Assembly: GCA_013214945.1 (NCBI GenBank)
Contig: JABSRT010000024.1
Location: 1-64,000, forward strand
Reading direction: 5' to 3'
DNA: 64,000 nt
Source of the DNA: Gammaproteobacteria bacterium
GTDB lineage: Bacteria > Pseudomonadota > Gammaproteobacteria > Enterobacterales > Psychrobiaceae
Positions 1-64,000 of the stretch are shown here, piece after piece. The first letter of the stretch is position 1, and each line of letters opens with the position of its first letter. The position numbers were made by a program, and so were the translations under genes. Under the pieces are notes generated by a model. That model was not told where the DNA came from, did no database searches, and was given only the letters and a program-made list of their open reading frames with translations.

Positions 1-257
1 ACAATGCTATCGCGTTTACACTGTACGACTATTTAGAGCTTGCCGATTGGAGTGGGCGAGCGATACACCCCAACAAACGTGGTTCGATTGACGATACCAC
101 CCCAAAACTGATTGATAGGCTAGGGATTAGTCCCGACGATTGGATAGAAGTGATTAAGAACTTTAGGCGGCAATATGGTCACTTTGCTGGCAGCGAATAC
201 GCGTTGCGACAATGTGCAAACGACCACGGACAGTGTTGGCATAAAGGCGTCGGTTAA
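1..257 (+). CDS. REP-type (Y1) transposase, C-terminal part, cut by window edge
   Basis: The frame is open from base 3 and stops at 255-257, giving 84 residues without a start. The segment contains DYLELADW followed by a conserved WIEVIKNFRRQYG stretch and a Cys/His-rich tail (CANDHGQCWHKGVG). I recognise these as the C-terminal region of the about 320-residue TnpA_REP (Y1_Tnp) transposases common in Alteromonadales; the catalytic HUH and Tyr region lies outside the window. Two decayed relatives lie at 8760-9056 and 15002-15286. Whether this copy is intact upstream cannot be seen. Confidence 0.75.
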   Translation, partial: NAIAFTLYDYLELADWSGRAIHPNKRGSIDDTTPKLIDRLGISPDDWIEVIKNFRRQYGHFAGSEYALRQCANDHGQCWHKGVG

Positions 258-486
258 AACACCAAGTAAATACCCAGAATTCATGTTCTAAGTGCACCAC
301 TTACTAAATTATTATTTCGTAATTGGCTATCGGGGGGGCCATTAACTAATTCCTGATAGTTTTTACATGAAGCTCGATCTCTCTTTTATTCGTCTACCAC
401 AACTATCCAAATGGAATTACAGTAGCAATAGATTTATAAATAAGATCGAACTATACTGGGCTTTTATGGCTGGTGGTTAATGTTTA

Positions 487-1284
487 ATGGACGGTTTAAT
501 AACAAAATATAACGTTGAAAATGCTATTGAACGGGTGAGTGGCTTATATATTGCGAGGTATAATGGCTTCTATTTTGAAAGTGTCTTTCAGCCGATAATA
601 TCTTCTCCTTCTGGTGATTGTTTGGGGTTTGAGGCTTTAGTCAGAATTAAGGATCTAACCACAGGAAAAAGTATAAATCCTTATTGCTTCTTTCAATCTC
701 TGACCTCTGATATTGAGATGACAAATTTTGGCACCGTTTGCTTTGGTATTCACGTGCGTAATTTTGCCCAATCCCCACATAGAGCTTTAAAACTTTTTAT
801 TAATATCTCGCCTGTTATGTTTTCTGCGACTTACAATCACCCTGTCTCAGTCTGTGATGCAATCAGTCGAATAGACAAAGAGGGGCTAGCACTTGAGAAT
901 ATTGTTTTTGAAATAACAGAGTTTGAGGGCAAGCATGTCTCGGGTTTAGTTGCTGGCATTAAGATGTTCAGCTCTCGTGGTATTAGTATCGCAATTGACG
1001 ATTTCGGCGTGGATTTTTCCAATGAAGCAAGGGTTCATTTATTAAAACCCGACTTTATTAAGTTGGATAAATCTCTTTTGGATAATTATATCGCGGATGG
1101 TGATGTCGCACTTATTGATGGTATATCCCTTACTAAAAACGAAGGCGCGACTGTTATTGTTGAAGGGGTTGAAACCAAAGAGCAACGAGACATTTTAACC
1201 ACGTTAGGGGTTGAGCTTATGCAAGGTTATTATTTTGGTAAACCGGCGGCGTTAACATACATTGAGAGCGATTTTTTAAATTAA
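487..1284 (+). CDS. EAL-domain cyclic di-GMP phosphodiesterase (stand-alone)
   Basis: This 265-residue protein is almost only an EAL domain, so it is predicted to be a cytosolic enzyme hydrolysing c-di-GMP to pGpG. The signature is E49-A50-L51. Metal and catalytic positions appear kept: N106 (NIS), E142 (EITE), D171-D172 (DDFG), K192 (IKLD), E226 (EGVET) and Q246-G247. Loop 6 reads DDFGVDFSN instead of the usual DDFGTGYSS, which might alter dimer-coupled regulation. There is no sensory domain, signal peptide or membrane segment. It stands alone, over 500 bp from the next gene. Family assignment is firm; activity and any link to the alginate locus are inference. Confidence 0.9.
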   Translation: MDGLITKYNVENAIERVSGLYIARYNGFYFESVFQPIISSPSGDCLGFEALVRIKDLTTGKSINPYCFFQSLTSDIEMTNFGTVCFGIHVRNFAQSPHRALKLFINISPVMFSATYNHPVSVCDAISRIDKEGLALENIVFEITEFEGKHVSGLVAGIKMFSSRGISIAIDDFGVDFSNEARVHLLKPDFIKLDKSLLDNYIADGDVALIDGISLTKNEGATVIVEGVETKEQRDILTTLGVELMQGYYFGKPAALTYIESDFLN

Positions 1285-1813
1285 GCTCATTACCAATGAG
1301 CCAAAATTAAAATCTAAGGTATTCTGGCAAATGTTATTCCTGTGCGCATTGAGTGCTAACTAGATCCAATGAACTCCCAAATAATGGACAAGAATATCGA
1401 ACAAGATCCTAGTATTTATCACTACTGCAAAGGCGTCTCAAGGAATTAAAAATCCTCTTCCGAAAGGAGTTTATTTCGTAATTAGTGAATGCGGGAAGTG
1501 CCTATGTTGTATGGAGTTGTAACTGGTGTGTGATTAGCACGTAGGGGGTAGATAAAAATAACACACATGACTTACGATAAGTAATGCAACATAGTATTGA
1601 TACCAATGAGCTAACAGCTAAACCTCAAATCTCCGATAGTGGCAGTGTAGGAGTATTGCTGATGTTGACTACTACATACAAAGGGAAGTAAGTATACTTT
1701 TTCACAGCCTTTGGTGCTTACATTTAAACTCCGCAACTTTCATCATGTATTATAAGCTGTAAATGAGTAACTTGTTGTTACCGAGCGGTTATATCTAAAG
1801 GCTACTATAAAGC
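1285..1813. other. Intergenic stretch, no gene recognised
   Basis: These 529 bases between the EAL gene and the AraC-family gene are AT-rich with stops in all frames. I see no recognisable RNA, repeat or strong terminator. It presumably holds the promoter of the downstream regulator gene. Confidence 0.5.
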
Positions 1814-2680
1814 ATGAATTATCAGGATCGTTTCCATCAATTACTAAATTATATAGATTCTAATTTGGATGAAGATTTAACAGTGGATAAGTTAAGTGAT
1901 ATTGCCTGTTTATCCAAATATCATTTCCATAGGCAGTTTTCTTCGTTCTTTGGTATAACGGCATTTTCTTATATCAGACAGGCGAGAATGAAGCGAGCCT
2001 CTTACCAATTGGCTTTTAAGAAAGACATGCGAATTATTGATATTGCTGTTGCCAATGGCTACGAAAGTTCAGAAGCGTTTTCTCGCGCTTTCAGTCAGTC
2101 TATTGGTCAGAGTCCATCCCAGTTTAGAGTACAACCGCAGTGGACGCCATGGTATCAAAAATATGAACAGTTCAAGACGTTGAGAATTCAGCGTATGAAA
2201 TCGGTTAAATGTTCGCATCGCGTTGAAATTATAGATTTTAGTGACGTTAAAGTCGCCACCTTAGCACACCTTGGTCCCCTGGAATTACTTGGCAACACGA
2301 TTAACTTATTTATTGAGTGGCGTAAAGAAAATAACTTATCACCTAAGATAAGTAGAACATTTAATATTGTTTATGATGATCCCGCAGTGACTGAACCAGA
2401 TAAATACCGCTGTGATATATGCGTCTCAGTTAAATCTGATGTAAAAAATAATGAGCATGGTGTCATCACAAAGACCATACCTGCGGGACGTTGTGCGGTC
2501 ATTAGGCATGTTGGTTCTGACGATACTATTAGTGAAAAAATCGCTTACTTATACGCAGAGTGGCTTGCGCAAAGTGGAGAAAAATTACGTGATTACCCTA
2601 TATTTTTCGAAAGGGTAAGTTTTTTTCCTGATGTTCCAGAGACTGAAGTGATTACAGATATTTATCTGCCCTTGAAGTAG
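1814..2680 (+). CDS. AraC-family regulator with GyrI-like effector domain
   Basis: The 288-residue protein has an N-terminal AraC DNA-binding domain (two helix-turn-helix motifs, about residues 8-105, including SKYHFHRQFSSFFG and the second-HTH signature GYESSEAFSRAFSQSIGQSPSQFR). A C-terminal GyrI-like small-molecule-binding domain follows (about 130-288; HLGPLELLG, IPAGRCAVIRHVGSDD, IFFERVSFFPDV). This is the Rob/YdeE-type arrangement, where the C-terminal domain senses a ligand. The gene ends 31 bp before a secreted hydrolase gene on the same strand, so the two are probably co-transcribed. The ligand is unknown. Confidence 0.9.
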   Translation: MNYQDRFHQLLNYIDSNLDEDLTVDKLSDIACLSKYHFHRQFSSFFGITAFSYIRQARMKRASYQLAFKKDMRIIDIAVANGYESSEAFSRAFSQSIGQSPSQFRVQPQWTPWYQKYEQFKTLRIQRMKSVKCSHRVEIIDFSDVKVATLAHLGPLELLGNTINLFIEWRKENNLSPKISRTFNIVYDDPAVTEPDKYRCDICVSVKSDVKNNEHGVITKTIPAGRCAVIRHVGSDDTISEKIAYLYAEWLAQSGEKLRDYPIFFERVSFFPDVPETEVITDIYLPLK

Positions 2681-2711
2681 CTTGCAACAATGAGAAAAAA
2701 TTAAAGGAGTT

Positions 2712-3695
2712 ATGATGAAGTTAAGTTATGTGTTGGTCATTATTATGGCGCTTTTTCTGTTTGTCACACAATCACAGGCAAAGCAATTGGAACAACCACT
2801 GGATAAGTTTTTTTCACTTAAAGAGATAAAAAATGCAGATAAAAAGGCGCTGAGTACTCTGGAGTATGTACAGGCGAGTGATGATATCTCCCTCGCATTT
2901 CGTTCTTACCTTCCGTTGCAAGCTAAAGCAATTTTGATTTTTTACCATGGTGCAGGTGCTCATAGCGGACTGTCCTATAACCACATTGGTGTAGGGGTAC
3001 GAGATCAATTTGAAATAGCTGTGTATATGCCCGATTTAAGGGGGCATGGAAGTTCAGGTGGTGACCGAGGTGATGCACCTAGTGATGAACAAGTTTGGCA
3101 GGATATTAATACCATGATTACGCATGCGCGTGTTCAGTATCCAAAGCTACCTATCTTTGTCGGTGGACATTCAGGGGGCGCTGGTCTTACGCTTAATTAC
3201 GCCACTTGGGAGCAAAGAGCGCCTATTGATGGATACGTATTTCTTGCGCCATATTTTGGCTTTCGTTCTGAGACCAGCCACGATAAAGATAAAAATGGCG
3301 GTTATGAATTTTCGACAATAAACGTTTCAGACTTTGTGATAAACAGTATGAGTGGAGGGCTATTTTTCGGCCATTCAAAAGCGGTTAAATTTAACTATCC
3401 CGCAAGCGTATTAGAAGAAAATCCTCAAATCGTCGCATTTAACACTATCAATATGTCTAAATCAGTAACGCCTTATTCACCTGACACTCAATTATTAGAG
3501 TTAAAGCAGTTTGGGTTGTGGATTGGCAATAAAGATGAAGCCTTTGATCCATTAAAGGTAACGCGATTTGCAGAAGAAAACAGCGATATAAAAGCGAATA
3601 AGGAAATAAAAATGATTGAAGGGGAAAATCATTTTTCTATTATTATCGGGGCCTCTAACTTTATTGGGTCATGGATAACGAGTGTTATCAGGTAA
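2712..3695 (+). CDS. Secreted alpha/beta hydrolase (serine aminopeptidase S33 / lysophospholipase-like)
   Basis: A protein of 327 residues. A hydrophobic signal peptide (about 1-23, ending SQA-K) predicts export. The fold is alpha/beta hydrolase: the oxyanion loop FYHGAGAHSG is near residue 78 and the nucleophile elbow is GGHSGG with Ser154. Candidate acid and base are D275 or D279 (GNKDEAFDP) and H307 (GENHFS). An AAAGGAG ribosome site at 2703-2709 precedes two adjacent ATGs (2712, 2715). It follows the AraC/GyrI gene closely. The substrate, an ester or lipid, is not deducible. A terminator lies about 100 bp downstream. Confidence 0.85.
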   Translation: MMKLSYVLVIIMALFLFVTQSQAKQLEQPLDKFFSLKEIKNADKKALSTLEYVQASDDISLAFRSYLPLQAKAILIFYHGAGAHSGLSYNHIGVGVRDQFEIAVYMPDLRGHGSSGGDRGDAPSDEQVWQDINTMITHARVQYPKLPIFVGGHSGGAGLTLNYATWEQRAPIDGYVFLAPYFGFRSETSHDKDKNGGYEFSTINVSDFVINSMSGGLFFGHSKAVKFNYPASVLEENPQIVAFNTINMSKSVTPYSPDTQLLELKQFGLWIGNKDEAFDPLKVTRFAEENSDIKANKEIKMIEGENHFSIIIGASNFIGSWITSVIR

Positions 3696-3796
3696 TACAG
3701 AACTGAAATAGCTATTTACTTAGAATTAACAATGTAACAAGAGTAACAATGGGACACTCAGTGCGCCGAGCTAAATCGGTACCCGAATTCAACATC

Positions 3797-3820
3797 AACC
3801 GACCATCGAGTCGGTTTTTT
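3797..3820 (+). terminator. Rho-independent terminator after the hydrolase gene
   Basis: AACCGAC (3797-3803) pairs perfectly with GTCGGTT (3810-3816) around a 6-base loop, followed by a T run to 3820. It ends the AraC/hydrolase transcription unit. Confidence 0.8.
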
Positions 3821-4144
3821 CCGTTCAATCAAAAAATATTAACAAATCTAGCATTCATCTCTCGAAATTTTGATTACTAATGGCCGTTAGAGACCAATCA
3901 TTGTCCTATACAAGCAAGAGTTCCTCTCGTGTATTTATGTATAGTCATCTCCTGCCAATAATAGCGTGAAGTAGCAATCAATTTCTTGTTGGCATCATAG
4001 TGGATAAATACTCCTATTTATAATAACAGTTACGTATATTAGGGATCGCAAAGAGGGCGGTGTCGAATAGTTTAACTGTTTATTCAAATGTATTTTGGAG
4101 TAGTTGATGTCTACACAAATAACTCATTTAATTAGGTAAATCTT
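3821..4144. other. Intergenic stretch before the split arginase-family gene
   Basis: These 324 bases are AT-rich with stops in all frames and no recognisable RNA or repeat. The promoter of the arginase-family gene should lie here, but I cannot single out its elements with confidence. Confidence 0.4.
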
Positions 4145-4445
4145 ATGTTAGCAAAGAATAAAAAACCACTTCGTTTACTTATGCCTCAATGGCAGGGCGG
4201 TAATAATCATGCATACCATTTTGGTGCTCAATTGCTCGCTTGGCTTGCCCCTGCAACGGATGGCCCTATAGAAATCGTTGATATTACATTTGATGAGAAT
4301 AGACAATTAAAAAATGAAAATGGTATTGTCGGGCGCTCAGAAATTATTCCTCAGTTGTTCAGTGCTAAAGCATTAATAGAAAAACATATGCCAGAAGAGT
4401 TGGTGGTATTAGGTGGAGACTGTTTAGTTGATTTAGTGCCTTTTG
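4145..4445 (+). pseudogene. Arginase/agmatinase-family protein, 5' half, interrupted by IS21
   Basis: This encodes the first 100 codons of a ureohydrolase-family protein (MPQWQGG...; VVLGGDCLVDLVPF). The reading frame then runs into the IS21 element. Removing bases 4446-7056 (IS plus one target copy) joins it in frame to 7057-7637, giving an uninterrupted 293-residue protein reading DLVPF-AYLQEK across the junction. The usual GGDH metal motif is GGDC here. I recall related arginase-family proteins with the same GGDC, so the Cys may be a subfamily trait rather than decay. The natural substrate (arginine, agmatine or another guanidino compound) is not evident. Confidence 0.85.
4439..4445. repeat. 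IS21 target-site duplication, left copy (CCTTTTG)
   Basis: CCTTTTG at 4439-4445 is repeated exactly at 7050-7056 on the other side of the IS. Seven bp fits the 4-8 bp duplications of IS21-family elements. Confidence 0.9.
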
Positions 4446-4494
4446 TGCGTATTCCGGCGAAGGTGAACACCGATTCTGGTTCAACGTGAACACC
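4446..4494. repeat. IS21 left end: terminal repeat and two internal transposase-site copies
   Basis: After the terminal repeat (4446-4459), GGTGAACACC (4462-4471) and CGTGAACACC (4485-4494) repeat with a 23-bp period. A further degenerate copy lies near 4532. Confidence 0.8.
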
Positions 4495-4525
4495 TAATCA
4501 TTCAATGTATTGCCCAGCCTCTTTT

Positions 4526-5281
4526 TTAACTTAAGTGTTCACCATGGGTCAAGTCGTTTAGTATTTTTCGCATTGATTCACCCCGCAGTTTTATCCGATG
4601 AGAGTTATGCATTATTCGGTCTAATATGGCGTCAGCCAACGTGTTATCTCCTATCATTTCATACCATTGATCAGTTGGTAATTGACTGATAATGATAACT
4701 GAGGCGCATCCGTGACGGTCGTCCATTATTTCCATCAGATCATTACGCTGAGCTGTATTTAGCGGCTCTAGCCCCCAATCATCAAGTATCAACAAGTCGA
4801 TTTTTGCTAACGTCTTAAGGATCTTCTGATACGTCCCATCAGCTTTAGACTGCGCTAACTCCAGCATCAGGCGAGAGATTCGGTAGTATCGTGTACTAAA
4901 ACCCTTTAGGCAGGCGGTGTGACCGAAGGCGCAAGCGATATAGGTTTTCCCTGTACCACAGGGCCCTGTGAGCAACAGGTTTTGCGCTTTACTAAGCCAG
5001 TCACATTGTGCCAGAGAAGCCACTTGAGATTGCTGCAAGCCTCTCGGGTGCTGGTAGTCTATGTCTCTAAGGTTTGCGCCGAGCTTGAACTTTGCACTGC
5101 GGATAAGACGTTGCTGTTTGCGGTTATCGCGATCCTGTTGTTCGCTGTCGACGAGCAACTGTAATCGCTCGTTAAATGATAGGCCTTCATAGGTGCCAGG
5201 TTGTTCTGATTGAGTTTGTAGCGCCATCGCCATGCCGCTAAGTTTCAGCTGGCGAAGTTGAGATAAAGTCTGGTCGATCAT
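4526..5281 (-). CDS. istB: IS21 ATP-binding helper protein IstB
   Basis: A 251-residue AAA+ ATPase of the DnaC/IstB type that assists the IstA transposase. The Walker A motif is GPCGTGKT (106-113) and Walker B is LLILDDWG (D167, D168). The length is typical of the family and no interruption is seen. It starts 14 bp after the istA stop on the same strand, preceded by an AAGGAG-type site. It is the downstream gene of the istAB unit in the element at 4446-7049. Confidence 0.95.
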   Translation of the reverse strand: MIDQTLSQLRQLKLSGMAMALQTQSEQPGTYEGLSFNERLQLLVDSEQQDRDNRKQQRLIRSAKFKLGANLRDIDYQHPRGLQQSQVASLAQCDWLSKAQNLLLTGPCGTGKTYIACAFGHTACLKGFSTRYYRISRLMLELAQSKADGTYQKILKTLAKIDLLILDDWGLEPLNTAQRNDLMEIMDDRHGCASVIIISQLPTDQWYEMIGDNTLADAILDRIMHNSHRIKLRGESMRKILNDLTHGEHLS

Positions 5282-5295
5282 CGTTATTCTCCTTG

Positions 5296-6840
5296 TTAGT
5301 GAAAGCTTTTAGGGCCGCGAATATTTTCATGGTTCTGCGGCAGTGCCGAGTCAACACACTGTTTATCTCGTGGTAACTTATCTTGATTGCTTAGTAATAT
5401 GGCTTTGATATTTTTCAGCTTAACGAGCGATTGGTCATTTGCGATGGCGCAAGCGGCATTGAGGCGATTGACTGGGTAGGATTTGCTTAAGTTCAACAGC
5501 CCTAGGCACACACGATAAGCGAGTTCTGGGTGAGGTTTTCTGTCGAGTTGGCCAGCAACCCAAAGCAATGTATCGGGTCCCACATCTTTCGCCCAGCTCT
5601 TTAACCTACCAGGACTCCATTGCTGATGTTTCGCGTGTTTTCTCGGCATGTGCCCAGGCTCAGAGGTTGTGCCTGGATAATGTTTTCTGACGTGGGTGGC
5701 TAGCAGATGCGTTTTAAAGTAAATCTTCATCAGCTTATCGCTGGCGTGACACTCTATTTTTTCACCCACGAGGTGATGTGGAACCGAGTATAGATGCTGT
5801 TCATATTGGATATGATAATCAATGTTGACCTTCGCCGTCTTGATATCAACATACTGATACGGGTGGGTTGGCAGCGCTTTTAACAAGGGTTTATCAAGCT
5901 GCTCGAACCATTGTTTCCGGTTGCCAGGTAGCTGCTTAAAGGGTCTTGAGTTAACCTCAACGAGCAATGATGCGATGCATTGATTAAGCTCCGCTAGTGA
6001 AAAGAAGGTGTGATGGCGCAGACGGGCTAAAATCCAACGTTCAATGATTTGCACGCCCACTTCAGCCTTTGCTTTATCTTTAGGTTTGTAAGGTCTAGCG
6101 GGTACGACAGCGACACTATAGTGCTCAGCAAGTTGCTGGTAACTAGGGTTTAACTCCGGATCATAACGACAAGAACGGCTAACGGCACTGCGGAGATTAT
6201 CAGGCACCACCATGACAGGTGTGCCACCTAAGAACTCAAAGGTACGCACATGACTAGCCAGCCAATCTGGTAAGCGCTGGCTCCAAGTTGCTTCGGCATA
6301 GGTATAATTTGAGGCACCAAGCACGGCAACAAAGATCTCAGAAAATCGTATTTCACCTGTCGATGGCGACACCACTGGCATTCTTTGGCCAGCGTAATCA
6401 ACAAATAACTTGTCGCCAGCTTTATGCGTCTGGCGCATTGAGCGCTTTTGTTTCTTAGCCCAATTGAGGTAACGATCGCAGAACTGAGAGTAACTTAAGC
6501 AACGATTAGGATACTGCTGACAATATTCTTCCCAGAGTAACCGCTTGGTCATTCCTTTCCCTTTGAGCTCCAGGTGAAGTACTGGCCAATCTGGCATTTG
6601 AAAACGAGTAGAGGCCCGAGTATCGGCTTTGGGGTAAAAGAGCCTGGCTAACTCGGTATCGTCTAGTTCGTTAGGCAAGGGCCAAGAAAGACTTAGTTCG
6701 TTGGCCCTAGTCAGCAATTTTTGAATGGCACCAACACTGACTTTTGTGCTGGCATTGATTTGGCGAACGCTGAGTTTTGCTTCTAAACGCAGCCTTAAAA
6801 CATCTCTGATTTTACGCATTGTGATCCTCTTTGTAGCCAT
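5296..6840 (-). CDS. istA: IS21 transposase IstA
   Basis: A 514-residue DDE transposase. The N-terminal helix-turn-helix region (about 8-47) is followed by an integrase catalytic core with D148 (FVDYAG), D214 (VVPDNLRSAV) and E260 (KDKAKAEV), then the C-terminal Mu-type beta-barrel region (about 335-385, YQYVDIKTAKVNIDYHIQYEQ). The length and all three catalytic residues are as expected, so the element is probably active. It reads opposite to the arginase-family gene it disrupts. Confidence 0.95.
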   Translation of the reverse strand: MATKRITMRKIRDVLRLRLEAKLSVRQINASTKVSVGAIQKLLTRANELSLSWPLPNELDDTELARLFYPKADTRASTRFQMPDWPVLHLELKGKGMTKRLLWEEYCQQYPNRCLSYSQFCDRYLNWAKKQKRSMRQTHKAGDKLFVDYAGQRMPVVSPSTGEIRFSEIFVAVLGASNYTYAEATWSQRLPDWLASHVRTFEFLGGTPVMVVPDNLRSAVSRSCRYDPELNPSYQQLAEHYSVAVVPARPYKPKDKAKAEVGVQIIERWILARLRHHTFFSLAELNQCIASLLVEVNSRPFKQLPGNRKQWFEQLDKPLLKALPTHPYQYVDIKTAKVNIDYHIQYEQHLYSVPHHLVGEKIECHASDKLMKIYFKTHLLATHVRKHYPGTTSEPGHMPRKHAKHQQWSPGRLKSWAKDVGPDTLLWVAGQLDRKPHPELAYRVCLGLLNLSKSYPVNRLNAACAIANDQSLVKLKNIKAILLSNQDKLPRDKQCVDSALPQNHENIRGPKSFH

Positions 6841-6921
6841 AACCCTTCCTTAATCGTTAAAAGGGTAAATATGGCACTGAAAGATATTATTAATCAATGC
6901 ATTGAAATGATTCCGGTTCAT

Positions 6922-7049
6922 GGTGAACACCAATTCCGGAAATTAGGGTAAAAGTGTTCACGATAAAGCCGGAATCACTGTTCACGATAAACCAGAATGG
7001 GTGTTCACGATGCGCCGGATTAGGTGTTCACGTTAGGCCGGAATATGCA
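6922..7049. repeat. IS21 right end: terminal repeat with tandem transposase-site copies
   Basis: Four GTTCACG-containing copies (around 6954, 6978, 7003 and 7024), spaced about 20-25 bp and each followed by a CCGGAAT- or CCAGAAT-like segment, precede the terminal repeat at 7036-7049. An oppositely oriented GGTGAACACC copy lies at 6922-6931. Confidence 0.8.
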
Positions 7050-7056
7050 CCTTTTG
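7050..7056. repeat. IS21 target-site duplication, right copy (CCTTTTG)
   Basis: Exact copy of 4439-4445, directly abutting the right IS end at 7049. Confidence 0.9.
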
Positions 7057-7637
7057 CTTATTTACAGGAAAAGTATGGTGATGATCTGGGTATCTTATGG
7101 GTGGATGCACACCCAGATATTATGACATCTGAACAGTTTGAACATTCTCATGCCTCGGTTTTACGAGCGCTGATGGGAGAGGGTGACAGCGATCTCACTC
7201 AGTTTGTTAACCGACCGATTGCAGCCAATAAGATAATGTATGCTGGTGTAAATAATGAAAGTGACTATGAAGCTGATTTCCTAAAAAAGAGAAATATGCG
7301 TGTTTGTCGCCCTGAAGATATTCACACTAATATCACCCCTATTAGGCAATGGATTGATGAGGAAAATATTAAGGTGTTAGCGATACATCTAGATTTAGAT
7401 GTTTTAAGCATATCAAATTTTGGATCGCTGTTATTCAACAGCCCAAATGTAGCCGCAGATACTTTTGATGGTATCGCTCAAGGACAGTTAACGATGGAAG
7501 ATGTCATTAAGGTTATCAATGTGGCCAGTGAAAAGAGCAAGGTTGTTGGCATTGGTATTGCTGAGCATCTACCTTGGGATTCGTTATCCCTTAAAAATAT
7601 GCTTGAGCAATTACCATTACTTGGAAAGCGCGAGTAA
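7057..7637 (+). pseudogene. Arginase/agmatinase-family protein, 3' half, beyond the IS21 insertion
   Basis: This continues the gene begun at 4145. It carries the ureohydrolase motif DAHPD (metal ligands), a HLDLDVL motif matching the SxDxDxxD region, and a closing AEHLPW segment. The total after excision is 882 nt including the stop (293 residues), typical for the family. Only the insertion breaks the gene; no other stop or frameshift is visible. A hairpin terminator follows at 7728-7755. Loss is presumably recent and reversible by precise excision. Its former role may relate to guanidino or polyamine nitrogen use, given the puu locus in the same window, but that link is inference. Confidence 0.85.
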
Positions 7638-7727
7638 TACAGTTTATGATCAGTTATTTATAGGGAATAAAACAATGAAGTTAGCATTAATCCGAGCTGT
7701 GTTTTATTCAGCTTGACCATGTACGTT

Positions 7728-7755
7728 GGAATAAATAGTCCCCGCTATTTATTCC
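7728..7755. terminator. Bidirectional hairpin terminator between convergent genes
   Basis: GGAATAAATAG (7728-7738) pairs perfectly with CTATTTATTCC (7745-7755) around a 6-base loop, followed on the plus strand by TTTTA. It lies between the arginase remnant and the convergent AraC gene. Confidence 0.7.
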
Positions 7756-7757
7756 TT

Positions 7758-8699
7758 TTAGTTTGTTCGGTACAGATCTTTGGGGGAGATACCGTATTGC
7801 TTTTTAAACGTTCGACTAAACTGAGACAGATCTTTGTAGCCAAATGTTAATGCCGCTTGCGTTACGTTACTGACTTTTCTGGTCGCTAATGCTTCGTAAG
7901 CAAAGCTCAAACGTTGCATTTGCAACCAATTTCTTGGTGTTTCACCTATCTCCGCAAACAAGCGACTTAATGTTCTTACCGAAACATTATTTTCAGTTGC
8001 GATACGATTTATGCTCAGTTCCTCATCGGTGATGTGTCTATGAATGTAGGTTTTAATTTCACTTAACAGTTTGCTATGACCTGTGTCTGTTGCTTGCTCT
8101 CGCCCATCACTTGCACGTTGCATTGCTGTTGTAAGCATTTCCAACGTTGGCAGGATAAACTCATTTTTTTGACTTAGTTCAGGAGACGATGCAATGACTA
8201 AAGTATCTTGCATAAGTGATTTAATCAGTTTGCCATATACTGATTGGCATTTAATTATCGTTCCTCCTAACTGATCGATATGAGATATTTTTGTCTGAAC
8301 TAATGAACGGGGAAGCTTAAGTAGCATGGATTTATAAGCGTTGCTGTAATTAAAGCAGTAGGGTTTAGCTGAATCGTAGATCAATATATCGCCAGCTTGA
8401 TGTTTAACCTGATGATCATTTTGACTAAAATAACCTTCCCCCTCTAGCATGATAGAAAGAAAAATATCTTCACGAGGCGTTGAACGCAAATCCGATGGAC
8501 GTCGATCGTAGCGGATACCATCGGAAATAACATGGCTTAGTTCCGCTAGACCAACATCTTGTACTGTTGTGGTTGCACTGAAATTTTCTTTGTTGTTTGT
8601 TAGGCCCGTACACGGTGCATAATATTTAGTGACCACCTCATGCCAGTAACTGAATTTATCTTTATTCTCTAAAGAATCTGTCGAAAACACCATGCTCAT
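7758..8699 (-). CDS. AraC-family transcriptional regulator
   Basis: A 313-residue protein. The N-terminal half (about 1-190) looks like the AraC-binding-like-2 sensor domain, with SYWHEVV near the start and a cupin-like LEGEGYFSQNDHQVKHQAGDILIYD stretch. The C-terminal 100 residues are a standard AraC HTH pair ending GYKDLSQFSRTFKKQYGISPKDLYR. I place the start at the ATG at 8699, preceded by GAGGTG at optimal distance, rather than at an upstream GTG. It converges on the split arginase-family gene and may once have regulated it; this is only positional. Confidence 0.85.
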   Translation of the reverse strand: MSMVFSTDSLENKDKFSYWHEVVTKYYAPCTGLTNNKENFSATTTVQDVGLAELSHVISDGIRYDRRPSDLRSTPREDIFLSIMLEGEGYFSQNDHQVKHQAGDILIYDSAKPYCFNYSNAYKSMLLKLPRSLVQTKISHIDQLGGTIIKCQSVYGKLIKSLMQDTLVIASSPELSQKNEFILPTLEMLTTAMQRASDGREQATDTGHSKLLSEIKTYIHRHITDEELSINRIATENNVSVRTLSRLFAEIGETPRNWLQMQRLSFAYEALATRKVSNVTQAALTFGYKDLSQFSRTFKKQYGISPKDLYRTN

Positions 8700-8759
8700 T
8701 GTTAACACCTCACCCTAAAATCCTAATGATAACAAGTAATTTAGGTACCTGTTTGTTTT

Positions 8760-9056
8760 TTGAGTTTATTTTCCCCCGAATTCAATTCAAGAACGCATTA
8801 CCACTTATCAGCAGCATTTTCGCTGGTGGATTATCTCGAACTCGCTGATTGGATCGAGGTAATCAAAAACTTCCGGCGTCACTACGGTAACTTTACTGGC
8901 AGTGAACAAAGTTTACGACGCTGTGCTAATGAACATCACCATTGCTGGTATAAAGGCGTTGGCTGGACTGTCTTAACTGTACAATCAGAGAGAGCTTACT
9001 CTTGCTGGCTTCGTGTGCCAGTTTTTAAAAACAATGTATCTTTCACGCAGAACTAG
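8760..9056 (+). pseudogene. Decayed Y1 transposase fragment with internal in-frame deletion
   Basis: Bases 8826-8963 encode VDYLELADW joined directly to IEVIKNFRRHYGNF and a CANEHHHCWYKGVG tail. This is the same region as the transposase end at 1-257, but with 31 codons missing. In the intact copy the missing 93 bp lie between two GATTGGA repeats (45-51 and 138-144), and the fragment keeps a single GATTGGA. It has no N-terminal catalytic part and reads past the normal stop. It is a non-functional remnant. Confidence 0.75.
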
Positions 9057-9075
9057 GCATCTTAGAGCGCAGCAG

Positions 9076-9152
9076 CAAAATAAATTCGCTTATTGATATA
9101 AAAATGGTGGCGTAGAGCGTTAGTATTTAGTCATCTAAATTTGTTGAGAGTC
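9076..9152. repeat. Transposase-tail repeat, copy A
   Basis: This 77-bp stretch matches 15220-15295 closely, including GTTAGTATTTAG and TTGAGAGTC. Both copies follow decayed Y1 transposase fragments, so it is probably the common 3' end of the former element. Confidence 0.65.
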
Positions 9153-9204
9153 CTTTTATCAGGCGTTATGTTTCAGTGTTCCCCACAATGAGCAGATACC
9201 TTCT

Positions 9205-9226
9205 ATAGTTAATTAGTACTAACTAT
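9205..9226. promoter_or_regulatory. Palindromic site upstream of the SnoaL-like gene
   Basis: ATAGTTA (9205-9211) and TAACTAT (9220-9226) flank a spacer; a TTAGTACTAA palindrome (9213-9222) overlaps the right arm. It lies just before the AGGAG site of the next gene and could be an operator. No regulator is assigned. Confidence 0.35.
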
Positions 9227-9242
9227 ATTAGGAGAATATGCA

Positions 9243-9602
9243 ATGAAATTAGCTAACATAGTACAACGTGGCTGGGATGCCGTTGGAACTGGTGATTTTG
9301 ATACTTTAATCAAAGATTATGTGGAAGGGATGACTTTCATCATGCCAGGTCAGGACAATGTTTTGAAAGGGCGGCAGGAGTTTCGTTCTGCGTTAGATGG
9401 CCTTGGCTCAATCCTTCCTCCAGGCTTCGAAATCACGAAACTTAGGCAAATAGAAGGTGAAAGTGAAGTTATCTCGATAGTTGAATGGAAATCCGATAAA
9501 ATTACAGCTTCTCAGTTGTCGGTTTTGTTCAAGTTTGAGGGTGAAAAAATCTACGAAGAGCGCTGGTTTATAGACACTGAACAATGGAAATTCGCATTCT
9601 GA
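9243..9602 (+). CDS. SnoaL-like / NTF2-fold protein
   Basis: A 119-residue protein resembling the SnoaL-like polyketide-cyclase (NTF2 fold) superfamily. It shows an N-terminal helix with GWDAVGTGDFDTL, a MTFIMPGQ strand, FRSALDGLG, and a final EERWFIDTEQW strand typical of this fold. A strong AGGAG (9229-9233) precedes the ATG; the nearer ATG at 9238 meets a stop at once, fixing the start at 9243. Members are often small hydrolases, isomerases or stress proteins of unknown substrate. No operon partner. Confidence 0.7.
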   Translation: MKLANIVQRGWDAVGTGDFDTLIKDYVEGMTFIMPGQDNVLKGRQEFRSALDGLGSILPPGFEITKLRQIEGESEVISIVEWKSDKITASQLSVLFKFEGEKIYEERWFIDTEQWKFAF

Positions 9603-9673
9603 GTAGTAGGGAAACATAACCAGAATTTAAAGTGGGACTGCTACAGTTTGCTTGGTTCCGCTTTGTGAGGTGT

Positions 9674-10153
9674 CTAGAACAAATAACCATGAGATCCCGC
9701 CATTGCTCCAGCGATTGCTAGTAAGCTTAATGAAAATAAAACGATATGCATCCACAGAATAACTTTAAAGGCTTGCTCGTCATCGTCTATTGCCTTGTTC
9801 TTAAACCATTGATGTAAAAATAATGGCTCTAATATAAATAAAACAATAGAAAACGCTAACCAAACAAAAGTCATTAAGTGAAGCCACCAAAATGACAGAC
9901 TTAAATATTTTGTCCAGGCATTCATAACTTCGAGCATATAGATACCAGAAACTCCTGTAAGCAGGGTCGTTATCTTGGCCTGAAAACTAAACTTACCTTC
10001 AAGTAGCTCAAATAAATTTAATCGATTTTCTGCCGTTTGGGTCTTTCTAAGTGAAGGAATTAATACCGTGGTAACAAAACCAACACCACCAATCCACAGG
10101 ACGACCGCTAAGATATGGATGACTTTTGCGATAACGAAATAATTGTAATTCAT
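9674..10153 (-). CDS. Small four-helix inner-membrane protein (CopD / DUF2269-like)
   Basis: A 159-residue protein with four predicted membrane helices (about 5-30, 58-75, 85-110 and 128-150). The opening KVIHILAVVLWIGGVGFVTTVLIP is the signature of the CopD-like copper-resistance/DUF2269 membrane families, where conserved His residues may bind heme or copper. No partner CopC or heme gene is adjacent, so the role is uncertain. It stands alone on the minus strand. Confidence 0.65.
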   Translation of the reverse strand: MNYNYFVIAKVIHILAVVLWIGGVGFVTTVLIPSLRKTQTAENRLNLFELLEGKFSFQAKITTLLTGVSGIYMLEVMNAWTKYLSLSFWWLHLMTFVWLAFSIVLFILEPLFLHQWFKNKAIDDDEQAFKVILWMHIVLFSLSLLAIAGAMAGSHGYLF

Positions 10154-10220
10154 ACTTATTACTTGAGCCTAACAAGGCTGTGGAATTGCGCATTCTCAGC
10201 CTGAAATTTAAATATATCAA

Positions 10221-10262
10221 GACCATAATTTAGATAAGGCAGTCTTTCAATCATTAAGTCAC
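10221..10262. repeat. Direct repeat flanking the Sel1-AAA+ gene, left copy
   Basis: It shares GACCATAATT and CTTTCAATCATTAAGTCAC, in the same order and spacing, with 14821-14862 on the other side of the AAA+ gene. Confidence 0.6.
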
Positions 10263-10664
10263 GCAACGGTAATAATCTTATTTTAGAACAAGGAATTGAA
10301 AGAATTAGATCAAGTAATTAAACACAAAGCTAATATAGACGGGGCGAACCAGGGTAAGTATTAATGCTAAATGCCACCAGTTTAATAAAGTTCAGTTAGT
10401 TCTGATTACTTTATTAAATAGCTCAGCCAACTCCTTAATACCAGCAGTGGTGATGTTCATTAACGCAGTGATGTAAACTTTGTGCGCTCGAAAAAAGCTA
10501 CCGTCTGAAGTGATTTATCGCAATCTAGTTATATTAGCTAATGTGAAAATTTTCAATCAACCAAAATGCAATGACTTGCTTTTTTACGACAAGCCAAAGG
10601 ATAGCAGGGCGGGTGTCTACTTATATTAAGCAGTTCATTAAGGTATTAGTGTCTTTTTTACTGC

Positions 10665-10708
10665 ATTGCCAAGCGACTTGGTACGCTAGTTCCAATTCGC
10701 TTGGCAAT
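10665..10708. repeat. Long imperfect hairpin
   Basis: ATTGCCAAGCGA (10665-10676) and TCGCTTGGCAAT (10697-10708) pair perfectly over 12 bp. After one mismatch, TTGG/CCAA adds 4 bp, leaving a 10-base loop. No T run follows on either strand, so it is not a classical terminator; it may be a REP-like element or RNA-stabilising structure. Confidence 0.6.
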
Positions 10709-10718
10709 AGATCAACAT

Positions 10719-10744
10719 AAAAATCAGGTGCTCGCCTTGATTTT
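10719..10744 (-). terminator. Probable terminator of the Sel1-AAA+ gene
   Basis: On the minus strand AAAATCAAGG pairs with CCTGATTTT around a CGAGCA loop with one bulged base, followed by TTTAT. It overlaps the stop codon of the AAA+ gene. Confidence 0.55.
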
Positions 10745-13700
10745 AAATCGGTGTCAGCTCGGTTATTGCATCATCCCAATCAGCGCGTTCTAATCTAACG
10801 AGCTGCTCATCGCTCGGATCATCAATATCCATCAATCGCAACGAACGCGATTCTGTCATTGCCTCATAAAGATTACGTACCGCACCAGCGTTGCCGAAAC
10901 CTGAGCCATAATCTTCCCGCCACTGAGCCATCAGCAAAGGCAACTCACTTAAAAAGTTGGTCTCAATATAATCGCCGCCACGGGTGGAAAATCCTTCTAA
11001 TATCTCCACTAGTTCTTCTGGAGAAAAGTCCTCAAAGCGCAAATATTGTTTAAACCGACGCTTAAGTCCTTCATTGCTTTCTAGAAAACTAACCATCTCC
11101 TGCTCATAACCTGCAACAATCACCACAAATTGGTCGCGTTTGTCTTCCATTTCTTTAAGCAGTACATCAATTGCTTCTTGGCCAAAATCATTATCGCTGT
11201 CTTTTTTACTCAGCGTATAGGCTTCATCAATAAACAGTACTCCGCCCATTGCTCTGTCGATGACTTTTTGGGTCTTGGTTGCCGTTTGACCAACGTAGCC
11301 AGCAACAAGATCTTGGCGTGAAACCTCCACCACTTGGTCATGAGAAATAACGCCCTTTTGTTTGAGTATCTTGGCTAATAAGCGAGCGACTTGTGTTTTT
11401 CCCGTGCCAGGGTTACCCGAAAAAACCATATGCAAATTGCCAGAATCTTGAACTTCCAACGATCGTTCTTGGCGGCGCTTATTGTTGATAATACGTGCAT
11501 TGAGCTTTTTAACCGATTGCTTAACAGCCTTAAGACCTGTCATCGCAAAGAGCTCTTGCTCTGGGTCTAATCCTTGCTTGTTGACGGGGGAGGGCTCTGA
11601 ATTGGCGTCATTGGTAACGGCCAGTATGTCTACGGCTTTAATCCTGCCAATATCTTCACCGGTGCTTATCGCGCGTAGATCAGTCTGCTGCTGAATGCTT
11701 TCAAGTAAATTTTCTATAAAACGCGCGTTACCAAAATGTTTATCTCGACTTTCGTGCATTCTATTTAGATAGGCGCTTAATGCGTCCTTTGCCTGCACGT
11801 TGAGCAAACTGCCGCGTTTTTCAGCATTGACAATAAATAGCTGCAGCAACTCTTTTGGTGTGAAATCTTCAAATAATATTTTTTTATTAAAGCGTGAGCC
11901 TAAGCCGACATTAGACTCGATAAACGTTGTCATTTCGGCTGGGTATCCCGCGACAATAACCATTAAATTATCACGCTCATTTTCCATTGTCTGTAGCAGT
12001 AAATTGATAATGTTTTGGCCACCTTCGCCTCGACTTAACAGCTGGTATGCCTCATCAATAAATAAGATCCCACCACGCGATTTTTCAATAACTGACTTGA
12101 AATTATCCTCGCTCCAACCTCCTTTATCATAATTACCAAAGAAATCTTTATTGCTTACCTCAACTACCTTGCTGTTGGCAATCAAGCCTAAACGTTGGTA
12201 GATAACCCCAAGTTTACGCGCGACAGTGGTTTTACCGGTGCCGGGGTTTCCGGCGAAGATTAAATTAAGTCGCGGGGTATTAATGGCTAACCCCTTTTGC
12301 TGACGCAACTTGTTAGCCTTTTGCATTGCGGCAAGACTTGCTACCTCTTGACGTACCGCTTCAATCCCCATAAAACCATCGAGTTCTTTAAGCAAACTCT
12401 GGGTATCGAGATCCACCACTTTTTTAGTTGGTACATTTGTGCTGGTCTGCTCGGTAGCATTTGAGTTAGCAGTTGAGGTAGAAGCCGAATTAGAATTAGT
12501 TTGATGTTGAGAAATTAAACTCTCTGGTAATAAAATTCGTTGTTTTTCTTGCTTCTCACTAATCCGATTATAACGGTCTGACGATGGTCGGTCTAAGAAA
12601 AAATAATAAGAGCCTAACATCGCAGAAGCCCGACCATAGCCTTGATCCGATGCCAATTTAAGCGTCGCTATCCACCCATTACGCTCTGGTCCAGTATAAT
12701 TATCGTGTGAATACTGATTAAGAATTTTAGAGATCGCCACAATATGCCCTTGCTCCGCGGCGGCAATACCAAATTTCATCGCTCGACTGGTATTAAACAA
12801 TTTCGCATGAAAGCTTGCTTTTGCGAAGGCGTAGAGTTCGTGCACGCCATTGCCTTCAACAGAACGTTTAAACCAATTAAAGCTCTCAGTCTTATTAAAA
12901 TAACTACCACTTTCTAAATAAATTTCAGCAAGTTCTGACATCGACCGAGAACAACCTAAATTGGCCGCGGCCAAATACCAAGTGTAGGCGGACTCTTTAT
13001 TTTTCATCGTTTTTTCATAACGATACATCCAGCCCAATGCCTCCATTGCAACAATATCATTAACCGCTGCCGCTTTGAGAAACCAGTGTTCCGACTTTTT
13101 AAGATCCAGACATTGGGCTTCATCGCGGTAGACATAACCTAGACTTCTCAGTGCTGGGTTGTAGCCTAAATCAGCAGCCTTGCTATACCAGTTAATCGCA
13201 AGGTTCACATCGCGATAACTTTTTTGATAAAGATAAGTACGAGCGAGGTTATACATGGCTCCCTTGTGACCAGCCTGAGCTCCCTTTCGATACCAATGGA
13301 TTGATAATTCAATATTTTTTACCGAATCCTCTTGGTAAATACCGCCAAGTCCATTCATGGCGTTGTTGTTACCTAAATCAGCCGCCTTGGTACACCACTC
13401 AATCGCCAGGAGTAAATCGCGATAACTTTTTTCATTACGATAACCCCGTGCGAGCTGATACATCGCATCAACGTGACCGGCTTGAGCTGCCTTTTTAAAC
13501 CACTGCATCGATAGATCCAGGCTTTTGACTGAATCTTCGAAAGCATAAACTTTACCAAGCTCGAACATTGAACTTTTGTTGCCTAACTCAGCAGCCTTGG
13601 TCCACCACTCAATTGCGCGCTTTAAATCGCGATAATTTTTTTCATGACGATAACCCCAGGCGAGGTTATACATCGCACTTTCATGACCTGCCTGTGATGC

Positions 13701-14714
13701 CTTTTTATACCACTGCATCGATAGCTCAAGGTTTTTGACTGAATCTTCGTAATCATAAACTTTACCAAGCTCGAACATTGACTCGCAGTCGTCTAGCTCT
13801 GCAGCTCTGGTCCACCATTTAACCGCTAATTTTAAATCGCGATAACTTTTATTATGACGGTAAGCCCAAGCTAGGTTATACATCGCACCCGCGTGATTGG
13901 TTTGTGCTCCTTTTCCGTACCACAGCATCGATAATTCAAGGTTCTTGACCGATTGTTCATTCTCGTAAATGTCGCCAAGCTCGAACATTGAATCGTTATC
14001 TTGCTGATCTGCTGCACGAGTAAGCCACTGTATTGCCAAATCGAGATCTCTAAATTTCTCTTCATTTCGGTAAATCCAACCCAGTACCCCTGAACACAGG
14101 CACTGATCCTGAACGAAACCTTGCTGTAACAAGGCAATCGCTTTAGGGATATCTTCAGTCACACCAACGCCGTTTAAATAAAATATCGCACTTTGGCGTA
14201 ATAACTGTGGAGCTCGTTCGCTTTGCTGTTCAAACCACGCCAAGCCTTTTGTGATGCTGTGGGGACTAAAATACTTGAGGTCTTGCAAGCCTGCTGGCTT
14301 TTGGGGGTTATCGAGGTAGTAGCATTGACAAATCAGTGCGGCGCGGACATCAAAAGTCGTGAGCTGAATCATCTTGTTGATCTGTTCGCGAGCTTTATCG
14401 GACTTATTGCGATTAATAAGGTAGCGCTGATAGGCCAAGACAAATAAGTCAGCCTTAGCCTCACTTTGCTCTAAGCTTATCAGCTGTTGATCGCTAATCG
14501 GATAATCGCCGTATTCAAGGTTATCGTTGGTTTGAAGTGTTTGTTTCGGTTGTTCAGCGACATTAATAGTTGGTTGTGATGATTGTGCTGATGCCACCAC
14601 ATTTTGAGCAGGGATTTTTACGCTAGGGGCGGGCACATCGGCACTAGCTAACTTACTTGAAGACGATTCTGACGAACTGCCAGAGTTAAATAAACTCTTT
14701 AACCGTTTAAACAT
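10743..14714 (-). CDS. Sel1-repeat protein fused to two tandem CbbX-type AAA+ ATPases
   Basis: A 1323-residue cytosolic protein. Residues 1-60 are a low-complexity Ser/Gln-rich leader. About 170-700 are Sel1/TPR-like repeats, including four near-identical 69-70-residue units starting at S255, S325, S395 and S464 (SVKNLELSMQW...). A linker (about 715-770) leads to two AAA+ domains of the CbbX/SpoVK class. In the first, Walker A is GNPGTGKT (822-829), Walker B is D887-E888, and the GSRF arginine is R941. In the second, Walker A starts near 1101 (K1106), Walker B is D1163-E1164, and the arginines are R1219/R1220. Both look catalytically intact, implying ATP-driven remodelling of a partner recruited by the Sel1 array. 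An AGAGG site precedes the ATG. TPR plus CbbX fusion recalls EccA of type VII secretion, but no secretion genes are nearby. Function unknown. Confidence 0.88.
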   Translation of the reverse strand: MFKRLKSLFNSGSSSESSSSKLASADVPAPSVKIPAQNVVASAQSSQPTINVAEQPKQTLQTNDNLEYGDYPISDQQLISLEQSEAKADLFVLAYQRYLINRNKSDKAREQINKMIQLTTFDVRAALICQCYYLDNPQKPAGLQDLKYFSPHSITKGLAWFEQQSERAPQLLRQSAIFYLNGVGVTEDIPKAIALLQQGFVQDQCLCSGVLGWIYRNEEKFRDLDLAIQWLTRAADQQDNDSMFELGDIYENEQSVKNLELSMLWYGKGAQTNHAGAMYNLAWAYRHNKSYRDLKLAVKWWTRAAELDDCESMFELGKVYDYEDSVKNLELSMQWYKKASQAGHESAMYNLAWGYRHEKNYRDLKRAIEWWTKAAELGNKSSMFELGKVYAFEDSVKSLDLSMQWFKKAAQAGHVDAMYQLARGYRNEKSYRDLLLAIEWCTKAADLGNNNAMNGLGGIYQEDSVKNIELSIHWYRKGAQAGHKGAMYNLARTYLYQKSYRDVNLAINWYSKAADLGYNPALRSLGYVYRDEAQCLDLKKSEHWFLKAAAVNDIVAMEALGWMYRYEKTMKNKESAYTWYLAAANLGCSRSMSELAEIYLESGSYFNKTESFNWFKRSVEGNGVHELYAFAKASFHAKLFNTSRAMKFGIAAAEQGHIVAISKILNQYSHDNYTGPERNGWIATLKLASDQGYGRASAMLGSYYFFLDRPSSDRYNRISEKQEKQRILLPESLISQHQTNSNSASTSTANSNATEQTSTNVPTKKVVDLDTQSLLKELDGFMGIEAVRQEVASLAAMQKANKLRQQKGLAINTPRLNLIFAGNPGTGKTTVARKLGVIYQRLGLIANSKVVEVSNKDFFGNYDKGGWSEDNFKSVIEKSRGGILFIDEAYQLLSRGEGGQNIINLLLQTMENERDNLMVIVAGYPAEMTTFIESNVGLGSRFNKKILFEDFTPKELLQLFIVNAEKRGSLLNVQAKDALSAYLNRMHESRDKHFGNARFIENLLESIQQQTDLRAISTGEDIGRIKAVDILAVTNDANSEPSPVNKQGLDPEQELFAMTGLKAVKQSVKKLNARIINNKRRQERSLEVQDSGNLHMVFSGNPGTGKTQVARLLAKILKQKGVISHDQVVEVSRQDLVAGYVGQTATKTQKVIDRAMGGVLFIDEAYTLSKKDSDNDFGQEAIDVLLKEMEDKRDQFVVIVAGYEQEMVSFLESNEGLKRRFKQYLRFEDFSPEELVEILEGFSTRGGDYIETNFLSELPLLMAQWREDYGSGFGNAGAVRNLYEAMTESRSLRLMDIDDPSDEQLVRLERADWDDAITELTPI

Positions 14715-14820
14715 TTTAACCTCTTAAAAAATTAGCTCAGAAAAACCAACGCGCGATAATTTAACCGAGAATACGACCACCATAAAACTAGCCTTTGGCA
14801 GTTTAATATTTACAACCCAA

Positions 14821-14862
14821 GACCATAATTGAGATTGTTCTGACTTTCAATCATTAAGTCAC
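14821..14862. repeat. Direct repeat flanking the Sel1-AAA+ gene, right copy
   Basis: Partner of 10221-10262, with the same order and spacing of GACCATAATT and CTTTCAATCATTAAGTCAC. It lies about 100 bp upstream of the AAA+ start. Confidence 0.6.
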
Positions 14863-15001
14863 TGATCAATGTAATATTATTGGAGTCTCGGTAGGGGGGA
14901 AATAGGTGAAAAGTATATAAAAACGACACTAATCTCTTTTATACGGCTAAACATTTTATGTAGTACGCTTGTCACCTGCTATTTGTAGTAGAACAAGTAT
15001 T

Positions 15002-15286
15002 ATGGCTTGGGAACGTGACAGTTTAATTGATTTGGCAACTACGCCGTATTATCACGTTATTTCTCGCGGTGTTCGCCGTGCTTATTTGTGCGGCGATGAT
15101 AGATTCACCGGGAATAATATCAATCATCGCCGTCAGTGGTTAATCGACCAAGTTAAACGGATTTATAGGGTCTTTTCAATTGAGACCGCTGCATATACCA
15201 TTATGATTAATCCGAACAACAAAATAATTTGTTTATTGATAAAAAAATTGTGGGGTAAAACGTTAGTATTTAGCCATCAAATTTAG
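15002..15286 (+). pseudogene. Y1 transposase N-terminal remnant
   Basis: From the ATG at 15002 the product reads MAWERDSLIDLATTPYYHV then SRGVRRAYLCGDD and HRRQWLIDQ, the clear N-terminus of a TnpA_REP (Y1) transposase. Similarity ends near TAAYTIMIN, just where the catalytic HUH motif (NHYHVV in relatives) should follow. The frame then enters the tail repeat shared with 9076-9152. So the middle and end of the gene were deleted. Together with 1-257 and 8760-9056 it shows a once-active family in this region. Confidence 0.75.
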
Positions 15287-15295
15287 TTGAGAGTC
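15220..15295. repeat. Transposase-tail repeat, copy B
   Basis: Matches 9076-9152 over its whole length with scattered differences. Here it is joined directly to the transposase N-terminal remnant by deletion. Confidence 0.65.
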
Positions 15296-15410
15296 TAATT
15301 TAAAGGTTTTAAACTAACCTGCGTGAATTTAATCTTTTGTGATATTTGACTGGAGCGGGCTTAAGATGGCTTTCCTATAATTGTCACCTGCAAACCATAA
15401 TGGGATCTTA

Positions 15411-16517
15411 ATGCTTGCCATACCGTTACCTTTTGTTATGTCACTTTTACTGGTGATAGTTGTGATACTTTTAATTGCTAAACAACCAATCGAAGGAAAA
15501 ATACCGGCTTTATTCATCACTTTGTGCGCGGTAAGCACATTGATGGTTGGATTGCGCTGGACGTATGATGTTGCAATTTTTAGGTTTCTACAGCCTATTT
15601 TGGCTTCATTATTACCGGTTACTGCATGGTATTGTTTTGCTAAAGCACATAATAGAGGGCGTATATCAATACTGCACTTAACCGGGCCTATTGCCATCAC
15701 CATTTGTTCATTTTGGTTTCAATTTTGGATTTATACGATAGATGCCATTTTAACTGTGCTTTACTTTTGTTATGGGGCCGTACTGATTCGCTACTCATTT
15801 TCGATACCGCAAGATGTTCGGCTGAGCGATGCACAACGGGTGATTACTGCAGAGCGTATTGCTGGCATTATGTTAGTTGTCTCTGGTTGCATTGATGGCG
15901 TGTTATCGTTTGATTTTATAGCGTACGCAGGAAAACATGCGCTAGACATTTTGTCTCTGGCGTATTTGTTTCTCATTCCTACTGTGGTGGTTGGTGTCAT
16001 TATTGTTAGTTTCAGTACCATTAGCAATAACAGCAATAACGGTACTAGTACTGGAACAGAGGAGTTATCGGCTGCACCACATAACGGTGCCAGTAATAGT
16101 GAGACTGATTTATCTTGTAAAGCTGCTTTGCTGCCAGAGGCCGATGCGAACAACATTGTGAGCAAGATGGAAACCTTAATGGCAGAGCAAGAAGTGTTTC
16201 GCGATCCTAATTTGAGTTTGGGGCGTTTATCACGAAAAATCGGTATTCCCGCGCGGCAAGTTTCAATGGCTGTGAATCAAGTTTATACGATGAATATCTC
16301 CAAAGTGCTCAATGAATACCGTATCAATTACGCCAAAAAATTGCTTGTTAATACTGACGACAGTATTACAGACATTTATCTCAGTGCGGGTTTTCAAACT
16401 AAGTCTAACTTTAATCGAGAGTTTGCACGCATCACTGGGATAACTCCCAGCGTATACCGATCAGATCCCACTATGTTATACGTAAAAGAAAAGATTAAAC
16501 TTAAGCAAAGTACTTAA
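15411..16517 (+). CDS. Membrane-anchored AraC-family regulator
   Basis: About 368 residues. The first 205 form a membrane region of six or seven predicted helices. A low-complexity linker (SNNSNNGTSTGTEE...) follows, then an AraC-type DNA-binding domain in the last 110 residues ending GFQTKSNFNREFARITGITPSVYR. Such proteins sense a membrane or envelope cue and act on DNA from the membrane. I choose the ATG at 15411 (GGGATC upstream) over a TTG at 15381 that would add ten non-hydrophobic residues. A 13-bp tandem repeat covers its stop codon. The target is unknown; a secreted hydrolase gene lies convergently downstream. Confidence 0.8.
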   Translation: MLAIPLPFVMSLLLVIVVILLIAKQPIEGKIPALFITLCAVSTLMVGLRWTYDVAIFRFLQPILASLLPVTAWYCFAKAHNRGRISILHLTGPIAITICSFWFQFWIYTIDAILTVLYFCYGAVLIRYSFSIPQDVRLSDAQRVITAERIAGIMLVVSGCIDGVLSFDFIAYAGKHALDILSLAYLFLIPTVVVGVIIVSFSTISNNSNNGTSTGTEELSAAPHNGASNSETDLSCKAALLPEADANNIVSKMETLMAEQEVFRDPNLSLGRLSRKIGIPARQVSMAVNQVYTMNISKVLNEYRINYAKKLLVNTDDSITDIYLSAGFQTKSNFNREFARITGITPSVYRSDPTMLYVKEKIKLKQST

Positions 16518-16539
16518 GCAAAGTACTTAAGCAAAGTAC
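16501..16539. repeat. 13-bp tandem repeat (3 copies) spanning a stop codon
   Basis: TTAAGCAAAGTAC is repeated exactly three times (16501-16513, 16514-16526, 16527-16539). The stop codon of the membrane AraC gene falls at the first junction (16515-16517). Confidence 0.85.
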
Positions 16540-16612
16540 TCGGCCAAGTATTCAAGTCGAGCAGTCAGCCACGCACTAAAGTCCTGTTCTCCAATATATC
16601 TCATGTCGCTGA

Positions 16613-17629
16613 TTAATTAGTTATAAAATTTAAAATATCCTCAAGTATATGGCTATGTAGCACTTGCCTTGTTGTATCAGCGCCGTCCTTACACACAATT
16701 CCATCCCCTGGCGTTTCTTCTTCAAGCAGAGGAACTGCATTGGGTTTACACAATTGCATAAAACTGAAATGCGTGGCTTGTTCGTACACCTTATAGCGGC
16801 GATTTAACAAGGGTAAATGCTCTGCCAGGTAACCCGATTCTAACGCTTGAGGCAAATCTCCAATATCAACTCCCGCTCCTAAAATCATCACCGCAGTATT
16901 AACATTGTTCAGACTCGTTATAGTAAAGCTGCGTGCTAAGCCTAAATCTAAAATGACCGCTTTGGTGATCCTAGCATCATAGAAATTAAAGGATTTAGGC
17001 TCTTGTGGCTGAGGTGAACTTAGTCCAAGCTCACTGGCTAGACCACAGGTTCTAGGGTTAGGGTACTGCCGACACTGTTTATTAAAGGTGTTGCGATCAA
17101 ATTTTGCGCCGACTAACTGCATCACACTCCAGCCCCCTAATGAGTGACCGACAGCAGACACATTTTTAGGATCAATCGCAGTACGCCAAGCTGGGTCTTC
17201 TAATAAGTAATTTAATACACGCACTAAATCCTGAGGACGTTGCCACCACTGCGATGCTTGCAAGGCCAAATGGTTATATGTTGTGGTACCCGGATGGTCG
17301 GGGGCTGCAACAATAAATCCTTTGAGCGCCAACTTGGTTGCTAGCCAGTTTAAATTTCGCCAGCTGCCACGATAACCGTGTGAGAGTAATACTAGTGGAT
17401 ATTTTTGCTTGGGCAGCGCGGCATGTTTGATCACGTCAGTACCGACAAATGCAATGTTCTCGGCTACTGATATTATTGGAGAAGTTTGTTTTGTCGGGTA
17501 CCAGATAGTGACTTTTAACGGGCGATCTTCATTACTATTTAATTCAAACTGACCAAAGCCAACTGAACTGGCACAGGCTACCTTAAACATACCCATAAAT
17601 ATGATGCTAACTACGATGAATATTTTCAC
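16613..17629 (-). CDS. Secreted alpha/beta hydrolase, PAF-acetylhydrolase / dienelactone hydrolase-like
   Basis: A 338-residue protein with a signal peptide (about 1-20, ending ACA-S), so predicted to be exported. The core is an alpha/beta hydrolase: LLSHGYRGS oxyanion loop near residue 82, then the nucleophile elbow AVGHSLGG with Ser163. The DHPGTT segment after the second strand is typical of the platelet-activating-factor acetylhydrolase-like group. Four Cys residues in the second half may form disulfides. It starts with GTG at 17629. Substrate unknown; presumably an ester or short-chain lipid. Confidence 0.8.
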   Translation of the reverse strand: MKIFIVVSIIFMGMFKVACASSVGFGQFELNSNEDRPLKVTIWYPTKQTSPIISVAENIAFVGTDVIKHAALPKQKYPLVLLSHGYRGSWRNLNWLATKLALKGFIVAAPDHPGTTTYNHLALQASQWWQRPQDLVRVLNYLLEDPAWRTAIDPKNVSAVGHSLGGWSVMQLVGAKFDRNTFNKQCRQYPNPRTCGLASELGLSSPQPQEPKSFNFYDARITKAVILDLGLARSFTITSLNNVNTAVMILGAGVDIGDLPQALESGYLAEHLPLLNRRYKVYEQATHFSFMQLCKPNAVPLLEEETPGDGIVCKDGADTTRQVLHSHILEDILNFITN

Positions 17630-17852
17630 TGGAATAATTCCTTATTTACAATTAAAGAACCATCAGTATGTTGGTCATCATGGCATTAATCGCCCTAGAT
17701 CATGATTTAGGACGACCTAAAACAGGTTTTAGTACTTTTTAAATACGCTTGGTTGAAGCTATAGGCTAAATCTTAACGACATTCTTTTGATTAAAGATCC
17801 AGAACCTCAGCCGTGCAAAGCTAGTGGCCTCATACAATTAAAATCTATTACC

Positions 17853-18968
17853 TTATGGCGTATTGGCTGTTGTTGGTTTAAGGCGATAAATTCGACCACT
17901 GTCGGTCGATATCAGTAAATTTCCTTGTTTGTCTTCAATAACGTGGCGAATACGTTGTTTTAGCTCGGTGAGTAGTCGATGTTCAGCGGTAACAAGCTCA
18001 CCATCGAGTTCAACCCGGTTCAGATGAGTTAATTTCAACGCGCCACTGAGTAAATTACCTCGCCATGTTTTAAAGGCGCGGCCAGAATAGAGTAATAAAC
18101 TAGAGGGGGCGATTGATGGAATATAGACTTTAGCTGGTGGCTCGATTCCCGCTTTTAATGTACCTTCGCCAACGCTAAAGGGGCCCCAATATTCTTTGCC
18201 AAATGACACCACTGGCCAGCCATAATTACGACCGGGTTTAATCAGGTTAATTTCGTCACCGCCTCGGGGGCCGTGTTCTATTGCCCATAATCGCTGATGT
18301 TTTTGATCAAATGCTAACCCTTGCGGATTGCGATGGCCGTAACTATAAATTTCGGCCAGCGCATTATTCTGGGCAATGAATGGATTGTCTTTGGGCACTG
18401 TACCATCAAGGTTTAGCCGCAAGATGCTGCCAGCATGGGTAGATAAATCCTGCCCGTTGGGGCGATGTCCACGGTCGCCAACCGAGAAAAAAACATGACC
18501 ATTGCCATCAAACGCCATGCGTGAGCCAAAATGACGATTGGTGCTCGTTGCCGACTCGGTTACGAGCAAATCTTGCCATTGCTTTAACTTATGGCCAATG
18601 AGTTTGGCGCGCGCCAGTGTGGTTCTGCCCTGACCAGCCACTGGTTTTGCATAGGTAAAATATAGCCACTGTTGGTGCGAGCTATCGGGGGGAATTTTAA
18701 TATCGAACAAGCCGCCTTGTCCCTTGGCGTATATTGGCGGTAAGCCTGAAATATGTCGTTGTTGTCCTGTAATGAGGTCTAGTTGTAATAATTGACCATT
18801 ACGTTCGGTGATCAGCAGTTTATTTGGGCCAATCAAGGTCATGCCCCAAGGAATGCCTAACTCAGAGGCTAGCAGGTCAATAGCATAGTTGGTGCTAGAT
18901 TGCGCCCAAGGTTTTATGCTTATTAAAGAACACAGTAATACGATTGATATTAATGATAGTTTTGTCAT
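17853..18968 (-). CDS. yliI: PQQ-dependent aldose sugar dehydrogenase (YliI/Asd-like)
   Basis: A 371-residue periplasmic beta-propeller protein of the glucose/sorbosone dehydrogenase family, predicted to oxidise aldoses to lactones with PQQ. Family marks are IPWGMTLIG, LITERNGQLLQLD, GQGGLFDI, YSYGHRNPQGLAFD and EHGPRGGDEINLI. The N-terminal hydrophobic segment ending WAQS is a signal peptide. I take the ATG at 18968, preceded by AAGG, rather than a TTG at 18989; this gives 371 residues, the length I recall for E. coli YliI. No PQQ synthesis gene is in the window. It stands apart from its neighbours. Confidence 0.85.
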   Translation of the reverse strand: MTKLSLISIVLLCSLISIKPWAQSSTNYAIDLLASELGIPWGMTLIGPNKLLITERNGQLLQLDLITGQQRHISGLPPIYAKGQGGLFDIKIPPDSSHQQWLYFTYAKPVAGQGRTTLARAKLIGHKLKQWQDLLVTESATSTNRHFGSRMAFDGNGHVFFSVGDRGHRPNGQDLSTHAGSILRLNLDGTVPKDNPFIAQNNALAEIYSYGHRNPQGLAFDQKHQRLWAIEHGPRGGDEINLIKPGRNYGWPVVSFGKEYWGPFSVGEGTLKAGIEPPAKVYIPSIAPSSLLLYSGRAFKTWRGNLLSGALKLTHLNRVELDGELVTAEHRLLTELKQRIRHVIEDKQGNLLISTDSGRIYRLKPTTANTP

Positions 18969-19238
18969 CAGCTTAGCCTTGCAAGACAAGTAAGGTTGTT
19001 TAATCGTTAGCTCACAAAAAGAGAGCTATTAACCAAGTGCAAAATTTCATGAATAACTATGATACATAGATATTGAGATCTATACAGCACGTTCAAAATA
19101 ACCAGCAACTAAGTGGTCAGCATCGGACGGGGAGCTTAATTTATATTTCGTCAAGCCCGCTAAACAATGATTGGTACTGCAGTGACACAGTTATTTAACG
19201 GGATCTTAATTGTTATCTAGATATGTAGGTAAAATTCA

Positions 19239-20141
19239 CTAATTACTAGCGCTGAAGACTAATCCATTATATGTCGGCAAGGGAACAACTAACCTCAGTT
19301 CCCAATCAACAGCATAAGATAATTCGCAACTTGCGGTCCAGAAAGGATTGGTGTCAACAACATTAATGGTACCCTCTAAACGACCTGCAGCATTATCTGA
19401 TCGAGTTGTCAGATAAGTACTGAGATAAAAGCTATACGACAGAGACCCTCTGTCGTCATACCACTGGTCATGTTCAGTAAAACTAAATCTTACTGACTCA
19501 ATCAATGAATCATTGACCCCCTTTACTTCAAAAATCTGAGCAAGGTGGCTACCATCTAGTCGGTACGTTGGAATTTCAAAGATAAAATCATCTGATGGCG
19601 ACCAGTCCCATTCGTTTGTTATCTCGTTGCTCACGGATTGTACAACACTAAATTCATTGGTGCCGCCACCGTCGCACTGATTTTTTAGTCCGACAATTAA
19701 ACTATAAAAATTAATCTTATATTTAGGTTCAATCAAAATATTCTTGAGCCTAAAATCAAAGTCGCCGTTAAAATCTAATGCCCTAAGAGTAACGAAATAG
19801 TCTTGCGGGACTGGGCGGTCATTTCGGTCTTCATAGGTTACCGGGTATCTATGATAAAACTCATAAGTGCCAGGGTTTAATGAATCGGTGCCATTGTAAG
19901 CGGGAAGCTTGTAGTGATTGGCAAACCGAATATTAATATTACTTTTTTCACCATCTCCCCAATCTATTTCTAAAAAACTAATTGATTTATCGCTTATCAC
20001 TGTTGCCTTGGCAACGACACTGTCGGTAGTCACAAAGAAATCTTCGACCTTGGCAATATTACACTTTCTTGCCCGGGGTTTTACCGCGGTTTGACCTATT
20101 GAATGTTTAGAATTGCTATGTTTAGTCTTTTGTATACTCAT
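19239..20141 (-). CDS. Unrecognised protein with a PKD-like segment
   Basis: I do not recognise this 300-residue protein. After a basic, Lys/His/Ser-rich leader (1-32) without a signal peptide, a strand-rich region contains ISFLEIDWGDGEKSNI and later YEFYHRYPVTYED, which resembles a PKD-type domain (WGDG motif). The second half is rich in aromatic and acidic residues (EWDWSPSDDFIFEIP; HDQWYDDRGSLSYSFYLS) and looks like a beta-sandwich. The start is placed at the ATG at 20141, which has GAGG upstream; a TTG would add six residues. No operon partner. Confidence 0.6.
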   Translation of the reverse strand: MSIQKTKHSNSKHSIGQTAVKPRARKCNIAKVEDFFVTTDSVVAKATVISDKSISFLEIDWGDGEKSNINIRFANHYKLPAYNGTDSLNPGTYEFYHRYPVTYEDRNDRPVPQDYFVTLRALDFNGDFDFRLKNILIEPKYKINFYSLIVGLKNQCDGGGTNEFSVVQSVSNEITNEWDWSPSDDFIFEIPTYRLDGSHLAQIFEVKGVNDSLIESVRFSFTEHDQWYDDRGSLSYSFYLSTYLTTRSDNAAGRLEGTINVVDTNPFWTASCELSYAVDWELRLVVPLPTYNGLVFSASN

Positions 20142-20702
20142 GACTGATACCTCATACAAGCTAATGTTAGATGTAATAGTGAATAAGTAACGTTAGTAAC
20201 AGCCGTGGTGATTGATTGTAGTTTATTGATGATGTGCTACAAAAGCGGATTTACTGGTTACCTTTAGCTCTACTTTTAGTTGTTTAATGTCGAGTTATTC
20301 ATCTATCACACGTTTGCTCGATTATTTCAGCCATGTTCCATTGAGTGTACGCAGCGAGATAAGTAGCCTAAAATTTATTAGAGACTTACTATCTAAAGCT
20401 ATTTAAATACGGGGAAAGGGCTGGCATAACTTAATTCTTGAATTAAATCTGTGCCTACGGCTACCGAGCATTTAAAACCAATCCTTGGTTTACCCTATCA
20501 AACGAACTTTAGTTTAAATTATATTTTTCGAGCTCATTAATTTAAAGTTGTTGCTTAGATAAAGAAGACGATTATTAACTTATTGTTATAGAGATAAAAT
20601 TTGGGGTGTTTGACGGTGGATATGAAAATACTTATTAGCTAAATAACCGCTCAACGGTGTTAATTGAGCAGTTACTTTCCTGTTTAGTGCAACGACTATA
20701 TG
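20142..20702. other. Intergenic stretch
   Basis: These 561 bases lie upstream of the unrecognised gene and downstream of the Old Yellow Enzyme gene. A hairpin (AAACCAA, loop TCC, TTGGTTT, near 20474-20490) might end the latter. A 39-codon open frame at 20287-20406 has no ribosome site and is not called. Nothing else is evident. Confidence 0.4.
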
Positions 20703-21833
20703 TTATTTAGTGCCAGTATAAGTCGAGTAATCAACATAACCGATATCGGTACCGCCATACATTGTCGTGGGATCAACCGCATTTAATGGCCAGTTGTTTT
20801 GGATCCGCTCAGGTAAATCAGGATTAGCGATAAACGGGCGGCCAAAACCAAAAATATCTCCGTTACCGGCGTTGAGTACTTTAAGTGCTTTGTTAGCGGT
20901 ATATTTGCCAGCGTACATAATTACCCCACTAAATTCCTGACGGACGGCTTTATAAAATGTTTCTGGCAGATCTGGCGCATTATCCCAATCGGCTTCAGCC
21001 AATGACAGATAGGCAATACCTATGTCATTCAATACTTTGATGGCACTAATGTAGGTGTGCTGGGGATCAGATTCAACCAAGCCTAAATAGACTCTAGTTT
21101 CGGTGGTGCTTTCAAATAACGGTGCAAACCGAACGCCTACTCGGTCTTTACCGACTACATTTGCCACAGCAGTGGTGATTTCTTTTAAAAATCGTAATCG
21201 ATTTTCTAAACTGCCGCCGTAATGGTCATCGCGCTGATTACTATGCTCTGATATGAATTGATTAACCAAATAACCATTGGCACAGTGTAATTCAACGCCG
21301 TCAAACCCAGCTTCCATCGCATTTCTGGCCGCTTGCGCATATAACTCAACTAACGCTTCAACTTCGGTAGTGGTTAAGGCACGCGGACTACTTGGGTTGG
21401 CTAAATCGCCTTCGCCAGGTGCTGTTTCGATAAACACTTTAACATTATCTGCTGCGATTGCTGACGGTGCAACAGGAGCATCGCCATTGGGTTGCAATGT
21501 GGTGTGTGATACGCGACCGACATGCCACAATTGGGCAAAAATAACGCCACCTTGCTGATGGACTGCTTGAGTTACTTTTTTCCATCCTGAAATTTGTTCA
21601 GCGTTGTAAATACCAGGCGTCCAAGCATAACCTTGACCACGAGGTTCTATTTGCGTGCCTTCTGTGACTAAAAATCCCGCACCAGTACGCTGGCTATAAT
21701 ATTTAGCCATTAAATCATTTGCAATATCGCCAGGTTGAGTACTGCGAGATCGCGTTAGTGGTGGTAACACAATGCGATTTTTTAAGGTGAGTGAGCCCAA
21801 CTGAATTGGCGTAAATAATGACTTGTTGTCCAT
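20703..21833 (-). CDS. nemA: Alkene reductase, Old Yellow Enzyme family (NemA-like)
   Basis: A 376-residue FMN-dependent NAD(P)H oxidoreductase that reduces activated C=C bonds or nitro compounds. Family features: LFTPIQLGSLTLKNRIVLPPLTRSR at the start with T27, FAQLWHVGRVSH near 100-110, the substrate-binding pair H183 and N186 with Y188 (HCANGYL), RDDHYGGSLENRLRFL, and the closing GFGRPFIANPDLP. The length matches E. coli NemA. No NemR-type repressor is adjacent. The gene lies between puuR and unrelated genes, so its role (detoxification of electrophiles) rests on family knowledge. Confidence 0.92.
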   Translation of the reverse strand: MDNKSLFTPIQLGSLTLKNRIVLPPLTRSRSTQPGDIANDLMAKYYSQRTGAGFLVTEGTQIEPRGQGYAWTPGIYNAEQISGWKKVTQAVHQQGGVIFAQLWHVGRVSHTTLQPNGDAPVAPSAIAADNVKVFIETAPGEGDLANPSSPRALTTTEVEALVELYAQAARNAMEAGFDGVELHCANGYLVNQFISEHSNQRDDHYGGSLENRLRFLKEITTAVANVVGKDRVGVRFAPLFESTTETRVYLGLVESDPQHTYISAIKVLNDIGIAYLSLAEADWDNAPDLPETFYKAVRQEFSGVIMYAGKYTANKALKVLNAGNGDIFGFGRPFIANPDLPERIQNNWPLNAVDPTTMYGGTDIGYVDYSTYTGTK

Positions 21834-22216
21834 GGGGTGATCCTACATTTTACGGGATTAATTTGAACGAGCTATACTAAATCACAAGCGATACAATATA
21901 TAACAACTTGTCTTTGTAGTTGGTACAACTAATAATGGTACCAGTGGTAGTAAGTAATTGAGTTGATTAGATATTGATCAGGTTGGTGAAGTGGCTATTT
22001 GTTGCTAAATCTAGTCGCTAAATCGTGAAGCTAAAGAATGCCAAAAAACAGATTTTACGGGTTGATGATTATTGTTTTGCCTGCACTTTTTAGGTCTAAA
22101 TGTTAGGTCTAAATTTTAGGTCTAAAAAGTGCAGGGCTGTGTTGCTAATATTTGCGATATTGACCAATTAACTGACGTGAAAGAGACATTGTGAACAATA
22201 TTTTAATTCGCAGCCG
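21834..22216. other. Intergenic stretch with three-copy hairpin element
   Basis: The 383 bases upstream of the alkene reductase contain the hairpin and triple repeat described at 22081-22134. No gene is seen. Confidence 0.5.
22081..22134. repeat. Inverted repeat enclosing three TAGGTCTAAA copies
   Basis: CTGCACTTTTTAG (22081-22093) pairs perfectly with CTAAAAAGTGCAG (22122-22134). Between and overlapping the arms, TAGGTCTAAA occurs three times (22091, 22104 and 22117), at an exact 13-bp period. Confidence 0.75.
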
Positions 22217-22759
22217 TTAGAATGTTGGAGGGGTATGGGCGCTAATTATTTTGCACACCTTGTTCGTGTGGTTCTTAAATCGGTGTGGCAGTTTAGTTGA
22301 AAACTTATAACTATCGCCTTTGGTCAGTTTGTAACTGGTACCAGCAATGGTGATCTCAATACTTCCCTCTATCACTGTGCCAGCTTCTTCGCCTTCATGG
22401 CTTAACATTTCTGCACCGGTGTCTGAACCCGGAGCGTATTTTTCAACCAAAAATGCGAGCTGTGAATCAGAGCCGCCAGGGCCTACCAGCTTGAGTTCGA
22501 CCCCGTCACCGCCAACATCTACTAGCTCGTCAGCTTTAAAAACCACTTGTGACTGCTGTTTGAAATCGATGGTAAAAAACTCGGTGAGCGACATCGATAC
22601 ACCGCCCAGTATCCGTTTAAGCGAACTTACTGAAGGGCTAACCGTATTACGCTCAATCATTGAAATTGTGCTGTTTGTCAGCCCAACTCGCTTGGCTAGC
22701 TCACGCTGTGACAAGCCATGCATTTGGCGTATTTTCTTTAAACGATCACCGACTTCCAT
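22217..22759 (-). CDS. puuR: Polyamine catabolism repressor PuuR
   Basis: A 180-residue regulator with an N-terminal lambda-type HTH (about 7-60; LSQRELAKRVGLTNSTISMIE) and a C-terminal cupin (about 105-175; EEAGTVIEGSIEITI, GDSYKFSTKLPHRFKN). Size and order match E. coli PuuR (185 residues), which represses the puu genes and responds to putrescine. An AAGGG ribosome site precedes the ATG. A candidate operator (22776-22789) lies 17 bp upstream, suggesting autoregulation. It is downstream of puuC on the same strand. Confidence 0.92.
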   Translation of the reverse strand: MEVGDRLKKIRQMHGLSQRELAKRVGLTNSTISMIERNTVSPSVSSLKRILGGVSMSLTEFFTIDFKQQSQVVFKADELVDVGGDGVELKLVGPGGSDSQLAFLVEKYAPGSDTGAEMLSHEGEEAGTVIEGSIEITIAGTSYKLTKGDSYKFSTKLPHRFKNHTNKVCKIISAHTPPTF

Positions 22760-22775
22760 TATTTACCCTTTATAT

Positions 22776-22789
22776 CAATATATTGAACA
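22776..22789. promoter_or_regulatory. Candidate PuuR operator 1 (upstream of puuR)
   Basis: CAATATATTGAACA, nearly identical to the sites at 26557-26570 and 26737-26750. It resembles the E. coli PuuR box as I recall it (AAAATATAATGAACA). It sits between puuC and the puuR start. Confidence 0.6.
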
Positions 22790-22836
22790 CTATCAGATTA
22801 TTGCTAATAGTATTCAAAAAACCGAATAAGGAACAG

Positions 22837-24336
22837 CTAATCTTCCAGTTGTATTAAGGTTGTTTTTATTTCAGTATATTTATCAATGGCATGCAAAGAC
22901 TTGTCGCGGGCGTTACCTGATTGCTTAAAACCACCAAAAGGTACAGTCATATCACCACCGTTGTAATTATTAACCCACACCGAGCCTGCGCGTAGTGCTT
23001 TGGCCATTTTGTGCGCTTTATTCAAGTTGGCGGTCCAGATCCCAGCAGCCAATCCGAAGGGAGAGTCATTAGCAATCGCTATCGCTTGGTCTTGGGTGTC
23101 AAACGTTATCACCGCCATCACCGGACCAAAAATTTCTTCACGCGCGAGCCGCATTTGGTTATCGACATCATCAAAAATAGTTGGCGCAATGTAATAACCG
23201 CCAGTATCTTGATTCACTTGCTCACCACCGGTTATCAGTTTGCCACCTTGTTCATGACCAATGTTTATGTATTTAAGCACTTGATTCATTTGCACGTCAT
23301 CAACGATAGCGCCCATGTTGGTTGCCGGATCAAGTGGGTCGCCAGGTTGCAGCGCTTTAATTGCGTCAACGAGTAACGGCATGAAGGCTTCTTTTATTGA
23401 TGACTCAATCAACAAACGTGTGCCAGCGACACAAACTTCGCCTTGATTATAGAAACAACCCCAAGCAGCAGCTTCGGCAGCTTTTTTAAGATCAATGCAA
23501 TCTGCAAAAATGATATTAGGGCTTTTTCCTCCGGCTTCGATCCAAACACGTTTCATGTTCGACTGACCTGAATATTGCAGCAAACGTTTGCCGACGCCAG
23601 TTGAACCGGTAAAGACTAAACAGTCAACGTCATTGCTCAGCGCCAGCGCTTCACCGACCTCATGACCAAAACCCGGCAATACCTGAAAAACTCCTTTAGG
23701 AATACCTGCCTGTTCAGCCAGTTCGGCGATACGAATAGCGGTTAGCGGTGACTTTTCCGAAGGTTTCAAAATAACACTATTACCGGTTGCCAATGCTGGC
23801 GCAAATTTCCAACTGCCCATCAGCAGTGGAAAATTCCACGGTACAACCGCGGCTACCACGCCAACAGCTTCTCGTGTGATCAGCGCAATTTCATTATCAC
23901 TGGTCGGAGCCACTTCGTCATAGACTTTATCGATAGCTTCTGCATACCAGTTAATACAGTTAATAGCGCCGGGCACATCAACACTAGCGCTTTCACTAAT
24001 AGGTTTGCCCATGTCTAGCGTTTCAAGTAATGCCAGTTCTTGCTGATGTTGCTGCATCAACGATGCAAAGGTTTGCAAAATCTTTTTACGTTTAACCGGT
24101 GCCATTTTAGACCAGACGCCAGATTCAAAAACTTGCTTAGCAGTATCAATCGCTATTTTTGCATCATCGCTATTACATCTGGCTACTTTTGCCAGTAATT
24201 TGCCGTTTGCCGGGTTAATGCAATCGAATGTTTCGCCACTGACTGCATTGGTATATTCACCATTGATATAGGCGCGACCATTTATGGTTAGTTGTTCTGC
24301 CAGTGTCTGCCACTGGCTGTGTGTTAAATTACTCAT
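22837..24336 (-). CDS. puuC: Gamma-glutamyl-gamma-aminobutyraldehyde dehydrogenase
   Basis: A 499-residue NAD(P)-dependent aldehyde dehydrogenase, close to the E. coli PuuC length of 495. Motifs: PWNFPLLMGSWKFAPAL, the catalytic Glu in WIEAGGKSPN, the nucleophile Cys in NQGEVCVAGTR, and EEIFGPVMAVITF. The context (puuA, puuB, puuD, puuR) fixes the likely step, oxidation of gamma-glutamyl-gamma-aminobutyraldehyde to gamma-glutamyl-GABA. It starts 12 bp after the aminotransferase stop with AGGA upstream, so puuD, the aminotransferase and puuC form one operon. Confidence 0.92.
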   Translation of the reverse strand: MSNLTHSQWQTLAEQLTINGRAYINGEYTNAVSGETFDCINPANGKLLAKVARCNSDDAKIAIDTAKQVFESGVWSKMAPVKRKKILQTFASLMQQHQQELALLETLDMGKPISESASVDVPGAINCINWYAEAIDKVYDEVAPTSDNEIALITREAVGVVAAVVPWNFPLLMGSWKFAPALATGNSVILKPSEKSPLTAIRIAELAEQAGIPKGVFQVLPGFGHEVGEALALSNDVDCLVFTGSTGVGKRLLQYSGQSNMKRVWIEAGGKSPNIIFADCIDLKKAAEAAAWGCFYNQGEVCVAGTRLLIESSIKEAFMPLLVDAIKALQPGDPLDPATNMGAIVDDVQMNQVLKYINIGHEQGGKLITGGEQVNQDTGGYYIAPTIFDDVDNQMRLAREEIFGPVMAVITFDTQDQAIAIANDSPFGLAAGIWTANLNKAHKMAKALRAGSVWVNNYNGGDMTVPFGGFKQSGNARDKSLHAIDKYTEIKTTLIQLED

Positions 24337-24348
24337 TAATATTTCCTG

Positions 24349-25701
24349 TTAGCCGTTAAGTTTTTCTGCGGTTAAATCCAATGCCTGCCACGCCTTGTTA
24401 AATAGCTCATCAATGTCATCGTGAGTCATCACCAAAGGCGGCGCTACGACCATAATGTCGCCAACAGCACGCATCACAAGGCCGACATTGATGCACATGT
24501 CGCGACAGGTTTTACCTGCAACACCATCGGCAAAGCGCTCTCTAGAATTTTTATCTTTGACTAATTCAATCGCGGCGAGCATGCCAATACTGCGCGCCTC
24601 TCCAACGAGCGGGTGTTCGGCCAGTTGTGCCCAGCGGCGACTAAAATAGGGGCCTAAGTCGTCTTTCACTTTGGCAACTAATTGCTCTTTTTCTAAAATA
24701 TCTAACGTTGCTAGGGCAGCAGCACAAGCTGCGGGATGGCCGGAATAAGTAAAGCCATGACAAAAATCATCGCCAGCAGACTTAATGGCATCACTGACAC
24801 GATCGCTAATTAATACACCGCCCAGTGGTTGATAACCATTGGTCACCCCTTTAGCAAAACAAATAAAATCGGGCTTAATATTAAAATATTCACTGGCGAA
24901 CATGGTACCAAGACGACCAAATCCGCAAATTACTTCGTCTGCGACCAATAATATTTGATAGTTATTACAAATTCGCTGAATTTCAGGCCAGTAAGTTGCT
25001 GGTGGTATAATGACCCCGCCTGCTCCCTGAACTGGCTCAGCGATAAATGCCGCAACATTTTCAACCCCCAATTCCAGTATTTTTTGTTCAAGCTGCTGTG
25101 CGATTTTCAACCCAAAGGCTTCAGGGCTTAAATCACCATCGTCACCATACCAATATGGCTGGTCAATATAGTCAATGTAATCCAAACCTTTAAATTGCTC
25201 GTGCATGTAGCTCATGCCACTTAAGCTTGCGGCTGCCACAGTGCTGCCGTGATACCCATTGTGACGACTTATAATTCGTTTTTTGTCATGCTGGTTTTGG
25301 AGATCCCAGTATCGGTGAGCCAATTTAATCATGGTGTCGTTAGCTTCTGATCCCGAGTTGGTATAAAACACATTATTGATATGTGATGGGGCCAAATCAG
25401 CGAGTCGTTTTGACAATTCAATGGCAGGTTGATGGGTGCACTGAAAAAAGCTGTTATAAAAAGGCAGTTGCTGTAGCTGATCATTAACCGCCTGTACGAT
25501 CTCCTGACGACCATAACCTAAGTTGCAACACCACAAACCCGACATGCCATCTAAAATAGGCCGGTCGTCTTGTTCATAAATATAAATACCTTTGGCGCGA
25601 CTGATCACTCGGGTGCCGCTTTTAGCCAGTGCAGCAGAGTCGGTAAAAGGGTGTAAAAAATGCTTACTGTCTAACTGTTGTAATTGCGATAAATTTGACA
25701 T
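24349..25701 (-). CDS. spuC: Class-III aminotransferase, putrescine-pyruvate aminotransferase (SpuC)-like
   Basis: A 450-residue PLP enzyme of the class-III (omega) aminotransferases. PLP contacts visible are YTNSGSEAND (about 114-122), HNGYHGST, D255 (LVADEVICGFGR) and Schiff-base K284 (FAKGVTNGY). Length and sequence resemble Pseudomonas SpuC, which transaminates putrescine, cadaverine or spermidine with pyruvate. An alternative is the GABA or gamma-glutamylated intermediate step (PuuE role), since no separate puuE is present. It lies between puuD (10 bp gap) and puuC (12 bp gap) and is surely co-transcribed with them. Confidence 0.85.
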   Translation of the reverse strand: MSNLSQLQQLDSKHFLHPFTDSAALAKSGTRVISRAKGIYIYEQDDRPILDGMSGLWCCNLGYGRQEIVQAVNDQLQQLPFYNSFFQCTHQPAIELSKRLADLAPSHINNVFYTNSGSEANDTMIKLAHRYWDLQNQHDKKRIISRHNGYHGSTVAAASLSGMSYMHEQFKGLDYIDYIDQPYWYGDDGDLSPEAFGLKIAQQLEQKILELGVENVAAFIAEPVQGAGGVIIPPATYWPEIQRICNNYQILLVADEVICGFGRLGTMFASEYFNIKPDFICFAKGVTNGYQPLGGVLISDRVSDAIKSAGDDFCHGFTYSGHPAACAAALATLDILEKEQLVAKVKDDLGPYFSRRWAQLAEHPLVGEARSIGMLAAIELVKDKNSRERFADGVAGKTCRDMCINVGLVMRAVGDIMVVAPPLVMTHDDIDELFNKAWQALDLTAEKLNG

Positions 25702-25711
25702 ATTTGCCTCT

Positions 25712-26485
25712 TTATTTTGTTAAACGATATTTGGCACATGCCTGGCCAAAGCTTTTAAATATTTCTAAATAAAATGGGTGCTGCGCTAACTGCCATTCGG
25801 GATGCCACTGCAACCCTAAGTAATAGCTAGAGTTATCAGCTAATGAAAATGCTTCTATTAATCCGTCATCCGCAGTGGCTTCTGGCTTTAATTTGCTCGC
25901 AAGCTGATCGACTCCCTGACCATGCAATGAATTTATCTGCTGGCTTAGTTGACCTTTCATTATTTTTGCCAGAATACCGCCATCGTGTAATTTTATCGGG
26001 TGTGCAACACCATATTGCTGCGCTAATGTCAGCGACTTGTCCTCTCGATGTTCAATCATGTCATCAAGATTGAATAACTGTTGATGCAGACTGCCCCCTA
26101 GCGCTACGTTCATTTCCTGAAAACCGCGACAAACACCTAGCACCGGAAGTTTCATCGCTACGGCTTGTTTTAATAGCGCTAGATTGGTGTGATCTCTGCG
26201 TGGGTCGCGCGGCATATCTACCCCAATATCCGGTGCACCATAGTGATGTGGCTCCATGTTGGAATAACTACCGGTGAGATACAGGCCGTCTAAATGCGGC
26301 AGTAGATCGAGCATGGCATCACCCAAAGCAGGAACGAGCACAGGGATCACATCGCTGCCAATAACGGCCGCATTAATATATTTATCAGCCACCATTTGAA
26401 AGTCATGGATAGCGACTTTATTACTGCAACAGGTGATTCCGATTAATGGCTTTTTGTGTTTTATATTTTGAACGTCAACTAGCAT
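25712..26485 (-). CDS. puuD: Gamma-glutamyl-GABA hydrolase
   Basis: A 257-residue class-I glutamine amidotransferase-type hydrolase (peptidase C26) that releases glutamate and GABA. The triad is C119 (VLGVCRGFQEMN), H228 and E230 (LQWHPEW). I choose the ATG at 26485, preceded by AGGA, over an ATG 18 bp upstream. It is the first gene of the puuD-spuC-puuC unit and diverges from puuA. Candidate PuuR sites lie in the shared promoter region. Confidence 0.92.
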   Translation of the reverse strand: MLVDVQNIKHKKPLIGITCCSNKVAIHDFQMVADKYINAAVIGSDVIPVLVPALGDAMLDLLPHLDGLYLTGSYSNMEPHHYGAPDIGVDMPRDPRRDHTNLALLKQAVAMKLPVLGVCRGFQEMNVALGGSLHQQLFNLDDMIEHREDKSLTLAQQYGVAHPIKLHDGGILAKIMKGQLSQQINSLHGQGVDQLASKLKPEATADDGLIEAFSLADNSSYYLGLQWHPEWQLAQHPFYLEIFKSFGQACAKYRLTK

Positions 26486-26556
26486 GAAACATCCTGACAA
26501 CATATTTATATAATTATTTGAACAATAAAATATACGAATAAAAAATCAAAATCAAT

Positions 26557-26570
26557 CAATATATTTAACA
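26557..26570. promoter_or_regulatory. Candidate PuuR operator 2 (puuD side)
   Basis: CAATATATTTAACA lies 72 bp upstream of the puuD start. It differs at one base from the copies at 22776 and 26737. Confidence 0.55.
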
Positions 26571-26736
26571 ATAATAGGCGTTTTCTTTCCGTTGTGGCTG
26601 TTTGTGACTCTCTGTTGTGAAATTAATGTTAAATATCTCTTGACGAATTAACGCGGTTCCATTTTAATAAATGGCCATAAGTGATGAATATTTTGTTCAT
26701 TTGAATTAAACCCAGTTACTTCGGACCTCATTTTTG

Positions 26737-26750
26737 TGTTGAATATATTG
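26737..26750. promoter_or_regulatory. Candidate PuuR operator 3 (puuA side)
   Basis: TGTTGAATATATTG, the reverse complement of CAATATATTCAACA, lies 52 bp upstream of the puuA start. It falls inside an in-frame upstream extension that would otherwise be read as coding from a GTG at 26736. Confidence 0.6.
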
Positions 26751-26801
26751 CTCAACCATCTTGAAAGTCGACTTGTAACAGCTGTAATCAAAGGTATCGA
26801 T

Positions 26802-28175
26802 ATGTCAGATCATGGCAATTCACAGGAAGCTCAAGATTTTCTTGCTCAATATCCGCATATTCAAGCAATCGATTTGCTTGTTTCAGATATAAACGGGATA
26901 GCACGCGGCAAGAGAATTGAAAAATGTAACTTAACAAAAGTATTTCAAGATGGGGTTAACCTGCCGGCTTCGGTATTTTCAATGAACATTTTGGGTGAAA
27001 CCATTGAAGAGTGTGGGCTGGGGTTGAGAGTAGGTGAGCCTGATTTGTTCTGCAAACCTGTTGCTAATTCATTGCATCGGGCTAATTGGCACAAGCGCCC
27101 GACAGCGCAACTATTAATGAGTATGTATCAAAAAGACGGCGCACCATTTTTTGCCGATCCGCGACATGTGTTAAGTCGTATTTGTAATAAAATAGCGCAG
27201 TTAAAGCTCACACCCGTTGTCGCAGTAGAATTAGAGTTCTATCTATTTGATAAAAACCGCGATCATCAAGGCCACATTCAAGCGCCTATTTCCCCAAAAA
27301 CAGGCAAGCGAGATCAACATACGCAAGTCTATTCAGTTGATACCATTGCTGATTATGGCGACTTTCTTGAAGAGGTGAGTAATACCTGCAGTGAGCAAGG
27401 GGTACCGGCTGATACTGCGGTGGCTGAATGTGCCCCAGGTCAGTTTGAGATAAACCTTAAACATCAGGCGAATCCGTTATTAGCTTGTGACAATGCAATC
27501 CTATTAAAACGAATTATTAAAGCGGTTGCAGATCGGCATAACTTTGATATCTCGTTCATGGCTAAACCCTATGCGGAAGAGGCTGGCAGCGGCATGCATG
27601 TCCATGTCAGTTTAGTGGACGAGCAGGGCAATAATGCCTTTGCCGCACCAGATCAAGACTATAACCAAACGCTTGAACATGCGATAGGCGGTTTGCTCGA
27701 GTTAATGCCAGCGTCAATGCCGCTGTTGTGTCCAAACGTAAATTCTTATCGACGCTTTCAGCCACAATTCTATGTCGCAACCGCATTAAATTGGGGAGTG
27801 GACAATCGCACGGTTGCACTACGTATTCCTGCGGGCAATAAACAAGCTACCCGAATCGAGCACCGAGTCGCGGGAGCTGATGCTAACCCTTATTTAGTGA
27901 TGAGCGCCGTGCTTGCCTCGATTCATCACGGGATCTGTAACAAGATTTCTCCAAACTGCGAGCCATCGACAGGCAATGCCTTCGACGGTCATGCCGCGCC
28001 ATTACCAACAAAATTCCCACTGGCATTAGCAGCCCTAAAAGCTGACTCAACCCTCACTGCATATTTAGGCGAACAATTCACCAATATTTATGTAACAGCT
28101 AAACAACACGAACTCGACAAGTTTGAATCTCATATTAGCGAGTTGGAAGTTCAGTGGTATCTCAATAACGTGTAG
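26802..28175 (+). CDS. puuA: Gamma-glutamylputrescine synthetase
   Basis: A 457-residue glutamine-synthetase-fold ligase that couples glutamate to putrescine using ATP, the first step of the Puu pathway. The N-terminal beta-grasp contains IDLLVSDINGIARGKRI. The catalytic domain shows VAVELEFYLFD, AGSGMHVHVSL, PNVNSYRRFQP and NRTVALRIPAGN. I start at the ATG at 26802, which has AAGG 7 bp upstream; an in-frame GTG at 26736 would run through the candidate operator. Followed by puuB on the same strand, 91 bp later. Confidence 0.93.
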   Translation: MSDHGNSQEAQDFLAQYPHIQAIDLLVSDINGIARGKRIEKCNLTKVFQDGVNLPASVFSMNILGETIEECGLGLRVGEPDLFCKPVANSLHRANWHKRPTAQLLMSMYQKDGAPFFADPRHVLSRICNKIAQLKLTPVVAVELEFYLFDKNRDHQGHIQAPISPKTGKRDQHTQVYSVDTIADYGDFLEEVSNTCSEQGVPADTAVAECAPGQFEINLKHQANPLLACDNAILLKRIIKAVADRHNFDISFMAKPYAEEAGSGMHVHVSLVDEQGNNAFAAPDQDYNQTLEHAIGGLLELMPASMPLLCPNVNSYRRFQPQFYVATALNWGVDNRTVALRIPAGNKQATRIEHRVAGADANPYLVMSAVLASIHHGICNKISPNCEPSTGNAFDGHAAPLPTKFPLALAALKADSTLTAYLGEQFTNIYVTAKQHELDKFESHISELEVQWYLNNV

Positions 28176-28266
28176 CGCTGAAATATACCGTCCCGGCACA
28201 AAAATGTAACGAAAAGCAACGAATAAACCAGTTGCTGCTCTTAGACTTTATAAGTTGAGAATTATT

Positions 28267-29550
28267 ATGACATCCATATCGCACACAAATTCATACTATG
28301 CGGCAAGCGCTAATGACAAAGTACAGCGCCCGCAATTACAACAAGATATCACTGCAGATGTCTGCATTATTGGCGCTGGTTATACCGGTTTGTCAACGGC
28401 ACTTCATTTAGCAGAAAAAGGTTATAAAGTCGCCATTCTGGAAGGTAGCCGCATAGGGTTTGGTGCGTCTGGTCGTAATGGTGGCCAAATTGTTCATAGT
28501 TATAGCCGTGATATTGATTTTATCGAACGCAATTACGGCAAAGAAGTCGGCACTAAAATGGGCGCAATGGCATTTGAAGGTGGCAAAATTCTGCGTAGTT
28601 TGGTCGAGAAATACAATATTGAGTGTGACCTAACAAACGGCGGGATCTTTGCGTCGTGTACCGAGAAACAATTAGCAGAAATGGTGCACAAAAAAGAACT
28701 TTGGCAAGCGCACGGCCATAACGAGTTAAAAATGTTGTCAGCGGCTGAAATTAAAAACCATATTGGTTCAGAGTTATATGTTGGCGGTTTGCTCGATAAT
28801 TCTGGCGGCCATTTTCACCCGTTAAATTTGGTGTTAGGCGAAGCCGCTGCTTTTGAAAGTTTGGGCGGGGTGATCTATGAAGACAGCGCAGTAGAAAAAG
28901 TGATTGAAGGACAAAAAGTCAAGTTAGTCACTGCCCATGGCTCGGTTACATCAGATTTTATGGTTGTTGCTGGCAATGCTTACCTCGGCGATTTAATTCC
29001 ACGCCTTGAGCAAAAAGCCATTCCTTGTGGTACCCAAATCGTGACCACTGAAGTGCTGTCAAAAGAACAGCAACAGCAATTATTACCGACGGGACACTGT
29101 GTTGAAGACTGTAACTACCTGCTCGATTATTATCGCTTGTCGGGTGACGGGCGTTTAATTTACGGCGGTGGGGTCACTTACGGTGCGCGTGAGCCAAGCA
29201 AAATTGAGTCAAAAATTGTGCCGAACATGCTCAAGACATTCCCACAGCTTAAAGGCACCAAGATTGACTATGCATGGACCGGAAACTTCCTGCTGACATT
29301 AATGCGCCTGCCGCAGTTTGGCCGGATTGGCCACAATATTTACTACGCCCAGGGCTACAGTGGTCATGGCGTAACGTCATCTCATCTTGCAGGAAAGGTA
29401 ATAGCTGATGCTATTTCGGGTCAGGCAGAACGTTTCGACGTTATTGCTAGTCTGCCGCAATATCCATTTCCTGGTGGCCGTTCATTGCGGGTGCCTTACA
29501 CCGCGATGGGCGCCTGGTTTTACAACTTGCGAGACAAACTAGGTGTGTGA
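28267..29550 (+). CDS. puuB: Gamma-glutamylputrescine oxidase
   Basis: A 427-residue FAD-dependent amine oxidoreductase (DAO family) that oxidises gamma-glutamylputrescine to the aldehyde used by PuuC. The FAD-binding motif is CIIGAGYTGLSTALHLAEKG (about 33-52), followed by GFGASGRNGGQIVHSY, which holds the characteristic ASGRNGG. Near the C-terminus QGYSGHGVTSSHLAGK completes the FAD site. Length is as for E. coli PuuB (426). The ATG at 28267 is preferred over a TTG at 28255. It lies between puuA and the transporter gene. Confidence 0.93.
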   Translation: MTSISHTNSYYAASANDKVQRPQLQQDITADVCIIGAGYTGLSTALHLAEKGYKVAILEGSRIGFGASGRNGGQIVHSYSRDIDFIERNYGKEVGTKMGAMAFEGGKILRSLVEKYNIECDLTNGGIFASCTEKQLAEMVHKKELWQAHGHNELKMLSAAEIKNHIGSELYVGGLLDNSGGHFHPLNLVLGEAAAFESLGGVIYEDSAVEKVIEGQKVKLVTAHGSVTSDFMVVAGNAYLGDLIPRLEQKAIPCGTQIVTTEVLSKEQQQQLLPTGHCVEDCNYLLDYYRLSGDGRLIYGGGVTYGAREPSKIESKIVPNMLKTFPQLKGTKIDYAWTGNFLLTLMRLPQFGRIGHNIYYAQGYSGHGVTSSHLAGKVIADAISGQAERFDVIASLPQYPFPGGRSLRVPYTAMGAWFYNLRDKLGV

Positions 29551-29703
29551 CCGATATCAGAAAACGGGCAGAAAAAATTAATCTAACTTATTTCAGTATT
29601 TAGCCTGTTAAACATCCACCATCAAGGCTAGTGTGTGTTTAATTGAGCAAAAATACTGAGTCATAGCGAACCAATATAATCAAACCATAAACAAGGGAAA
29701 ATT

Positions 29704-31197
29704 ATGACTTCAGCTGTAATCAATGACGCTGGCGCGTCACAAACAAAGAAAAATAACAGGCCGATACAATCACTGATATTTTACGGCGCCATTATGGCAT
29801 CGTTCTTCTTTCTTTCAACAACGCATACTGCGGGAGAACCCTACGGTTTTCTGAGCTTATTGCCCGTTGTCTTGATTCTATTTACCGCTATTGTGACCCA
29901 TAAAGCGCTTGAAGCAATCTTTGCCGGGATTATTGGCGGACTATTATTGCTTGACCCAACCAATATTTTTACTAATTTGGGCGCAATATCGACCAAGGTA
30001 ATGATGGATGAAACGATTGCTTGGATCATTCTTGTTTGTGGCATGATGGGCGGCTTGATTACGATGCTTGAGCGCGGTGGTAGTGTGCTTAGTTTTGGCG
30101 ATTTTCTCGCTGGGCGTATTAAATCGAAACGCGGTACGTTGTTAACCACCTGTATGTTGGGGATTTTGGTATTTATTGATGACTACCTTAATTCACTCGC
30201 GGTATCGGCTTCAATGAAAAGCATGACAGACCGATTCAATATCTCGCGTGAAAAGTTGGCCTTTATTGTTGACTCAACGGCGGCTCCGGTTTGTATTTTA
30301 GTGCCAGTATCGACTTGGGCTGTTTACTTCGCCGCTTTGCTTGAAGAAAATGGCGCAGCGGGTGAAGGGCAGGGCATGGCGCTTTATATTGAAGCTATTC
30401 CTTACATGGCATACGGTTGGATGGCATTACTGGTTGTCTGGTTAGTTGCGATGGGCTTTGTGAAAGATTTTGGCGCAATGAAGCATGCTGAAACTCGTGC
30501 CCAAAATGGCCAACCGATCCCCGATGGCATTGAAGCCGATGGTTTTGATACTTCAGGCATAGCCAAAGCGTCACCGGTTATGGGTCTACTTAATTTCTTC
30601 TTACCAATGGCTGTACTAGTTGGTGCCAGTGTTTACTATGAAATAGATTTGTTGTTAGGTGCATTAGTTGCGTCATTGTTTACAATGGTTTTATATTTTG
30701 TTCAGCGTTTACTTACTTTCGATCAATTAGTTAACTCAATGCTTGACGGCTTTAAGGTTATGCTTCACCCGATAGCCGTAGTCTGTGCTGGCTTTATGGT
30801 TAAAGAAGTTAATGATCAATTAGGCATGACCCCCTATATTATTGAGGCGATAACGCCTTACCTAAACAAGGAAATGTTACCTGCTATTATCTTTGCCGTG
30901 ATGGCGATGGTTGTATTCGGTACTGGCTCAAGCTGGGGGGTATTTGTGGTGTCATTGCCTATCGTTGTCCCAATCGCTCAAAACTTTGATTTATCGATGC
31001 CGCTGGTGGTTGGCTCGTTATTATCAGCCTCAGCTTTTGGTTCGCATGCTTGTTTCTACAGTGACTCAACGGTGTTGTCTGCACAGGGATCTGGCTGTAC
31101 TCCAATGCAACATGCAATAACTCAAATTCCATATGCTTTATTAGGCGGAGTACTTGCCTTTATTTCACTACTGATCCTTGGTTATACAATGGCTTAG
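29704..31197 (+). CDS. NhaC-family Na+/H+ antiporter-like transporter, probable polyamine-locus permease
   Basis: A 497-residue polytopic membrane protein (about 11-12 helices) of the NhaC/YheL ion-transporter superfamily. Typical segments are FIDDYLNSLAVSASMKSMTDR and, near the C-terminus, FGTGSSWGVFVVSLPIVVPI and FGSHACFYSDSTVLSAQGSGC. An AGGGA site precedes the ATG. The locus has no PuuP-type or ABC polyamine importer, and this gene sits last in the puuA-puuB row before a strong terminator. It may carry polyamines or their products; family alone suggests cation/proton exchange. The substrate is inference. Confidence 0.8.
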   Translation: MTSAVINDAGASQTKKNNRPIQSLIFYGAIMASFFFLSTTHTAGEPYGFLSLLPVVLILFTAIVTHKALEAIFAGIIGGLLLLDPTNIFTNLGAISTKVMMDETIAWIILVCGMMGGLITMLERGGSVLSFGDFLAGRIKSKRGTLLTTCMLGILVFIDDYLNSLAVSASMKSMTDRFNISREKLAFIVDSTAAPVCILVPVSTWAVYFAALLEENGAAGEGQGMALYIEAIPYMAYGWMALLVVWLVAMGFVKDFGAMKHAETRAQNGQPIPDGIEADGFDTSGIAKASPVMGLLNFFLPMAVLVGASVYYEIDLLLGALVASLFTMVLYFVQRLLTFDQLVNSMLDGFKVMLHPIAVVCAGFMVKEVNDQLGMTPYIIEAITPYLNKEMLPAIIFAVMAMVVFGTGSSWGVFVVSLPIVVPIAQNFDLSMPLVVGSLLSASAFGSHACFYSDSTVLSAQGSGCTPMQHAITQIPYALLGGVLAFISLLILGYTMA

Positions 31198-31225
31198 GAT
31201 TAGTTAATAAAAGCAGGATGGCCAC

Positions 31226-31272
31226 AGCTTCAAGTCAGGTGATCGTAATTACCTGACTTGAAGCTTTTTTTT
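31226..31272. terminator. Strong rho-independent terminator after the transporter gene
   Basis: AGCTTCAAGTCAGGT (31226-31240) and ACCTGACTTGAAGCT (31251-31265) form a perfect 15-bp stem with a 10-base loop, followed by eight Ts. It ends the puuA-puuB-transporter unit and also lies just beyond the convergent qorB stop. Confidence 0.95.
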
Positions 31273-31280
31273 CGGGCTGT

Positions 31281-32132
31281 TTATAACATTTGCGTGATGC
31301 TTTGCGTTAATGGCGTGGTAGCACGGCCAATTAATTTGCTTAACGTTTTGCTGGTATCAGCCAACCAGCCTGTTGCAGCATTTAATTCGGCATCTACCAG
31401 ACAGGTGGCAAAGCCTTCGTTTAAACCAAAACTCATCAATAGGCTCGTCAGTTCTTGGGCGCTTAGGTTGTCATACTTAATTTCTTTACCAGTTTGCTTG
31501 GTAATTTCAGCGGCGTAATCACTCAATGTAAAGCCGTCATCGCCAGCTAATTCATAAACTTTCCCAACATGATTTTCGTTTGAGGTTAAGATCACTGCTG
31601 CAGCCTCAGCGTAGTCATTACGGGCAGCTGTAGAGAATATACCTTGGTCGGCACTGCCTGCGATTGAACCTGAGTTGAGCGCACCCTCGATACCTTGAGT
31701 ATAGTTTTCTGTGTACCAGCCGTTTCGTAAAATCACCGCAGGCAAGCCCGATGCGTTAATTTGTTGTTCAGTGGCTTTATGTTCTTGGGCTAACAACAAT
31801 GGGCTTGAGTCTGCTTTTAAAATACTGGTGTAGGCGAATAATGCGACACCGGCGGCCTTTGCAGCATCAATAACAGCTTGGTGTTGAGCTAAACGTTGAC
31901 CGACTTCGCTACCCGATATCAGTAGTAATTTAGAAACGCCGACTAATGCTGATGTTAGCGTTGCTGGTTTGTCGTAATCCGCTTGGCGAACAACGACACC
32001 TAAGGCGGTTAATGCTTGCGCATTGTCTAAGTTTCGTACCAGCGCGACTATGTTACTCGCGGCTGTTTTAGTGAGTAAATTGGTGATAACTAATTGACCA
32101 AGTTGGCCGTTTGCGCCTGTAATTGCGATCAT
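31281..32132 (-). CDS. qorB: NAD(P)H:quinone oxidoreductase type 2 (QorB-like)
   Basis: A 283-residue NmrA-like atypical short-chain reductase; E. coli QorB (YtfG) has 286. The Rossmann motif ITGANGQLGQLV is at the very N-terminus, with VRNLDNAQAL after the second strand and AYTSILKADSSPL, LRNGWYTENY and YELAGDDGFTLSDYA as family segments. The start at ATG 32132 has AGGGG upstream; the longer reading adds 18 non-family residues. It diverges from a LysR gene, which probably controls it. Confidence 0.9.
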   Translation of the reverse strand: MIAITGANGQLGQLVITNLLTKTAASNIVALVRNLDNAQALTALGVVVRQADYDKPATLTSALVGVSKLLLISGSEVGQRLAQHQAVIDAAKAAGVALFAYTSILKADSSPLLLAQEHKATEQQINASGLPAVILRNGWYTENYTQGIEGALNSGSIAGSADQGIFSTAARNDYAEAAAVILTSNENHVGKVYELAGDDGFTLSDYAAEITKQTGKEIKYDNLSAQELTSLLMSFGLNEGFATCLVDAELNAATGWLADTSKTLSKLIGRATTPLTQSITQML

Positions 32133-32326
32133 AATAAAACCCCTAATTAATATTGATATGTTGAATTCCTGTGTAGTATGCAACACAATATTGGTAACGA
32201 TAAGTGGGGCAATGACGAATGCACCGTCCTGGTTTTGAGAACACTGAGATTAAGATAACGCGAACTAAAGACCCGCACACTTAGCAGCTCTAATCAGATA
32301 CATAAAAATTATAATGAGATATATAC

Positions 32327-33223
32327 ATGAGAGAGATTGATTTTTCTCACCTGCGATTACTGGCTATTTTCGCCACGGTGATAGAAACGGGCACATTCGC
32401 AGCCACTGCGCGCAAGCTAAACACCAGTCGATCACGGATTAGTGAACAGGTATCGCAGCTCGAGAGTGATTTGGGAGTGCGCTTGTTACAACGCTCGACA
32501 CGGCAATTGAACATCACAAGCGAAGGGCAGGAAGTTTATCAGCAAGCACGTCAATTACCGGATATTTTGCAACAAATTGAAGCCATCACCACACCTCCTG
32601 AGCCTTCCGGGCGTGTTGCAATTACGATGAATCACGATATTGCCCATAAATATGTATTGCCAGTACTCCATGATTTTAAGCAACAATACCCGCAAGTAAA
32701 ACTCGATCTCATTCTCGATGACACACGGTTAGATCTTATTAGCGAACAAATAGATTTGGCAATACGGATCGGTTTTCCGCGTGATGAGTCGATTATTGCG
32801 CGAAAGATGCATCAAGAGCGATTTAGTTTATTCGCCAGTCCTGACTTTATTGATAAATACGGCGAGCCAAAATCAATCACCGAATGCGAGCAATTACCTT
32901 GGGTATTACTGCAACAAACGAATCAAGGCGACGTTCAAACAATGCGCCGGCGCAACGAAACAATCGAGATTAAACCGCAAGACTTTTTTCGGTGTAATTC
33001 GCCACTTGCAATGCAGCAAATGGTTGTTCAGGGCTTAGGGATGGGGGCACTATTACCCTCGACAGTAAAACAGCAAATAGAAGCGGGTCAGTTAATTGCG
33101 ATTATGCCGACATTATCAAGTGATCCATTGACGTTTTCGCTGGTGTATCCATCAAGACGGCAAATACCTTTGAGAACTCGTGTTGTGATTGATTATTTAT
33201 TAGCAGCAAATATTTTTGGGTAA
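32327..33223 (+). CDS. LysR-family transcriptional regulator
   Basis: A 298-residue LysR-type regulator. The N-terminal winged HTH (about 5-65; FAATARKLNTSRSRISEQVSQLE then LGVRLLQRSTRQLNIT) is followed by a periplasmic-binding-fold effector domain (about 90-295; GRVAITMNHDIAHKYVLPVL, IRIGFPRDESIIARKM, MVVQGLGMGALLP). It is of the CrgA/DsdC-like subgroup common beside oxidoreductases. It is divergent from qorB with 194 bp between the starts, the classical arrangement for LysR control of a divergent target. Confidence 0.9.
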   Translation: MREIDFSHLRLLAIFATVIETGTFAATARKLNTSRSRISEQVSQLESDLGVRLLQRSTRQLNITSEGQEVYQQARQLPDILQQIEAITTPPEPSGRVAITMNHDIAHKYVLPVLHDFKQQYPQVKLDLILDDTRLDLISEQIDLAIRIGFPRDESIIARKMHQERFSLFASPDFIDKYGEPKSITECEQLPWVLLQQTNQGDVQTMRRRNETIEIKPQDFFRCNSPLAMQQMVVQGLGMGALLPSTVKQQIEAGQLIAIMPTLSSDPLTFSLVYPSRRQIPLRTRVVIDYLLAANIFG

Positions 33224-33531
33224 CTTATGAGGTATCGAAAAGTCGGCTTTAACTTTATTTAGTGACGCGAACATTACTTAGATCAAGTCGTTATTCATGC
33301 AGTTTTGTTTACATTTAGCTATTGTGGCATTGAGGAAGAACTAGCACCCAGTAACATTGTAGTTACTAAACTGTCCGAATATGGAACAATAAACTTGGTA
33401 AAATATTGCCATAATATACAAAAAAACTATGAACTGTTTCATGATGGATGGTGAACAATTAGACATAAACAAATGAAAAGTAGTGTTAAATTACTTTTAT
33501 TCAATTGAACCTTGTACGAATTACCAGCATA
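33224..33531. other. Intergenic stretch upstream of the hybrid regulator gene
   Basis: These 308 bases hold no gene and no clear terminator for the LysR gene. They must contain the promoter of the hybrid two-component gene; I cannot single out its elements. Confidence 0.4.
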
Positions 33532-36500
33532 ATGCGCATTAGGACTTATTCGTATTTATTACAAGGATGTAGGTTGATTTTGAAAACGTTGTTATTTAGT
33601 TTAGTTATCTTGCTCAGTTTTCCCAGTTCCGAAGCGATGGAAATTCGGCATCATTTAGAAAAAATTGAAATTGCTCTGTCACAAAGCTCCATTTACGCTA
33701 CCATTCAGGATCGGGCTGGTTATTTGTGGTTTGCGACCCAAAGCGGGGTCAATCGTTATGACGGTCACCAAGTTAACATTTACGGTAGTGATCCCAAACA
33801 AGATTGTAGCCTGCCTAATGTCGAGGTTAAAAGCTTGCTGGAGGCCAGAAATGGCGATATTTGGGCCGGTACGACCAATGGAGTTGCGCGTTATATTCGT
33901 ACACAAGATTGTTTTTATGCTTATCAGCATAAACAAGTAGAAAATGTAGCTCAGGCTAATGACGTTGGGTTATTATTTGAAGATAATCTGGGGCGGATTT
34001 GGACGGCTGGCCGATATTTAATGGTTTTTAATCCGAAGAACGATAAATTCACCCAAATAGCCGATGTCCCAAATTATCCAGGATATAGTTTCGATAAACA
34101 TGCGGCAATAAGAAAGACCAGTCCAGGTTATAAAGCTCTTTATCAAGACCCGCAAGGAACTATTTGGGTTGCCGGAATAAATGGCCTGGCTAGAGTGGAT
34201 CAGATCAACAATACCCTTATCCAGGTATACGCCCCTGAGCTTTACCAACCATGGCATAAAAAAAACTCCATCAATCATATCTTACCAGCAGATGAGAAAA
34301 ACCTATGGCTTGGTACTGATGATGGCTTGTTTTTAGTTAATAAACACGGTCAATTGATTAAACACTATCAGCTCTCTAATAACTCTGGCCCGGTAGGAAT
34401 ACTTGGTAATATTGTGTCCAGTTTACATCATGATAACAAGGGCCGTCTTTGGGTAGGGAGCTTCAATGGTGTCTATCGCTACCAGCGTAATAGCGACACT
34501 TTTATTCCTTATTTACGTACTCAGGATCTTAAGAGTAAGCACAGCACTAATCGCAACGCCAATTTTGTCAACGGTCATAAAGGTCAATTGTGGGTTGGCA
34601 TGGAAAAAGGTGTCTATGTATATAATCAAGCAGAAGATAACTTTTATATTCACCAGAATGCTAGAGAAAGTGAACAAGGCTTAGAAATTTCCAATAATGG
34701 CCATGCGTTTCAGCTGTTTTTAACCCGTAGTGGTACAGTTCTGGCTAGTATGGAACTTAATGGTTTATATAAAATAACCCCGAGTGAAATAACGGTTCAC
34801 CATTATCGTGACCTTGTTACTACAGGCAATCATTACGGTCACAAGGTTACTCGGGCTATCTATGAAGATCCTATTTTTAATGGCAATGTCGTTTGGCTTG
34901 GATTAGATGGTGCAGGCGTAGAGCGCATTGAATTTTCAACCGACAAAGCAGGTCACCGAGTTATCAATAAAGTCGAACAATATGGCCATAATATCGAAAG
35001 TGAAAGTAGTTCTGGTCAGTATATCTACGACATTCAACGAGACAGTCTAGGGCGATTATGGTTGGCGACTAATTGTGGTCTCAGACAATGGAGTGATAGC
35101 CAGCAAGACTTTATTGTGCCTAAATTTGAAACGCAGTTACTTAAAATTGATAATCAAGGACCTGTTTGTAAGGCTCAGCTCTCGAGCTTATTTAGTGATA
35201 TCAAAGGCGCTAAATTGTGGTTTGGAGGAGAGAGTACTGTAGGTTATCTAGATTTAACGACAGCAGAGTCAGAGCCGGTATGGTTAACAGCTAGTCATTA
35301 CTCTCAGCTTAAGGATAACGTCATTTATAAAATTTATCAGGATCAAGGTGGCTTGTTATGGCTGGCGACCAATAATGGTCTAATAAGTTTTAATACGGAC
35401 ACCGGCTCAATGCGTCTGTTTCAGTATCAAAGTGACAATGAAAACAGCTTATCATTAAACTGGGTTCAAGATATTACAGAAATGCCAGCGGGTACCTATT
35501 GGTTAGCAACCCGCGGTGGAGGCCTCAATAAACTAACTTTCGATCAACAGCAACAACCCGTTTGGCGTACTTTCGATCAGAGCAATGGTCTAGCTGATAA
35601 CTTTCTTTATGCTATTTTAGGTGATAAGCAAAGCAATTTATGGTTTTCGACCAACAAAGGAATCACGCGCTTTAATACGTTAAATGGTCAAAGTCGCAAC
35701 TTTAATTCCAAAAGAGGTCTACGAGGTTATAAATACGATTACGGCGGCGCTCACGTTGGCAGCAGTGGTCAATTCTATTTTGGTGCGAGTAACGGCTTTA
35801 ATACTTTTAGTCCCGACTGGATAAGTGACAACCCTATTACGCCTAAACTCAGCCTGCAGCAGTTAAGAATAAATGACCAGCTAATAAATATTTCTTCGCT
35901 TAGTCAATTAAGTTTAAGCCATAAGCAAAACTACATTAGTTTTGACTTTGTTGGTCTTCATTTTGAAGATCCCGATGCAATTCGCTATCAATATTTTCTT
36001 AAGGGCTTCGACAAAGATTGGCTCGATCCTACCAGCGTTCACCATGTTCGATATAGTAATATCAAGTCAGGTCAATATGAATTTTATCTGAAGGCGGCTA
36101 ATACTGATGGGGTTTGGAGCCAAGCACAATTATTAACCAGTTTTAGGATTGCGCCACAGCCGTGGCAGAGCCTATGGAACTACAGCTTATATTTTTTATT
36201 AACAGCACTGCTTGCCTGGTCTTATAAAAAAGGGCGCGATAGTTATGAGCAGATATTAGTACGGCGTATCAATCTAGCTACCTCTAATCTCGCACGCGCC
36301 AATGAAAATATTCGGTTGCAGTTTCAAAGTTTTGCCCACGAAGTAAAAACACCGCTAATGTCGCTAGGTAATAACTGTCAGCTAGCCATAGGTCAAATAG
36401 CAGGAGACCAGAATTCATCGCAAGCACTCAATTACTTAGAACAAGTTGAACAATCACTAAACGATGTTCGCCAAGTCGTTAAGCAAGAACTCGATAATGC

Positions 36501-37932
36501 TGAATTGAGAATCCGAACCAACAATGACTTTTTGCATATTTTTGTGCAACCTGTTGTGGAGTATTGCGTTACATCCCGCTACAACCGTGTTCATGAAAAA
36601 TCACTACTGCTCAATATAGATTTAGCTGATAATCCAGTTATCTACGCGCAGGCTGGTGTATTAGAGTTAATGCTAGGTAATTTGCTAGATAATGCAATTC
36701 AGTACACTCCTCAGGGCGGTATCATTGCACTTAAGATCAGAGAAACAGATGCCTACATCGAATTTACAGTGACAGATAATGGTCTCGGTATCCCAACAAA
36801 GGATCATTCTCGAATTTTCTTACACGGCTATAGAGGTGATAGTCTTGAAAATACCGATGGTCGTGGCATGGGGCTTTTTTTGGTCAAAAGCACCTTAGAA
36901 AATAACAGTGGAAGTATTGATTTAATCAGTGACTCAGAGCAAGGTGCTTGTTTTAAGATTAAACTTCCTCGAGGGGAGTCCAGCCAAGCGCAACATTTAA
37001 TGTTAAAATCCAATCTTGTTAAACCGTGTAATGTGCTTACGTTGCTACCAGAAGCAGTTAATTTTACTAACGACAAACAGGATAAAATTCTTATTGTTGA
37101 GGATAACGACCAACTACGCCATTCCTTAATTCAAATTTTAAATATACAACATCAATGTATTAGTGCTTCATCGGCTGTCGATGGACTTAAACTGGCTCGG
37201 GCTCAACTACCAGATTTAATTATTACAGATATCAAAATGGAGCAACATAACAGTGGTATTGAATTAACGAAGGAGCTCAAAAGCCATAGCCATACGGCCC
37301 ATATACCGGTCATAATCTGTAGTGCCCTTAGTGATGATTCGACACGTATGCAGGCGATTGCGGCTCAGGCTGATTTGTGGCTTGATAAGACGGTGAAACC
37401 GGACATATTACAAGCCCATGTTAATACCTTGATTAGCCAACATGCACGAATCCGTAAACGGGTTCAACAAGAACTAAATCAAATTCAGGATCATATCGTT
37501 GTTCCTGCATTAGAGGAATCATGGCAAAAGTGCGAGGTAGATGAGCAAGGTCAACAACAGTTTATCGCCACCGTAAAAGCGGTTATTTGCGAATGTTATC
37601 TAGATGATACTATTAATGTAGAAACCATGATTGCTCGTCACCTTAATGGCAGCATTCGTAACTTTCAATATAAAGCTAAAAAATACTTCCCTGAGGGGCT
37701 GACCATGAAGCAATGTATCAACGGCTACCGGGGGTTGCAGGCAGTAAAAATGTTGGAGCAGACAGATAAACCAATCAAAGCTATTTACGCAGAGGCTGGA
37801 TTCACCAATGAGCGTCAGATGAGTCGTTGGTTTGATAAATATTTGCAGCAAACGCCAACTGATTATCGTGAAGGTAAGCGTATAAGTAATCCTGATCCGC
37901 GCATTACCGCTCTAGAGCGGTTTTTTAACTAG
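33532..37932 (+). CDS. Hybrid two-component system regulator (Reg_prop sensor, HK, receiver, AraC)
   Basis: About 1466 residues joining a complete two-component system in one chain. After a signal/anchor helix (ending SEA-M) come Reg_prop beta-propeller repeats over about 700 residues (many DxxGxLWxGT-like blades), a Y_Y_Y domain (about 790-875) and one membrane helix near 885-900. The cytoplasmic part has a HisKA domain with His936 (FAHEVKTPL), an HATPase domain (LLDNAIQYT, DNGLGIP, GRGMGLFL), a receiver with phosphoacceptor Asp1233 (ITDIKM), and an AraC HTH at the end (GFTNERQMSRWFDKYLQQTPTDYR). This HTCS design is best known from Bacteroidetes, where it senses glycan fragments. It lies upstream of the alginate operon on the same strand, suggesting control by polysaccharide or oligomer sensing. 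The start is uncertain (ATG 33532; TTG at 33505 or 33574 possible). Confidence 0.92.
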   Translation: MRIRTYSYLLQGCRLILKTLLFSLVILLSFPSSEAMEIRHHLEKIEIALSQSSIYATIQDRAGYLWFATQSGVNRYDGHQVNIYGSDPKQDCSLPNVEVKSLLEARNGDIWAGTTNGVARYIRTQDCFYAYQHKQVENVAQANDVGLLFEDNLGRIWTAGRYLMVFNPKNDKFTQIADVPNYPGYSFDKHAAIRKTSPGYKALYQDPQGTIWVAGINGLARVDQINNTLIQVYAPELYQPWHKKNSINHILPADEKNLWLGTDDGLFLVNKHGQLIKHYQLSNNSGPVGILGNIVSSLHHDNKGRLWVGSFNGVYRYQRNSDTFIPYLRTQDLKSKHSTNRNANFVNGHKGQLWVGMEKGVYVYNQAEDNFYIHQNARESEQGLEISNNGHAFQLFLTRSGTVLASMELNGLYKITPSEITVHHYRDLVTTGNHYGHKVTRAIYEDPIFNGNVVWLGLDGAGVERIEFSTDKAGHRVINKVEQYGHNIESESSSGQYIYDIQRDSLGRLWLATNCGLRQWSDSQQDFIVPKFETQLLKIDNQGPVCKAQLSSLFSDIKGAKLWFGGESTVGYLDLTTAESEPVWLTASHYSQLKDNVIYKIYQDQGGLLWLATNNGLISFNTDTGSMRLFQYQSDNENSLSLNWVQDITEMPAGTYWLATRGGGLNKLTFDQQQQPVWRTFDQSNGLADNFLYAILGDKQSNLWFSTNKGITRFNTLNGQSRNFNSKRGLRGYKYDYGGAHVGSSGQFYFGASNGFNTFSPDWISDNPITPKLSLQQLRINDQLINISSLSQLSLSHKQNYISFDFVGLHFEDPDAIRYQYFLKGFDKDWLDPTSVHHVRYSNIKSGQYEFYLKAANTDGVWSQAQLLTSFRIAPQPWQSLWNYSLYFLLTALLAWSYKKGRDSYEQILVRRINLATSNLARANENIRLQFQSFAHEVKTPLMSLGNNCQLAIGQIAGDQNSSQALNYLEQVEQSLNDVRQVVKQELDNAELRIRTNNDFLHIFVQPVVEYCVTSRYNRVHEKSLLLNIDLADNPVIYAQAGVLELMLGNLLDNAIQYTPQGGIIALKIRETDAYIEFTVTDNGLGIPTKDHSRIFLHGYRGDSLENTDGRGMGLFLVKSTLENNSGSIDLISDSEQGACFKIKLPRGESSQAQHLMLKSNLVKPCNVLTLLPEAVNFTNDKQDKILIVEDNDQLRHSLIQILNIQHQCISASSAVDGLKLARAQLPDLIITDIKMEQHNSGIELTKELKSHSHTAHIPVIICSALSDDSTRMQAIAAQADLWLDKTVKPDILQAHVNTLISQHARIRKRVQQELNQIQDHIVVPALEESWQKCEVDEQGQQQFIATVKAVICECYLDDTINVETMIARHLNGSIRNFQYKAKKYFPEGLTMKQCINGYRGLQAVKMLEQTDKPIKAIYAEAGFTNERQMSRWFDKYLQQTPTDYREGKRISNPDPRITALERFFN

Positions 37933-38043
37933 ACAACTAAAGTGTTCATAAATTACTAAACCTGGATTTAGGACCATAATTGTCTACCATGTTTAAAATT
38001 CTTCGGCCCAAACGATCTAAAAACATGGTGGTTGTAGAGGAAT

Positions 38044-38079
38044 AAACTCATTGAAAAGTCGTGATATCAATGAGTTTTT
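38044..38079 (+). terminator. Terminator after the hybrid regulator gene
   Basis: AAACTCATTGA (38044-38054) pairs perfectly with TCAATGAGTTT (38067-38077), followed by Ts. It separates the regulator from the alginate operon transcriptionally. Confidence 0.85.
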
Positions 38080-38519
38080 GTCAATTTCCCCTTTAATAAC
38101 TCAGTTATTGACGTTTCTTAAACAAAATATCGGTATGGGTTACTCTTATCTTCGCCGACTTACAAACAGTAACAAATAAGCATAGCATTTGTTTATTTTA
38201 CCAGTCCTAAATTCGCCATAATATTCGTATTCCTCGTTATATAACTGTCGCTGTATAGCTAAACGAGGGGGGCGACTTTACGGCTTTAACTTGCACTTGA
38301 TTGCAAATTGTCGCAGTAAGTATTCCTACAGCTAATACTCACGTCACCTATATTATCCCCGAAATATCCCCACGTTAATAACGAATGTGCGAAAAATATA
38401 AAGGTAAAAGCGTTGTATGGATTTATGGAGAGAGCTTATTGTTGGAAAGAGCATAGCCAACATTGAATATAAGCGCCGCAGAGCTCAATACAAATGTCGG
38501 TACTTAACCCGATCTCAAA

Positions 38520-38685
38520 TTATACCAATTCCGTTAAATTAGTGGGCAATTTATTAACAAGGGAAAACGGATGAGAACAAGGCATTTATATACGTCTGTA
38601 GTCATTCTACATAGAAAATAAATAACGCGGTTATCATTTGTTTTAACCGTTAAGAATGATCAGTTAATTATCGGAATTGGTATTA
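38520..38685. mobile_element. MITE-like element with ATACCAATTCCG ends
   Basis: Perfect 12-bp terminal inverted repeats ATACCAATTCCG (38522-38533) and CGGAATTGGTAT (38672-38683) bound about 166 bp of non-coding DNA. Inside are GAACAAGGCATTT and the small hairpin TGTAG-TCATT-CTACA (38597-38611), both typical of a non-autonomous repeat family I know from Vibrionaceae and Alteromonadales. It lies in the leader region of the alginate operon. Confidence 0.75.
38622..38634. promoter_or_regulatory. ATAACGCGGTTAT site, copy 1
   Basis: A near-palindromic 13-mer, present identically at 39021-39033. This copy is inside the MITE-like element. Confidence 0.35.
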
Positions 38686-39020
38686 CTTATAGTCCCCAAA
38701 TTAAAACATCGTATCAAAATATCAGGAAACGTTCGTAAAGTCGTCATAAAGCGAAATCGTTATGTCATTACACGAAATGAAAGATTTTAGGTTGTTGCTT
38801 TGTTTGTGTTTTTTCGTTTTTTGTCAGTTCTTTTTCCTGAAGTGACGTACCACATCATCTTCCCTTGTTATATCGTACGCCGCGAATATTACTTTAACTT
38901 ATTTGTCAGAAGTAAGAGTTGGTTGACGGCTTGCAATACCATTTATTAGGTAGATAAGCGCTCTAGTTATCCTTGAATAGAATGGAAAATAACAAAGCAG
39001 AAATAATTATAACGCTGTTT

Positions 39021-39033
39021 ATAACGCGGTTAT
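39021..39033. promoter_or_regulatory. ATAACGCGGTTAT site, copy 2
   Basis: Second exact copy, 58 bp before algA, with a related ATAACGCTGTTTAT immediately upstream (39009-39022). The closely spaced pair could be an operator for the AraC-type hybrid regulator. Confidence 0.4.
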
Positions 39034-39091
39034 TTTAAATTGGCCCCTGAATTACTAGCTAAAACTACATATATAAAAAAGGATTTAAATT

Positions 39092-40543
39092 ATGAATATT
39101 ATTCCAGTAATTTTAGCTGGTGGAAGTGGCTCAAGATTATGGCCGTTATCGCGTACTCTACGCCCTAAACAGTTCCTTAGATTGATAAACAATCAAAGCA
39201 TGTTGCAAAGTACTCTGACTCGGTTGAAAAATATTTCTAATATTAGTGCGCCAATTATCGTGTGCAATGAGGAACATCGATTTATTGTTGCTGAGCAACT
39301 TCAGGAAATAGGACTAGATAATGCGAAAATTATTCTCGAACCTGCCGCCAGAGACACGGCTCCTGCAATAGCTGCTGCCTCTCTTTATGCCCAGGAAAAA
39401 ATGACTCAGGATTCATTAATTCTGGTATTGGCAGCGGACCATGAAATTAAAGATATCTCAGCCTTTGAACAGGCTATAAAATCAGCCAGTCAATCTGCAA
39501 TAGAGGGTAATATACTGACCTTTGGTATTGTACCTGAGAGTGCTCATACTGGTTATGGTTATATTAAAACCAACCAAAATAACAGCGCTGTCATTCTGGA
39601 AGTGTCGAGTTTTGTTGAAAAACCAGATACGGTGACAGCCCAAAGCTATCTAGATTCTGGCGATTATTACTGGAATAGCGGGATGTTTTTGTTTAAGGCG
39701 ACTCGGATAATCTCTGAACTAGAAAAACACCAGCCCGAGCTATTGCAGGCTTGTCAAAATGCCGTATTAAATTCTGAAGTTGACTTGGATTTTGTCAGAT
39801 TACAAGCCGATGCGTTTCGCGCCTCACCTAGTATTTCTATCGATTATGCTGTGATGGAAAAATCATCTCAGGTCAAACTTATTCCCTTAGTCGCTGGCTG
39901 GAGTGATGTAGGTTGTTGGAATTCGCTCTGGGAAATAAGTGACAAAGACAGCAATAATAATGTCTGCGTTGGTGATGTAATTGCCACAGATAGTACAAAT
40001 TCTTATATACATTCAAATCAAAAACTAATTACCACTCTCGGTGTAGATAATCTTGTTATTGTAGAAACAAAAGATGCATTGTTGATTGCAGATAGAAGCA
40101 AGGTGCAAGGGATTAAAGATATTGTAGCAGAACTTAAAGATAAGGGCCGTTACGAAATTAAACATCATCGTCATGTTTACCGTCCGTGGGGATATTATGA
40201 TTCGATCGACAGTGGTTCACGTTTTCAGGTTAAGCGCATTGTCGTCAAGCCCGGTGCAAAACTCTCAGTACAAATGCATCATCACCGGGCAGAACACTGG
40301 ATAGTTGTTAAAGGCATGGCTAAGGTCACGTGTGGCAATACTAACAAATTAGTTTGTGAAAATGAATCGACCTATATTCCTGTTGGTGAAATACATGCGT
40401 TAGAAAACCCCGGCAAAATCAACCTTGAGTTGATCGAAGTACAATCTGGTGGCTATCTTGGTGAAGACGACATTGTGCGTTTTGAAGATCGTTATGGGCG
40501 AAGTGTTAAGGTCGTTGAAGCAACCAGAGTAGCGGAGGCTTAA
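39092..40543 (+). CDS. algA: Mannose-1-phosphate guanylyltransferase / mannose-6-phosphate isomerase
   Basis: A 483-residue bifunctional enzyme making GDP-mannose precursor: the C-terminal isomerase converts fructose-6-P to mannose-6-P, and the N-terminal part joins mannose-1-P to GTP. The nucleotidyltransferase signature is [12 protein letters not shown] (10-21) with PKQF. The isomerase cupin contains the metal-binding [10 protein letters not shown] (394-403). Length matches AlgA (481). An AAGGA site precedes the ATG. It is the first gene of the alginate operon and is followed after one base by manB. In Pseudomonas this gene is last in the operon. Confidence 0.95.
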
Positions 40544-40544
40544 A

Positions 40545-41912
40545 ATGACTAACTTAACCTGCTTTAAAGCCTATGACATTCGTGGGCGACTGGGGAGTGA
40601 ATTAAACGAAAAAATCGCTTACTCAATTGGCTGTGCTTTCGCGAAATACCTTAATCCTACCACGGTGGCGATAGGGGCAGATATTCGGCTCACTAGCGAA
40701 TCATTGAAGTTAGCATTAGCTAATGGGTTGATGGACTCTGGTGTTAATGTGATCGATTTGGGAATGACTGGTACTGAAGAAGTCTATTTTTCCGCCCAAC
40801 ATTTAGATATAGATGGTGCTATTGAAATTACAGCCAGTCATAACCCTATCGACTTTAACGGGATGAAATTGGTCAAGCGGGGTGCCATTCCGATTAGTGG
40901 CGATACTGGGTTAAATCAGATTAAAGCCTTGGCTGAGCAGAATAACTTTAAGCTAGCATCGAGCCGTGGCAATTTAAGTCAATGCAACATACTTGAGCCC
41001 TATATTGAGCATTTACTTACTTATATAAAGCCTAATGTAATCACTCCGTTACATTTGGTGGTTAATGCCGGAAACGGTGCTGCTGGACACGTTATCGATG
41101 CATTGGAGCAGTGTTTTAGCCAAAAAAACATTCCGATCCGTTTTACTAAAATTAATCATCAGGCAGACGGTAAATTCCCCAACGGTATTCCAAATCCAAT
41201 TTTGCCACAAAATCGCGCCGTAACTGCAGAGGCAGTAATTAAAAATAATGCTGATTTTGGCATTGCGTGGGACGGTGATTTCGACCGTTGTTTCTTATTT
41301 GATGAAAACGGCGGCTTTATCGAGGGGTACTATATTGTTGGCTTACTCGCTCAGGCATTTTTAGCCGATGCACCAGGTTCAAAAATTATTCATGATCCCC
41401 GTCTAACCTGGAACACCAGGGAGTTAGTCGAATCTGCGGGCGGTATCGCTATTCAATCTAAAACAGGTCATGCGTTTATCAAAGAAAGAATGCGTAAAGA
41501 AGATGCTATTTATGGCGGTGAAATGAGTGCTCATCATTATTTTAGAGATTTTTCCTATTGCGATAGCGGAATGATCCCTTGGTTGTTAGTGGCTGGATTG
41601 GTGAGTAGCAGTAAAAAAACATTGTCGCAGTTGGTTGACTTAAGAATGAAATTGTTTCCTTCATCGGGAGAAATTAATCTCAAGCTATCCGATCCCAGCA
41701 AGGCGCTTAAAGCGATAGATGCGCTTTATCGTCCCGGTGCTATTAGGGTTGATAACACAGATGGCATTAGCATTGAATTCCCCCAATGGCGTTTTAATTT
41801 GCGCCAGTCCAATACTGAGCCTGTGATCAGGCTCAATGTCGAAAGTCGCCAGGATCAAAAGTTGATGGAACAAAAAACCCAAGAGCTAGTCGAGCTGCTT
41901 AATCAGGCTTAA
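40545..41912 (+). CDS. manB: Phosphomannomutase (CpsG/ManB type)
   Basis: A 455-residue alpha-D-phosphohexomutase converting mannose-6-P to mannose-1-P. The phosphoserine loop is TASHNP with S98, the magnesium loop is DGDFDR (243-248), and the sugar-binding segment is [12 protein letters not shown]. The opening [14 protein letters not shown] and overall sequence resemble enterobacterial CpsG/ManB (456 residues) more than Pseudomonas AlgC. It begins one base after the algA stop, with GGAG inside the algA end, so the two are translationally linked. In Pseudomonas the corresponding algC is unlinked to the operon. Confidence 0.93.
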
Positions 41913-41991
41913 CCTGACTATTAGCAATAAATCCATAACACTGGGTGTTGTGGCTAACATAATTGATAAAAATCGGGCAATGCCCGTTAAT

Positions 41992-42004
41992 GGAGAATAA
42001 ATTG
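41992..42004 (+). promoter_or_regulatory. Ribosome site and TTG start that fix the algD start
   Basis: GGAG (41992-41995) lies six bases before a TTG (42002). Using it gives exactly the AlgD N-terminus and length. A CGGGC/GCCCG mini-hairpin (41974-41986) lies just upstream. Confidence 0.7.
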
Positions 42005-43312
42005 GATATTAGTATTTTTGGTATGGGTTATGTAGGTGCAGTTTGCTCTGCCTGTTTATCAAAAAATGGCCATAACATTATTGGTGTTGATATTTCACAA
42101 GATAAGGTTGATCTAATCAATGCAGGAAGATCTCCGATTGTTGAACCAGGACTGGAAGAACTGATCACCAATGGCGTCACCTCAGGTAACTTAAAAGCAA
42201 CGACTGATGCCATTTCAGCGGTTAAAAATAGTGAAATATCGATGATTTGTGTAGGCACACCTTCGATGGCTAATGGCAATTTGGATCTAAATTACATCGA
42301 GTCGGTATGTCATGATATCGGCACTGCTTTAGCTGACAAAACTCGGCCACATTATGTGGTAGTGCGTAGTACCGTGCTGCCTGGCACCGTGCAGAATGTG
42401 GTGATTCCGGCATTAGAAAAAGCGTCGGGTCGTATAGCCGGGCGTGATTTTTTCGTGGCAACCAATCCGGAATTCTTGCGCGAAAGTACCGCGATATTTG
42501 ATTTTTACAACCCGCCAATGACGGTCATCGGACAAATGGATGACGAGTCTGGTGCGGTATTGGCTTCGTTATATCAGGATTTGGATGCCGAGATCATCCG
42601 TAAGCCGATCGAAGTGGCTGAAATGATTAAATATACTTGTAACGTATGGCATGCCACCAAAGTGACTTTTGCCAATGAAATCGGCAATATTTCGCGCGCA
42701 CTTGGAGTTGATGGCCGAGAGGTTATGGAAGTAGTCTGTAAAGATAAAAAGCTGAATATTTCCAATTATTACATGCGCCCTGGTTTTGCCTATGGCGGTT
42801 CTTGTTTGCCTAAAGATGTTAAAGCCCTGACATATCGTGCGTCGTCTCTTGATGTGAAGATTCCTATGTTAAATCAGCTAATGGTGAGTAATCGCAACCA
42901 GATTGATAATGCCTTTAACATAATCAAGAAGCTAAATCAGCGCAAGATCACCATGCTCGGATTAAGCTTTAAAGCCGAAACTGATGATCTACGAGAGAGC
43001 CCTTTTGTTGAACTGGCAGAACAGCTTATAGGTAAAGGTTATGATCTGAAAATCTATGATCAATACGTTGAATATGCACGTGTTAATGGTGCTAACAAGG
43101 AATATATCAATTCCCATATCCCACATGTTTCCAGCCTGCTCGAAAGCGACTTGCAAAGCGCGGTCGATCACGGCGACATCATAATAGTAGGCAACGGCAA
43201 TAAAGCTTTTGCTAAGGTGTTGGAAAACTTGCCTGCCGGCAAAAAACTTGTCGATCTGTTCGGTTTCATGGATCAAGTTTCTTGTGATTATAAACATGGA
43301 ATTTGTTGGTAA
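42002..43312 (+). CDS. algD: GDP-mannose 6-dehydrogenase
   Basis: Oxidises GDP-mannose to GDP-mannuronic acid with NAD, the committed step of alginate synthesis. With the TTG start at 42002 the protein is 436 residues, the same as P. aeruginosa AlgD, and begins [15 protein letters not shown] (Rossmann GxGxxG at 7-12). The catalytic cysteine in GGSCLPKD then falls exactly at C268, the Pseudomonas number. Other marks are [20 protein letters not shown] and the closing LVDLFGFMD. An ATG at 41990 is possible but overlaps the GGAG site. The alg8 ATG follows the stop by two bases. Confidence 0.95.
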
Positions 43313-43314
43313 TT

Positions 43315-44805
43315 ATGCTGAATAAAATTTTTAATCAGTCAAAAATTAGAGATTTTTCAGGGTGGTTGTTATTTTTAGCCACCTTAGGAGGGCTCGTTAT
43401 ACTGGTGCCACGAGATGTTTTTCTACCTGAATCAGAAAAATTTATTTTTATTATGGGCATCATTGGTACTTGGCGTTACTCGAATGGCATTATTCATTTT
43501 ATCAGGGGGATGTGGTTTCTGCACTGGGTATTTCCTACGTTGCGTAGACAGGCTGACCGTATGGGGCAGGATGCAATGCCACCCCATGTTTATTTAATGG
43601 TGACTAGTTTTCGAATTGAGCCCGATACAACGGCTTCAGTTTATAATGCGGTGTTTAGCGAGGCAAAAACATGCGATATTCCGTGCACTGTTGTTGTTTC
43701 TATTGTTGAATTAAGCGATGAAATATTAATTCGTTCGCTATTTAATAAACATCAACTACCTGATTCGGTCAAGCTGAAAATTGTTCGTATTTCAGGTACC
43801 GGAAAACGAGATGCATTGGCCGCAGGTTTTCGGGCTATTAGTCGCGACCTACCTGATGATGATGCCGTTGTAGCGGTGGTTGATGGTGATACCATACTAG
43901 AGCAAGGCTGTGTCCGTAAAACAGCTGCCCTGTTTAAACTTCGACCTAAAATGGCTGCTCTGACAACGAACGAAGTGTGTGAAGTCAAGGGTTCCTACAT
44001 CATGAGCGAATGGCACAAACTCAGGTTTGGTCAACGCCATATCAATATGTGTTCTATGGCCCTGTCTAATCGAGTACTGACCTTGACTGGCAGAATGTCA
44101 GTGTTTAGAGCTAGTGTGGTGACTAACCCGATGTTTATTGACGATGTACAACTCGATAATATTGATCATTGGCGTTTAGGTCGTTTTAGATTTCTGACTG
44201 GTGACGACAAATCAAGCTGGTTCAGTATTATGAAAATGGGACTAGATACCTTCTATGTACCAGATGCCATGGTAACAACCATAGAGCATCCGCCTAACCG
44301 TAGCTTTATCAAGTCTTCTCGCCAATTAATGTATCGTTGGTATGGTAATAGTTCACGCCAAAACAGTCGTGCGGTGAAACTTGGGCCTAAAAAGCTAGGT
44401 TGGTTTGCCTTCTATGTAGTTAACGATCAGCGCATCTCGATGTGGACCAGTTTGCTTGGGTTATCGGTCGCTATTGTCGCGGCACTGAAATATTCAATTA
44501 TATACAGCGTGATCTATTTTATTTGGATAATGATCACCCGCGGCCTAATCACCCTAACCCTATTGGCTGGCGGGCATAAAATTGGACCAGCCTATCCTAT
44601 GATATTGTATTACAACCAAATTGTAGGTGCCATCATGAAAATATATGTCTTTTTCAGGCTAGATAGACAGTCATGGACCAGACAACCGACCAAGTTAAGT
44701 GCAGATCCTGCTTCTTACCAGCGTCTGTTTAACCTGTGGTCATCAAGAGCCGTAACCTTTGCCAGTGTCAGTGTATTTGCCGCTGCTATTTTTGCACTAG
44801 TTTAA
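43315..44805 (+). CDS. alg8: Alginate polymerase glycosyltransferase Alg8
   Basis: A 496-residue inner-membrane family-2 glycosyltransferase that polymerises mannuronate from GDP-mannuronic acid. Two N-terminal helices (about 15-32 and 41-60) precede the cytoplasmic GT domain with [15 protein letters not shown], the metal-binding VVDGDT (D190, D192) and [11 protein letters not shown]. Several helices follow after about residue 380. Length agrees with Pseudomonas Alg8 (494). The start is the ATG at 43315; an upstream TTG pair overlapping algD is less likely. It works with the PilZ protein Alg44 encoded next. Confidence 0.94.
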
Positions 44806-44823
44806 TAATTTGGAATTATAGAA

Positions 44824-45957
44824 ATGAGTCAAGCAATTAAAAATCTTAATGTCGTACACGAAACCGAGGTGCAACGCCAATTTTCTCGGGTTAAAATTCC
44901 TGCGACACTAAGTATTAATAAGAAAGAATTTAAAGTACAGGATATGTCGGCTGGAGGTTTTAGCCTTGAGAACAGCAGCAAGGAAATTGAGCCGAACAAA
45001 CTCTACAAAGGACAATTGTCGCTAACTATTGATGGTTTTGATTTTAGTTACAGCGTCGAATTCAATACCTTAACGCAACTACCTAATAACAATATAGGTT
45101 GTACTTTTCAAAATGTTGATAAAAGATTCAGTTCGGCTCTTCGTTATATTATCACCGCTTTCTTAAGCGGAGAACTGCTGGCAACTGGCGATATTATCAA
45201 TACTCTGAGTCGGGAAAATCATACTGACGCAAGAAATAAAAAACAATTGGTGGCCACTAACAAATTAGAAAGAGTGAAGTCTATGGTTGGTAGCCTGATA
45301 TTTTTAGTTATTGGATTGTCGGCACTGACTTTCGTTAGTCTAAAATTATTTGGTATGTATTTCGTACAAAGTTCAAAAACTGCGATGGTTACCGCTGAAT
45401 CACATACCTTGAGCATGCCAAAAGCCGGTAATCTAGAGCCGTTGGTAAGCAAAGGTTTGATATCTGTTAGCAAGGGACAGCTGTTAGCGACTTTTAGCGG
45501 GGTTGAACTTGAAGCTGAAACCAGCAACTTACCACAAGAAACACAAGATATTTTGGCCAAATCACTAAAGCAAACTAAGATCAATGGTTCAATTAGCAGT
45601 CCTTGTGACTGTAAAATCCTCAGCGTCAACGGCATTTATGGTCAATTCCTGCAAAAAGGTGACCCGACTTTCACCCTAATCAGTAATAGCAGCCGTCCAT
45701 TTATTAGTGCAAAATTCAGCTTTAAAGATGCCGAATCTCTGCAAGTAGGTCAATCTGTAGTACTAAAAAATCTTGGTGAAGTGGATGGTGAATTTGTTGA
45801 AGGTAAAATTGATAAATTGACTGTAGAAGGAAAAGATCAAGACGTTACAGTGTTGATCACTACGAGTAAATCGATTGGACTTAATGATATTAATAAACCC
45901 GTTAAGGTCATTGCCAGTTCTAAATTTGCCCAAACCTACCTAAGCTCATGGCTATAA
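44824..45957 (+). CDS. alg44: Alginate co-polymerase with PilZ c-di-GMP receptor domain, Alg44
   Basis: A 377-residue protein (Pseudomonas: 389). The cytoplasmic N-terminus is a PilZ domain with the c-di-GMP-binding residues intact: R18-xxx-R22 (RQFSR) and D40-x-S42-xx-G45 (DMSAGG). One membrane helix (about 158-180) leads to a periplasmic HlyD-like segment (about 185-377). In Pseudomonas c-di-GMP binding to Alg44 is required for polymer synthesis; the same post-translational control is expected here. The algK start lies within or just beyond its end. Confidence 0.94.
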   Translation: MSQAIKNLNVVHETEVQRQFSRVKIPATLSINKKEFKVQDMSAGGFSLENSSKEIEPNKLYKGQLSLTIDGFDFSYSVEFNTLTQLPNNNIGCTFQNVDKRFSSALRYIITAFLSGELLATGDIINTLSRENHTDARNKKQLVATNKLERVKSMVGSLIFLVIGLSALTFVSLKLFGMYFVQSSKTAMVTAESHTLSMPKAGNLEPLVSKGLISVSKGQLLATFSGVELEAETSNLPQETQDILAKSLKQTKINGSISSPCDCKILSVNGIYGQFLQKGDPTFTLISNSSRPFISAKFSFKDAESLQVGQSVVLKNLGEVDGEFVEGKIDKLTVEGKDQDVTVLITTSKSIGLNDINKPVKVIASSKFAQTYLSSWL

Positions 45958-45980
45958 ATGACGCTGCCAGGATAAGACTA

Positions 45981-47324
45981 ATGATCAAAAAAACAGTTAG
46001 CGCCTGCCTGCCCCTCATCTTGCTCGGTGGCTGTTCAGCGATCCAGTATGATGAAGGGATCGCCGACAGGTTATTGAGTGAGGGGAAGGAGCGCGAAGCC
46101 TATACTCATTATCAATACTTGGCTAAATTTGGCCTACCAAAAGCGCAAAGAAAACTAGCGCAGTTATATCAACAACAAGGAAATGATCATCAAGCACTCA
46201 TCTGGTTGAGCGAAGCCGCCGCTAGTGGAGATCTATCTGCACAACTTAAACGCGCCCGGCTACTGGCTTTTAGCCAAGATCCTAACGTTAGAGATGTAAT
46301 ACAGGGTAGCAAGCTTATATTACGACTTATCGACCAAGGTTATGATGCTGCTATCAAGGATTTGGTTAAGCTACTCGCATCTGACCATGACTATTCGATA
46401 CCGGAAAAGTACTTGGTTATTGCACTAGCAAAAGCTCAGCAAGGCCAGCCAGAAGCATGTTATCTATTTGCTGAAATGTACACTAACGGTCAAGCACCTC
46501 AGCTTAGTGGCCAGCAAGCAAAAGGTTACTACCTGTGTGCGACTAAACGCTATGAAAAGGCCTTGTATGGACTGTCCGTGTTATATAACCAGCAGCCTGA
46601 TTTGGGAACCTTTGAACAAGTATATCAGCTGCTCAAAGCAAGCAATAATGCCAGCGCTAAAAATGTCGGATTAAAAATTGCAAAAAAAATAGCTGATGGC
46701 ACCTTGGTTAGCTGGAGCAGCCATAATGCGGATGTATTATTCCATTGGCTTGCTAAAACCGACGCACACGCCTATTTCTACTTGGCGAAATTGTATTTAA
46801 ATAAACCTACTATCGGTAAAGATTTTTCTGATGTTATTGCCGTTATCTTGGAAGGGAAGGTTGCCGGAGACCTTGATTGTTATGCCCTTGAGGCAGAAAT
46901 TTACCTTTATGGTATTCAAACTATTCAAGATCCATGGCGGGCAGAAAAATTGTTACTTGCGATACCGCAATCATCTCCCTATATAAATTTCCTGCTAGGC
47001 GCACTTTATAGCGAAGGATTTTTAGGTGAACCGCATTACCCAAAAGCTCTGGCATATCTTGGTAAGTCTGCACTGAGCGGATTTAAACGGGCTGACAGAC
47101 AATTAAGTAAAATTTACAGCGGCGGCAGGGGTATAAAAGTTGATCTTATTGCAGCTACCAAATATCAGTTATTATCGAAAATAAACGCAGAAAAGTTAGC
47201 ACTGTTTAAACAGAAGTTTCATATTTCTGAACTGGGAATGGCAGAGGCTACTGCCCAAGCGCAGCGAGAGCTAAATAAGCGCCTGGCGTCGCAAATAAAT
47301 AACAACAAGGATCAACAAATATGA
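45981..47324 (+). CDS. algK: Alginate export lipoprotein AlgK
   Basis: A 447-residue outer-membrane lipoprotein with TPR/Sel1-like repeats that scaffolds the periplasmic alginate complex and supports AlgE. The lipobox LLGGC puts the lipidated cysteine at C18. Helical repeats include ADRLLSEGKEREAYTHYQYL, AQRKLAQLYQQQGNDHQALIWL and YPKALAYLGKSALSG. I use the ATG at 45981, with AGGA upstream and a proper signal, rather than the ATG at 45948 inside alg44. It overlaps algE by 4 bp (ATGA). Confidence 0.9.
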   Translation: MIKKTVSACLPLILLGGCSAIQYDEGIADRLLSEGKEREAYTHYQYLAKFGLPKAQRKLAQLYQQQGNDHQALIWLSEAAASGDLSAQLKRARLLAFSQDPNVRDVIQGSKLILRLIDQGYDAAIKDLVKLLASDHDYSIPEKYLVIALAKAQQGQPEACYLFAEMYTNGQAPQLSGQQAKGYYLCATKRYEKALYGLSVLYNQQPDLGTFEQVYQLLKASNNASAKNVGLKIAKKIADGTLVSWSSHNADVLFHWLAKTDAHAYFYLAKLYLNKPTIGKDFSDVIAVILEGKVAGDLDCYALEAEIYLYGIQTIQDPWRAEKLLLAIPQSSPYINFLLGALYSEGFLGEPHYPKALAYLGKSALSGFKRADRQLSKIYSGGRGIKVDLIAATKYQLLSKINAEKLALFKQKFHISELGMAEATAQAQRELNKRLASQINNNKDQQI

Positions 47325-48661
47325 CCTACAAGCAATCTTTGCTTGGCTTGATTTACTTAAGCCTAGCAGGCAGCGCTTGCGCCTCGTCATGGCAACATCG
47401 TTTAGGTGCTAATGTTGGCTATATTCAACAAAGTGACAAGGAGTTAGGCTTTTATAACGATGGTGAGCGTCGCAACGGCTATTTGCAACTTAATGCCCAA
47501 GGCCAATATCAATTATCCGCTGAGCAATCTTTCTTTGTTAAGGCCCGGGGGTTTTACTCAACAGATACCATTAATCTTGAGCCAGAGCAGGGGGGACAAT
47601 CTGCTAAACATTATCTTGAATTGCAGCAGTTGTACTTTAAAGCTGACAACCTGATATATCCTGGCGTCAGCGCAACCTTAGGACGCAAGCGTTTGCGGGA
47701 TGGCAGTGGTTTGTGGTGGGACCGAAATTTCACTTCTGCGTCATTAAATATAGAACGCAGTTTGTTTAGTGGTTTTATTGCTATTGGCGAGCAAGTTAGC
47801 AGCTTTAGAACCGACAATAGTGACTATAAATACCGGAATCACGACTTATTACGTCTATTAGCAACGACTTCATGGCACTGGAAGTATCAGCAATTTATCG
47901 ATGTTAATTTCAGTTACCTCAATGATCATAGCTCTATGGCGAAATTAAGCACCACGGCTGAAGCATATGATCCTAGCGATCCTAAAGTTGCATGGCTAGG
48001 TGTACGCCCACACGGTTCAACTCAATTAAGCGATGATATGATCATCAATTATAATGCCCAGTATGTTTATCAACAGGGTGATATCAGCTATTTAAATGCT
48101 GATGGTGTTGATAAGAAAAAGGTAAAAGGATGGTTAGTTCAAGGAGATATATCAGTTCAGGCTAATTATCTATATCAGCCTGTCGTTGGCCTTCAGTTTG
48201 CACAAACTTCAGACAATAATAGCCAAGATACCGAAGGGCGATTTTTCCAGAGTGGACTGCAAAGTAATAAGGCTAAGCTTGTTTCTAATATGCGTGCATT
48301 TAGCCGATACAACGAAGCCTATCGGCCTGAATTATCCAATATCCGAGTATTAGGCGTTTACCTAGGCATGCAGCTAGCACCAGAAGTTAAGGTGAACTTG
48401 TTATTAAACAAGTTCAACAGGATTAATACTGATTTGGATATAGGCAGCTCAGCAGTCGAGGCATCATTAGTTCCTGGTCGTGACGAGTTAGGTATTGCTG
48501 CTGATTTAGTGGTCGAATTCACCCCAAAACTACCAAATGCTTTATTAAATAGCAGTTCGATACAATTTCGTTTATCCAGCTTTTGGCCCGGCGATGCCTA
48601 CGGCAGTAGTGTTGATAACCAAAGGTATCGGGCGGTGCTAGATTGGAGATTAAACTTCTGA
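47321..48661 (+). CDS. algE: Alginate outer-membrane porin AlgE
   Basis: A 446-residue beta-barrel through which alginate leaves the cell; Pseudomonas AlgE has 490 residues and 18 strands. A signal peptide (about 1-21, ending ACA-S) is followed by alternating amphipathic strands, the conserved YPGVSATLGRKRLRDGSGLWWDRNF region, and a C-terminal phenylalanine (WRLNF) typical for BAM-dependent insertion. The start overlaps the algK stop (ATGA) and the end overlaps algG (TGATG), so translation is coupled on both sides. Confidence 0.92.
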   Translation: MTYKQSLLGLIYLSLAGSACASSWQHRLGANVGYIQQSDKELGFYNDGERRNGYLQLNAQGQYQLSAEQSFFVKARGFYSTDTINLEPEQGGQSAKHYLELQQLYFKADNLIYPGVSATLGRKRLRDGSGLWWDRNFTSASLNIERSLFSGFIAIGEQVSSFRTDNSDYKYRNHDLLRLLATTSWHWKYQQFIDVNFSYLNDHSSMAKLSTTAEAYDPSDPKVAWLGVRPHGSTQLSDDMIINYNAQYVYQQGDISYLNADGVDKKKVKGWLVQGDISVQANYLYQPVVGLQFAQTSDNNSQDTEGRFFQSGLQSNKAKLVSNMRAFSRYNEAYRPELSNIRVLGVYLGMQLAPEVKVNLLLNKFNRINTDLDIGSSAVEASLVPGRDELGIAADLVVEFTPKLPNALLNSSSIQFRLSSFWPGDAYGSSVDNQRYRAVLDWRLNF

Positions 48662-50142
48662 TGAAAAAATTATTATTCATTTTCACCTTGCTAGCATCAC
48701 TTTGCCAGGCGCAACAGATAACCCTGTTGCCACTGCAAGCTAGTGCACCTGAGGTTATGGCACCTCAATTGCCTGATATTTCTAAATATAACCTGCAGTG
48801 GGTAAAAAAACATCTGCCTAAGGACAATATGCCACCACAAATTAACGTGGAAAAAATATTTGATATTACTGAATTTCAACACTTTACTAATGGCGTTAGG
48901 GCCATGGAGTGGGTCAAGCGTCAAACGGGTTTTCCACAGGCTATAGTGGTTAGGGACGGTGTTGCTCGGTTATCTGATATTGCTGAAACTATTGACCCCC
49001 TATACTTTGAATTGAAATCAGATGGTACCTATATTAGCCGCTTACCAATCGTGGTTACTCATGGCGCGACTCTAATCATCAGTAAGGATACTGAGGCCAG
49101 TAAATTATTGTTAAGTCAAACTAAAGGAGCTTTCATACTTAACGCTGGCAGTTTGTTTATTATTGAAAGCCAAATTATTGGTTGGAATGAGATTAAAAAT
49201 GAACCAGCTTACTATGTCTATAAAAAGAACTTTCGTCCCTTTATTACCGGACAGGGCAAGTCAGAGACTTATCTCGCTAGTTCTACCTTTAAACAACTAG
49301 GTTACTCTCAGGCAAAATCCTACGGTATTTCACTAACAGGAGTGCCAGAACAATATAAGGAAGTGGTGCATGGTAATCCAAATGGTTGGTTTATCGACAA
49401 TCTCTTTGAAGATATTTACTACGGTTTTTATTCTCACGAAGCGGAAGACTCTGTGATCCTCGGTAATACCTATTACGACAATATTGTTTATGCTATTGAT
49501 CCTCATGATTACTCTAAGCGATTGATTATCGCTAGAAATACCACATATAAAACCAGAGAGCGGCACGGAATTATTGTGTCTAGAGGGGTCGAGGATAGCT
49601 GGATTTTTAATAATAAATCCTATGAGAACGCACGCCACGGCATCGTATTAGATCGACAGAGCAAAAATAACATCATCGCCTATAACCATTCTTATAATAA
49701 CAAGGGCGATGGTATAACCCTATTTGAGAGCCCTGATGTCCTCATTTATGGCAATGTTGTTAGCAATAATGGAAAGCATGGTGTGCGGGTTCGCAACAGT
49801 CAGAACGTAATATCAGCAAAAAATGTAATAAAAAACAACGGCCAGCTGGCTTTTTATATTTATACCGCTGATCCTAATGGTAAGGAACGCGATTTAGTAC
49901 TAGATCCGTATGTCAAGAAAGTGAGTTTTTCTACTATTGGCGACTATGTGCTAGAGAATAAATCGGGAGTTCTAAGTGGGGAAAAGGTTCACCCGCTTTT
50001 AATTTCAGGAATGGTCATAAAAGCGACTGATGGCGCCAGTACACCACTATTTGGTGGGGGGTATGCTCCTTATAATACCGAAATATTGCAGGGATTGTTA
50101 AACCACAAACAAGCTATTCGTTTTAGTGATAAGGAACAATAA
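48661..50142 (+). CDS. algG: Mannuronan C5-epimerase AlgG
   Basis: A 493-residue periplasmic right-handed beta-helix enzyme that converts mannuronate to guluronate in the growing polymer. It has a signal peptide (ending CQA-Q) and CASH/parallel-helix repeats (NNKSYENARHGIVLDRQSKNN; GNVVSNNGKHGVRVRNSQN). The family active-site motif DPHD is present at 280-283. It is somewhat shorter than Pseudomonas AlgG (543). The ATG at 48661 shares its A with the algE stop. Followed by algI with a 1-bp gap. Confidence 0.93.
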   Translation: MKKLLFIFTLLASLCQAQQITLLPLQASAPEVMAPQLPDISKYNLQWVKKHLPKDNMPPQINVEKIFDITEFQHFTNGVRAMEWVKRQTGFPQAIVVRDGVARLSDIAETIDPLYFELKSDGTYISRLPIVVTHGATLIISKDTEASKLLLSQTKGAFILNAGSLFIIESQIIGWNEIKNEPAYYVYKKNFRPFITGQGKSETYLASSTFKQLGYSQAKSYGISLTGVPEQYKEVVHGNPNGWFIDNLFEDIYYGFYSHEAEDSVILGNTYYDNIVYAIDPHDYSKRLIIARNTTYKTRERHGIIVSRGVEDSWIFNNKSYENARHGIVLDRQSKNNIIAYNHSYNNKGDGITLFESPDVLIYGNVVSNNGKHGVRVRNSQNVISAKNVIKNNGQLAFYIYTADPNGKERDLVLDPYVKKVSFSTIGDYVLENKSGVLSGEKVHPLLISGMVIKATDGASTPLFGGGYAPYNTEILQGLLNHKQAIRFSDKEQ

Positions 50143-50143
50143 G

Positions 50144-51529
50144 GTGGTTTTTTCATCGAATATTTTTATGTTTAGCTTCCTGCCGCTGTTTTTGGCTATT
50201 TATTATATGAGCGCCGACAGGTATAAAAATGGGGTTATTTTAGCGGCAAGTTATGCATTTTATGCTTGGTGGCGAATAGATTTTTTATTGTTGTTTGTTG
50301 TGGTCACAGGCTTTAATTATTTCATTGGTCTTAAAGTGTCACAAGACTGCGCCGCTAAAAAGTGGCTTACTGGTGGCGTGTTGGGCAATTTATTGGTGCT
50401 GGGGTACTTCAAGTACGCCAACTTTGGCGTTGATAGCTTTAATACCCTTCTAACCACGACTGGGGTTGCTCCTTTTAATCTTTTGCATGTTATTTTACCG
50501 ATTGGTATCTCTTTTTATATATTTCAGTCGATCAGTTATATCGTCGATGTTTATCGCAAAGATGCGCCAGTCACTAAAAACATAATCGATTTTGCAGCTT
50601 TTGTTGCTTTGTTTCCTCAGCTTATCGCCGGTCCAGTGTTGCGTTATAAAGATTTGGCGGATCAATTTAGTGAGCGTACTCATAGTTGGAATAAATTTGG
50701 CCAGGGCTGCAGCTGGTTTATGGTTGGCTTTATTAAGAAAGTGTTTATTGCCGATTCCATCGCGCCAATCGTTGATGCAAGTTTTTCCCTTAGTTCACCG
50801 GGATTAATCGACGCCTGGACCGGGGCACTAGCCTATACCGCACAGCTGTATTTTGACTTTTCTGGTTATAGTGATATGGCAATAGGACTGGGGTTAATGA
50901 TCGGCTTTCGTTTTATCAATAATTTTAATCAACCTTACATTAGCCAAAGTATTACTGAGTTCTGGCGTCGTTGGCATATAAGCTTGTCGAGCTGGCTCAG
51001 AGATTACCTATACATTCCTTTAGGGGGTAATCGTAAAGGCACGCTAACAACCTATAGAAATCTGTTCTTAACTATGCTGCTAGGAGGTTTCTGGCACGGT
51101 GCAAACTGGACATTTTTACTCTGGGGAGCTTGGCATGGTGCGTGGCTGGCTATCGAAAAAAAACTAGGTCTGGGACACTATAAATTTTTTAACCCGCTGG
51201 CCTGGCTGATGACCCTGCTGATTATAATTTTAGGCTGGGTGATGTTTCGTGCCGAATCTGTCGGCGCTGCCGTTGGCATCTATAAAGCCATGTTTGGTTT
51301 TAACGGTCTCAGATCTGAAGTCGCGCAGTCAATGAGTTCGATGGAACAGGCTATGCTGATATTGGCCTATACCACTGTGTTGGTTGCGGGTTTTTTGCCC
51401 AAAATAAAACGTCGGTTTCAACTTAAATTACGTAAAACAGCCAGTTATTTGTTATTGCCGCTATTTACGCTTTCAATATTGAAACTATCGGCACAAAGCT
51501 ATTCACCCTTTCTGTACTTTCAATTTTAG
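50144..51529 (+). CDS. algI: Alginate O-acetyltransferase membrane protein AlgI (MBOAT)
   Basis: A 461-residue membrane-bound O-acyltransferase that passes acetyl groups across the inner membrane for alginate acetylation. The GTG start at 50144 gives MVFSSNIFMFSFLPLFLAIYY, the typical AlgI N-terminus, and has AAGGA eight bases upstream. MBOAT histidines are visible in FWRRWHISLSSWLRDY (H278) and GGFWHGANWTFLLWGAWHG (H318, matching the Pseudomonas catalytic His). About ten membrane helices. In Pseudomonas algX and algL precede algI; here they come later. Confidence 0.94.
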   Translation: MVFSSNIFMFSFLPLFLAIYYMSADRYKNGVILAASYAFYAWWRIDFLLLFVVVTGFNYFIGLKVSQDCAAKKWLTGGVLGNLLVLGYFKYANFGVDSFNTLLTTTGVAPFNLLHVILPIGISFYIFQSISYIVDVYRKDAPVTKNIIDFAAFVALFPQLIAGPVLRYKDLADQFSERTHSWNKFGQGCSWFMVGFIKKVFIADSIAPIVDASFSLSSPGLIDAWTGALAYTAQLYFDFSGYSDMAIGLGLMIGFRFINNFNQPYISQSITEFWRRWHISLSSWLRDYLYIPLGGNRKGTLTTYRNLFLTMLLGGFWHGANWTFLLWGAWHGAWLAIEKKLGLGHYKFFNPLAWLMTLLIIILGWVMFRAESVGAAVGIYKAMFGFNGLRSEVAQSMSSMEQAMLILAYTTVLVAGFLPKIKRRFQLKLRKTASYLLLPLFTLSILKLSAQSYSPFLYFQF

Positions 51530-51541
51530 GATTAATTAACC

Positions 51542-52600
51542 ATGTATAGACAAATAAATGCTTTTGGCTTTATTGGGTTGACCTTAACGTTCACTCTATT
51601 GAGTCATCTTGATTGGAATAAAATAACGGTTAATCCGCAACTCAGTTGGACTAATGGTCAGCAGTTTAGTGGGATTGAACAACAATATAATCAGAGTTTT
51701 CTGGCGCGCCAGTTTGCGATAAATTTGTGGGCGGCTGCCAATTTTTTCCTATTTAATCAGGGGGATAGTGGAGTAATTGTTGGTCATAATAATTGGTTGT
51801 TCACCAGCGAAGAATTAAATAATACCCCAAGTAACGCGGATGAAGTGATGCAGCGTTTAGCTACAATTGAGCAGGCACGTCAGCAGATAGAGCAACATGG
51901 TGCTAGGCTGGTTGTGTCTATAGTGCCGTCGAAAGCAAGGGTGTATTCTGAATATTTGCCACAGGCACTACCCGAACATGCCAACGCACGATATAGATTT
52001 TTCTCAGAGTGGCTTGAGAAAAATCAGATAGATCATATCGGATTATTACCGGCTCTGATCCCTCAGAATGATCTCGCCACTTTTGTCAAAAATGATACTC
52101 ATTGGAGTCCGAAAGGTGCTCAGCTTGCAGCACAATTTATCGCACAACAGTTGCAAAGCAACTATAGAGACTTTGAGTGGCACAGTAGTAAATTTAATAC
52201 CTTAGTTGAAGATAGCGCTCCATATCGGGGGGATTTATTAAATTATCTGCCGTTGGAGCCCTATTTTTCGTTTTTGAGCCCTAAAAATCCCAATATAAAG
52301 CCCTTTATTACCCAATCTCTAGACGAAGTTGGTTTATTTGATGATATTCAATATCCAATTACCCTTGTTGGCACGAGTTATAGCGCCAAGCACGAATGGA
52401 ATTTTGTTGGTGCCTTGCAGCAATATACTGGGGTTAATATTCTCGATATGTCACAACAGGGTAAAGGGCCATTCTTGCCAATGACAGAGTACTTACAGTC
52501 GAACGACTTTAAGCAACAGCCTCCTAAATTAATTATCTGGGAAATTCCAGAACGTTATCTTGTTATTAGTCCTAACCTTGCACAGGAAAAATCAGTATGA
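51542..52600 (+). CDS. algJ: Alginate O-acetylation protein AlgJ
   Basis: A 352-residue SGNH-like acetylesterase-fold protein anchored by an N-terminal helix (about 8-22) with its domain in the periplasm; it relays acetyl groups from AlgI. The DxH motif is D185-T-H187 (NDTHWSP) and the serine block is VGTSYS (278-281). It is similar to AlgX, as in Pseudomonas. It begins 12 bp after algI and overlaps algF by 4 bp (ATGA). Confidence 0.9.
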   Translation: MYRQINAFGFIGLTLTFTLLSHLDWNKITVNPQLSWTNGQQFSGIEQQYNQSFLARQFAINLWAAANFFLFNQGDSGVIVGHNNWLFTSEELNNTPSNADEVMQRLATIEQARQQIEQHGARLVVSIVPSKARVYSEYLPQALPEHANARYRFFSEWLEKNQIDHIGLLPALIPQNDLATFVKNDTHWSPKGAQLAAQFIAQQLQSNYRDFEWHSSKFNTLVEDSAPYRGDLLNYLPLEPYFSFLSPKNPNIKPFITQSLDEVGLFDDIQYPITLVGTSYSAKHEWNFVGALQQYTGVNILDMSQQGKGPFLPMTEYLQSNDFKQQPPKLIIWEIPERYLVISPNLAQEKSV

Positions 52601-53235
52601 AACATTTTTTAAAACTACTTGGCGTAATGTTCATCGTTAGCAGTTCCATTGTTAGTGCTAATGAAGCAGCGCTTTACGCCCCTCAGGTTAAGGCCGATGA
52701 GGCACTGGTTAGGGTACTTAATTTAACAGAGCGTGGGGTTGTCTTGTCTTTGCAACCCATTAATAAGCAAGTTCCTAACACCGCCAGTTTCCACTTTTCA
52801 GACTATATTCGTGCTAAAGCGGGTCAACTTACACTGGCGATAAATCAGCAAGAAATAACCCTTAATGCCAAGGCTGGCAAGCGATATACGCTAGTACTTA
52901 AGCCCGATGGTAGCTTTGTGTTAACGACCGATCAAGCTATCACAAAAAAAGGGAAATCTATGTTGGCGTTATATAATTTTTCCACGTCAAAAAAATTAAG
53001 CCTAAAAACGACTAACGGTCGAACCCTGATTATTAAGAGCATTGCTCCGGACCATCTGGGATATCGTGAAATCAATGCTATAGCGCTTAACATGGGGATC
53101 TTTTACGAAAATATTAAATTACGCGAAATCGTTCAACAATTACAAAAAGACACCGTACATAACATCGCGATTATTGATAGCGAAGATGGCATTGCGATAG
53201 CCATTATGCCAAGCAATACCAATACAAGGATTTAA
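52597..53235 (+). CDS. algF: Alginate O-acetylation protein AlgF
   Basis: A 212-residue periplasmic protein (Pseudomonas: 216) needed for alginate acetylation, thought to pass acetyl groups to AlgX. Signal peptide about 1-21 (ending VSA-N), then ALYAPQVKADEALVRVLNLT, typical of AlgF, and two beta-sandwich-like halves. The start overlaps the algJ stop by 4 bp; algX follows after 4 bp. Confidence 0.88.
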   Translation: MKHFLKLLGVMFIVSSSIVSANEAALYAPQVKADEALVRVLNLTERGVVLSLQPINKQVPNTASFHFSDYIRAKAGQLTLAINQQEITLNAKAGKRYTLVLKPDGSFVLTTDQAITKKGKSMLALYNFSTSKKLSLKTTNGRTLIIKSIAPDHLGYREINAIALNMGIFYENIKLREIVQQLQKDTVHNIAIIDSEDGIAIAIMPSNTNTRI

Positions 53236-53239
53236 CCAG

Positions 53240-54583
53240 ATGAGATTAACACTTTTCACTACAGCGCTACTGTTCTTGTCTTTGAGTTGCAACGCTCAGC
53301 AATCGGACTATGTTACGCCAATGTGTTCGCAGTTAGATGATCCGGCTACTTATAGCGATAGTCAGCGGCAAGACTTTGGTCGACTGGTACAGGGACCAGA
53401 TAACTGGCTATTTCGCCTAGATAAAATATCACCTAATCTAGATATAGAACCGCAGGCACTGGCAATGCTGTCGCAAATAAATAAACTGTTCAAGCAGAGA
53501 GGAACCACCCTAGTGATGATCCCTGTACCTCATCGCAGTCTGATTTATCCGCATCAAATCCCTGATTCTATGAATTATGATTTTGAGATCGCGCGTCAGA
53601 AATACTTAGAGCATGTCAACAAGTTAACAAAGTCGGGTATTCATACTGTTGATTTTACAACGATGCTTAATACAAATATCCCCAACCTTTATTATAAACG
53701 CGACTTTCACTGGCGACCTGAAGGATCCAGAATTGCGGCGCAATTAGTTAACGACTACGTTGCTAAATTACCAGTATATGGGCAATACGAGCGAAAGAAA
53801 ATTGAAAGCCGCTACCATGGAGTTTATGGGTTAGACAGTAATAATCAGAGAGTTTTTTCTAAGCTGTGCGGCACCGCTTATCCGAAGGAATATCATAAAC
53901 TTTATCAGGTAGCATCAACGGCGGAAAATAATGAAGATAAGTTATTTGGAGCAGATGAAGGTCAGAACGCGGTATTATTAGGCACCAGTTTTTCAGAAAA
54001 CTCGGCACGAAATTTCGATGGATTCCTGAGTGAGTTCCTTGGCATTAATATTATCAACCATGCCGTAAGCGGAGGTGGACTCGTCGGCTCAATTACCCAG
54101 TATGTCAACTCTGAGGAGTTTGCCAATAATCCTGCTCAATTGGTATTATGGGAGTATCCGGTGCGTGATCTTGCAGCTAATAATTTCGCTCTTGCTTTGC
54201 CAAAGATGAAAAATGCCAGCTGCGATACCAATACCTTTGTTGAGTCGTCAACGACCCTTACCCTTGGTTCAAATATGGTCGCCTATAACGGCGGGGAAAA
54301 CTACCAACAGCTAAAACAGCACCAAGTTTTATATGAGTTTACATTCGACAATCCGAAAATTTCTGAATTTTCTATCAAAACTCACTACGTGGAGCGACGT
54401 CAATATGCTAATAAGATTGGGCACTCCCGTATTAAGGGGCTTGAGGGCCATTTTGTAGTTGATCAAGGGGGCAATCGTTCGATAAAAGATTTACATTTTT
54501 TAGCGCTGGAAATTAATGTAGAGAGCCCTGAGTTAGTCGGTGCCAAGGTTATTACTAAAGTTTGCACCCAGGAGTCTTCTTAA
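53240..54583 (+). CDS. algX: Alginate O-acetyltransferase AlgX
   Basis: A 447-residue periplasmic enzyme that acetylates mannuronate residues. After a signal peptide (ending CNA-Q) comes an SGNH domain with D155 and H157 (RDFHWRPEG) and the serine block LLGTSFS (S250), then a C-terminal carbohydrate-binding module (about 315-447). Length is close to Pseudomonas AlgX (474). The stop shares an A with the start of algL (TAATG). Its place after algF, not between algG and algL, differs from Pseudomonas. Confidence 0.92.
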   Translation: MRLTLFTTALLFLSLSCNAQQSDYVTPMCSQLDDPATYSDSQRQDFGRLVQGPDNWLFRLDKISPNLDIEPQALAMLSQINKLFKQRGTTLVMIPVPHRSLIYPHQIPDSMNYDFEIARQKYLEHVNKLTKSGIHTVDFTTMLNTNIPNLYYKRDFHWRPEGSRIAAQLVNDYVAKLPVYGQYERKKIESRYHGVYGLDSNNQRVFSKLCGTAYPKEYHKLYQVASTAENNEDKLFGADEGQNAVLLGTSFSENSARNFDGFLSEFLGINIINHAVSGGGLVGSITQYVNSEEFANNPAQLVLWEYPVRDLAANNFALALPKMKNASCDTNTFVESSTTLTLGSNMVAYNGGENYQQLKQHQVLYEFTFDNPKISEFSIKTHYVERRQYANKIGHSRIKGLEGHFVVDQGGNRSIKDLHFLALEINVESPELVGAKVITKVCTQESS

Positions 54584-55668
54584 TGTTAAGCAAGGGACTT
54601 TGGATGTTTGCTAGTTGCCTGTTAATAGCAGGCTGTCAACAACTTATACCTAGCTATTCATATCCTGACTCATTGAGCAATAGGGAATATACCTGTGATC
54701 AGTTGCCTATGATTACCCCGTACACTAATGACCTATCATTTAATTCTAAATATGGACCAAAGGATAATAAAAATAATCGTGCTCGCGATCAAGTCCACAA
54801 AGATTGGGCCGCTAAATATAAACAACAAACTAGTGATATACGGTTACTAGAAAAATCTTTAAGCAAGCTTTCAATGAGCTATGCTAGTGGCAAATATTCT
54901 GCGGCTAGTGTTAGTACTTGTATGATCGATATGCTTGTGCCTTGGGCTGAGGCTAACGCATTGCTTGGACGGGCAGACAAACACACAGGAAAGTCAGTAC
55001 GAAAATGGACACTGGCGGCGATTTCATCTAATTATATTGCACTGATGGCGTCATTCGATTCGCAGGAGCCAGGAGTACAAAAAGTGAAGCAATGGATTGA
55101 GAAAATTACTCTCATTACCGTGCTTGAATGGAGTAATCGCTCTGATAAAAAAGTCAATAATCATGACTATTGGGCGGCATGGGCTGTAATGAACAGTGCC
55201 ATTGTGTTGGATAATCATAAATATTATCGCTGGGCACTGGATGTATATCGACGTGCTATGTCGCAACTTAATAGCGATGGATTGTTACCCAATGAATTGA
55301 AACGAAATTCTCTTGCCTTGAACTATCATAACTATGCTTTGATCCCCTTAGTAATGATTGCAGATTTAGCCTATAGTAATGGTGATGATTTCATTTCTAC
55401 GCCCTCGGCCCCGATAAATTTGTTGGTTAACAATGTAACGATAGGGCTGGCTAATCACGCTGATTTTAATAATCTAGCTGATAACCATAACCTTCCTGAG
55501 CAAACAACCAAGCAGCTTTACACGAGTTATTCGCTTGCTTGGATCCCTGTTTACTTAAAGTATCACCAGAACAATCAGCTGATTAAGCTTGAACAGAAAT
55601 ATGCACCATTTAAATCGTCAAGGCTTGGCGGTAATGTTTCATTGCAAAGCTTTAACGCTACACAATAG
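54583..55668 (+). CDS. algL: Alginate lyase AlgL (PL5), predicted lipoprotein
   Basis: A 361-residue mannuronate lyase of polysaccharide lyase family 5 that clears misguided alginate from the periplasm. The catalytic set matches the Pseudomonas residues as I recall them: K56 (SKY), H194 (NNHDYW), R241 (ELKRNS) and Y248 (NYHNYAL), with a constant offset of 8 for the last three. Unlike Pseudomonas AlgL it starts with a lipobox (LLIAGC, C18), so it is probably membrane-tethered. AGGAG lies 8 bp before the ATG, which overlaps the algX stop. It is the last gene of the tightly packed operon. Confidence 0.92.
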   Translation: MLSKGLWMFASCLLIAGCQQLIPSYSYPDSLSNREYTCDQLPMITPYTNDLSFNSKYGPKDNKNNRARDQVHKDWAAKYKQQTSDIRLLEKSLSKLSMSYASGKYSAASVSTCMIDMLVPWAEANALLGRADKHTGKSVRKWTLAAISSNYIALMASFDSQEPGVQKVKQWIEKITLITVLEWSNRSDKKVNNHDYWAAWAVMNSAIVLDNHKYYRWALDVYRRAMSQLNSDGLLPNELKRNSLALNYHNYALIPLVMIADLAYSNGDDFISTPSAPINLLVNNVTIGLANHADFNNLADNHNLPEQTTKQLYTSYSLAWIPVYLKYHQNNQLIKLEQKYAPFKSSRLGGNVSLQSFNATQ

Positions 55669-55703
55669 AGGTTATTTCAATAAACTTTGACTAAAACAAC
55701 AAA

Positions 55704-55826
55704 GTAGTTTAGCTTATTTACCTTGAAGAAAAGGCAAACTAGGTGAAAGCCTAGGACGCAAAGCCGTCGGTCTAACTGATTGATTAATATTCAATTACAT
55801 GATTGCGAGGCCGCCGATAAACTACC
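55704..55826 (+). promoter_or_regulatory. Cyclic di-GMP-I (GEMM-I) riboswitch
   Basis: The aptamer core is unmistakable: GGCAAAC (55733-55739), a perfect 6-bp hairpin capped by GAAA (55739-55754), then GACGCAAAGCC (55755-55765) and the CGGTCT(AA)...AGGCCG helix (55768-55773 with 55808-55813). A closing stem is possible between GTAGTTT (55704-55710) and AAACTAC (55819-55825). It lies in the 233-bp leader between algL and the second lyase gene, on the same strand. Confidence 0.95.
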
Positions 55827-55876
55827 ATGTCAATATGCGAATTAGCTTTTGCTAATAGGGTAGTTGCCTTTCTCGT
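55820..55876 (+). promoter_or_regulatory. Riboswitch expression platform with competing hairpin
   Basis: AACTACC (55820-55826) can pair with GGTAGTT (55859-55865), enclosing ATTAGC-TTTT-GCTAAT (55841-55856) and followed by GCCTTTCTCGTTT. This excludes the aptamer closing stem, so the two folds are alternatives. If the downstream hairpin terminates transcription, ligand binding would switch the gene on; the U run is weak, so the direction is uncertain. Confidence 0.6.
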
Positions 55877-55901
55877 TTATTATTAACACGAGGATAATAA
55901 A

Positions 55902-57035
55902 ATGAAAAACTTCCCTTCTTTTAGCAAAAACTTTGTCATAATATCAATCGTTTTCAATAGTGTAAGCTGGTCGGCTCCAGTTGCTGGTGCAGAAATTATC
56001 TCTGGTTTAACATTTGATTCTCATACTGCGCGTCAGCGCTGGAAACATGAAAATCAGTCCCTTGATAATGTAAGCTTTAGCTGTCCAAGCATGATTGAGC
56101 CAATAATAACATTTGAATCAACGAGCATTTATCAAGACACACCGTGCCGTTGTATTATCGATCCTGAGAAAAAAGTTATTTATGATAATGAGATGGCTAC
56201 ACTGAAAAATTATAGTAAAACATTAGTTAAACTTGCTGATCGTTATAGTAAAACACCGACTGAGAGCCCTGAAATCGCGCAATGTGTCAACCGGCATATC
56301 ACGTACTGGTCAGAGGCGGGGGCAATGACTGGCACTCATTTAAGTAGTGTTGGTTATCATAAAACTGGTGAAATCTTGGGAGTTGTAGCCCAATCTTTTA
56401 ATAAAATTAAGTATGCTGAGGGCATTGAATTACCGTTATTAGGCAGTGTTACTTACGAGTGGATGCGGCAATTAAGCGACTCGGTATTATATTTTTACGG
56501 CGGTATAGCCGGGCCTAATACCCGAAATAACAACCATAGATACTGGGATTCATTTTATTTAGGGAGTGCTTCTGTGATTCTGAATGATTCTGAATTATTC
56601 AATTGGGCGCAGCAGGGATTGACTATAGGTTTAGATCAAATTCAGGCGAATGGCACGCTGCCACTAGAAATGGCGCGTGGCAGTAGAGCCTACCATTATC
56701 ATCTATATGCAGTAGCACCGCTGGTGGGCTTAAGTGAGTTAATGCTACGAAATCAGGAGATGATGAGCCCTGCTTATTCACCTTACCAATACAACAATGG
56801 TGCGTTGGCTAATTTGGTTGAGTTAGTGCTCAATGATACGACAATTTTTTCTGACAAGAGTGCATTTAACTGCAACCGCAGTGCGTGGATGGAAATCTAT
56901 GCCCATAATGTGCAACACAATAATGACGCTTTTTTTACACGACTAAAACAGCAACGCCAGCAATGCAACTCTCGGCTGGCTAGCACGACTTTAGGTGGTG
57001 ATATCAGTCACTATTATGGTTTAAAACTCGATTGA
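55902..57035 (+). CDS. Second PL5 alginate-lyase-like protein under riboswitch control
   Basis: A 377-residue exported protein (signal peptide about 1-29, ending AGA-E) related to AlgL. It keeps the His, Arg and Tyr of the PL5 site: H212 (NNNHRYW), R259 (EMARGSR) and Y266 (YHYHLYAVAPL). The region that should hold the catalytic lysine (SKY in the neighbouring AlgL) reads SIYQDT, so that lysine seems absent. Several extra cysteines may form disulfides. A GAGGA site precedes the ATG. A c-di-GMP riboswitch in the leader predicts regulation apart from the operon. It could be a lyase of altered specificity, an alginate-binding protein, or a degenerate paralogue. Confidence 0.8.
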   Translation: MKNFPSFSKNFVIISIVFNSVSWSAPVAGAEIISGLTFDSHTARQRWKHENQSLDNVSFSCPSMIEPIITFESTSIYQDTPCRCIIDPEKKVIYDNEMATLKNYSKTLVKLADRYSKTPTESPEIAQCVNRHITYWSEAGAMTGTHLSSVGYHKTGEILGVVAQSFNKIKYAEGIELPLLGSVTYEWMRQLSDSVLYFYGGIAGPNTRNNNHRYWDSFYLGSASVILNDSELFNWAQQGLTIGLDQIQANGTLPLEMARGSRAYHYHLYAVAPLVGLSELMLRNQEMMSPAYSPYQYNNGALANLVELVLNDTTIFSDKSAFNCNRSAWMEIYAHNVQHNNDAFFTRLKQQRQQCNSRLASTTLGGDISHYYGLKLD

Positions 57036-57047
57036 GCTACTCTGTTG

Positions 57048-57082
57048 CTTGCTCATTTAATTCATACAATAAAATGAGCAAG
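57048..57082. repeat. Hairpin after the second lyase gene
   Basis: CTTGCTCATTT (57048-57058) and AAATGAGCAAG (57072-57082) pair perfectly with a 13-base loop, 13 bp after the stop. No T run follows, so termination is uncertain. Confidence 0.5.
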
Positions 57083-57619
57083 TAATCAGGTCTAAACTGG
57101 TGGTGAGACCAGTTGACTCTATAGTGCCTGACCAATGCTTTGGTAATCCGTTCGATGAGGTTGTTGGTGACTGGACGCAACAAATTAATAAAAATGACTG
57201 ATGATTAATAGACTTACATATCAGTACGCATGGCTGTAAATAGAGAATCGAGAGTTTTAACGTTAACAACTGTTAATGGTAAGTTGAGGCTGCATCATAA
57301 TTCACATCAAATTATTTACTGCTAGCTTGGTGCCCATATCAGCAAGTTAATAGGTGTTGTTTATATGGATCAACGAAATGGATTATTTTGTTTTTAACAA
57401 CTTCAGGAACGAATACACGGTTTCGTTAAATAAGCCTTTTGTACAGACTATGGCTTGGGTGTTTTTTGTTCGTTATGTTGTTAATTTATACATGACCTCC
57501 TTGCTTAGATAGTATTTTTCAGTATAACCCCGTCAAATATTACCTCTTATCAAGTGCTTATATCAAATTTGATATTTTCATATTATTTAGAGGAAGGATT
57601 ATCTAACAAGGAATTTACT

Positions 57620-57772
57620 GTGGTGAACTGCACCCTATCTACGTCTATCAAACCTCCATTTTACAATTTAATTAGTGCCTTATTAGTATTAACGTTTGCC
57701 AGCCTGTTTTCATCAAAAGCTTTAGCGCAACTTCCATCGTGTGAATTGATGCCTATTGAAATGGTCAACTAA
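57620..57772 (+). pseudogene. Truncated secreted protein: ribosome site and signal peptide only
   Basis: A 50-codon frame starts at GTG 57620 with AAGGA at good distance. It encodes a convincing signal peptide (LISALLVLTFASLFSSKALA-Q, here only named by its ends) and then stops after 13 more residues. It looks like the beginning of an exported protein whose remainder has been lost. A short genuine exported peptide cannot be excluded. Confidence 0.4.
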
Positions 57773-57862
57773 AACTGGCCATCTGATTAGAGGTGATATT
57801 GGATCAAAGTCCCCACAATTAGCTACCACCTGACTAATCGAGCTTATAATTGACACTAACAA

Positions 57863-58984
57863 TTACTTGATGCCTGAGTATCTAAATGCTTTGCCCGTTA
57901 AGGTATTTAGTTCACTATGGCTCATTTCACTATGAACAGCGATGATTCTTCCTAGATAAATAAGTGGCACTTCCGACTCTCTATTGTCGATATAATATTT
58001 GATAGATTCAGCCGTTGCTACACCTAAGTCGTCACTTATTCTCATTGGAGTCGCGTCTAATTCACCCAATTTTATCTTTTCGATTTCTTTAGCTGTGCCG
58101 CCCCAACCAGTCACAAAAATTTCAGCTAATTTATTGGCTTCTCGTAAAGCATCAACAGCGCCTATAGTCATTGCCGTGTTGGCATTGTGAATCATTTTAA
58201 CTTCAGGGAAGTTATCAAGAAATAGCCTGACACCGTCTGCGCCGCCGAGTTTTTGGTATTGCCCAAAATGCTCATACATACTTAACCAGCCACCTTTTTC
58301 TTCCACACAATCGATAAAGCCCTGAGAACGTTGCGTGTCGGTAATGCCAGGTATGCCTCTGTTGACCGCAAAATTGACATCTTCACCAAGGCGCTTAACC
58401 ACGTAATCACATAGCACTTCTGCGCCCATTGAACTGGAGAAATCAAACCATCCATCAGGTTGATGTTTCCAACTAGGGTTAGGGGTATGAAAGGCCCAAA
58501 TAAAGGTTTTGAACACGTCAGATGCAGCAAGCTTTTGGATGTTGTCAGCTTGCAGAGCAAGCTCAGAGGGACCAAAAATAACGAAATCGTATGGTTTTTT
58601 TGCGTTCAAGACCGTTTGTGTGTGCTGTGTCTGCAATGAATGTTCTATTTGCCTTGACGTATATTCATCGACTTCAAAAGGAAGCTTTAGCGCCGATAAT
58701 CGTTTAGTCATCGCCGTATAATTGCGGATCCAAAAATCAGAAATGTCGGCACTTGGATAAATGACTGCAATGCGAACCGGCGCTTTGATGTTTAATTGTT
58801 CTAGCGGCTTAGGCGGCGCATTAACTGTTTGCTGAAAAAGGTCGAGCTTACCCGATTTTTGCAGATGTGTACTAGTTGCATTATTGCTTAATTCGTCAGC
58901 AGCGACATGCATTGGTAGGGCAATTAGCGCTAATATTAACACGCTAAATGATAATTTATAATTGTGATTAGCCATTAGAACCAT
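57863..58984 (-). CDS. LuxP-like periplasmic binding protein
   Basis: A 373-residue exported protein (signal peptide ending VAA-D) of the periplasmic-binding-protein type-I fold. Along its length it resembles Vibrio LuxP, the AI-2 receptor: PVRIAVIYPSADISDFWIRN, GAVDALREANK, TGWGGTAKEIEKIKLGELDATPMRISDD and the closing KAFRYS. By my alignment several AI-2 contacts are kept (S82, W85, R219, T270, W294, R315), but others differ (Q77 to D80, S265 to N269, D267 to A271). It may therefore bind another ligand. No luxQ follows; instead it is divergent (80 bp) from a periplasmic-binding-protein/GGDEF-EAL pair. Confidence 0.85.
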   Translation of the reverse strand: MVLMANHNYKLSFSVLILALIALPMHVAADELSNNATSTHLQKSGKLDLFQQTVNAPPKPLEQLNIKAPVRIAVIYPSADISDFWIRNYTAMTKRLSALKLPFEVDEYTSRQIEHSLQTQHTQTVLNAKKPYDFVIFGPSELALQADNIQKLAASDVFKTFIWAFHTPNPSWKHQPDGWFDFSSSMGAEVLCDYVVKRLGEDVNFAVNRGIPGITDTQRSQGFIDCVEEKGGWLSMYEHFGQYQKLGGADGVRLFLDNFPEVKMIHNANTAMTIGAVDALREANKLAEIFVTGWGGTAKEIEKIKLGELDATPMRISDDLGVATAESIKYYIDNRESEVPLIYLGRIIAVHSEMSHSELNTLTGKAFRYSGIK

Positions 58985-59064
58985 CTTTTAATAAATTGTA
59001 TTCAGATGTTAGCCTATAATAGTAATATTATATAGCAACAATAAGAATTAGTACTTAAATTACA

Positions 59065-60186
59065 ATGAAAATAAAACCTTTAATACGAGCCTTGTCAGTG
59101 CTTTTCTTCAGCATTATTTCATCCTCTTTTGTTCATAGTCATGATGACGATTTCTTTGATTTTGCTCAACAGAAGGTAGAGCAAGCTGTTGAAAAAAATA
59201 CAGTTTGGGACGGCCCTACTCAAGGGCCTAAAATAGTTCACGACCGAAATATTATTTTTATAGCACAAGATCTTCGCAATGGTGGTGTTTACGGCGTTGG
59301 TAAGGGAATGTCTGAAGCGATATCTAACCTTGATTGGCATTTAAGGTTTATTGATGGCCGGGGCTCTGAAGTGCGTCAAGGCGCAGCATTAAGAAAAGCC
59401 ATCGGCTTTAAACCTGATGCTATTGTACTTGGCGGGATTGACGCGCAAAGGCACAAAAAAACGCTAAAACTGGCTCAAAGTTTGGGAATAGTTGTCATTG
59501 GTTGGCATGCGACAGAACTTGCTGGAGGTAGTGTTGAACTTGGGTTGTACATGAACATTACTACCGATCCTTTTGATGTTGCTGAAGTTGCTGCGTTATT
59601 GGCCATTGTTGATTCAAACGGCAAAGCAAAAGTTATAGTATTTAGTGATCCTAATTACAAAATTGCCTCACTAAAGGCTAGGGTGATGGTCGATACGATT
59701 AAACGCTGCCATACATGCACGGTGTTAGAGTTAAAACCACTGCCGTTAGATAAAATTGCAGAAGAAATGCCAAATACATTCACCCATCTGTGGCAAACAT
59801 ATGATCAAGACATTACTCATATATTAACGATTAATGATCTGTATATTGATTACGCTATTCCTTCATTAGAATCTAGGATGGAGCAAGGTAAAAATATTCC
59901 ATATAACATTTCAGCGGGGGACGGTAGCAAGGCTGCGTATAAACGAATCAATCAAGACAAATTTCAATTAGCAACAGTGCCCGAGCCTCTTTATTTGCAA
60001 GGTTGGCAGATAATAGACGAACTTAATCGAGCGTTTAACGAACAACCGCCTAGTGGTTACTCGGCGCCAGTTCACTTGGTGACACCAAACAATGTCCATG
60101 ATCTGATTAATCAGAAAGGTAGCATCATCTATGACCCACAAAATGGTTACCGAAAAGCATATTTAAATATCTGGGAAAGCCAATGA
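59065..60186 (+). CDS. Periplasmic sugar-binding-type (TorT/RbsB-like) sensor protein
   Basis: A 373-residue exported protein (signal peptide about 1-25, ending VHS-H) with the Peripla_BP_4 fold: NIIFIAQDLRNGGVYGVGKGMSEAI, PDAIVLGGIDAQRHKKTL, AKVIVFSDPNYKIASLKARV and ITHILTINDLYIDYA. No ABC permease or ATPase gene is near. It overlaps by 4 bp (ATGA) the gene of a membrane GGDEF-EAL protein, so it is probably that protein's ligand-binding partner, as TorT is for TorS. Ligand unknown. Confidence 0.85.
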   Translation: MKIKPLIRALSVLFFSIISSSFVHSHDDDFFDFAQQKVEQAVEKNTVWDGPTQGPKIVHDRNIIFIAQDLRNGGVYGVGKGMSEAISNLDWHLRFIDGRGSEVRQGAALRKAIGFKPDAIVLGGIDAQRHKKTLKLAQSLGIVVIGWHATELAGGSVELGLYMNITTDPFDVAEVAALLAIVDSNGKAKVIVFSDPNYKIASLKARVMVDTIKRCHTCTVLELKPLPLDKIAEEMPNTFTHLWQTYDQDITHILTINDLYIDYAIPSLESRMEQGKNIPYNISAGDGSKAAYKRINQDKFQLATVPEPLYLQGWQIIDELNRAFNEQPPSGYSAPVHLVTPNNVHDLINQKGSIIYDPQNGYRKAYLNIWESQ

Positions 60187-62645
60187 GATTCAGTCGAGTG
60201 ACCATTATTCAGCGACTAATTTTATCGAATTTACTTTCTGTGGCGATTGTCAGCTCGGCCATATTTATGGTTATCAGATCGTTAGATTTCGTAGAATATA
60301 CCCTCAAAACTCAAGCATCTGAACATGTTGAAGTGTTAACTGCAAACTCGGAAATAAGTCGACGAGTTTTTATTCTGACATCTAGAGTCAAGTTGTTAGA
60401 ACAAACTTTCTTGTTCAGTGAAACGACACTGTCTGAAGAAGCATTTTACATCGATTTACAACTTCAAAAACTCCGTGAATTGTCAACTAATCGTGACTTT
60501 TCGAATAAGATGGATGCTTTTATTGATAATTTTCATCGGTTTTTAGGCAGCTCGTTGGCACTTAATCGTATTCTGAAACAAAGTCAGAAAATCGATGATA
60601 AGCTTGCCACGCAACTCGATACATTAGAATTGAATATTAGTGAAAGGAAACTCCAACATATCCATGATTCTAATTACATGCGATATAATAATGAACTTGA
60701 TTTAATCAGCATGTTAAGAGAAGCGTTTTTGACCGCGGGTAAAATGGTGGGCAATATTCACAGCCGAATAACGCCAGAAACGGAAAAAGTTCTGATCATT
60801 GAAATTGAAAAAGAACTGGACATTTTTTTGTTACATCTTGAAAACGTTGATATTGACACTACTCAAGTTAAAACTCAGAAAAAACGGATGAAACGCACTG
60901 TTCGTCAGTATAACGCTGCCCTAAGACGCATTCGTGCGAATCTAGAGCAACGTTGGTTGGTGATGGCTGCGTTAGTCAATGCTCAAGATGAACTTTTAAT
61001 GATGGTTGAACGGACCGAAGCTCGAGTTCATCAGCAAGCGGTAGAGCTAACAGAACAACTCGAGAAAGAAATAAGTCAATCACGAGTCAATGCAATTAGC
61101 ATTAGTTTATTGGCATTTCTTTTGTCTGTGTTACTCGTTAGCTTAGTGGTTAAGCGCCACATTCGAAAACCGCTTGATGACCTTAAGGAAGGATTTGAAA
61201 GACTCGAATCTACCGGGGTAAACAAGCCAATAAACTTAGGGCGCACAGATGAATGGAGCCATATTGAAAATGCTTACAATCAAATGTCGCTGCGTTTATC
61301 TGAGGCATATTTAGCGCTGAACGACGAAAAGAAAAATTTTGATTTTCTTGCTCACCATGATCCGTTAACAGGATTGGCAAACAGGCTGTTAGCCACGAAG
61401 AGATTAAATAGCAATATTGTTAAAGCACAAGAGCAAAATTTATCGTTTTTACTGATCTATCTAGATATTGATGAATTTAAAACCATCAATGATTCTTTGG
61501 GCCATACAGCTGGCGATAACTTACTCGTCAATGTGTCCAAGATATTGATAGATATTGTCGGTGACATTGGCTTTGTGGCTAGAATGGGCGGGGATGAATT
61601 TATGATCGTTATTTGTGGAGCTGAAAACCTAAATAGCGGAGAAATAATTTCAGAGCGGATAAACAAAGCGCTTCGCAAGCCTTATCATATTCACGATAAG
61701 ACCATCATCGTTTCCGCGAGTATTGGTGTGTGTCAGTTTCCGCAACATGGCAGGGATGATGAAACACTTATCCGAAATGCAGACACGGCGATGTACTACG
61801 CGAAGCGAAATGGCAAAGATCAGTACTGTATTTATGCCGATAGAATGACGCTAGAGATTAAAGATATAATTGAAACCAATGTAGGACTGCATCAAGCGAT
61901 TAAAAACGATGAACTTGTGGTGTTTTTCCAACCCAAAGTTAATCTTCATACTCAAAAGGTGGTCGGGGCTGAAGCGTTAATCCGCTGGCAACATCCAAAG
62001 TTTGGACTGTTACCTCCGGTTGATTTTCTTGAGGTCGCTGAAAAATCTGATCTGATCATCGATATAGACAAATGGGTGTTTAGAAAAGTTGCAATGCTAA
62101 TTACCCAATGGCAACAAGCTGGTATTGATTTAGACGGTATTGTTTTTTCGGTTAACTTTTCAGCTCGAATGTTCTACATGTTAGATCTGGCTGAGCAGCT
62201 TAAAACCATTCTTGATCAAACCGATTGTGAGCCGCATCAGCTACTGCTGGAAATTACAGAAAGAGATATGATGCGTGATTTTGGAACCTGTGTACAAACG
62301 ATAGAAACGCTAAGAGCTCAAGGTTATAAAATAGCAATTGATGATTTTGGAACGGGTTACTCGTCACTGTCGGTGTTAAAAAATCTTTCAGTAGACTGCA
62401 TTAAACTCGACCGTAGCTTTATCGAAGATGTTAACACTTCCAAACTTGATTTTGAGATAGTTAGCGCGGTATTAAAACTGGCACAAATATTAGATTCATC
62501 AGTCATCGCCGAAGGTGTAGAAACCCAGAGCCACGTCGATACATTACTGGAAATAGGTTGCCATCGTGCCCAAGGGTACTTTTTTTCTAGACCTCTGCCT
62601 GTCGATAACTGGATTGAGTACCTAATAGATAATAAGCCGGAATAA
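60183..62645 (+). CDS. Membrane GGDEF-EAL protein with periplasmic sensor region and HAMP
   Basis: An 820-residue bifunctional candidate for making and breaking c-di-GMP. Layout: first membrane helix about 10-32, a helical periplasmic region about 33-302 without a recognised domain, second helix about 304-324, HAMP about 325-378, GGDEF domain about 380-555 and EAL domain about 565-815. The cyclase motif GGDEF (469-473) is intact, with no RxxD inhibitory site before it. The phosphodiesterase residues are intact too: E597-A-L, NFS, EITE, DDFGTGYSS, KLDRSF, EGVET. Its start overlaps the periplasmic binding protein gene, which suggests ligand-controlled switching, as in the NspS-MbaA or TorT-TorS principle. 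Confidence 0.93.
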   Translation: MRFSRVTIIQRLILSNLLSVAIVSSAIFMVIRSLDFVEYTLKTQASEHVEVLTANSEISRRVFILTSRVKLLEQTFLFSETTLSEEAFYIDLQLQKLRELSTNRDFSNKMDAFIDNFHRFLGSSLALNRILKQSQKIDDKLATQLDTLELNISERKLQHIHDSNYMRYNNELDLISMLREAFLTAGKMVGNIHSRITPETEKVLIIEIEKELDIFLLHLENVDIDTTQVKTQKKRMKRTVRQYNAALRRIRANLEQRWLVMAALVNAQDELLMMVERTEARVHQQAVELTEQLEKEISQSRVNAISISLLAFLLSVLLVSLVVKRHIRKPLDDLKEGFERLESTGVNKPINLGRTDEWSHIENAYNQMSLRLSEAYLALNDEKKNFDFLAHHDPLTGLANRLLATKRLNSNIVKAQEQNLSFLLIYLDIDEFKTINDSLGHTAGDNLLVNVSKILIDIVGDIGFVARMGGDEFMIVICGAENLNSGEIISERINKALRKPYHIHDKTIIVSASIGVCQFPQHGRDDETLIRNADTAMYYAKRNGKDQYCIYADRMTLEIKDIIETNVGLHQAIKNDELVVFFQPKVNLHTQKVVGAEALIRWQHPKFGLLPPVDFLEVAEKSDLIIDIDKWVFRKVAMLITQWQQAGIDLDGIVFSVNFSARMFYMLDLAEQLKTILDQTDCEPHQLLLEITERDMMRDFGTCVQTIETLRAQGYKIAIDDFGTGYSSLSVLKNLSVDCIKLDRSFIEDVNTSKLDFEIVSAVLKLAQILDSSVIAEGVETQSHVDTLLEIGCHRAQGYFFSRPLPVDNWIEYLIDNKPE

Positions 62646-62672
62646 AATTAGACCGTTGCTTCAGATAGAGAT

Positions 62673-62704
62673 AAAACCGCTAAATAGGTAATTTTAGCGG
62701 TTTT
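62673..62704. terminator. Bidirectional rho-independent terminator
   Basis: AAAACCGCTAAA (62673-62684) and TTTAGCGGTTTT (62693-62704) form a perfect 12-bp stem with an 8-base loop and A/T tracts on both sides. It serves the GGDEF-EAL gene and possibly the convergent IclR gene. Confidence 0.9.
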
Positions 62705-62808
62705 ATTATACCGATTTGTTCCTCGTACATACTTCTACATTGATCTGGATGGTTTTACTTTGTTTTGCTAAGCACTATAGACCAATACCAATCTCATTAA
62801 TTGCAGCG

Positions 62809-63570
62809 CTATTGCATACGTGACGATAACTGACGAGCAGCTTGAACCAAATTTTTAGCGTAATCTCTGGCATCTTGAGCGGTTAATATCTCATTGCTAA
62901 TTTCAGCGCTAATAGCTGCAACCGGTTCATTGCGCATATTAAGAATAGGGGCTGAAATACAGCTTACTTTACTGTCAAACTCATCATGGCTAACTGAATA
63001 ACCCAATCTTTTAGCGCGTTCTAAATCTTGTTTTATCTGATCCAAATCTTGTGTCAGCACAGGATCCGAGTTTAACTCAGCTTGAAAATAACTCTGTTGA
63101 AATTCTATTGGGCGCATTGAAAGGATAGCCTTGCCTGATGCCGACAGATGCAAAGGCATGGTTTGGCCAATGAAAATATTAAAAGCAGTGTTAAGCGATG
63201 ACTCTAGCTTAGACACAACCACGGCTTTATTCCCCACAGGCACACTGAGAAAAATAGATTTGTGAATTTGATTTTTTAATATTTCAGCAATCGGATAAAA
63301 AAACGCAATGATACTCTGCTTATTATATATCGTTGATGCAATTTGAAAAATCTTGGACCCAATGCAATAAGATTTTTTTCGGCTATGGTCAATGGCCACC
63401 ATTTGATGATCGAGCAACACATTAATAATGCGGTGGCCGCTAGCACTGGCAATACCGGTTTGTTGACAAATTTCGGACAGCGTTAGCGGGTAGGTTGAAG
63501 CGGCAAGTAAATCAAGGATCATCACGCTATTGTCTACCGCAGGGGCCTTTGATTTCTCGATTGTTGTCAT
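62809..63570 (-). CDS. IclR-family transcriptional regulator
   Basis: A 253-residue regulator. The N-terminal winged HTH (about 12-65; LTLSEICQQTGIASASGHRIINVL) precedes the IclR effector domain (about 80-250; MPLHLSASGKAILS, GYSVSHDEFDSKVSCISAPI, AAISAEI). It diverges from an aldehyde dehydrogenase gene cut by the window end. The 305-bp space between them contains a perfect palindrome and ATATGRAA repeats that are plausible operators. The effector is unknown. Confidence 0.9.
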   Translation of the reverse strand: MTTIEKSKAPAVDNSVMILDLLAASTYPLTLSEICQQTGIASASGHRIINVLLDHQMVAIDHSRKKSYCIGSKIFQIASTIYNKQSIIAFFYPIAEILKNQIHKSIFLSVPVGNKAVVVSKLESSLNTAFNIFIGQTMPLHLSASGKAILSMRPIEFQQSYFQAELNSDPVLTQDLDQIKQDLERAKRLGYSVSHDEFDSKVSCISAPILNMRNEPVAAISAEISNEILTAQDARDYAKNLVQAARQLSSRMQ

Positions 63571-63875
63571 GCGCTAAAACTCCTGTTTCTGTATATGGAA
63601 AAACGTTTATTTGATATGAAAAAATTGGCTTGTGATGATAAGTATTATCAATAATCACACGCTAACCGCAGTCTCTGATCCCTAAACTACGCCACAATAG
63701 CCAAGTGCGAGCGATAACGTGTTTTAAAAAACGCGTGCAAATAGATTAAGCAAATAACGCTGTTTTATTATCCTACTATATTCCATATATGAAATGATAT
63801 TTTTAAATATGAAACCAATTGACGGTGATAAAAAAGCCTTTTAAGATAAATTATCTTAACAAAAAGGCAACATTG
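63571..63875. promoter_or_regulatory. Divergent iclR / aldehyde dehydrogenase control region
   Basis: ATATG(A/G)AA occurs four times in the same orientation (63593, 63614, 63787 and 63807). The copies form two pairs, with starts 21 and 20 bp apart, about two DNA turns. One pair lies near the iclR start and one near the dehydrogenase start. These are candidate IclR-type binding sites. Confidence 0.45.
63841..63859. promoter_or_regulatory. Perfect 19-bp palindrome before the aldehyde dehydrogenase gene
   Basis: TTAAGATAA-A-TTATCTTAA, centred at 63850, ends two bases before the AAAAAGG ribosome site (63861-63867). The placement suits an operator that blocks transcription or translation of the next gene. 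Confidence 0.5.
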
Positions 63876-64000
63876 ATGAGAACGGAACATAACTTTGTCA
63901 ACAACGAATTTATTAGCTCTGACAATCGTGCGACGATCCCGGTTTATAACCCGACCAATGGCGAACTGATTGCTAAGGTCGCAGTTGCAACCGCTGATGA
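63876..64000 (+). CDS. NAD(P)-dependent aldehyde dehydrogenase, N-terminal part, cut by window edge
   Basis: The open frame from ATG 63876 to the window end (41 codons) reads FVNNEFISSDNRATIPVYNP then TNGELIAKVAVATAD, the typical N-terminus of the aldehyde dehydrogenase superfamily (oligomerisation arm and first strands). AAAAAGG lies eight bases upstream. The catalytic part is outside the window, so the substrate class cannot be told. It is divergent from the IclR gene, which likely controls it. Confidence 0.8.
   Translation, partial: MRTEHNFVNNEFISSDNRATIPVYNPTNGELIAKVAVATAD

Follow-up and report, generated by a model that had tools for sequence, protein, structure and literature searches.

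A class I cyclic di-GMP aptamer, probably part of a riboswitch, precedes a second alginate lyase-family gene directly behind a bacterial alginate operon

The disassembly of alginate biofilms, and any regulation of lyases that would serve it, are still debated. In Pseudomonas aeruginosa the alginate lyase AlgL is encoded among the synthesis genes and removes polymer from the periplasm, as described in a passage of PMC8829089. A 64,000-nucleotide stretch of a Gammaproteobacteria bacterium of the Psychrobiaceae (GCA_013214945.1, contig JABSRT010000024.1, positions 1 to 64,000; hereafter the window) contains an alginate operon followed by a second lyase-family gene, and a reading of the sequence alone had placed a cyclic di-GMP (c-di-GMP) riboswitch between the two lyase genes. 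This raises the question whether the messenger that promotes alginate synthesis also controls an enzyme for cutting the polymer and, if so, in which direction.

The only RNA family above its gathering score in the whole window (cmscan) is RF01051, the class I c-di-GMP (GEMM-I) riboswitch aptamer, found on the forward strand at positions 55723-55818 with 70.8 bits against a gathering score of 35, an E-value of 7.4e-12 and a match covering model positions 1-87 of 87. The sequence-only reading had described a textbook GEMM-I aptamer and proposed to score it with Infernal against RF01051; this score bears it out, and the motifs it had named are present in the window sequence. Its interval (55704-55901) encloses the aptamer, the RF01051 match starting 19 bases in, and its account of the surroundings also stands: both flanking genes match PF05426, and the aptamer lies in the leader of the second PL5-type gene (PL5-2, 55902-57035, forward strand), directly behind the alginate operon (39092-55668). 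Position 11 of the aptamer, a ligand contact that we equate with G20, is a G, as expected for c-di-GMP. A G20A change in class I aptamers has been associated with cGAMP, according to a passage of PMC6274999. A chance match as the source of the aptamer is ruled out by the 70.8 bits and, further, because aptamers of 73.2 and 84.4 bits recur directly upstream of PL5-2 genes in two other genomes, one of the same genus (G003) and one of another family (G086). With three class I aptamers in the 4.7 Mb of the window genome, the rough chance of one falling in a given 500-nt leader is about 3e-4 per lineage.

PL5-2 encodes an alginate lyase-family protein of 377 aa with an apparent Sec signal peptide (judged by eye) and a PF05426 match of 93.2 bits (E 2.4e-26), and the gene closing the operon (54583-55668, forward strand) encodes an AlgL-like PL5 lyase with a lipobox-like start and 125 bits (E 5e-36), both above the gathering score of 22.2 bits. 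Against the NCBIfam AlgL equivalog PRK00325 (cut-off 366) both proteins stay below, PL5-2 with 160.7 at best and the operon protein with 231.9, the latter being named AlgL-like by its position and similarity. Its nearest solved structure is P. aeruginosa AlgL (4ozv, E 1.6e-49). Among solved PL5 structures PL5-2 is best matched by 7fhu/7fhz (E 6e-23), which we take to be Smlt1473 and from which it differs by conserved extra cysteines and a different lid loop. The two window proteins are only about 20-22% identical (22% over 338 aligned positions), so that PL5-2 is not a recent duplicate of algL. The catalytic residues N211, H212, R259 and Y266 of PL5-2 are invariant in all five aligned proteins and are equivalent to N201/H202, R249 and Y256 of AlgL, for which catalytic roles are given in a passage of PMC8829089. 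PL5-2 thus resembles P. aeruginosa AlgL in its family and its catalytic residues, but differs from it in standing behind its own leader and probable riboswitch rather than inside the biosynthesis operon. Since its lid loop carries an Ile in place of AlgL Lys66 and a DTPCRC motif, its specificity may also differ; the operon AlgL-like protein retains the SKY of this loop. Extra cysteines of PL5-2 are found at positions 61, 82, 84, 128, 324 and 355, five of the six being invariant in the three-member PL5-2 set. Compared with its G003 ortholog, PL5-2 shows a dN of 0.113 and a dS of 0.799 (0.150 and 0.945 for the operon AlgL-like gene); both genes are under purifying selection, and PL5-2 is intact. 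A lipobox-like LLIAGC opens the operon AlgL-like protein (within 54583-54660; LLITGC in G003), which may thus be membrane-anchored; no lipobox-like start was found in the first 60 residues of the AlgL of G086.

The alginate operon (39092-55668, forward strand) was assigned from family matches and gene order and comprises AlgA, AlgC, AlgD, Alg8, Alg44, AlgK, AlgE, AlgG, AlgI, AlgJ, AlgF, AlgX and AlgL, with the AlgK and AlgG models matching under their NCBI cut-offs. Alg44, together with c-di-GMP, activates the alginate synthase. The Alg44-like protein of the window (44824-45957, forward strand), the presumed c-di-GMP receptor for synthesis, has a PilZ match (E 0.00026) of 21.7 bits, just under the Pfam cut-off of 22.5, and contains RQFSR (RxxxR) and DMSAGG (DxSxxG), which we take as the PilZ motifs of Alg44. 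The earlier proposal that c-di-GMP acts at Alg44 therefore finds both motifs in place and a domain score below its threshold, and an action of c-di-GMP on alginate at two levels, through Alg44 and through RNA, is a reasonable inference. PL5-2 and the operon AlgL-like protein are the only PF05426 proteins of the window genome, PL7 has zero matches there, and G003 (88% complete) likewise has neither PL7 nor further PF05426 proteins; a PL7 match and additional PF05426 matches are present in G086. Within the families looked at (PF05426 and PL7), nothing in the window genome points to growth on alginate from algae. Because this genome has no PL7 and no further PF05426 protein, self-made alginate appears the likely substrate of PL5-2.

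The pairing of aptamer and PL5-2 is conserved across two families, in three genomes that all have alginate-operon genes, the aptamer standing ahead of all three PL5-2 genes found. In G003 the protein is 80% identical to that of the window and the arrangement is the same, with AlgX and an AlgL-like gene ahead of aptamer and PL5-2. Given how closely the window genome and G003 are related, the recurrence counts as two lineages. In G086 the protein is 45% identical and the pair is unlinked from the alginate operon, its neighbours including a transaldolase, a transketolase, an aldose epimerase and a GH26 protein; AlgI, J, F, X and L together with ManC-, PMM- and PMI-like genes are found on another contig, where the stretch covered takes in part of the operon. 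When 58 genomes, comprising that of the window and its relatives, were searched with the window PL5-2, G003 was the sole close match, with weak matches in G028 (29.4 bits) and G041 (21.8 bits). A profile of the three proteins returned only G086 among seven genomes of its family and only the window genome among 369 genomes of the class, and a wider search of genome contigs gave one locus, that of G003. The three members from which the profile was built score 698.8-779.2 bits, as is bound to be the case, and all other frames, in stretches from these three and 17 further genomes that cover part of the surveyed PF05426 matches, score at most 114.1 bits.

Across the order, PF05426 is present in 93 of 394 genomes and RF01051 in 160 of 394, and both occur together in 48 genomes (46 from the order survey plus the window genome and G003). 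PF05426 matches were placed down to E ~3e-8, weaker ones, including all of those in G113 and G206, being left out. Among the matches listed, a PF05426 gene directly behind an aptamer was seen by eye in 3 of the 48 genomes, namely the window genome, G003 and G086, and a general control of alginate lyases by GEMM aptamers was not seen. No PL7 gene stands directly behind an aptamer among the matches listed for these 48 genomes (33 with PL7), the nearest lying at ~6.5 kb. Of at least five genomes with an alginate operon, a number that may miss producers, three have the aptamer-PL5-2 pair; G337 and G133 have an operon and one PF05426 match each without the pair. The only aptamer of G337 precedes a ChiA-like GH18 chitinase, and no RF01051 aptamer was found in G133. 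AlgF proved too narrow as a marker of producers, as the operon of G133 (L061 397-9933), with relatives of Alg8, Alg44, AlgE, AlgG, AlgX and AlgL, has neither AlgF nor AlgI in 19 kb; in the AlgF search, the window genome (G000), G086 and G337 passed the cut-off and G003 had a fragment at a contig end, weak matches in G027 and G253 being set aside. At E 1e-5 no alginate genes were detected in the 19-kb surroundings of the PL5 genes in G066, G025 and G084, and the surroundings covered in G332, G247 and G165 extend over 3.5 kb.

Some further class I aptamers were recorded along the way. In the window genome, one (G000:C24:73782-73866; L047 9782-9866) lies 18 kb downstream of the first, ahead of a gene for a subtilase (Peptidase_S8) that has Ig-like domains, and the strongest of this genome (G000:C22:52784-52877, L001; 83.6 bits) is followed by a lipoprotein-like ORF of 371 aa without a Pfam match. 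Three aptamers lie within ~1 kb at G206:C134:23304-24314, and two within ~550 bases at G113:C1:3759037-3759584. A survey of the genes behind other aptamers, in which a pattern search located the core at 17 of the 32 loci tried, serves as background only.

Upstream of the aptamer, a candidate sigma-70-type promoter (TTGACT-17 nt-TAGCTT, 55687-55715, forward strand), proposed from its sequence, would place the RNA start close to where the aptamer begins. It is identical to G003 in 26 of 29 bases, compared with 7 of 18 just upstream, and scores under the threshold of the promoter scanner in the window; TTGATT-16-TAAAAT is found at the corresponding place in G086. Downstream, on the same strand, predicted folds contain a hairpin at 55820-55865 (arms AACTACC, 55820-55826, and GGTAGTT, 55859-55865), a switching segment GTTGCCTTTCTCGTTTATTATT (55863-55884) and the Shine-Dalgarno (SD) region of PL5-2, ACGAGGA (55888-55894). 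The switching segment is unchanged over its 22 bases in G003, the hairpin is not kept there as the same sequence (28 of 43 bases identical over 55819-55861), and G086 has a different hairpin in its place. Within the switching segment, TTGCCTTT (55864-55871) is the exact complement of the aptamer 5' core segment AAAGGCAA (55730-55737, forward strand), its partner in a proposed ligand-free helix, and TTTCTCGT (55869-55876) is a computed pairing partner for the SD region. The leader of G086 has CCTTTTC at the corresponding place, complementary to GAAAAGG of its own aptamer. These runs of complementarity to the aptamer core measure 8, 8 and 7 in the window, G003 and G086, lengths reached by 32, 29 and 102 of 2000 shuffled platforms, respectively, which is suggestive but not decisive. 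A covariation test is impossible, as there are only three leaders, two of them from close kin.

The mechanism that we propose, which goes beyond the sequence-only reading in giving a direction and an expression platform, would work as follows. Without c-di-GMP, the CCUUU-type segment (TTGCCTTT in the window, CCTTTTC in G086) would pair with the 5' strand of the aptamer; with c-di-GMP bound, it would be freed and help to close a hairpin over the SD site, through pairs of UUUCUCGU with ACGAGGA in the window and of CCUU with AAGG in G086, and this closure would switch translation of the lyase off. With 3 nt of coding sequence, the ligand-free helix has probabilities of 0.74, 0.73 and 0.90 in the window, G003 and G086, and it weakens as the transcripts lengthen. 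When the bound aptamer is imposed, the released segment extends the hairpin over the SD in the folds of all three leaders, whose SD sequences are GAGG, GAGG and AAGG. At 3 nt of coding sequence the predicted SD accessibility then falls from 0.61 to 0.08 in the window (11 of 300 shuffles give as large a drop), from 0.09 to 0.00 in G003 (95 of 300) and from 0.45 to 0.08 in G086 (12 of 300). The corresponding values at 15 nt are 0.64 to 0.38 (8 of 300), 0.12 to 0.00 (48 of 300) and 0.81 to 0.10 (0 of 300).

In longer transcripts the picture changes. No drop is predicted for the window leader at 30, 60 and 100 nt (0.45 to 0.45, 0.44 to 0.48 and 0.43 to 0.46), with 249 of 300 shuffles doing as well at 60 nt, and none for G003 at 60 nt (152 of 300 shuffles), where the SD is nearly closed already without ligand. 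G086 alone keeps the drop at 60 nt (0.62 to 0.09; 0 of 300 shuffles), and at 30 nt (0.21 to 0.08) and 100 nt (0.12 to 0.08) it shows a weak one. The predicted OFF signal is therefore strong in G086, moderate in the window (short transcripts only) and weak in G003, and the folds suggest for the three leaders a logic of mutually exclusive structures that depends on transcript length. With moderate confidence, from a folding protocol that is uncalibrated on a switch of known sign, we suggest that c-di-GMP acts as a translational OFF signal.

The opposite sign deserves the most attention among the alternatives. Under it, c-di-GMP would turn PL5-2 on, and the lyase would trim or remodel the growing matrix or clear misplaced polymer in the manner of Pseudomonas AlgL, which clears periplasmic alginate during synthesis (a passage of PMC8829089). 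Precedent exists, as the Vc1 aptamer of Vibrio cholerae gbpA is described in part of PMC4744006 as a positive class I switch, and passages of PMC6366702 report that the two class I switches of V. cholerae respond in opposite ways without termination, that the sign has to be settled case by case and that it is not transferable between species; the lack of an OFF signal in the window fold from 30 nt of coding sequence onwards points the same way. Against this, across all leaders and lengths tried SD accessibility rose by at most 0.04 when the bound state was imposed, it fell in the short transcripts of all three leaders, and the alginate operon already contains an AlgL. We regard an ON switch as rather unlikely.

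Control by transcription termination, in which the bound state would let a hairpin behind the aptamer and the U-rich CCUUUUCUG or CCUUUCUCGUUUAUU end the transcript, is improbable. In G086 an A+U-rich hairpin does precede CCUUUUCUG, a stretch that would be masked by the ligand-free helix, and class I switches of Clostridioides difficile work by termination according to a passage of PMC6366702; yet a terminator scan of the window and G086 leaders was negative for the coding strand, which leaves a terminator model with little support, the G086 hairpin forms in both states if P1 is not imposed, and G003 has no matching hairpin. That the aptamer binds its ligand and no longer regulates, or is decaying, is very hard to credit, for although in C. 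difficile regulation is seen with just 11 of 16 aptamers of classes I and II (again from part of PMC6366702), the three leaders score high, the contact position is a G and the aptamer has been kept with the gene in two families and differing genomic settings. The reading that we prefer, in which a class I c-di-GMP riboswitch that probably has a promoter of its own turns off the translation of one exported alginate lyase when c-di-GMP is bound, is on balance probable.

Some of its elements have counterparts elsewhere. Vc1 belongs to the same aptamer class and also stands ahead of an exported polysaccharide-acting protein, but it turns a chitin-binding protein on, whereas PL5-2 would be a lyase for a self-made polymer under a predicted OFF switch. 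Within the same order, class I aptamers precede exported polysaccharide-active proteins in G337 (the ChiA-like GH18) and G002 (a GbpA-like LPMO), but there the substrate is external chitin, and PL5-2 co-occurs with alginate synthesis. Aptamer and enzyme are thus of known kinds, and the target and the two-level circuit are the new part, with no example found in the open-access literature. The sequence-only reading had known of no riboswitch control of an alginate lyase, in agreement with our search, which found no such link in the titles and opening abstracts of the open-access papers listed or in the relevant passages of PMC3971182, PMC4465626 and PMC7865049.

Enzymes of c-di-GMP metabolism, differing in type, are recurrent neighbours in the window (GGDEF-EAL), G003 (HD/DUF3391) and G086 (PAS-GGDEF-EAL). 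In the window, beside PL5-2, a Peripla_BP_4 gene shares four bases with a gene for a HAMP-like GGDEF-EAL protein (59065-62645), in which the GGDEF and EAL motifs are visible, and a second, divergent Peripla_BP_4 gene lies at 57863-58984; the overlapping pair looks like an input of a periplasmic ligand into c-di-GMP beside the riboswitch. An HD-domain protein with DUF3391 follows PL5-2 in G003, and a sensor with PAS, GGDEF and EAL domains adjoins the alginate genes of G086. Large Reg_prop sensors flank the alginate genes in the window (33505-37932), as a hybrid histidine kinase/response regulator/AraC protein, and in G086 (L066 4405-8955), as a PAS-GGDEF-EAL protein.

Taken at its word, the proposed OFF switch would hold the PL5-2 lyase back at high c-di-GMP, when alginate synthesis would be raised through Alg44, and would release it as c-di-GMP falls, so that the matrix might be loosened or recycled. 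Such a reciprocal toggle between assembly and dispersal, kept in two families, in which c-di-GMP activates polymerisation and silences a dedicated lyase through RNA, is put forward tentatively, as a possibility somewhat short of even chances. A second lyase with its own predicted c-di-GMP sensor makes the idea of a regulated lyase testable, and it would add to the targets of c-di-GMP riboswitches an enzyme degrading a polymer that its own cell is equipped to make. The cue that sets off slime production probably also governs a tool for cutting alginate; if the toggle is real, these bacteria would encode a switch between assembly and dispersal in which one messenger controls both the synthesis and the cleavage of a single matrix polymer.
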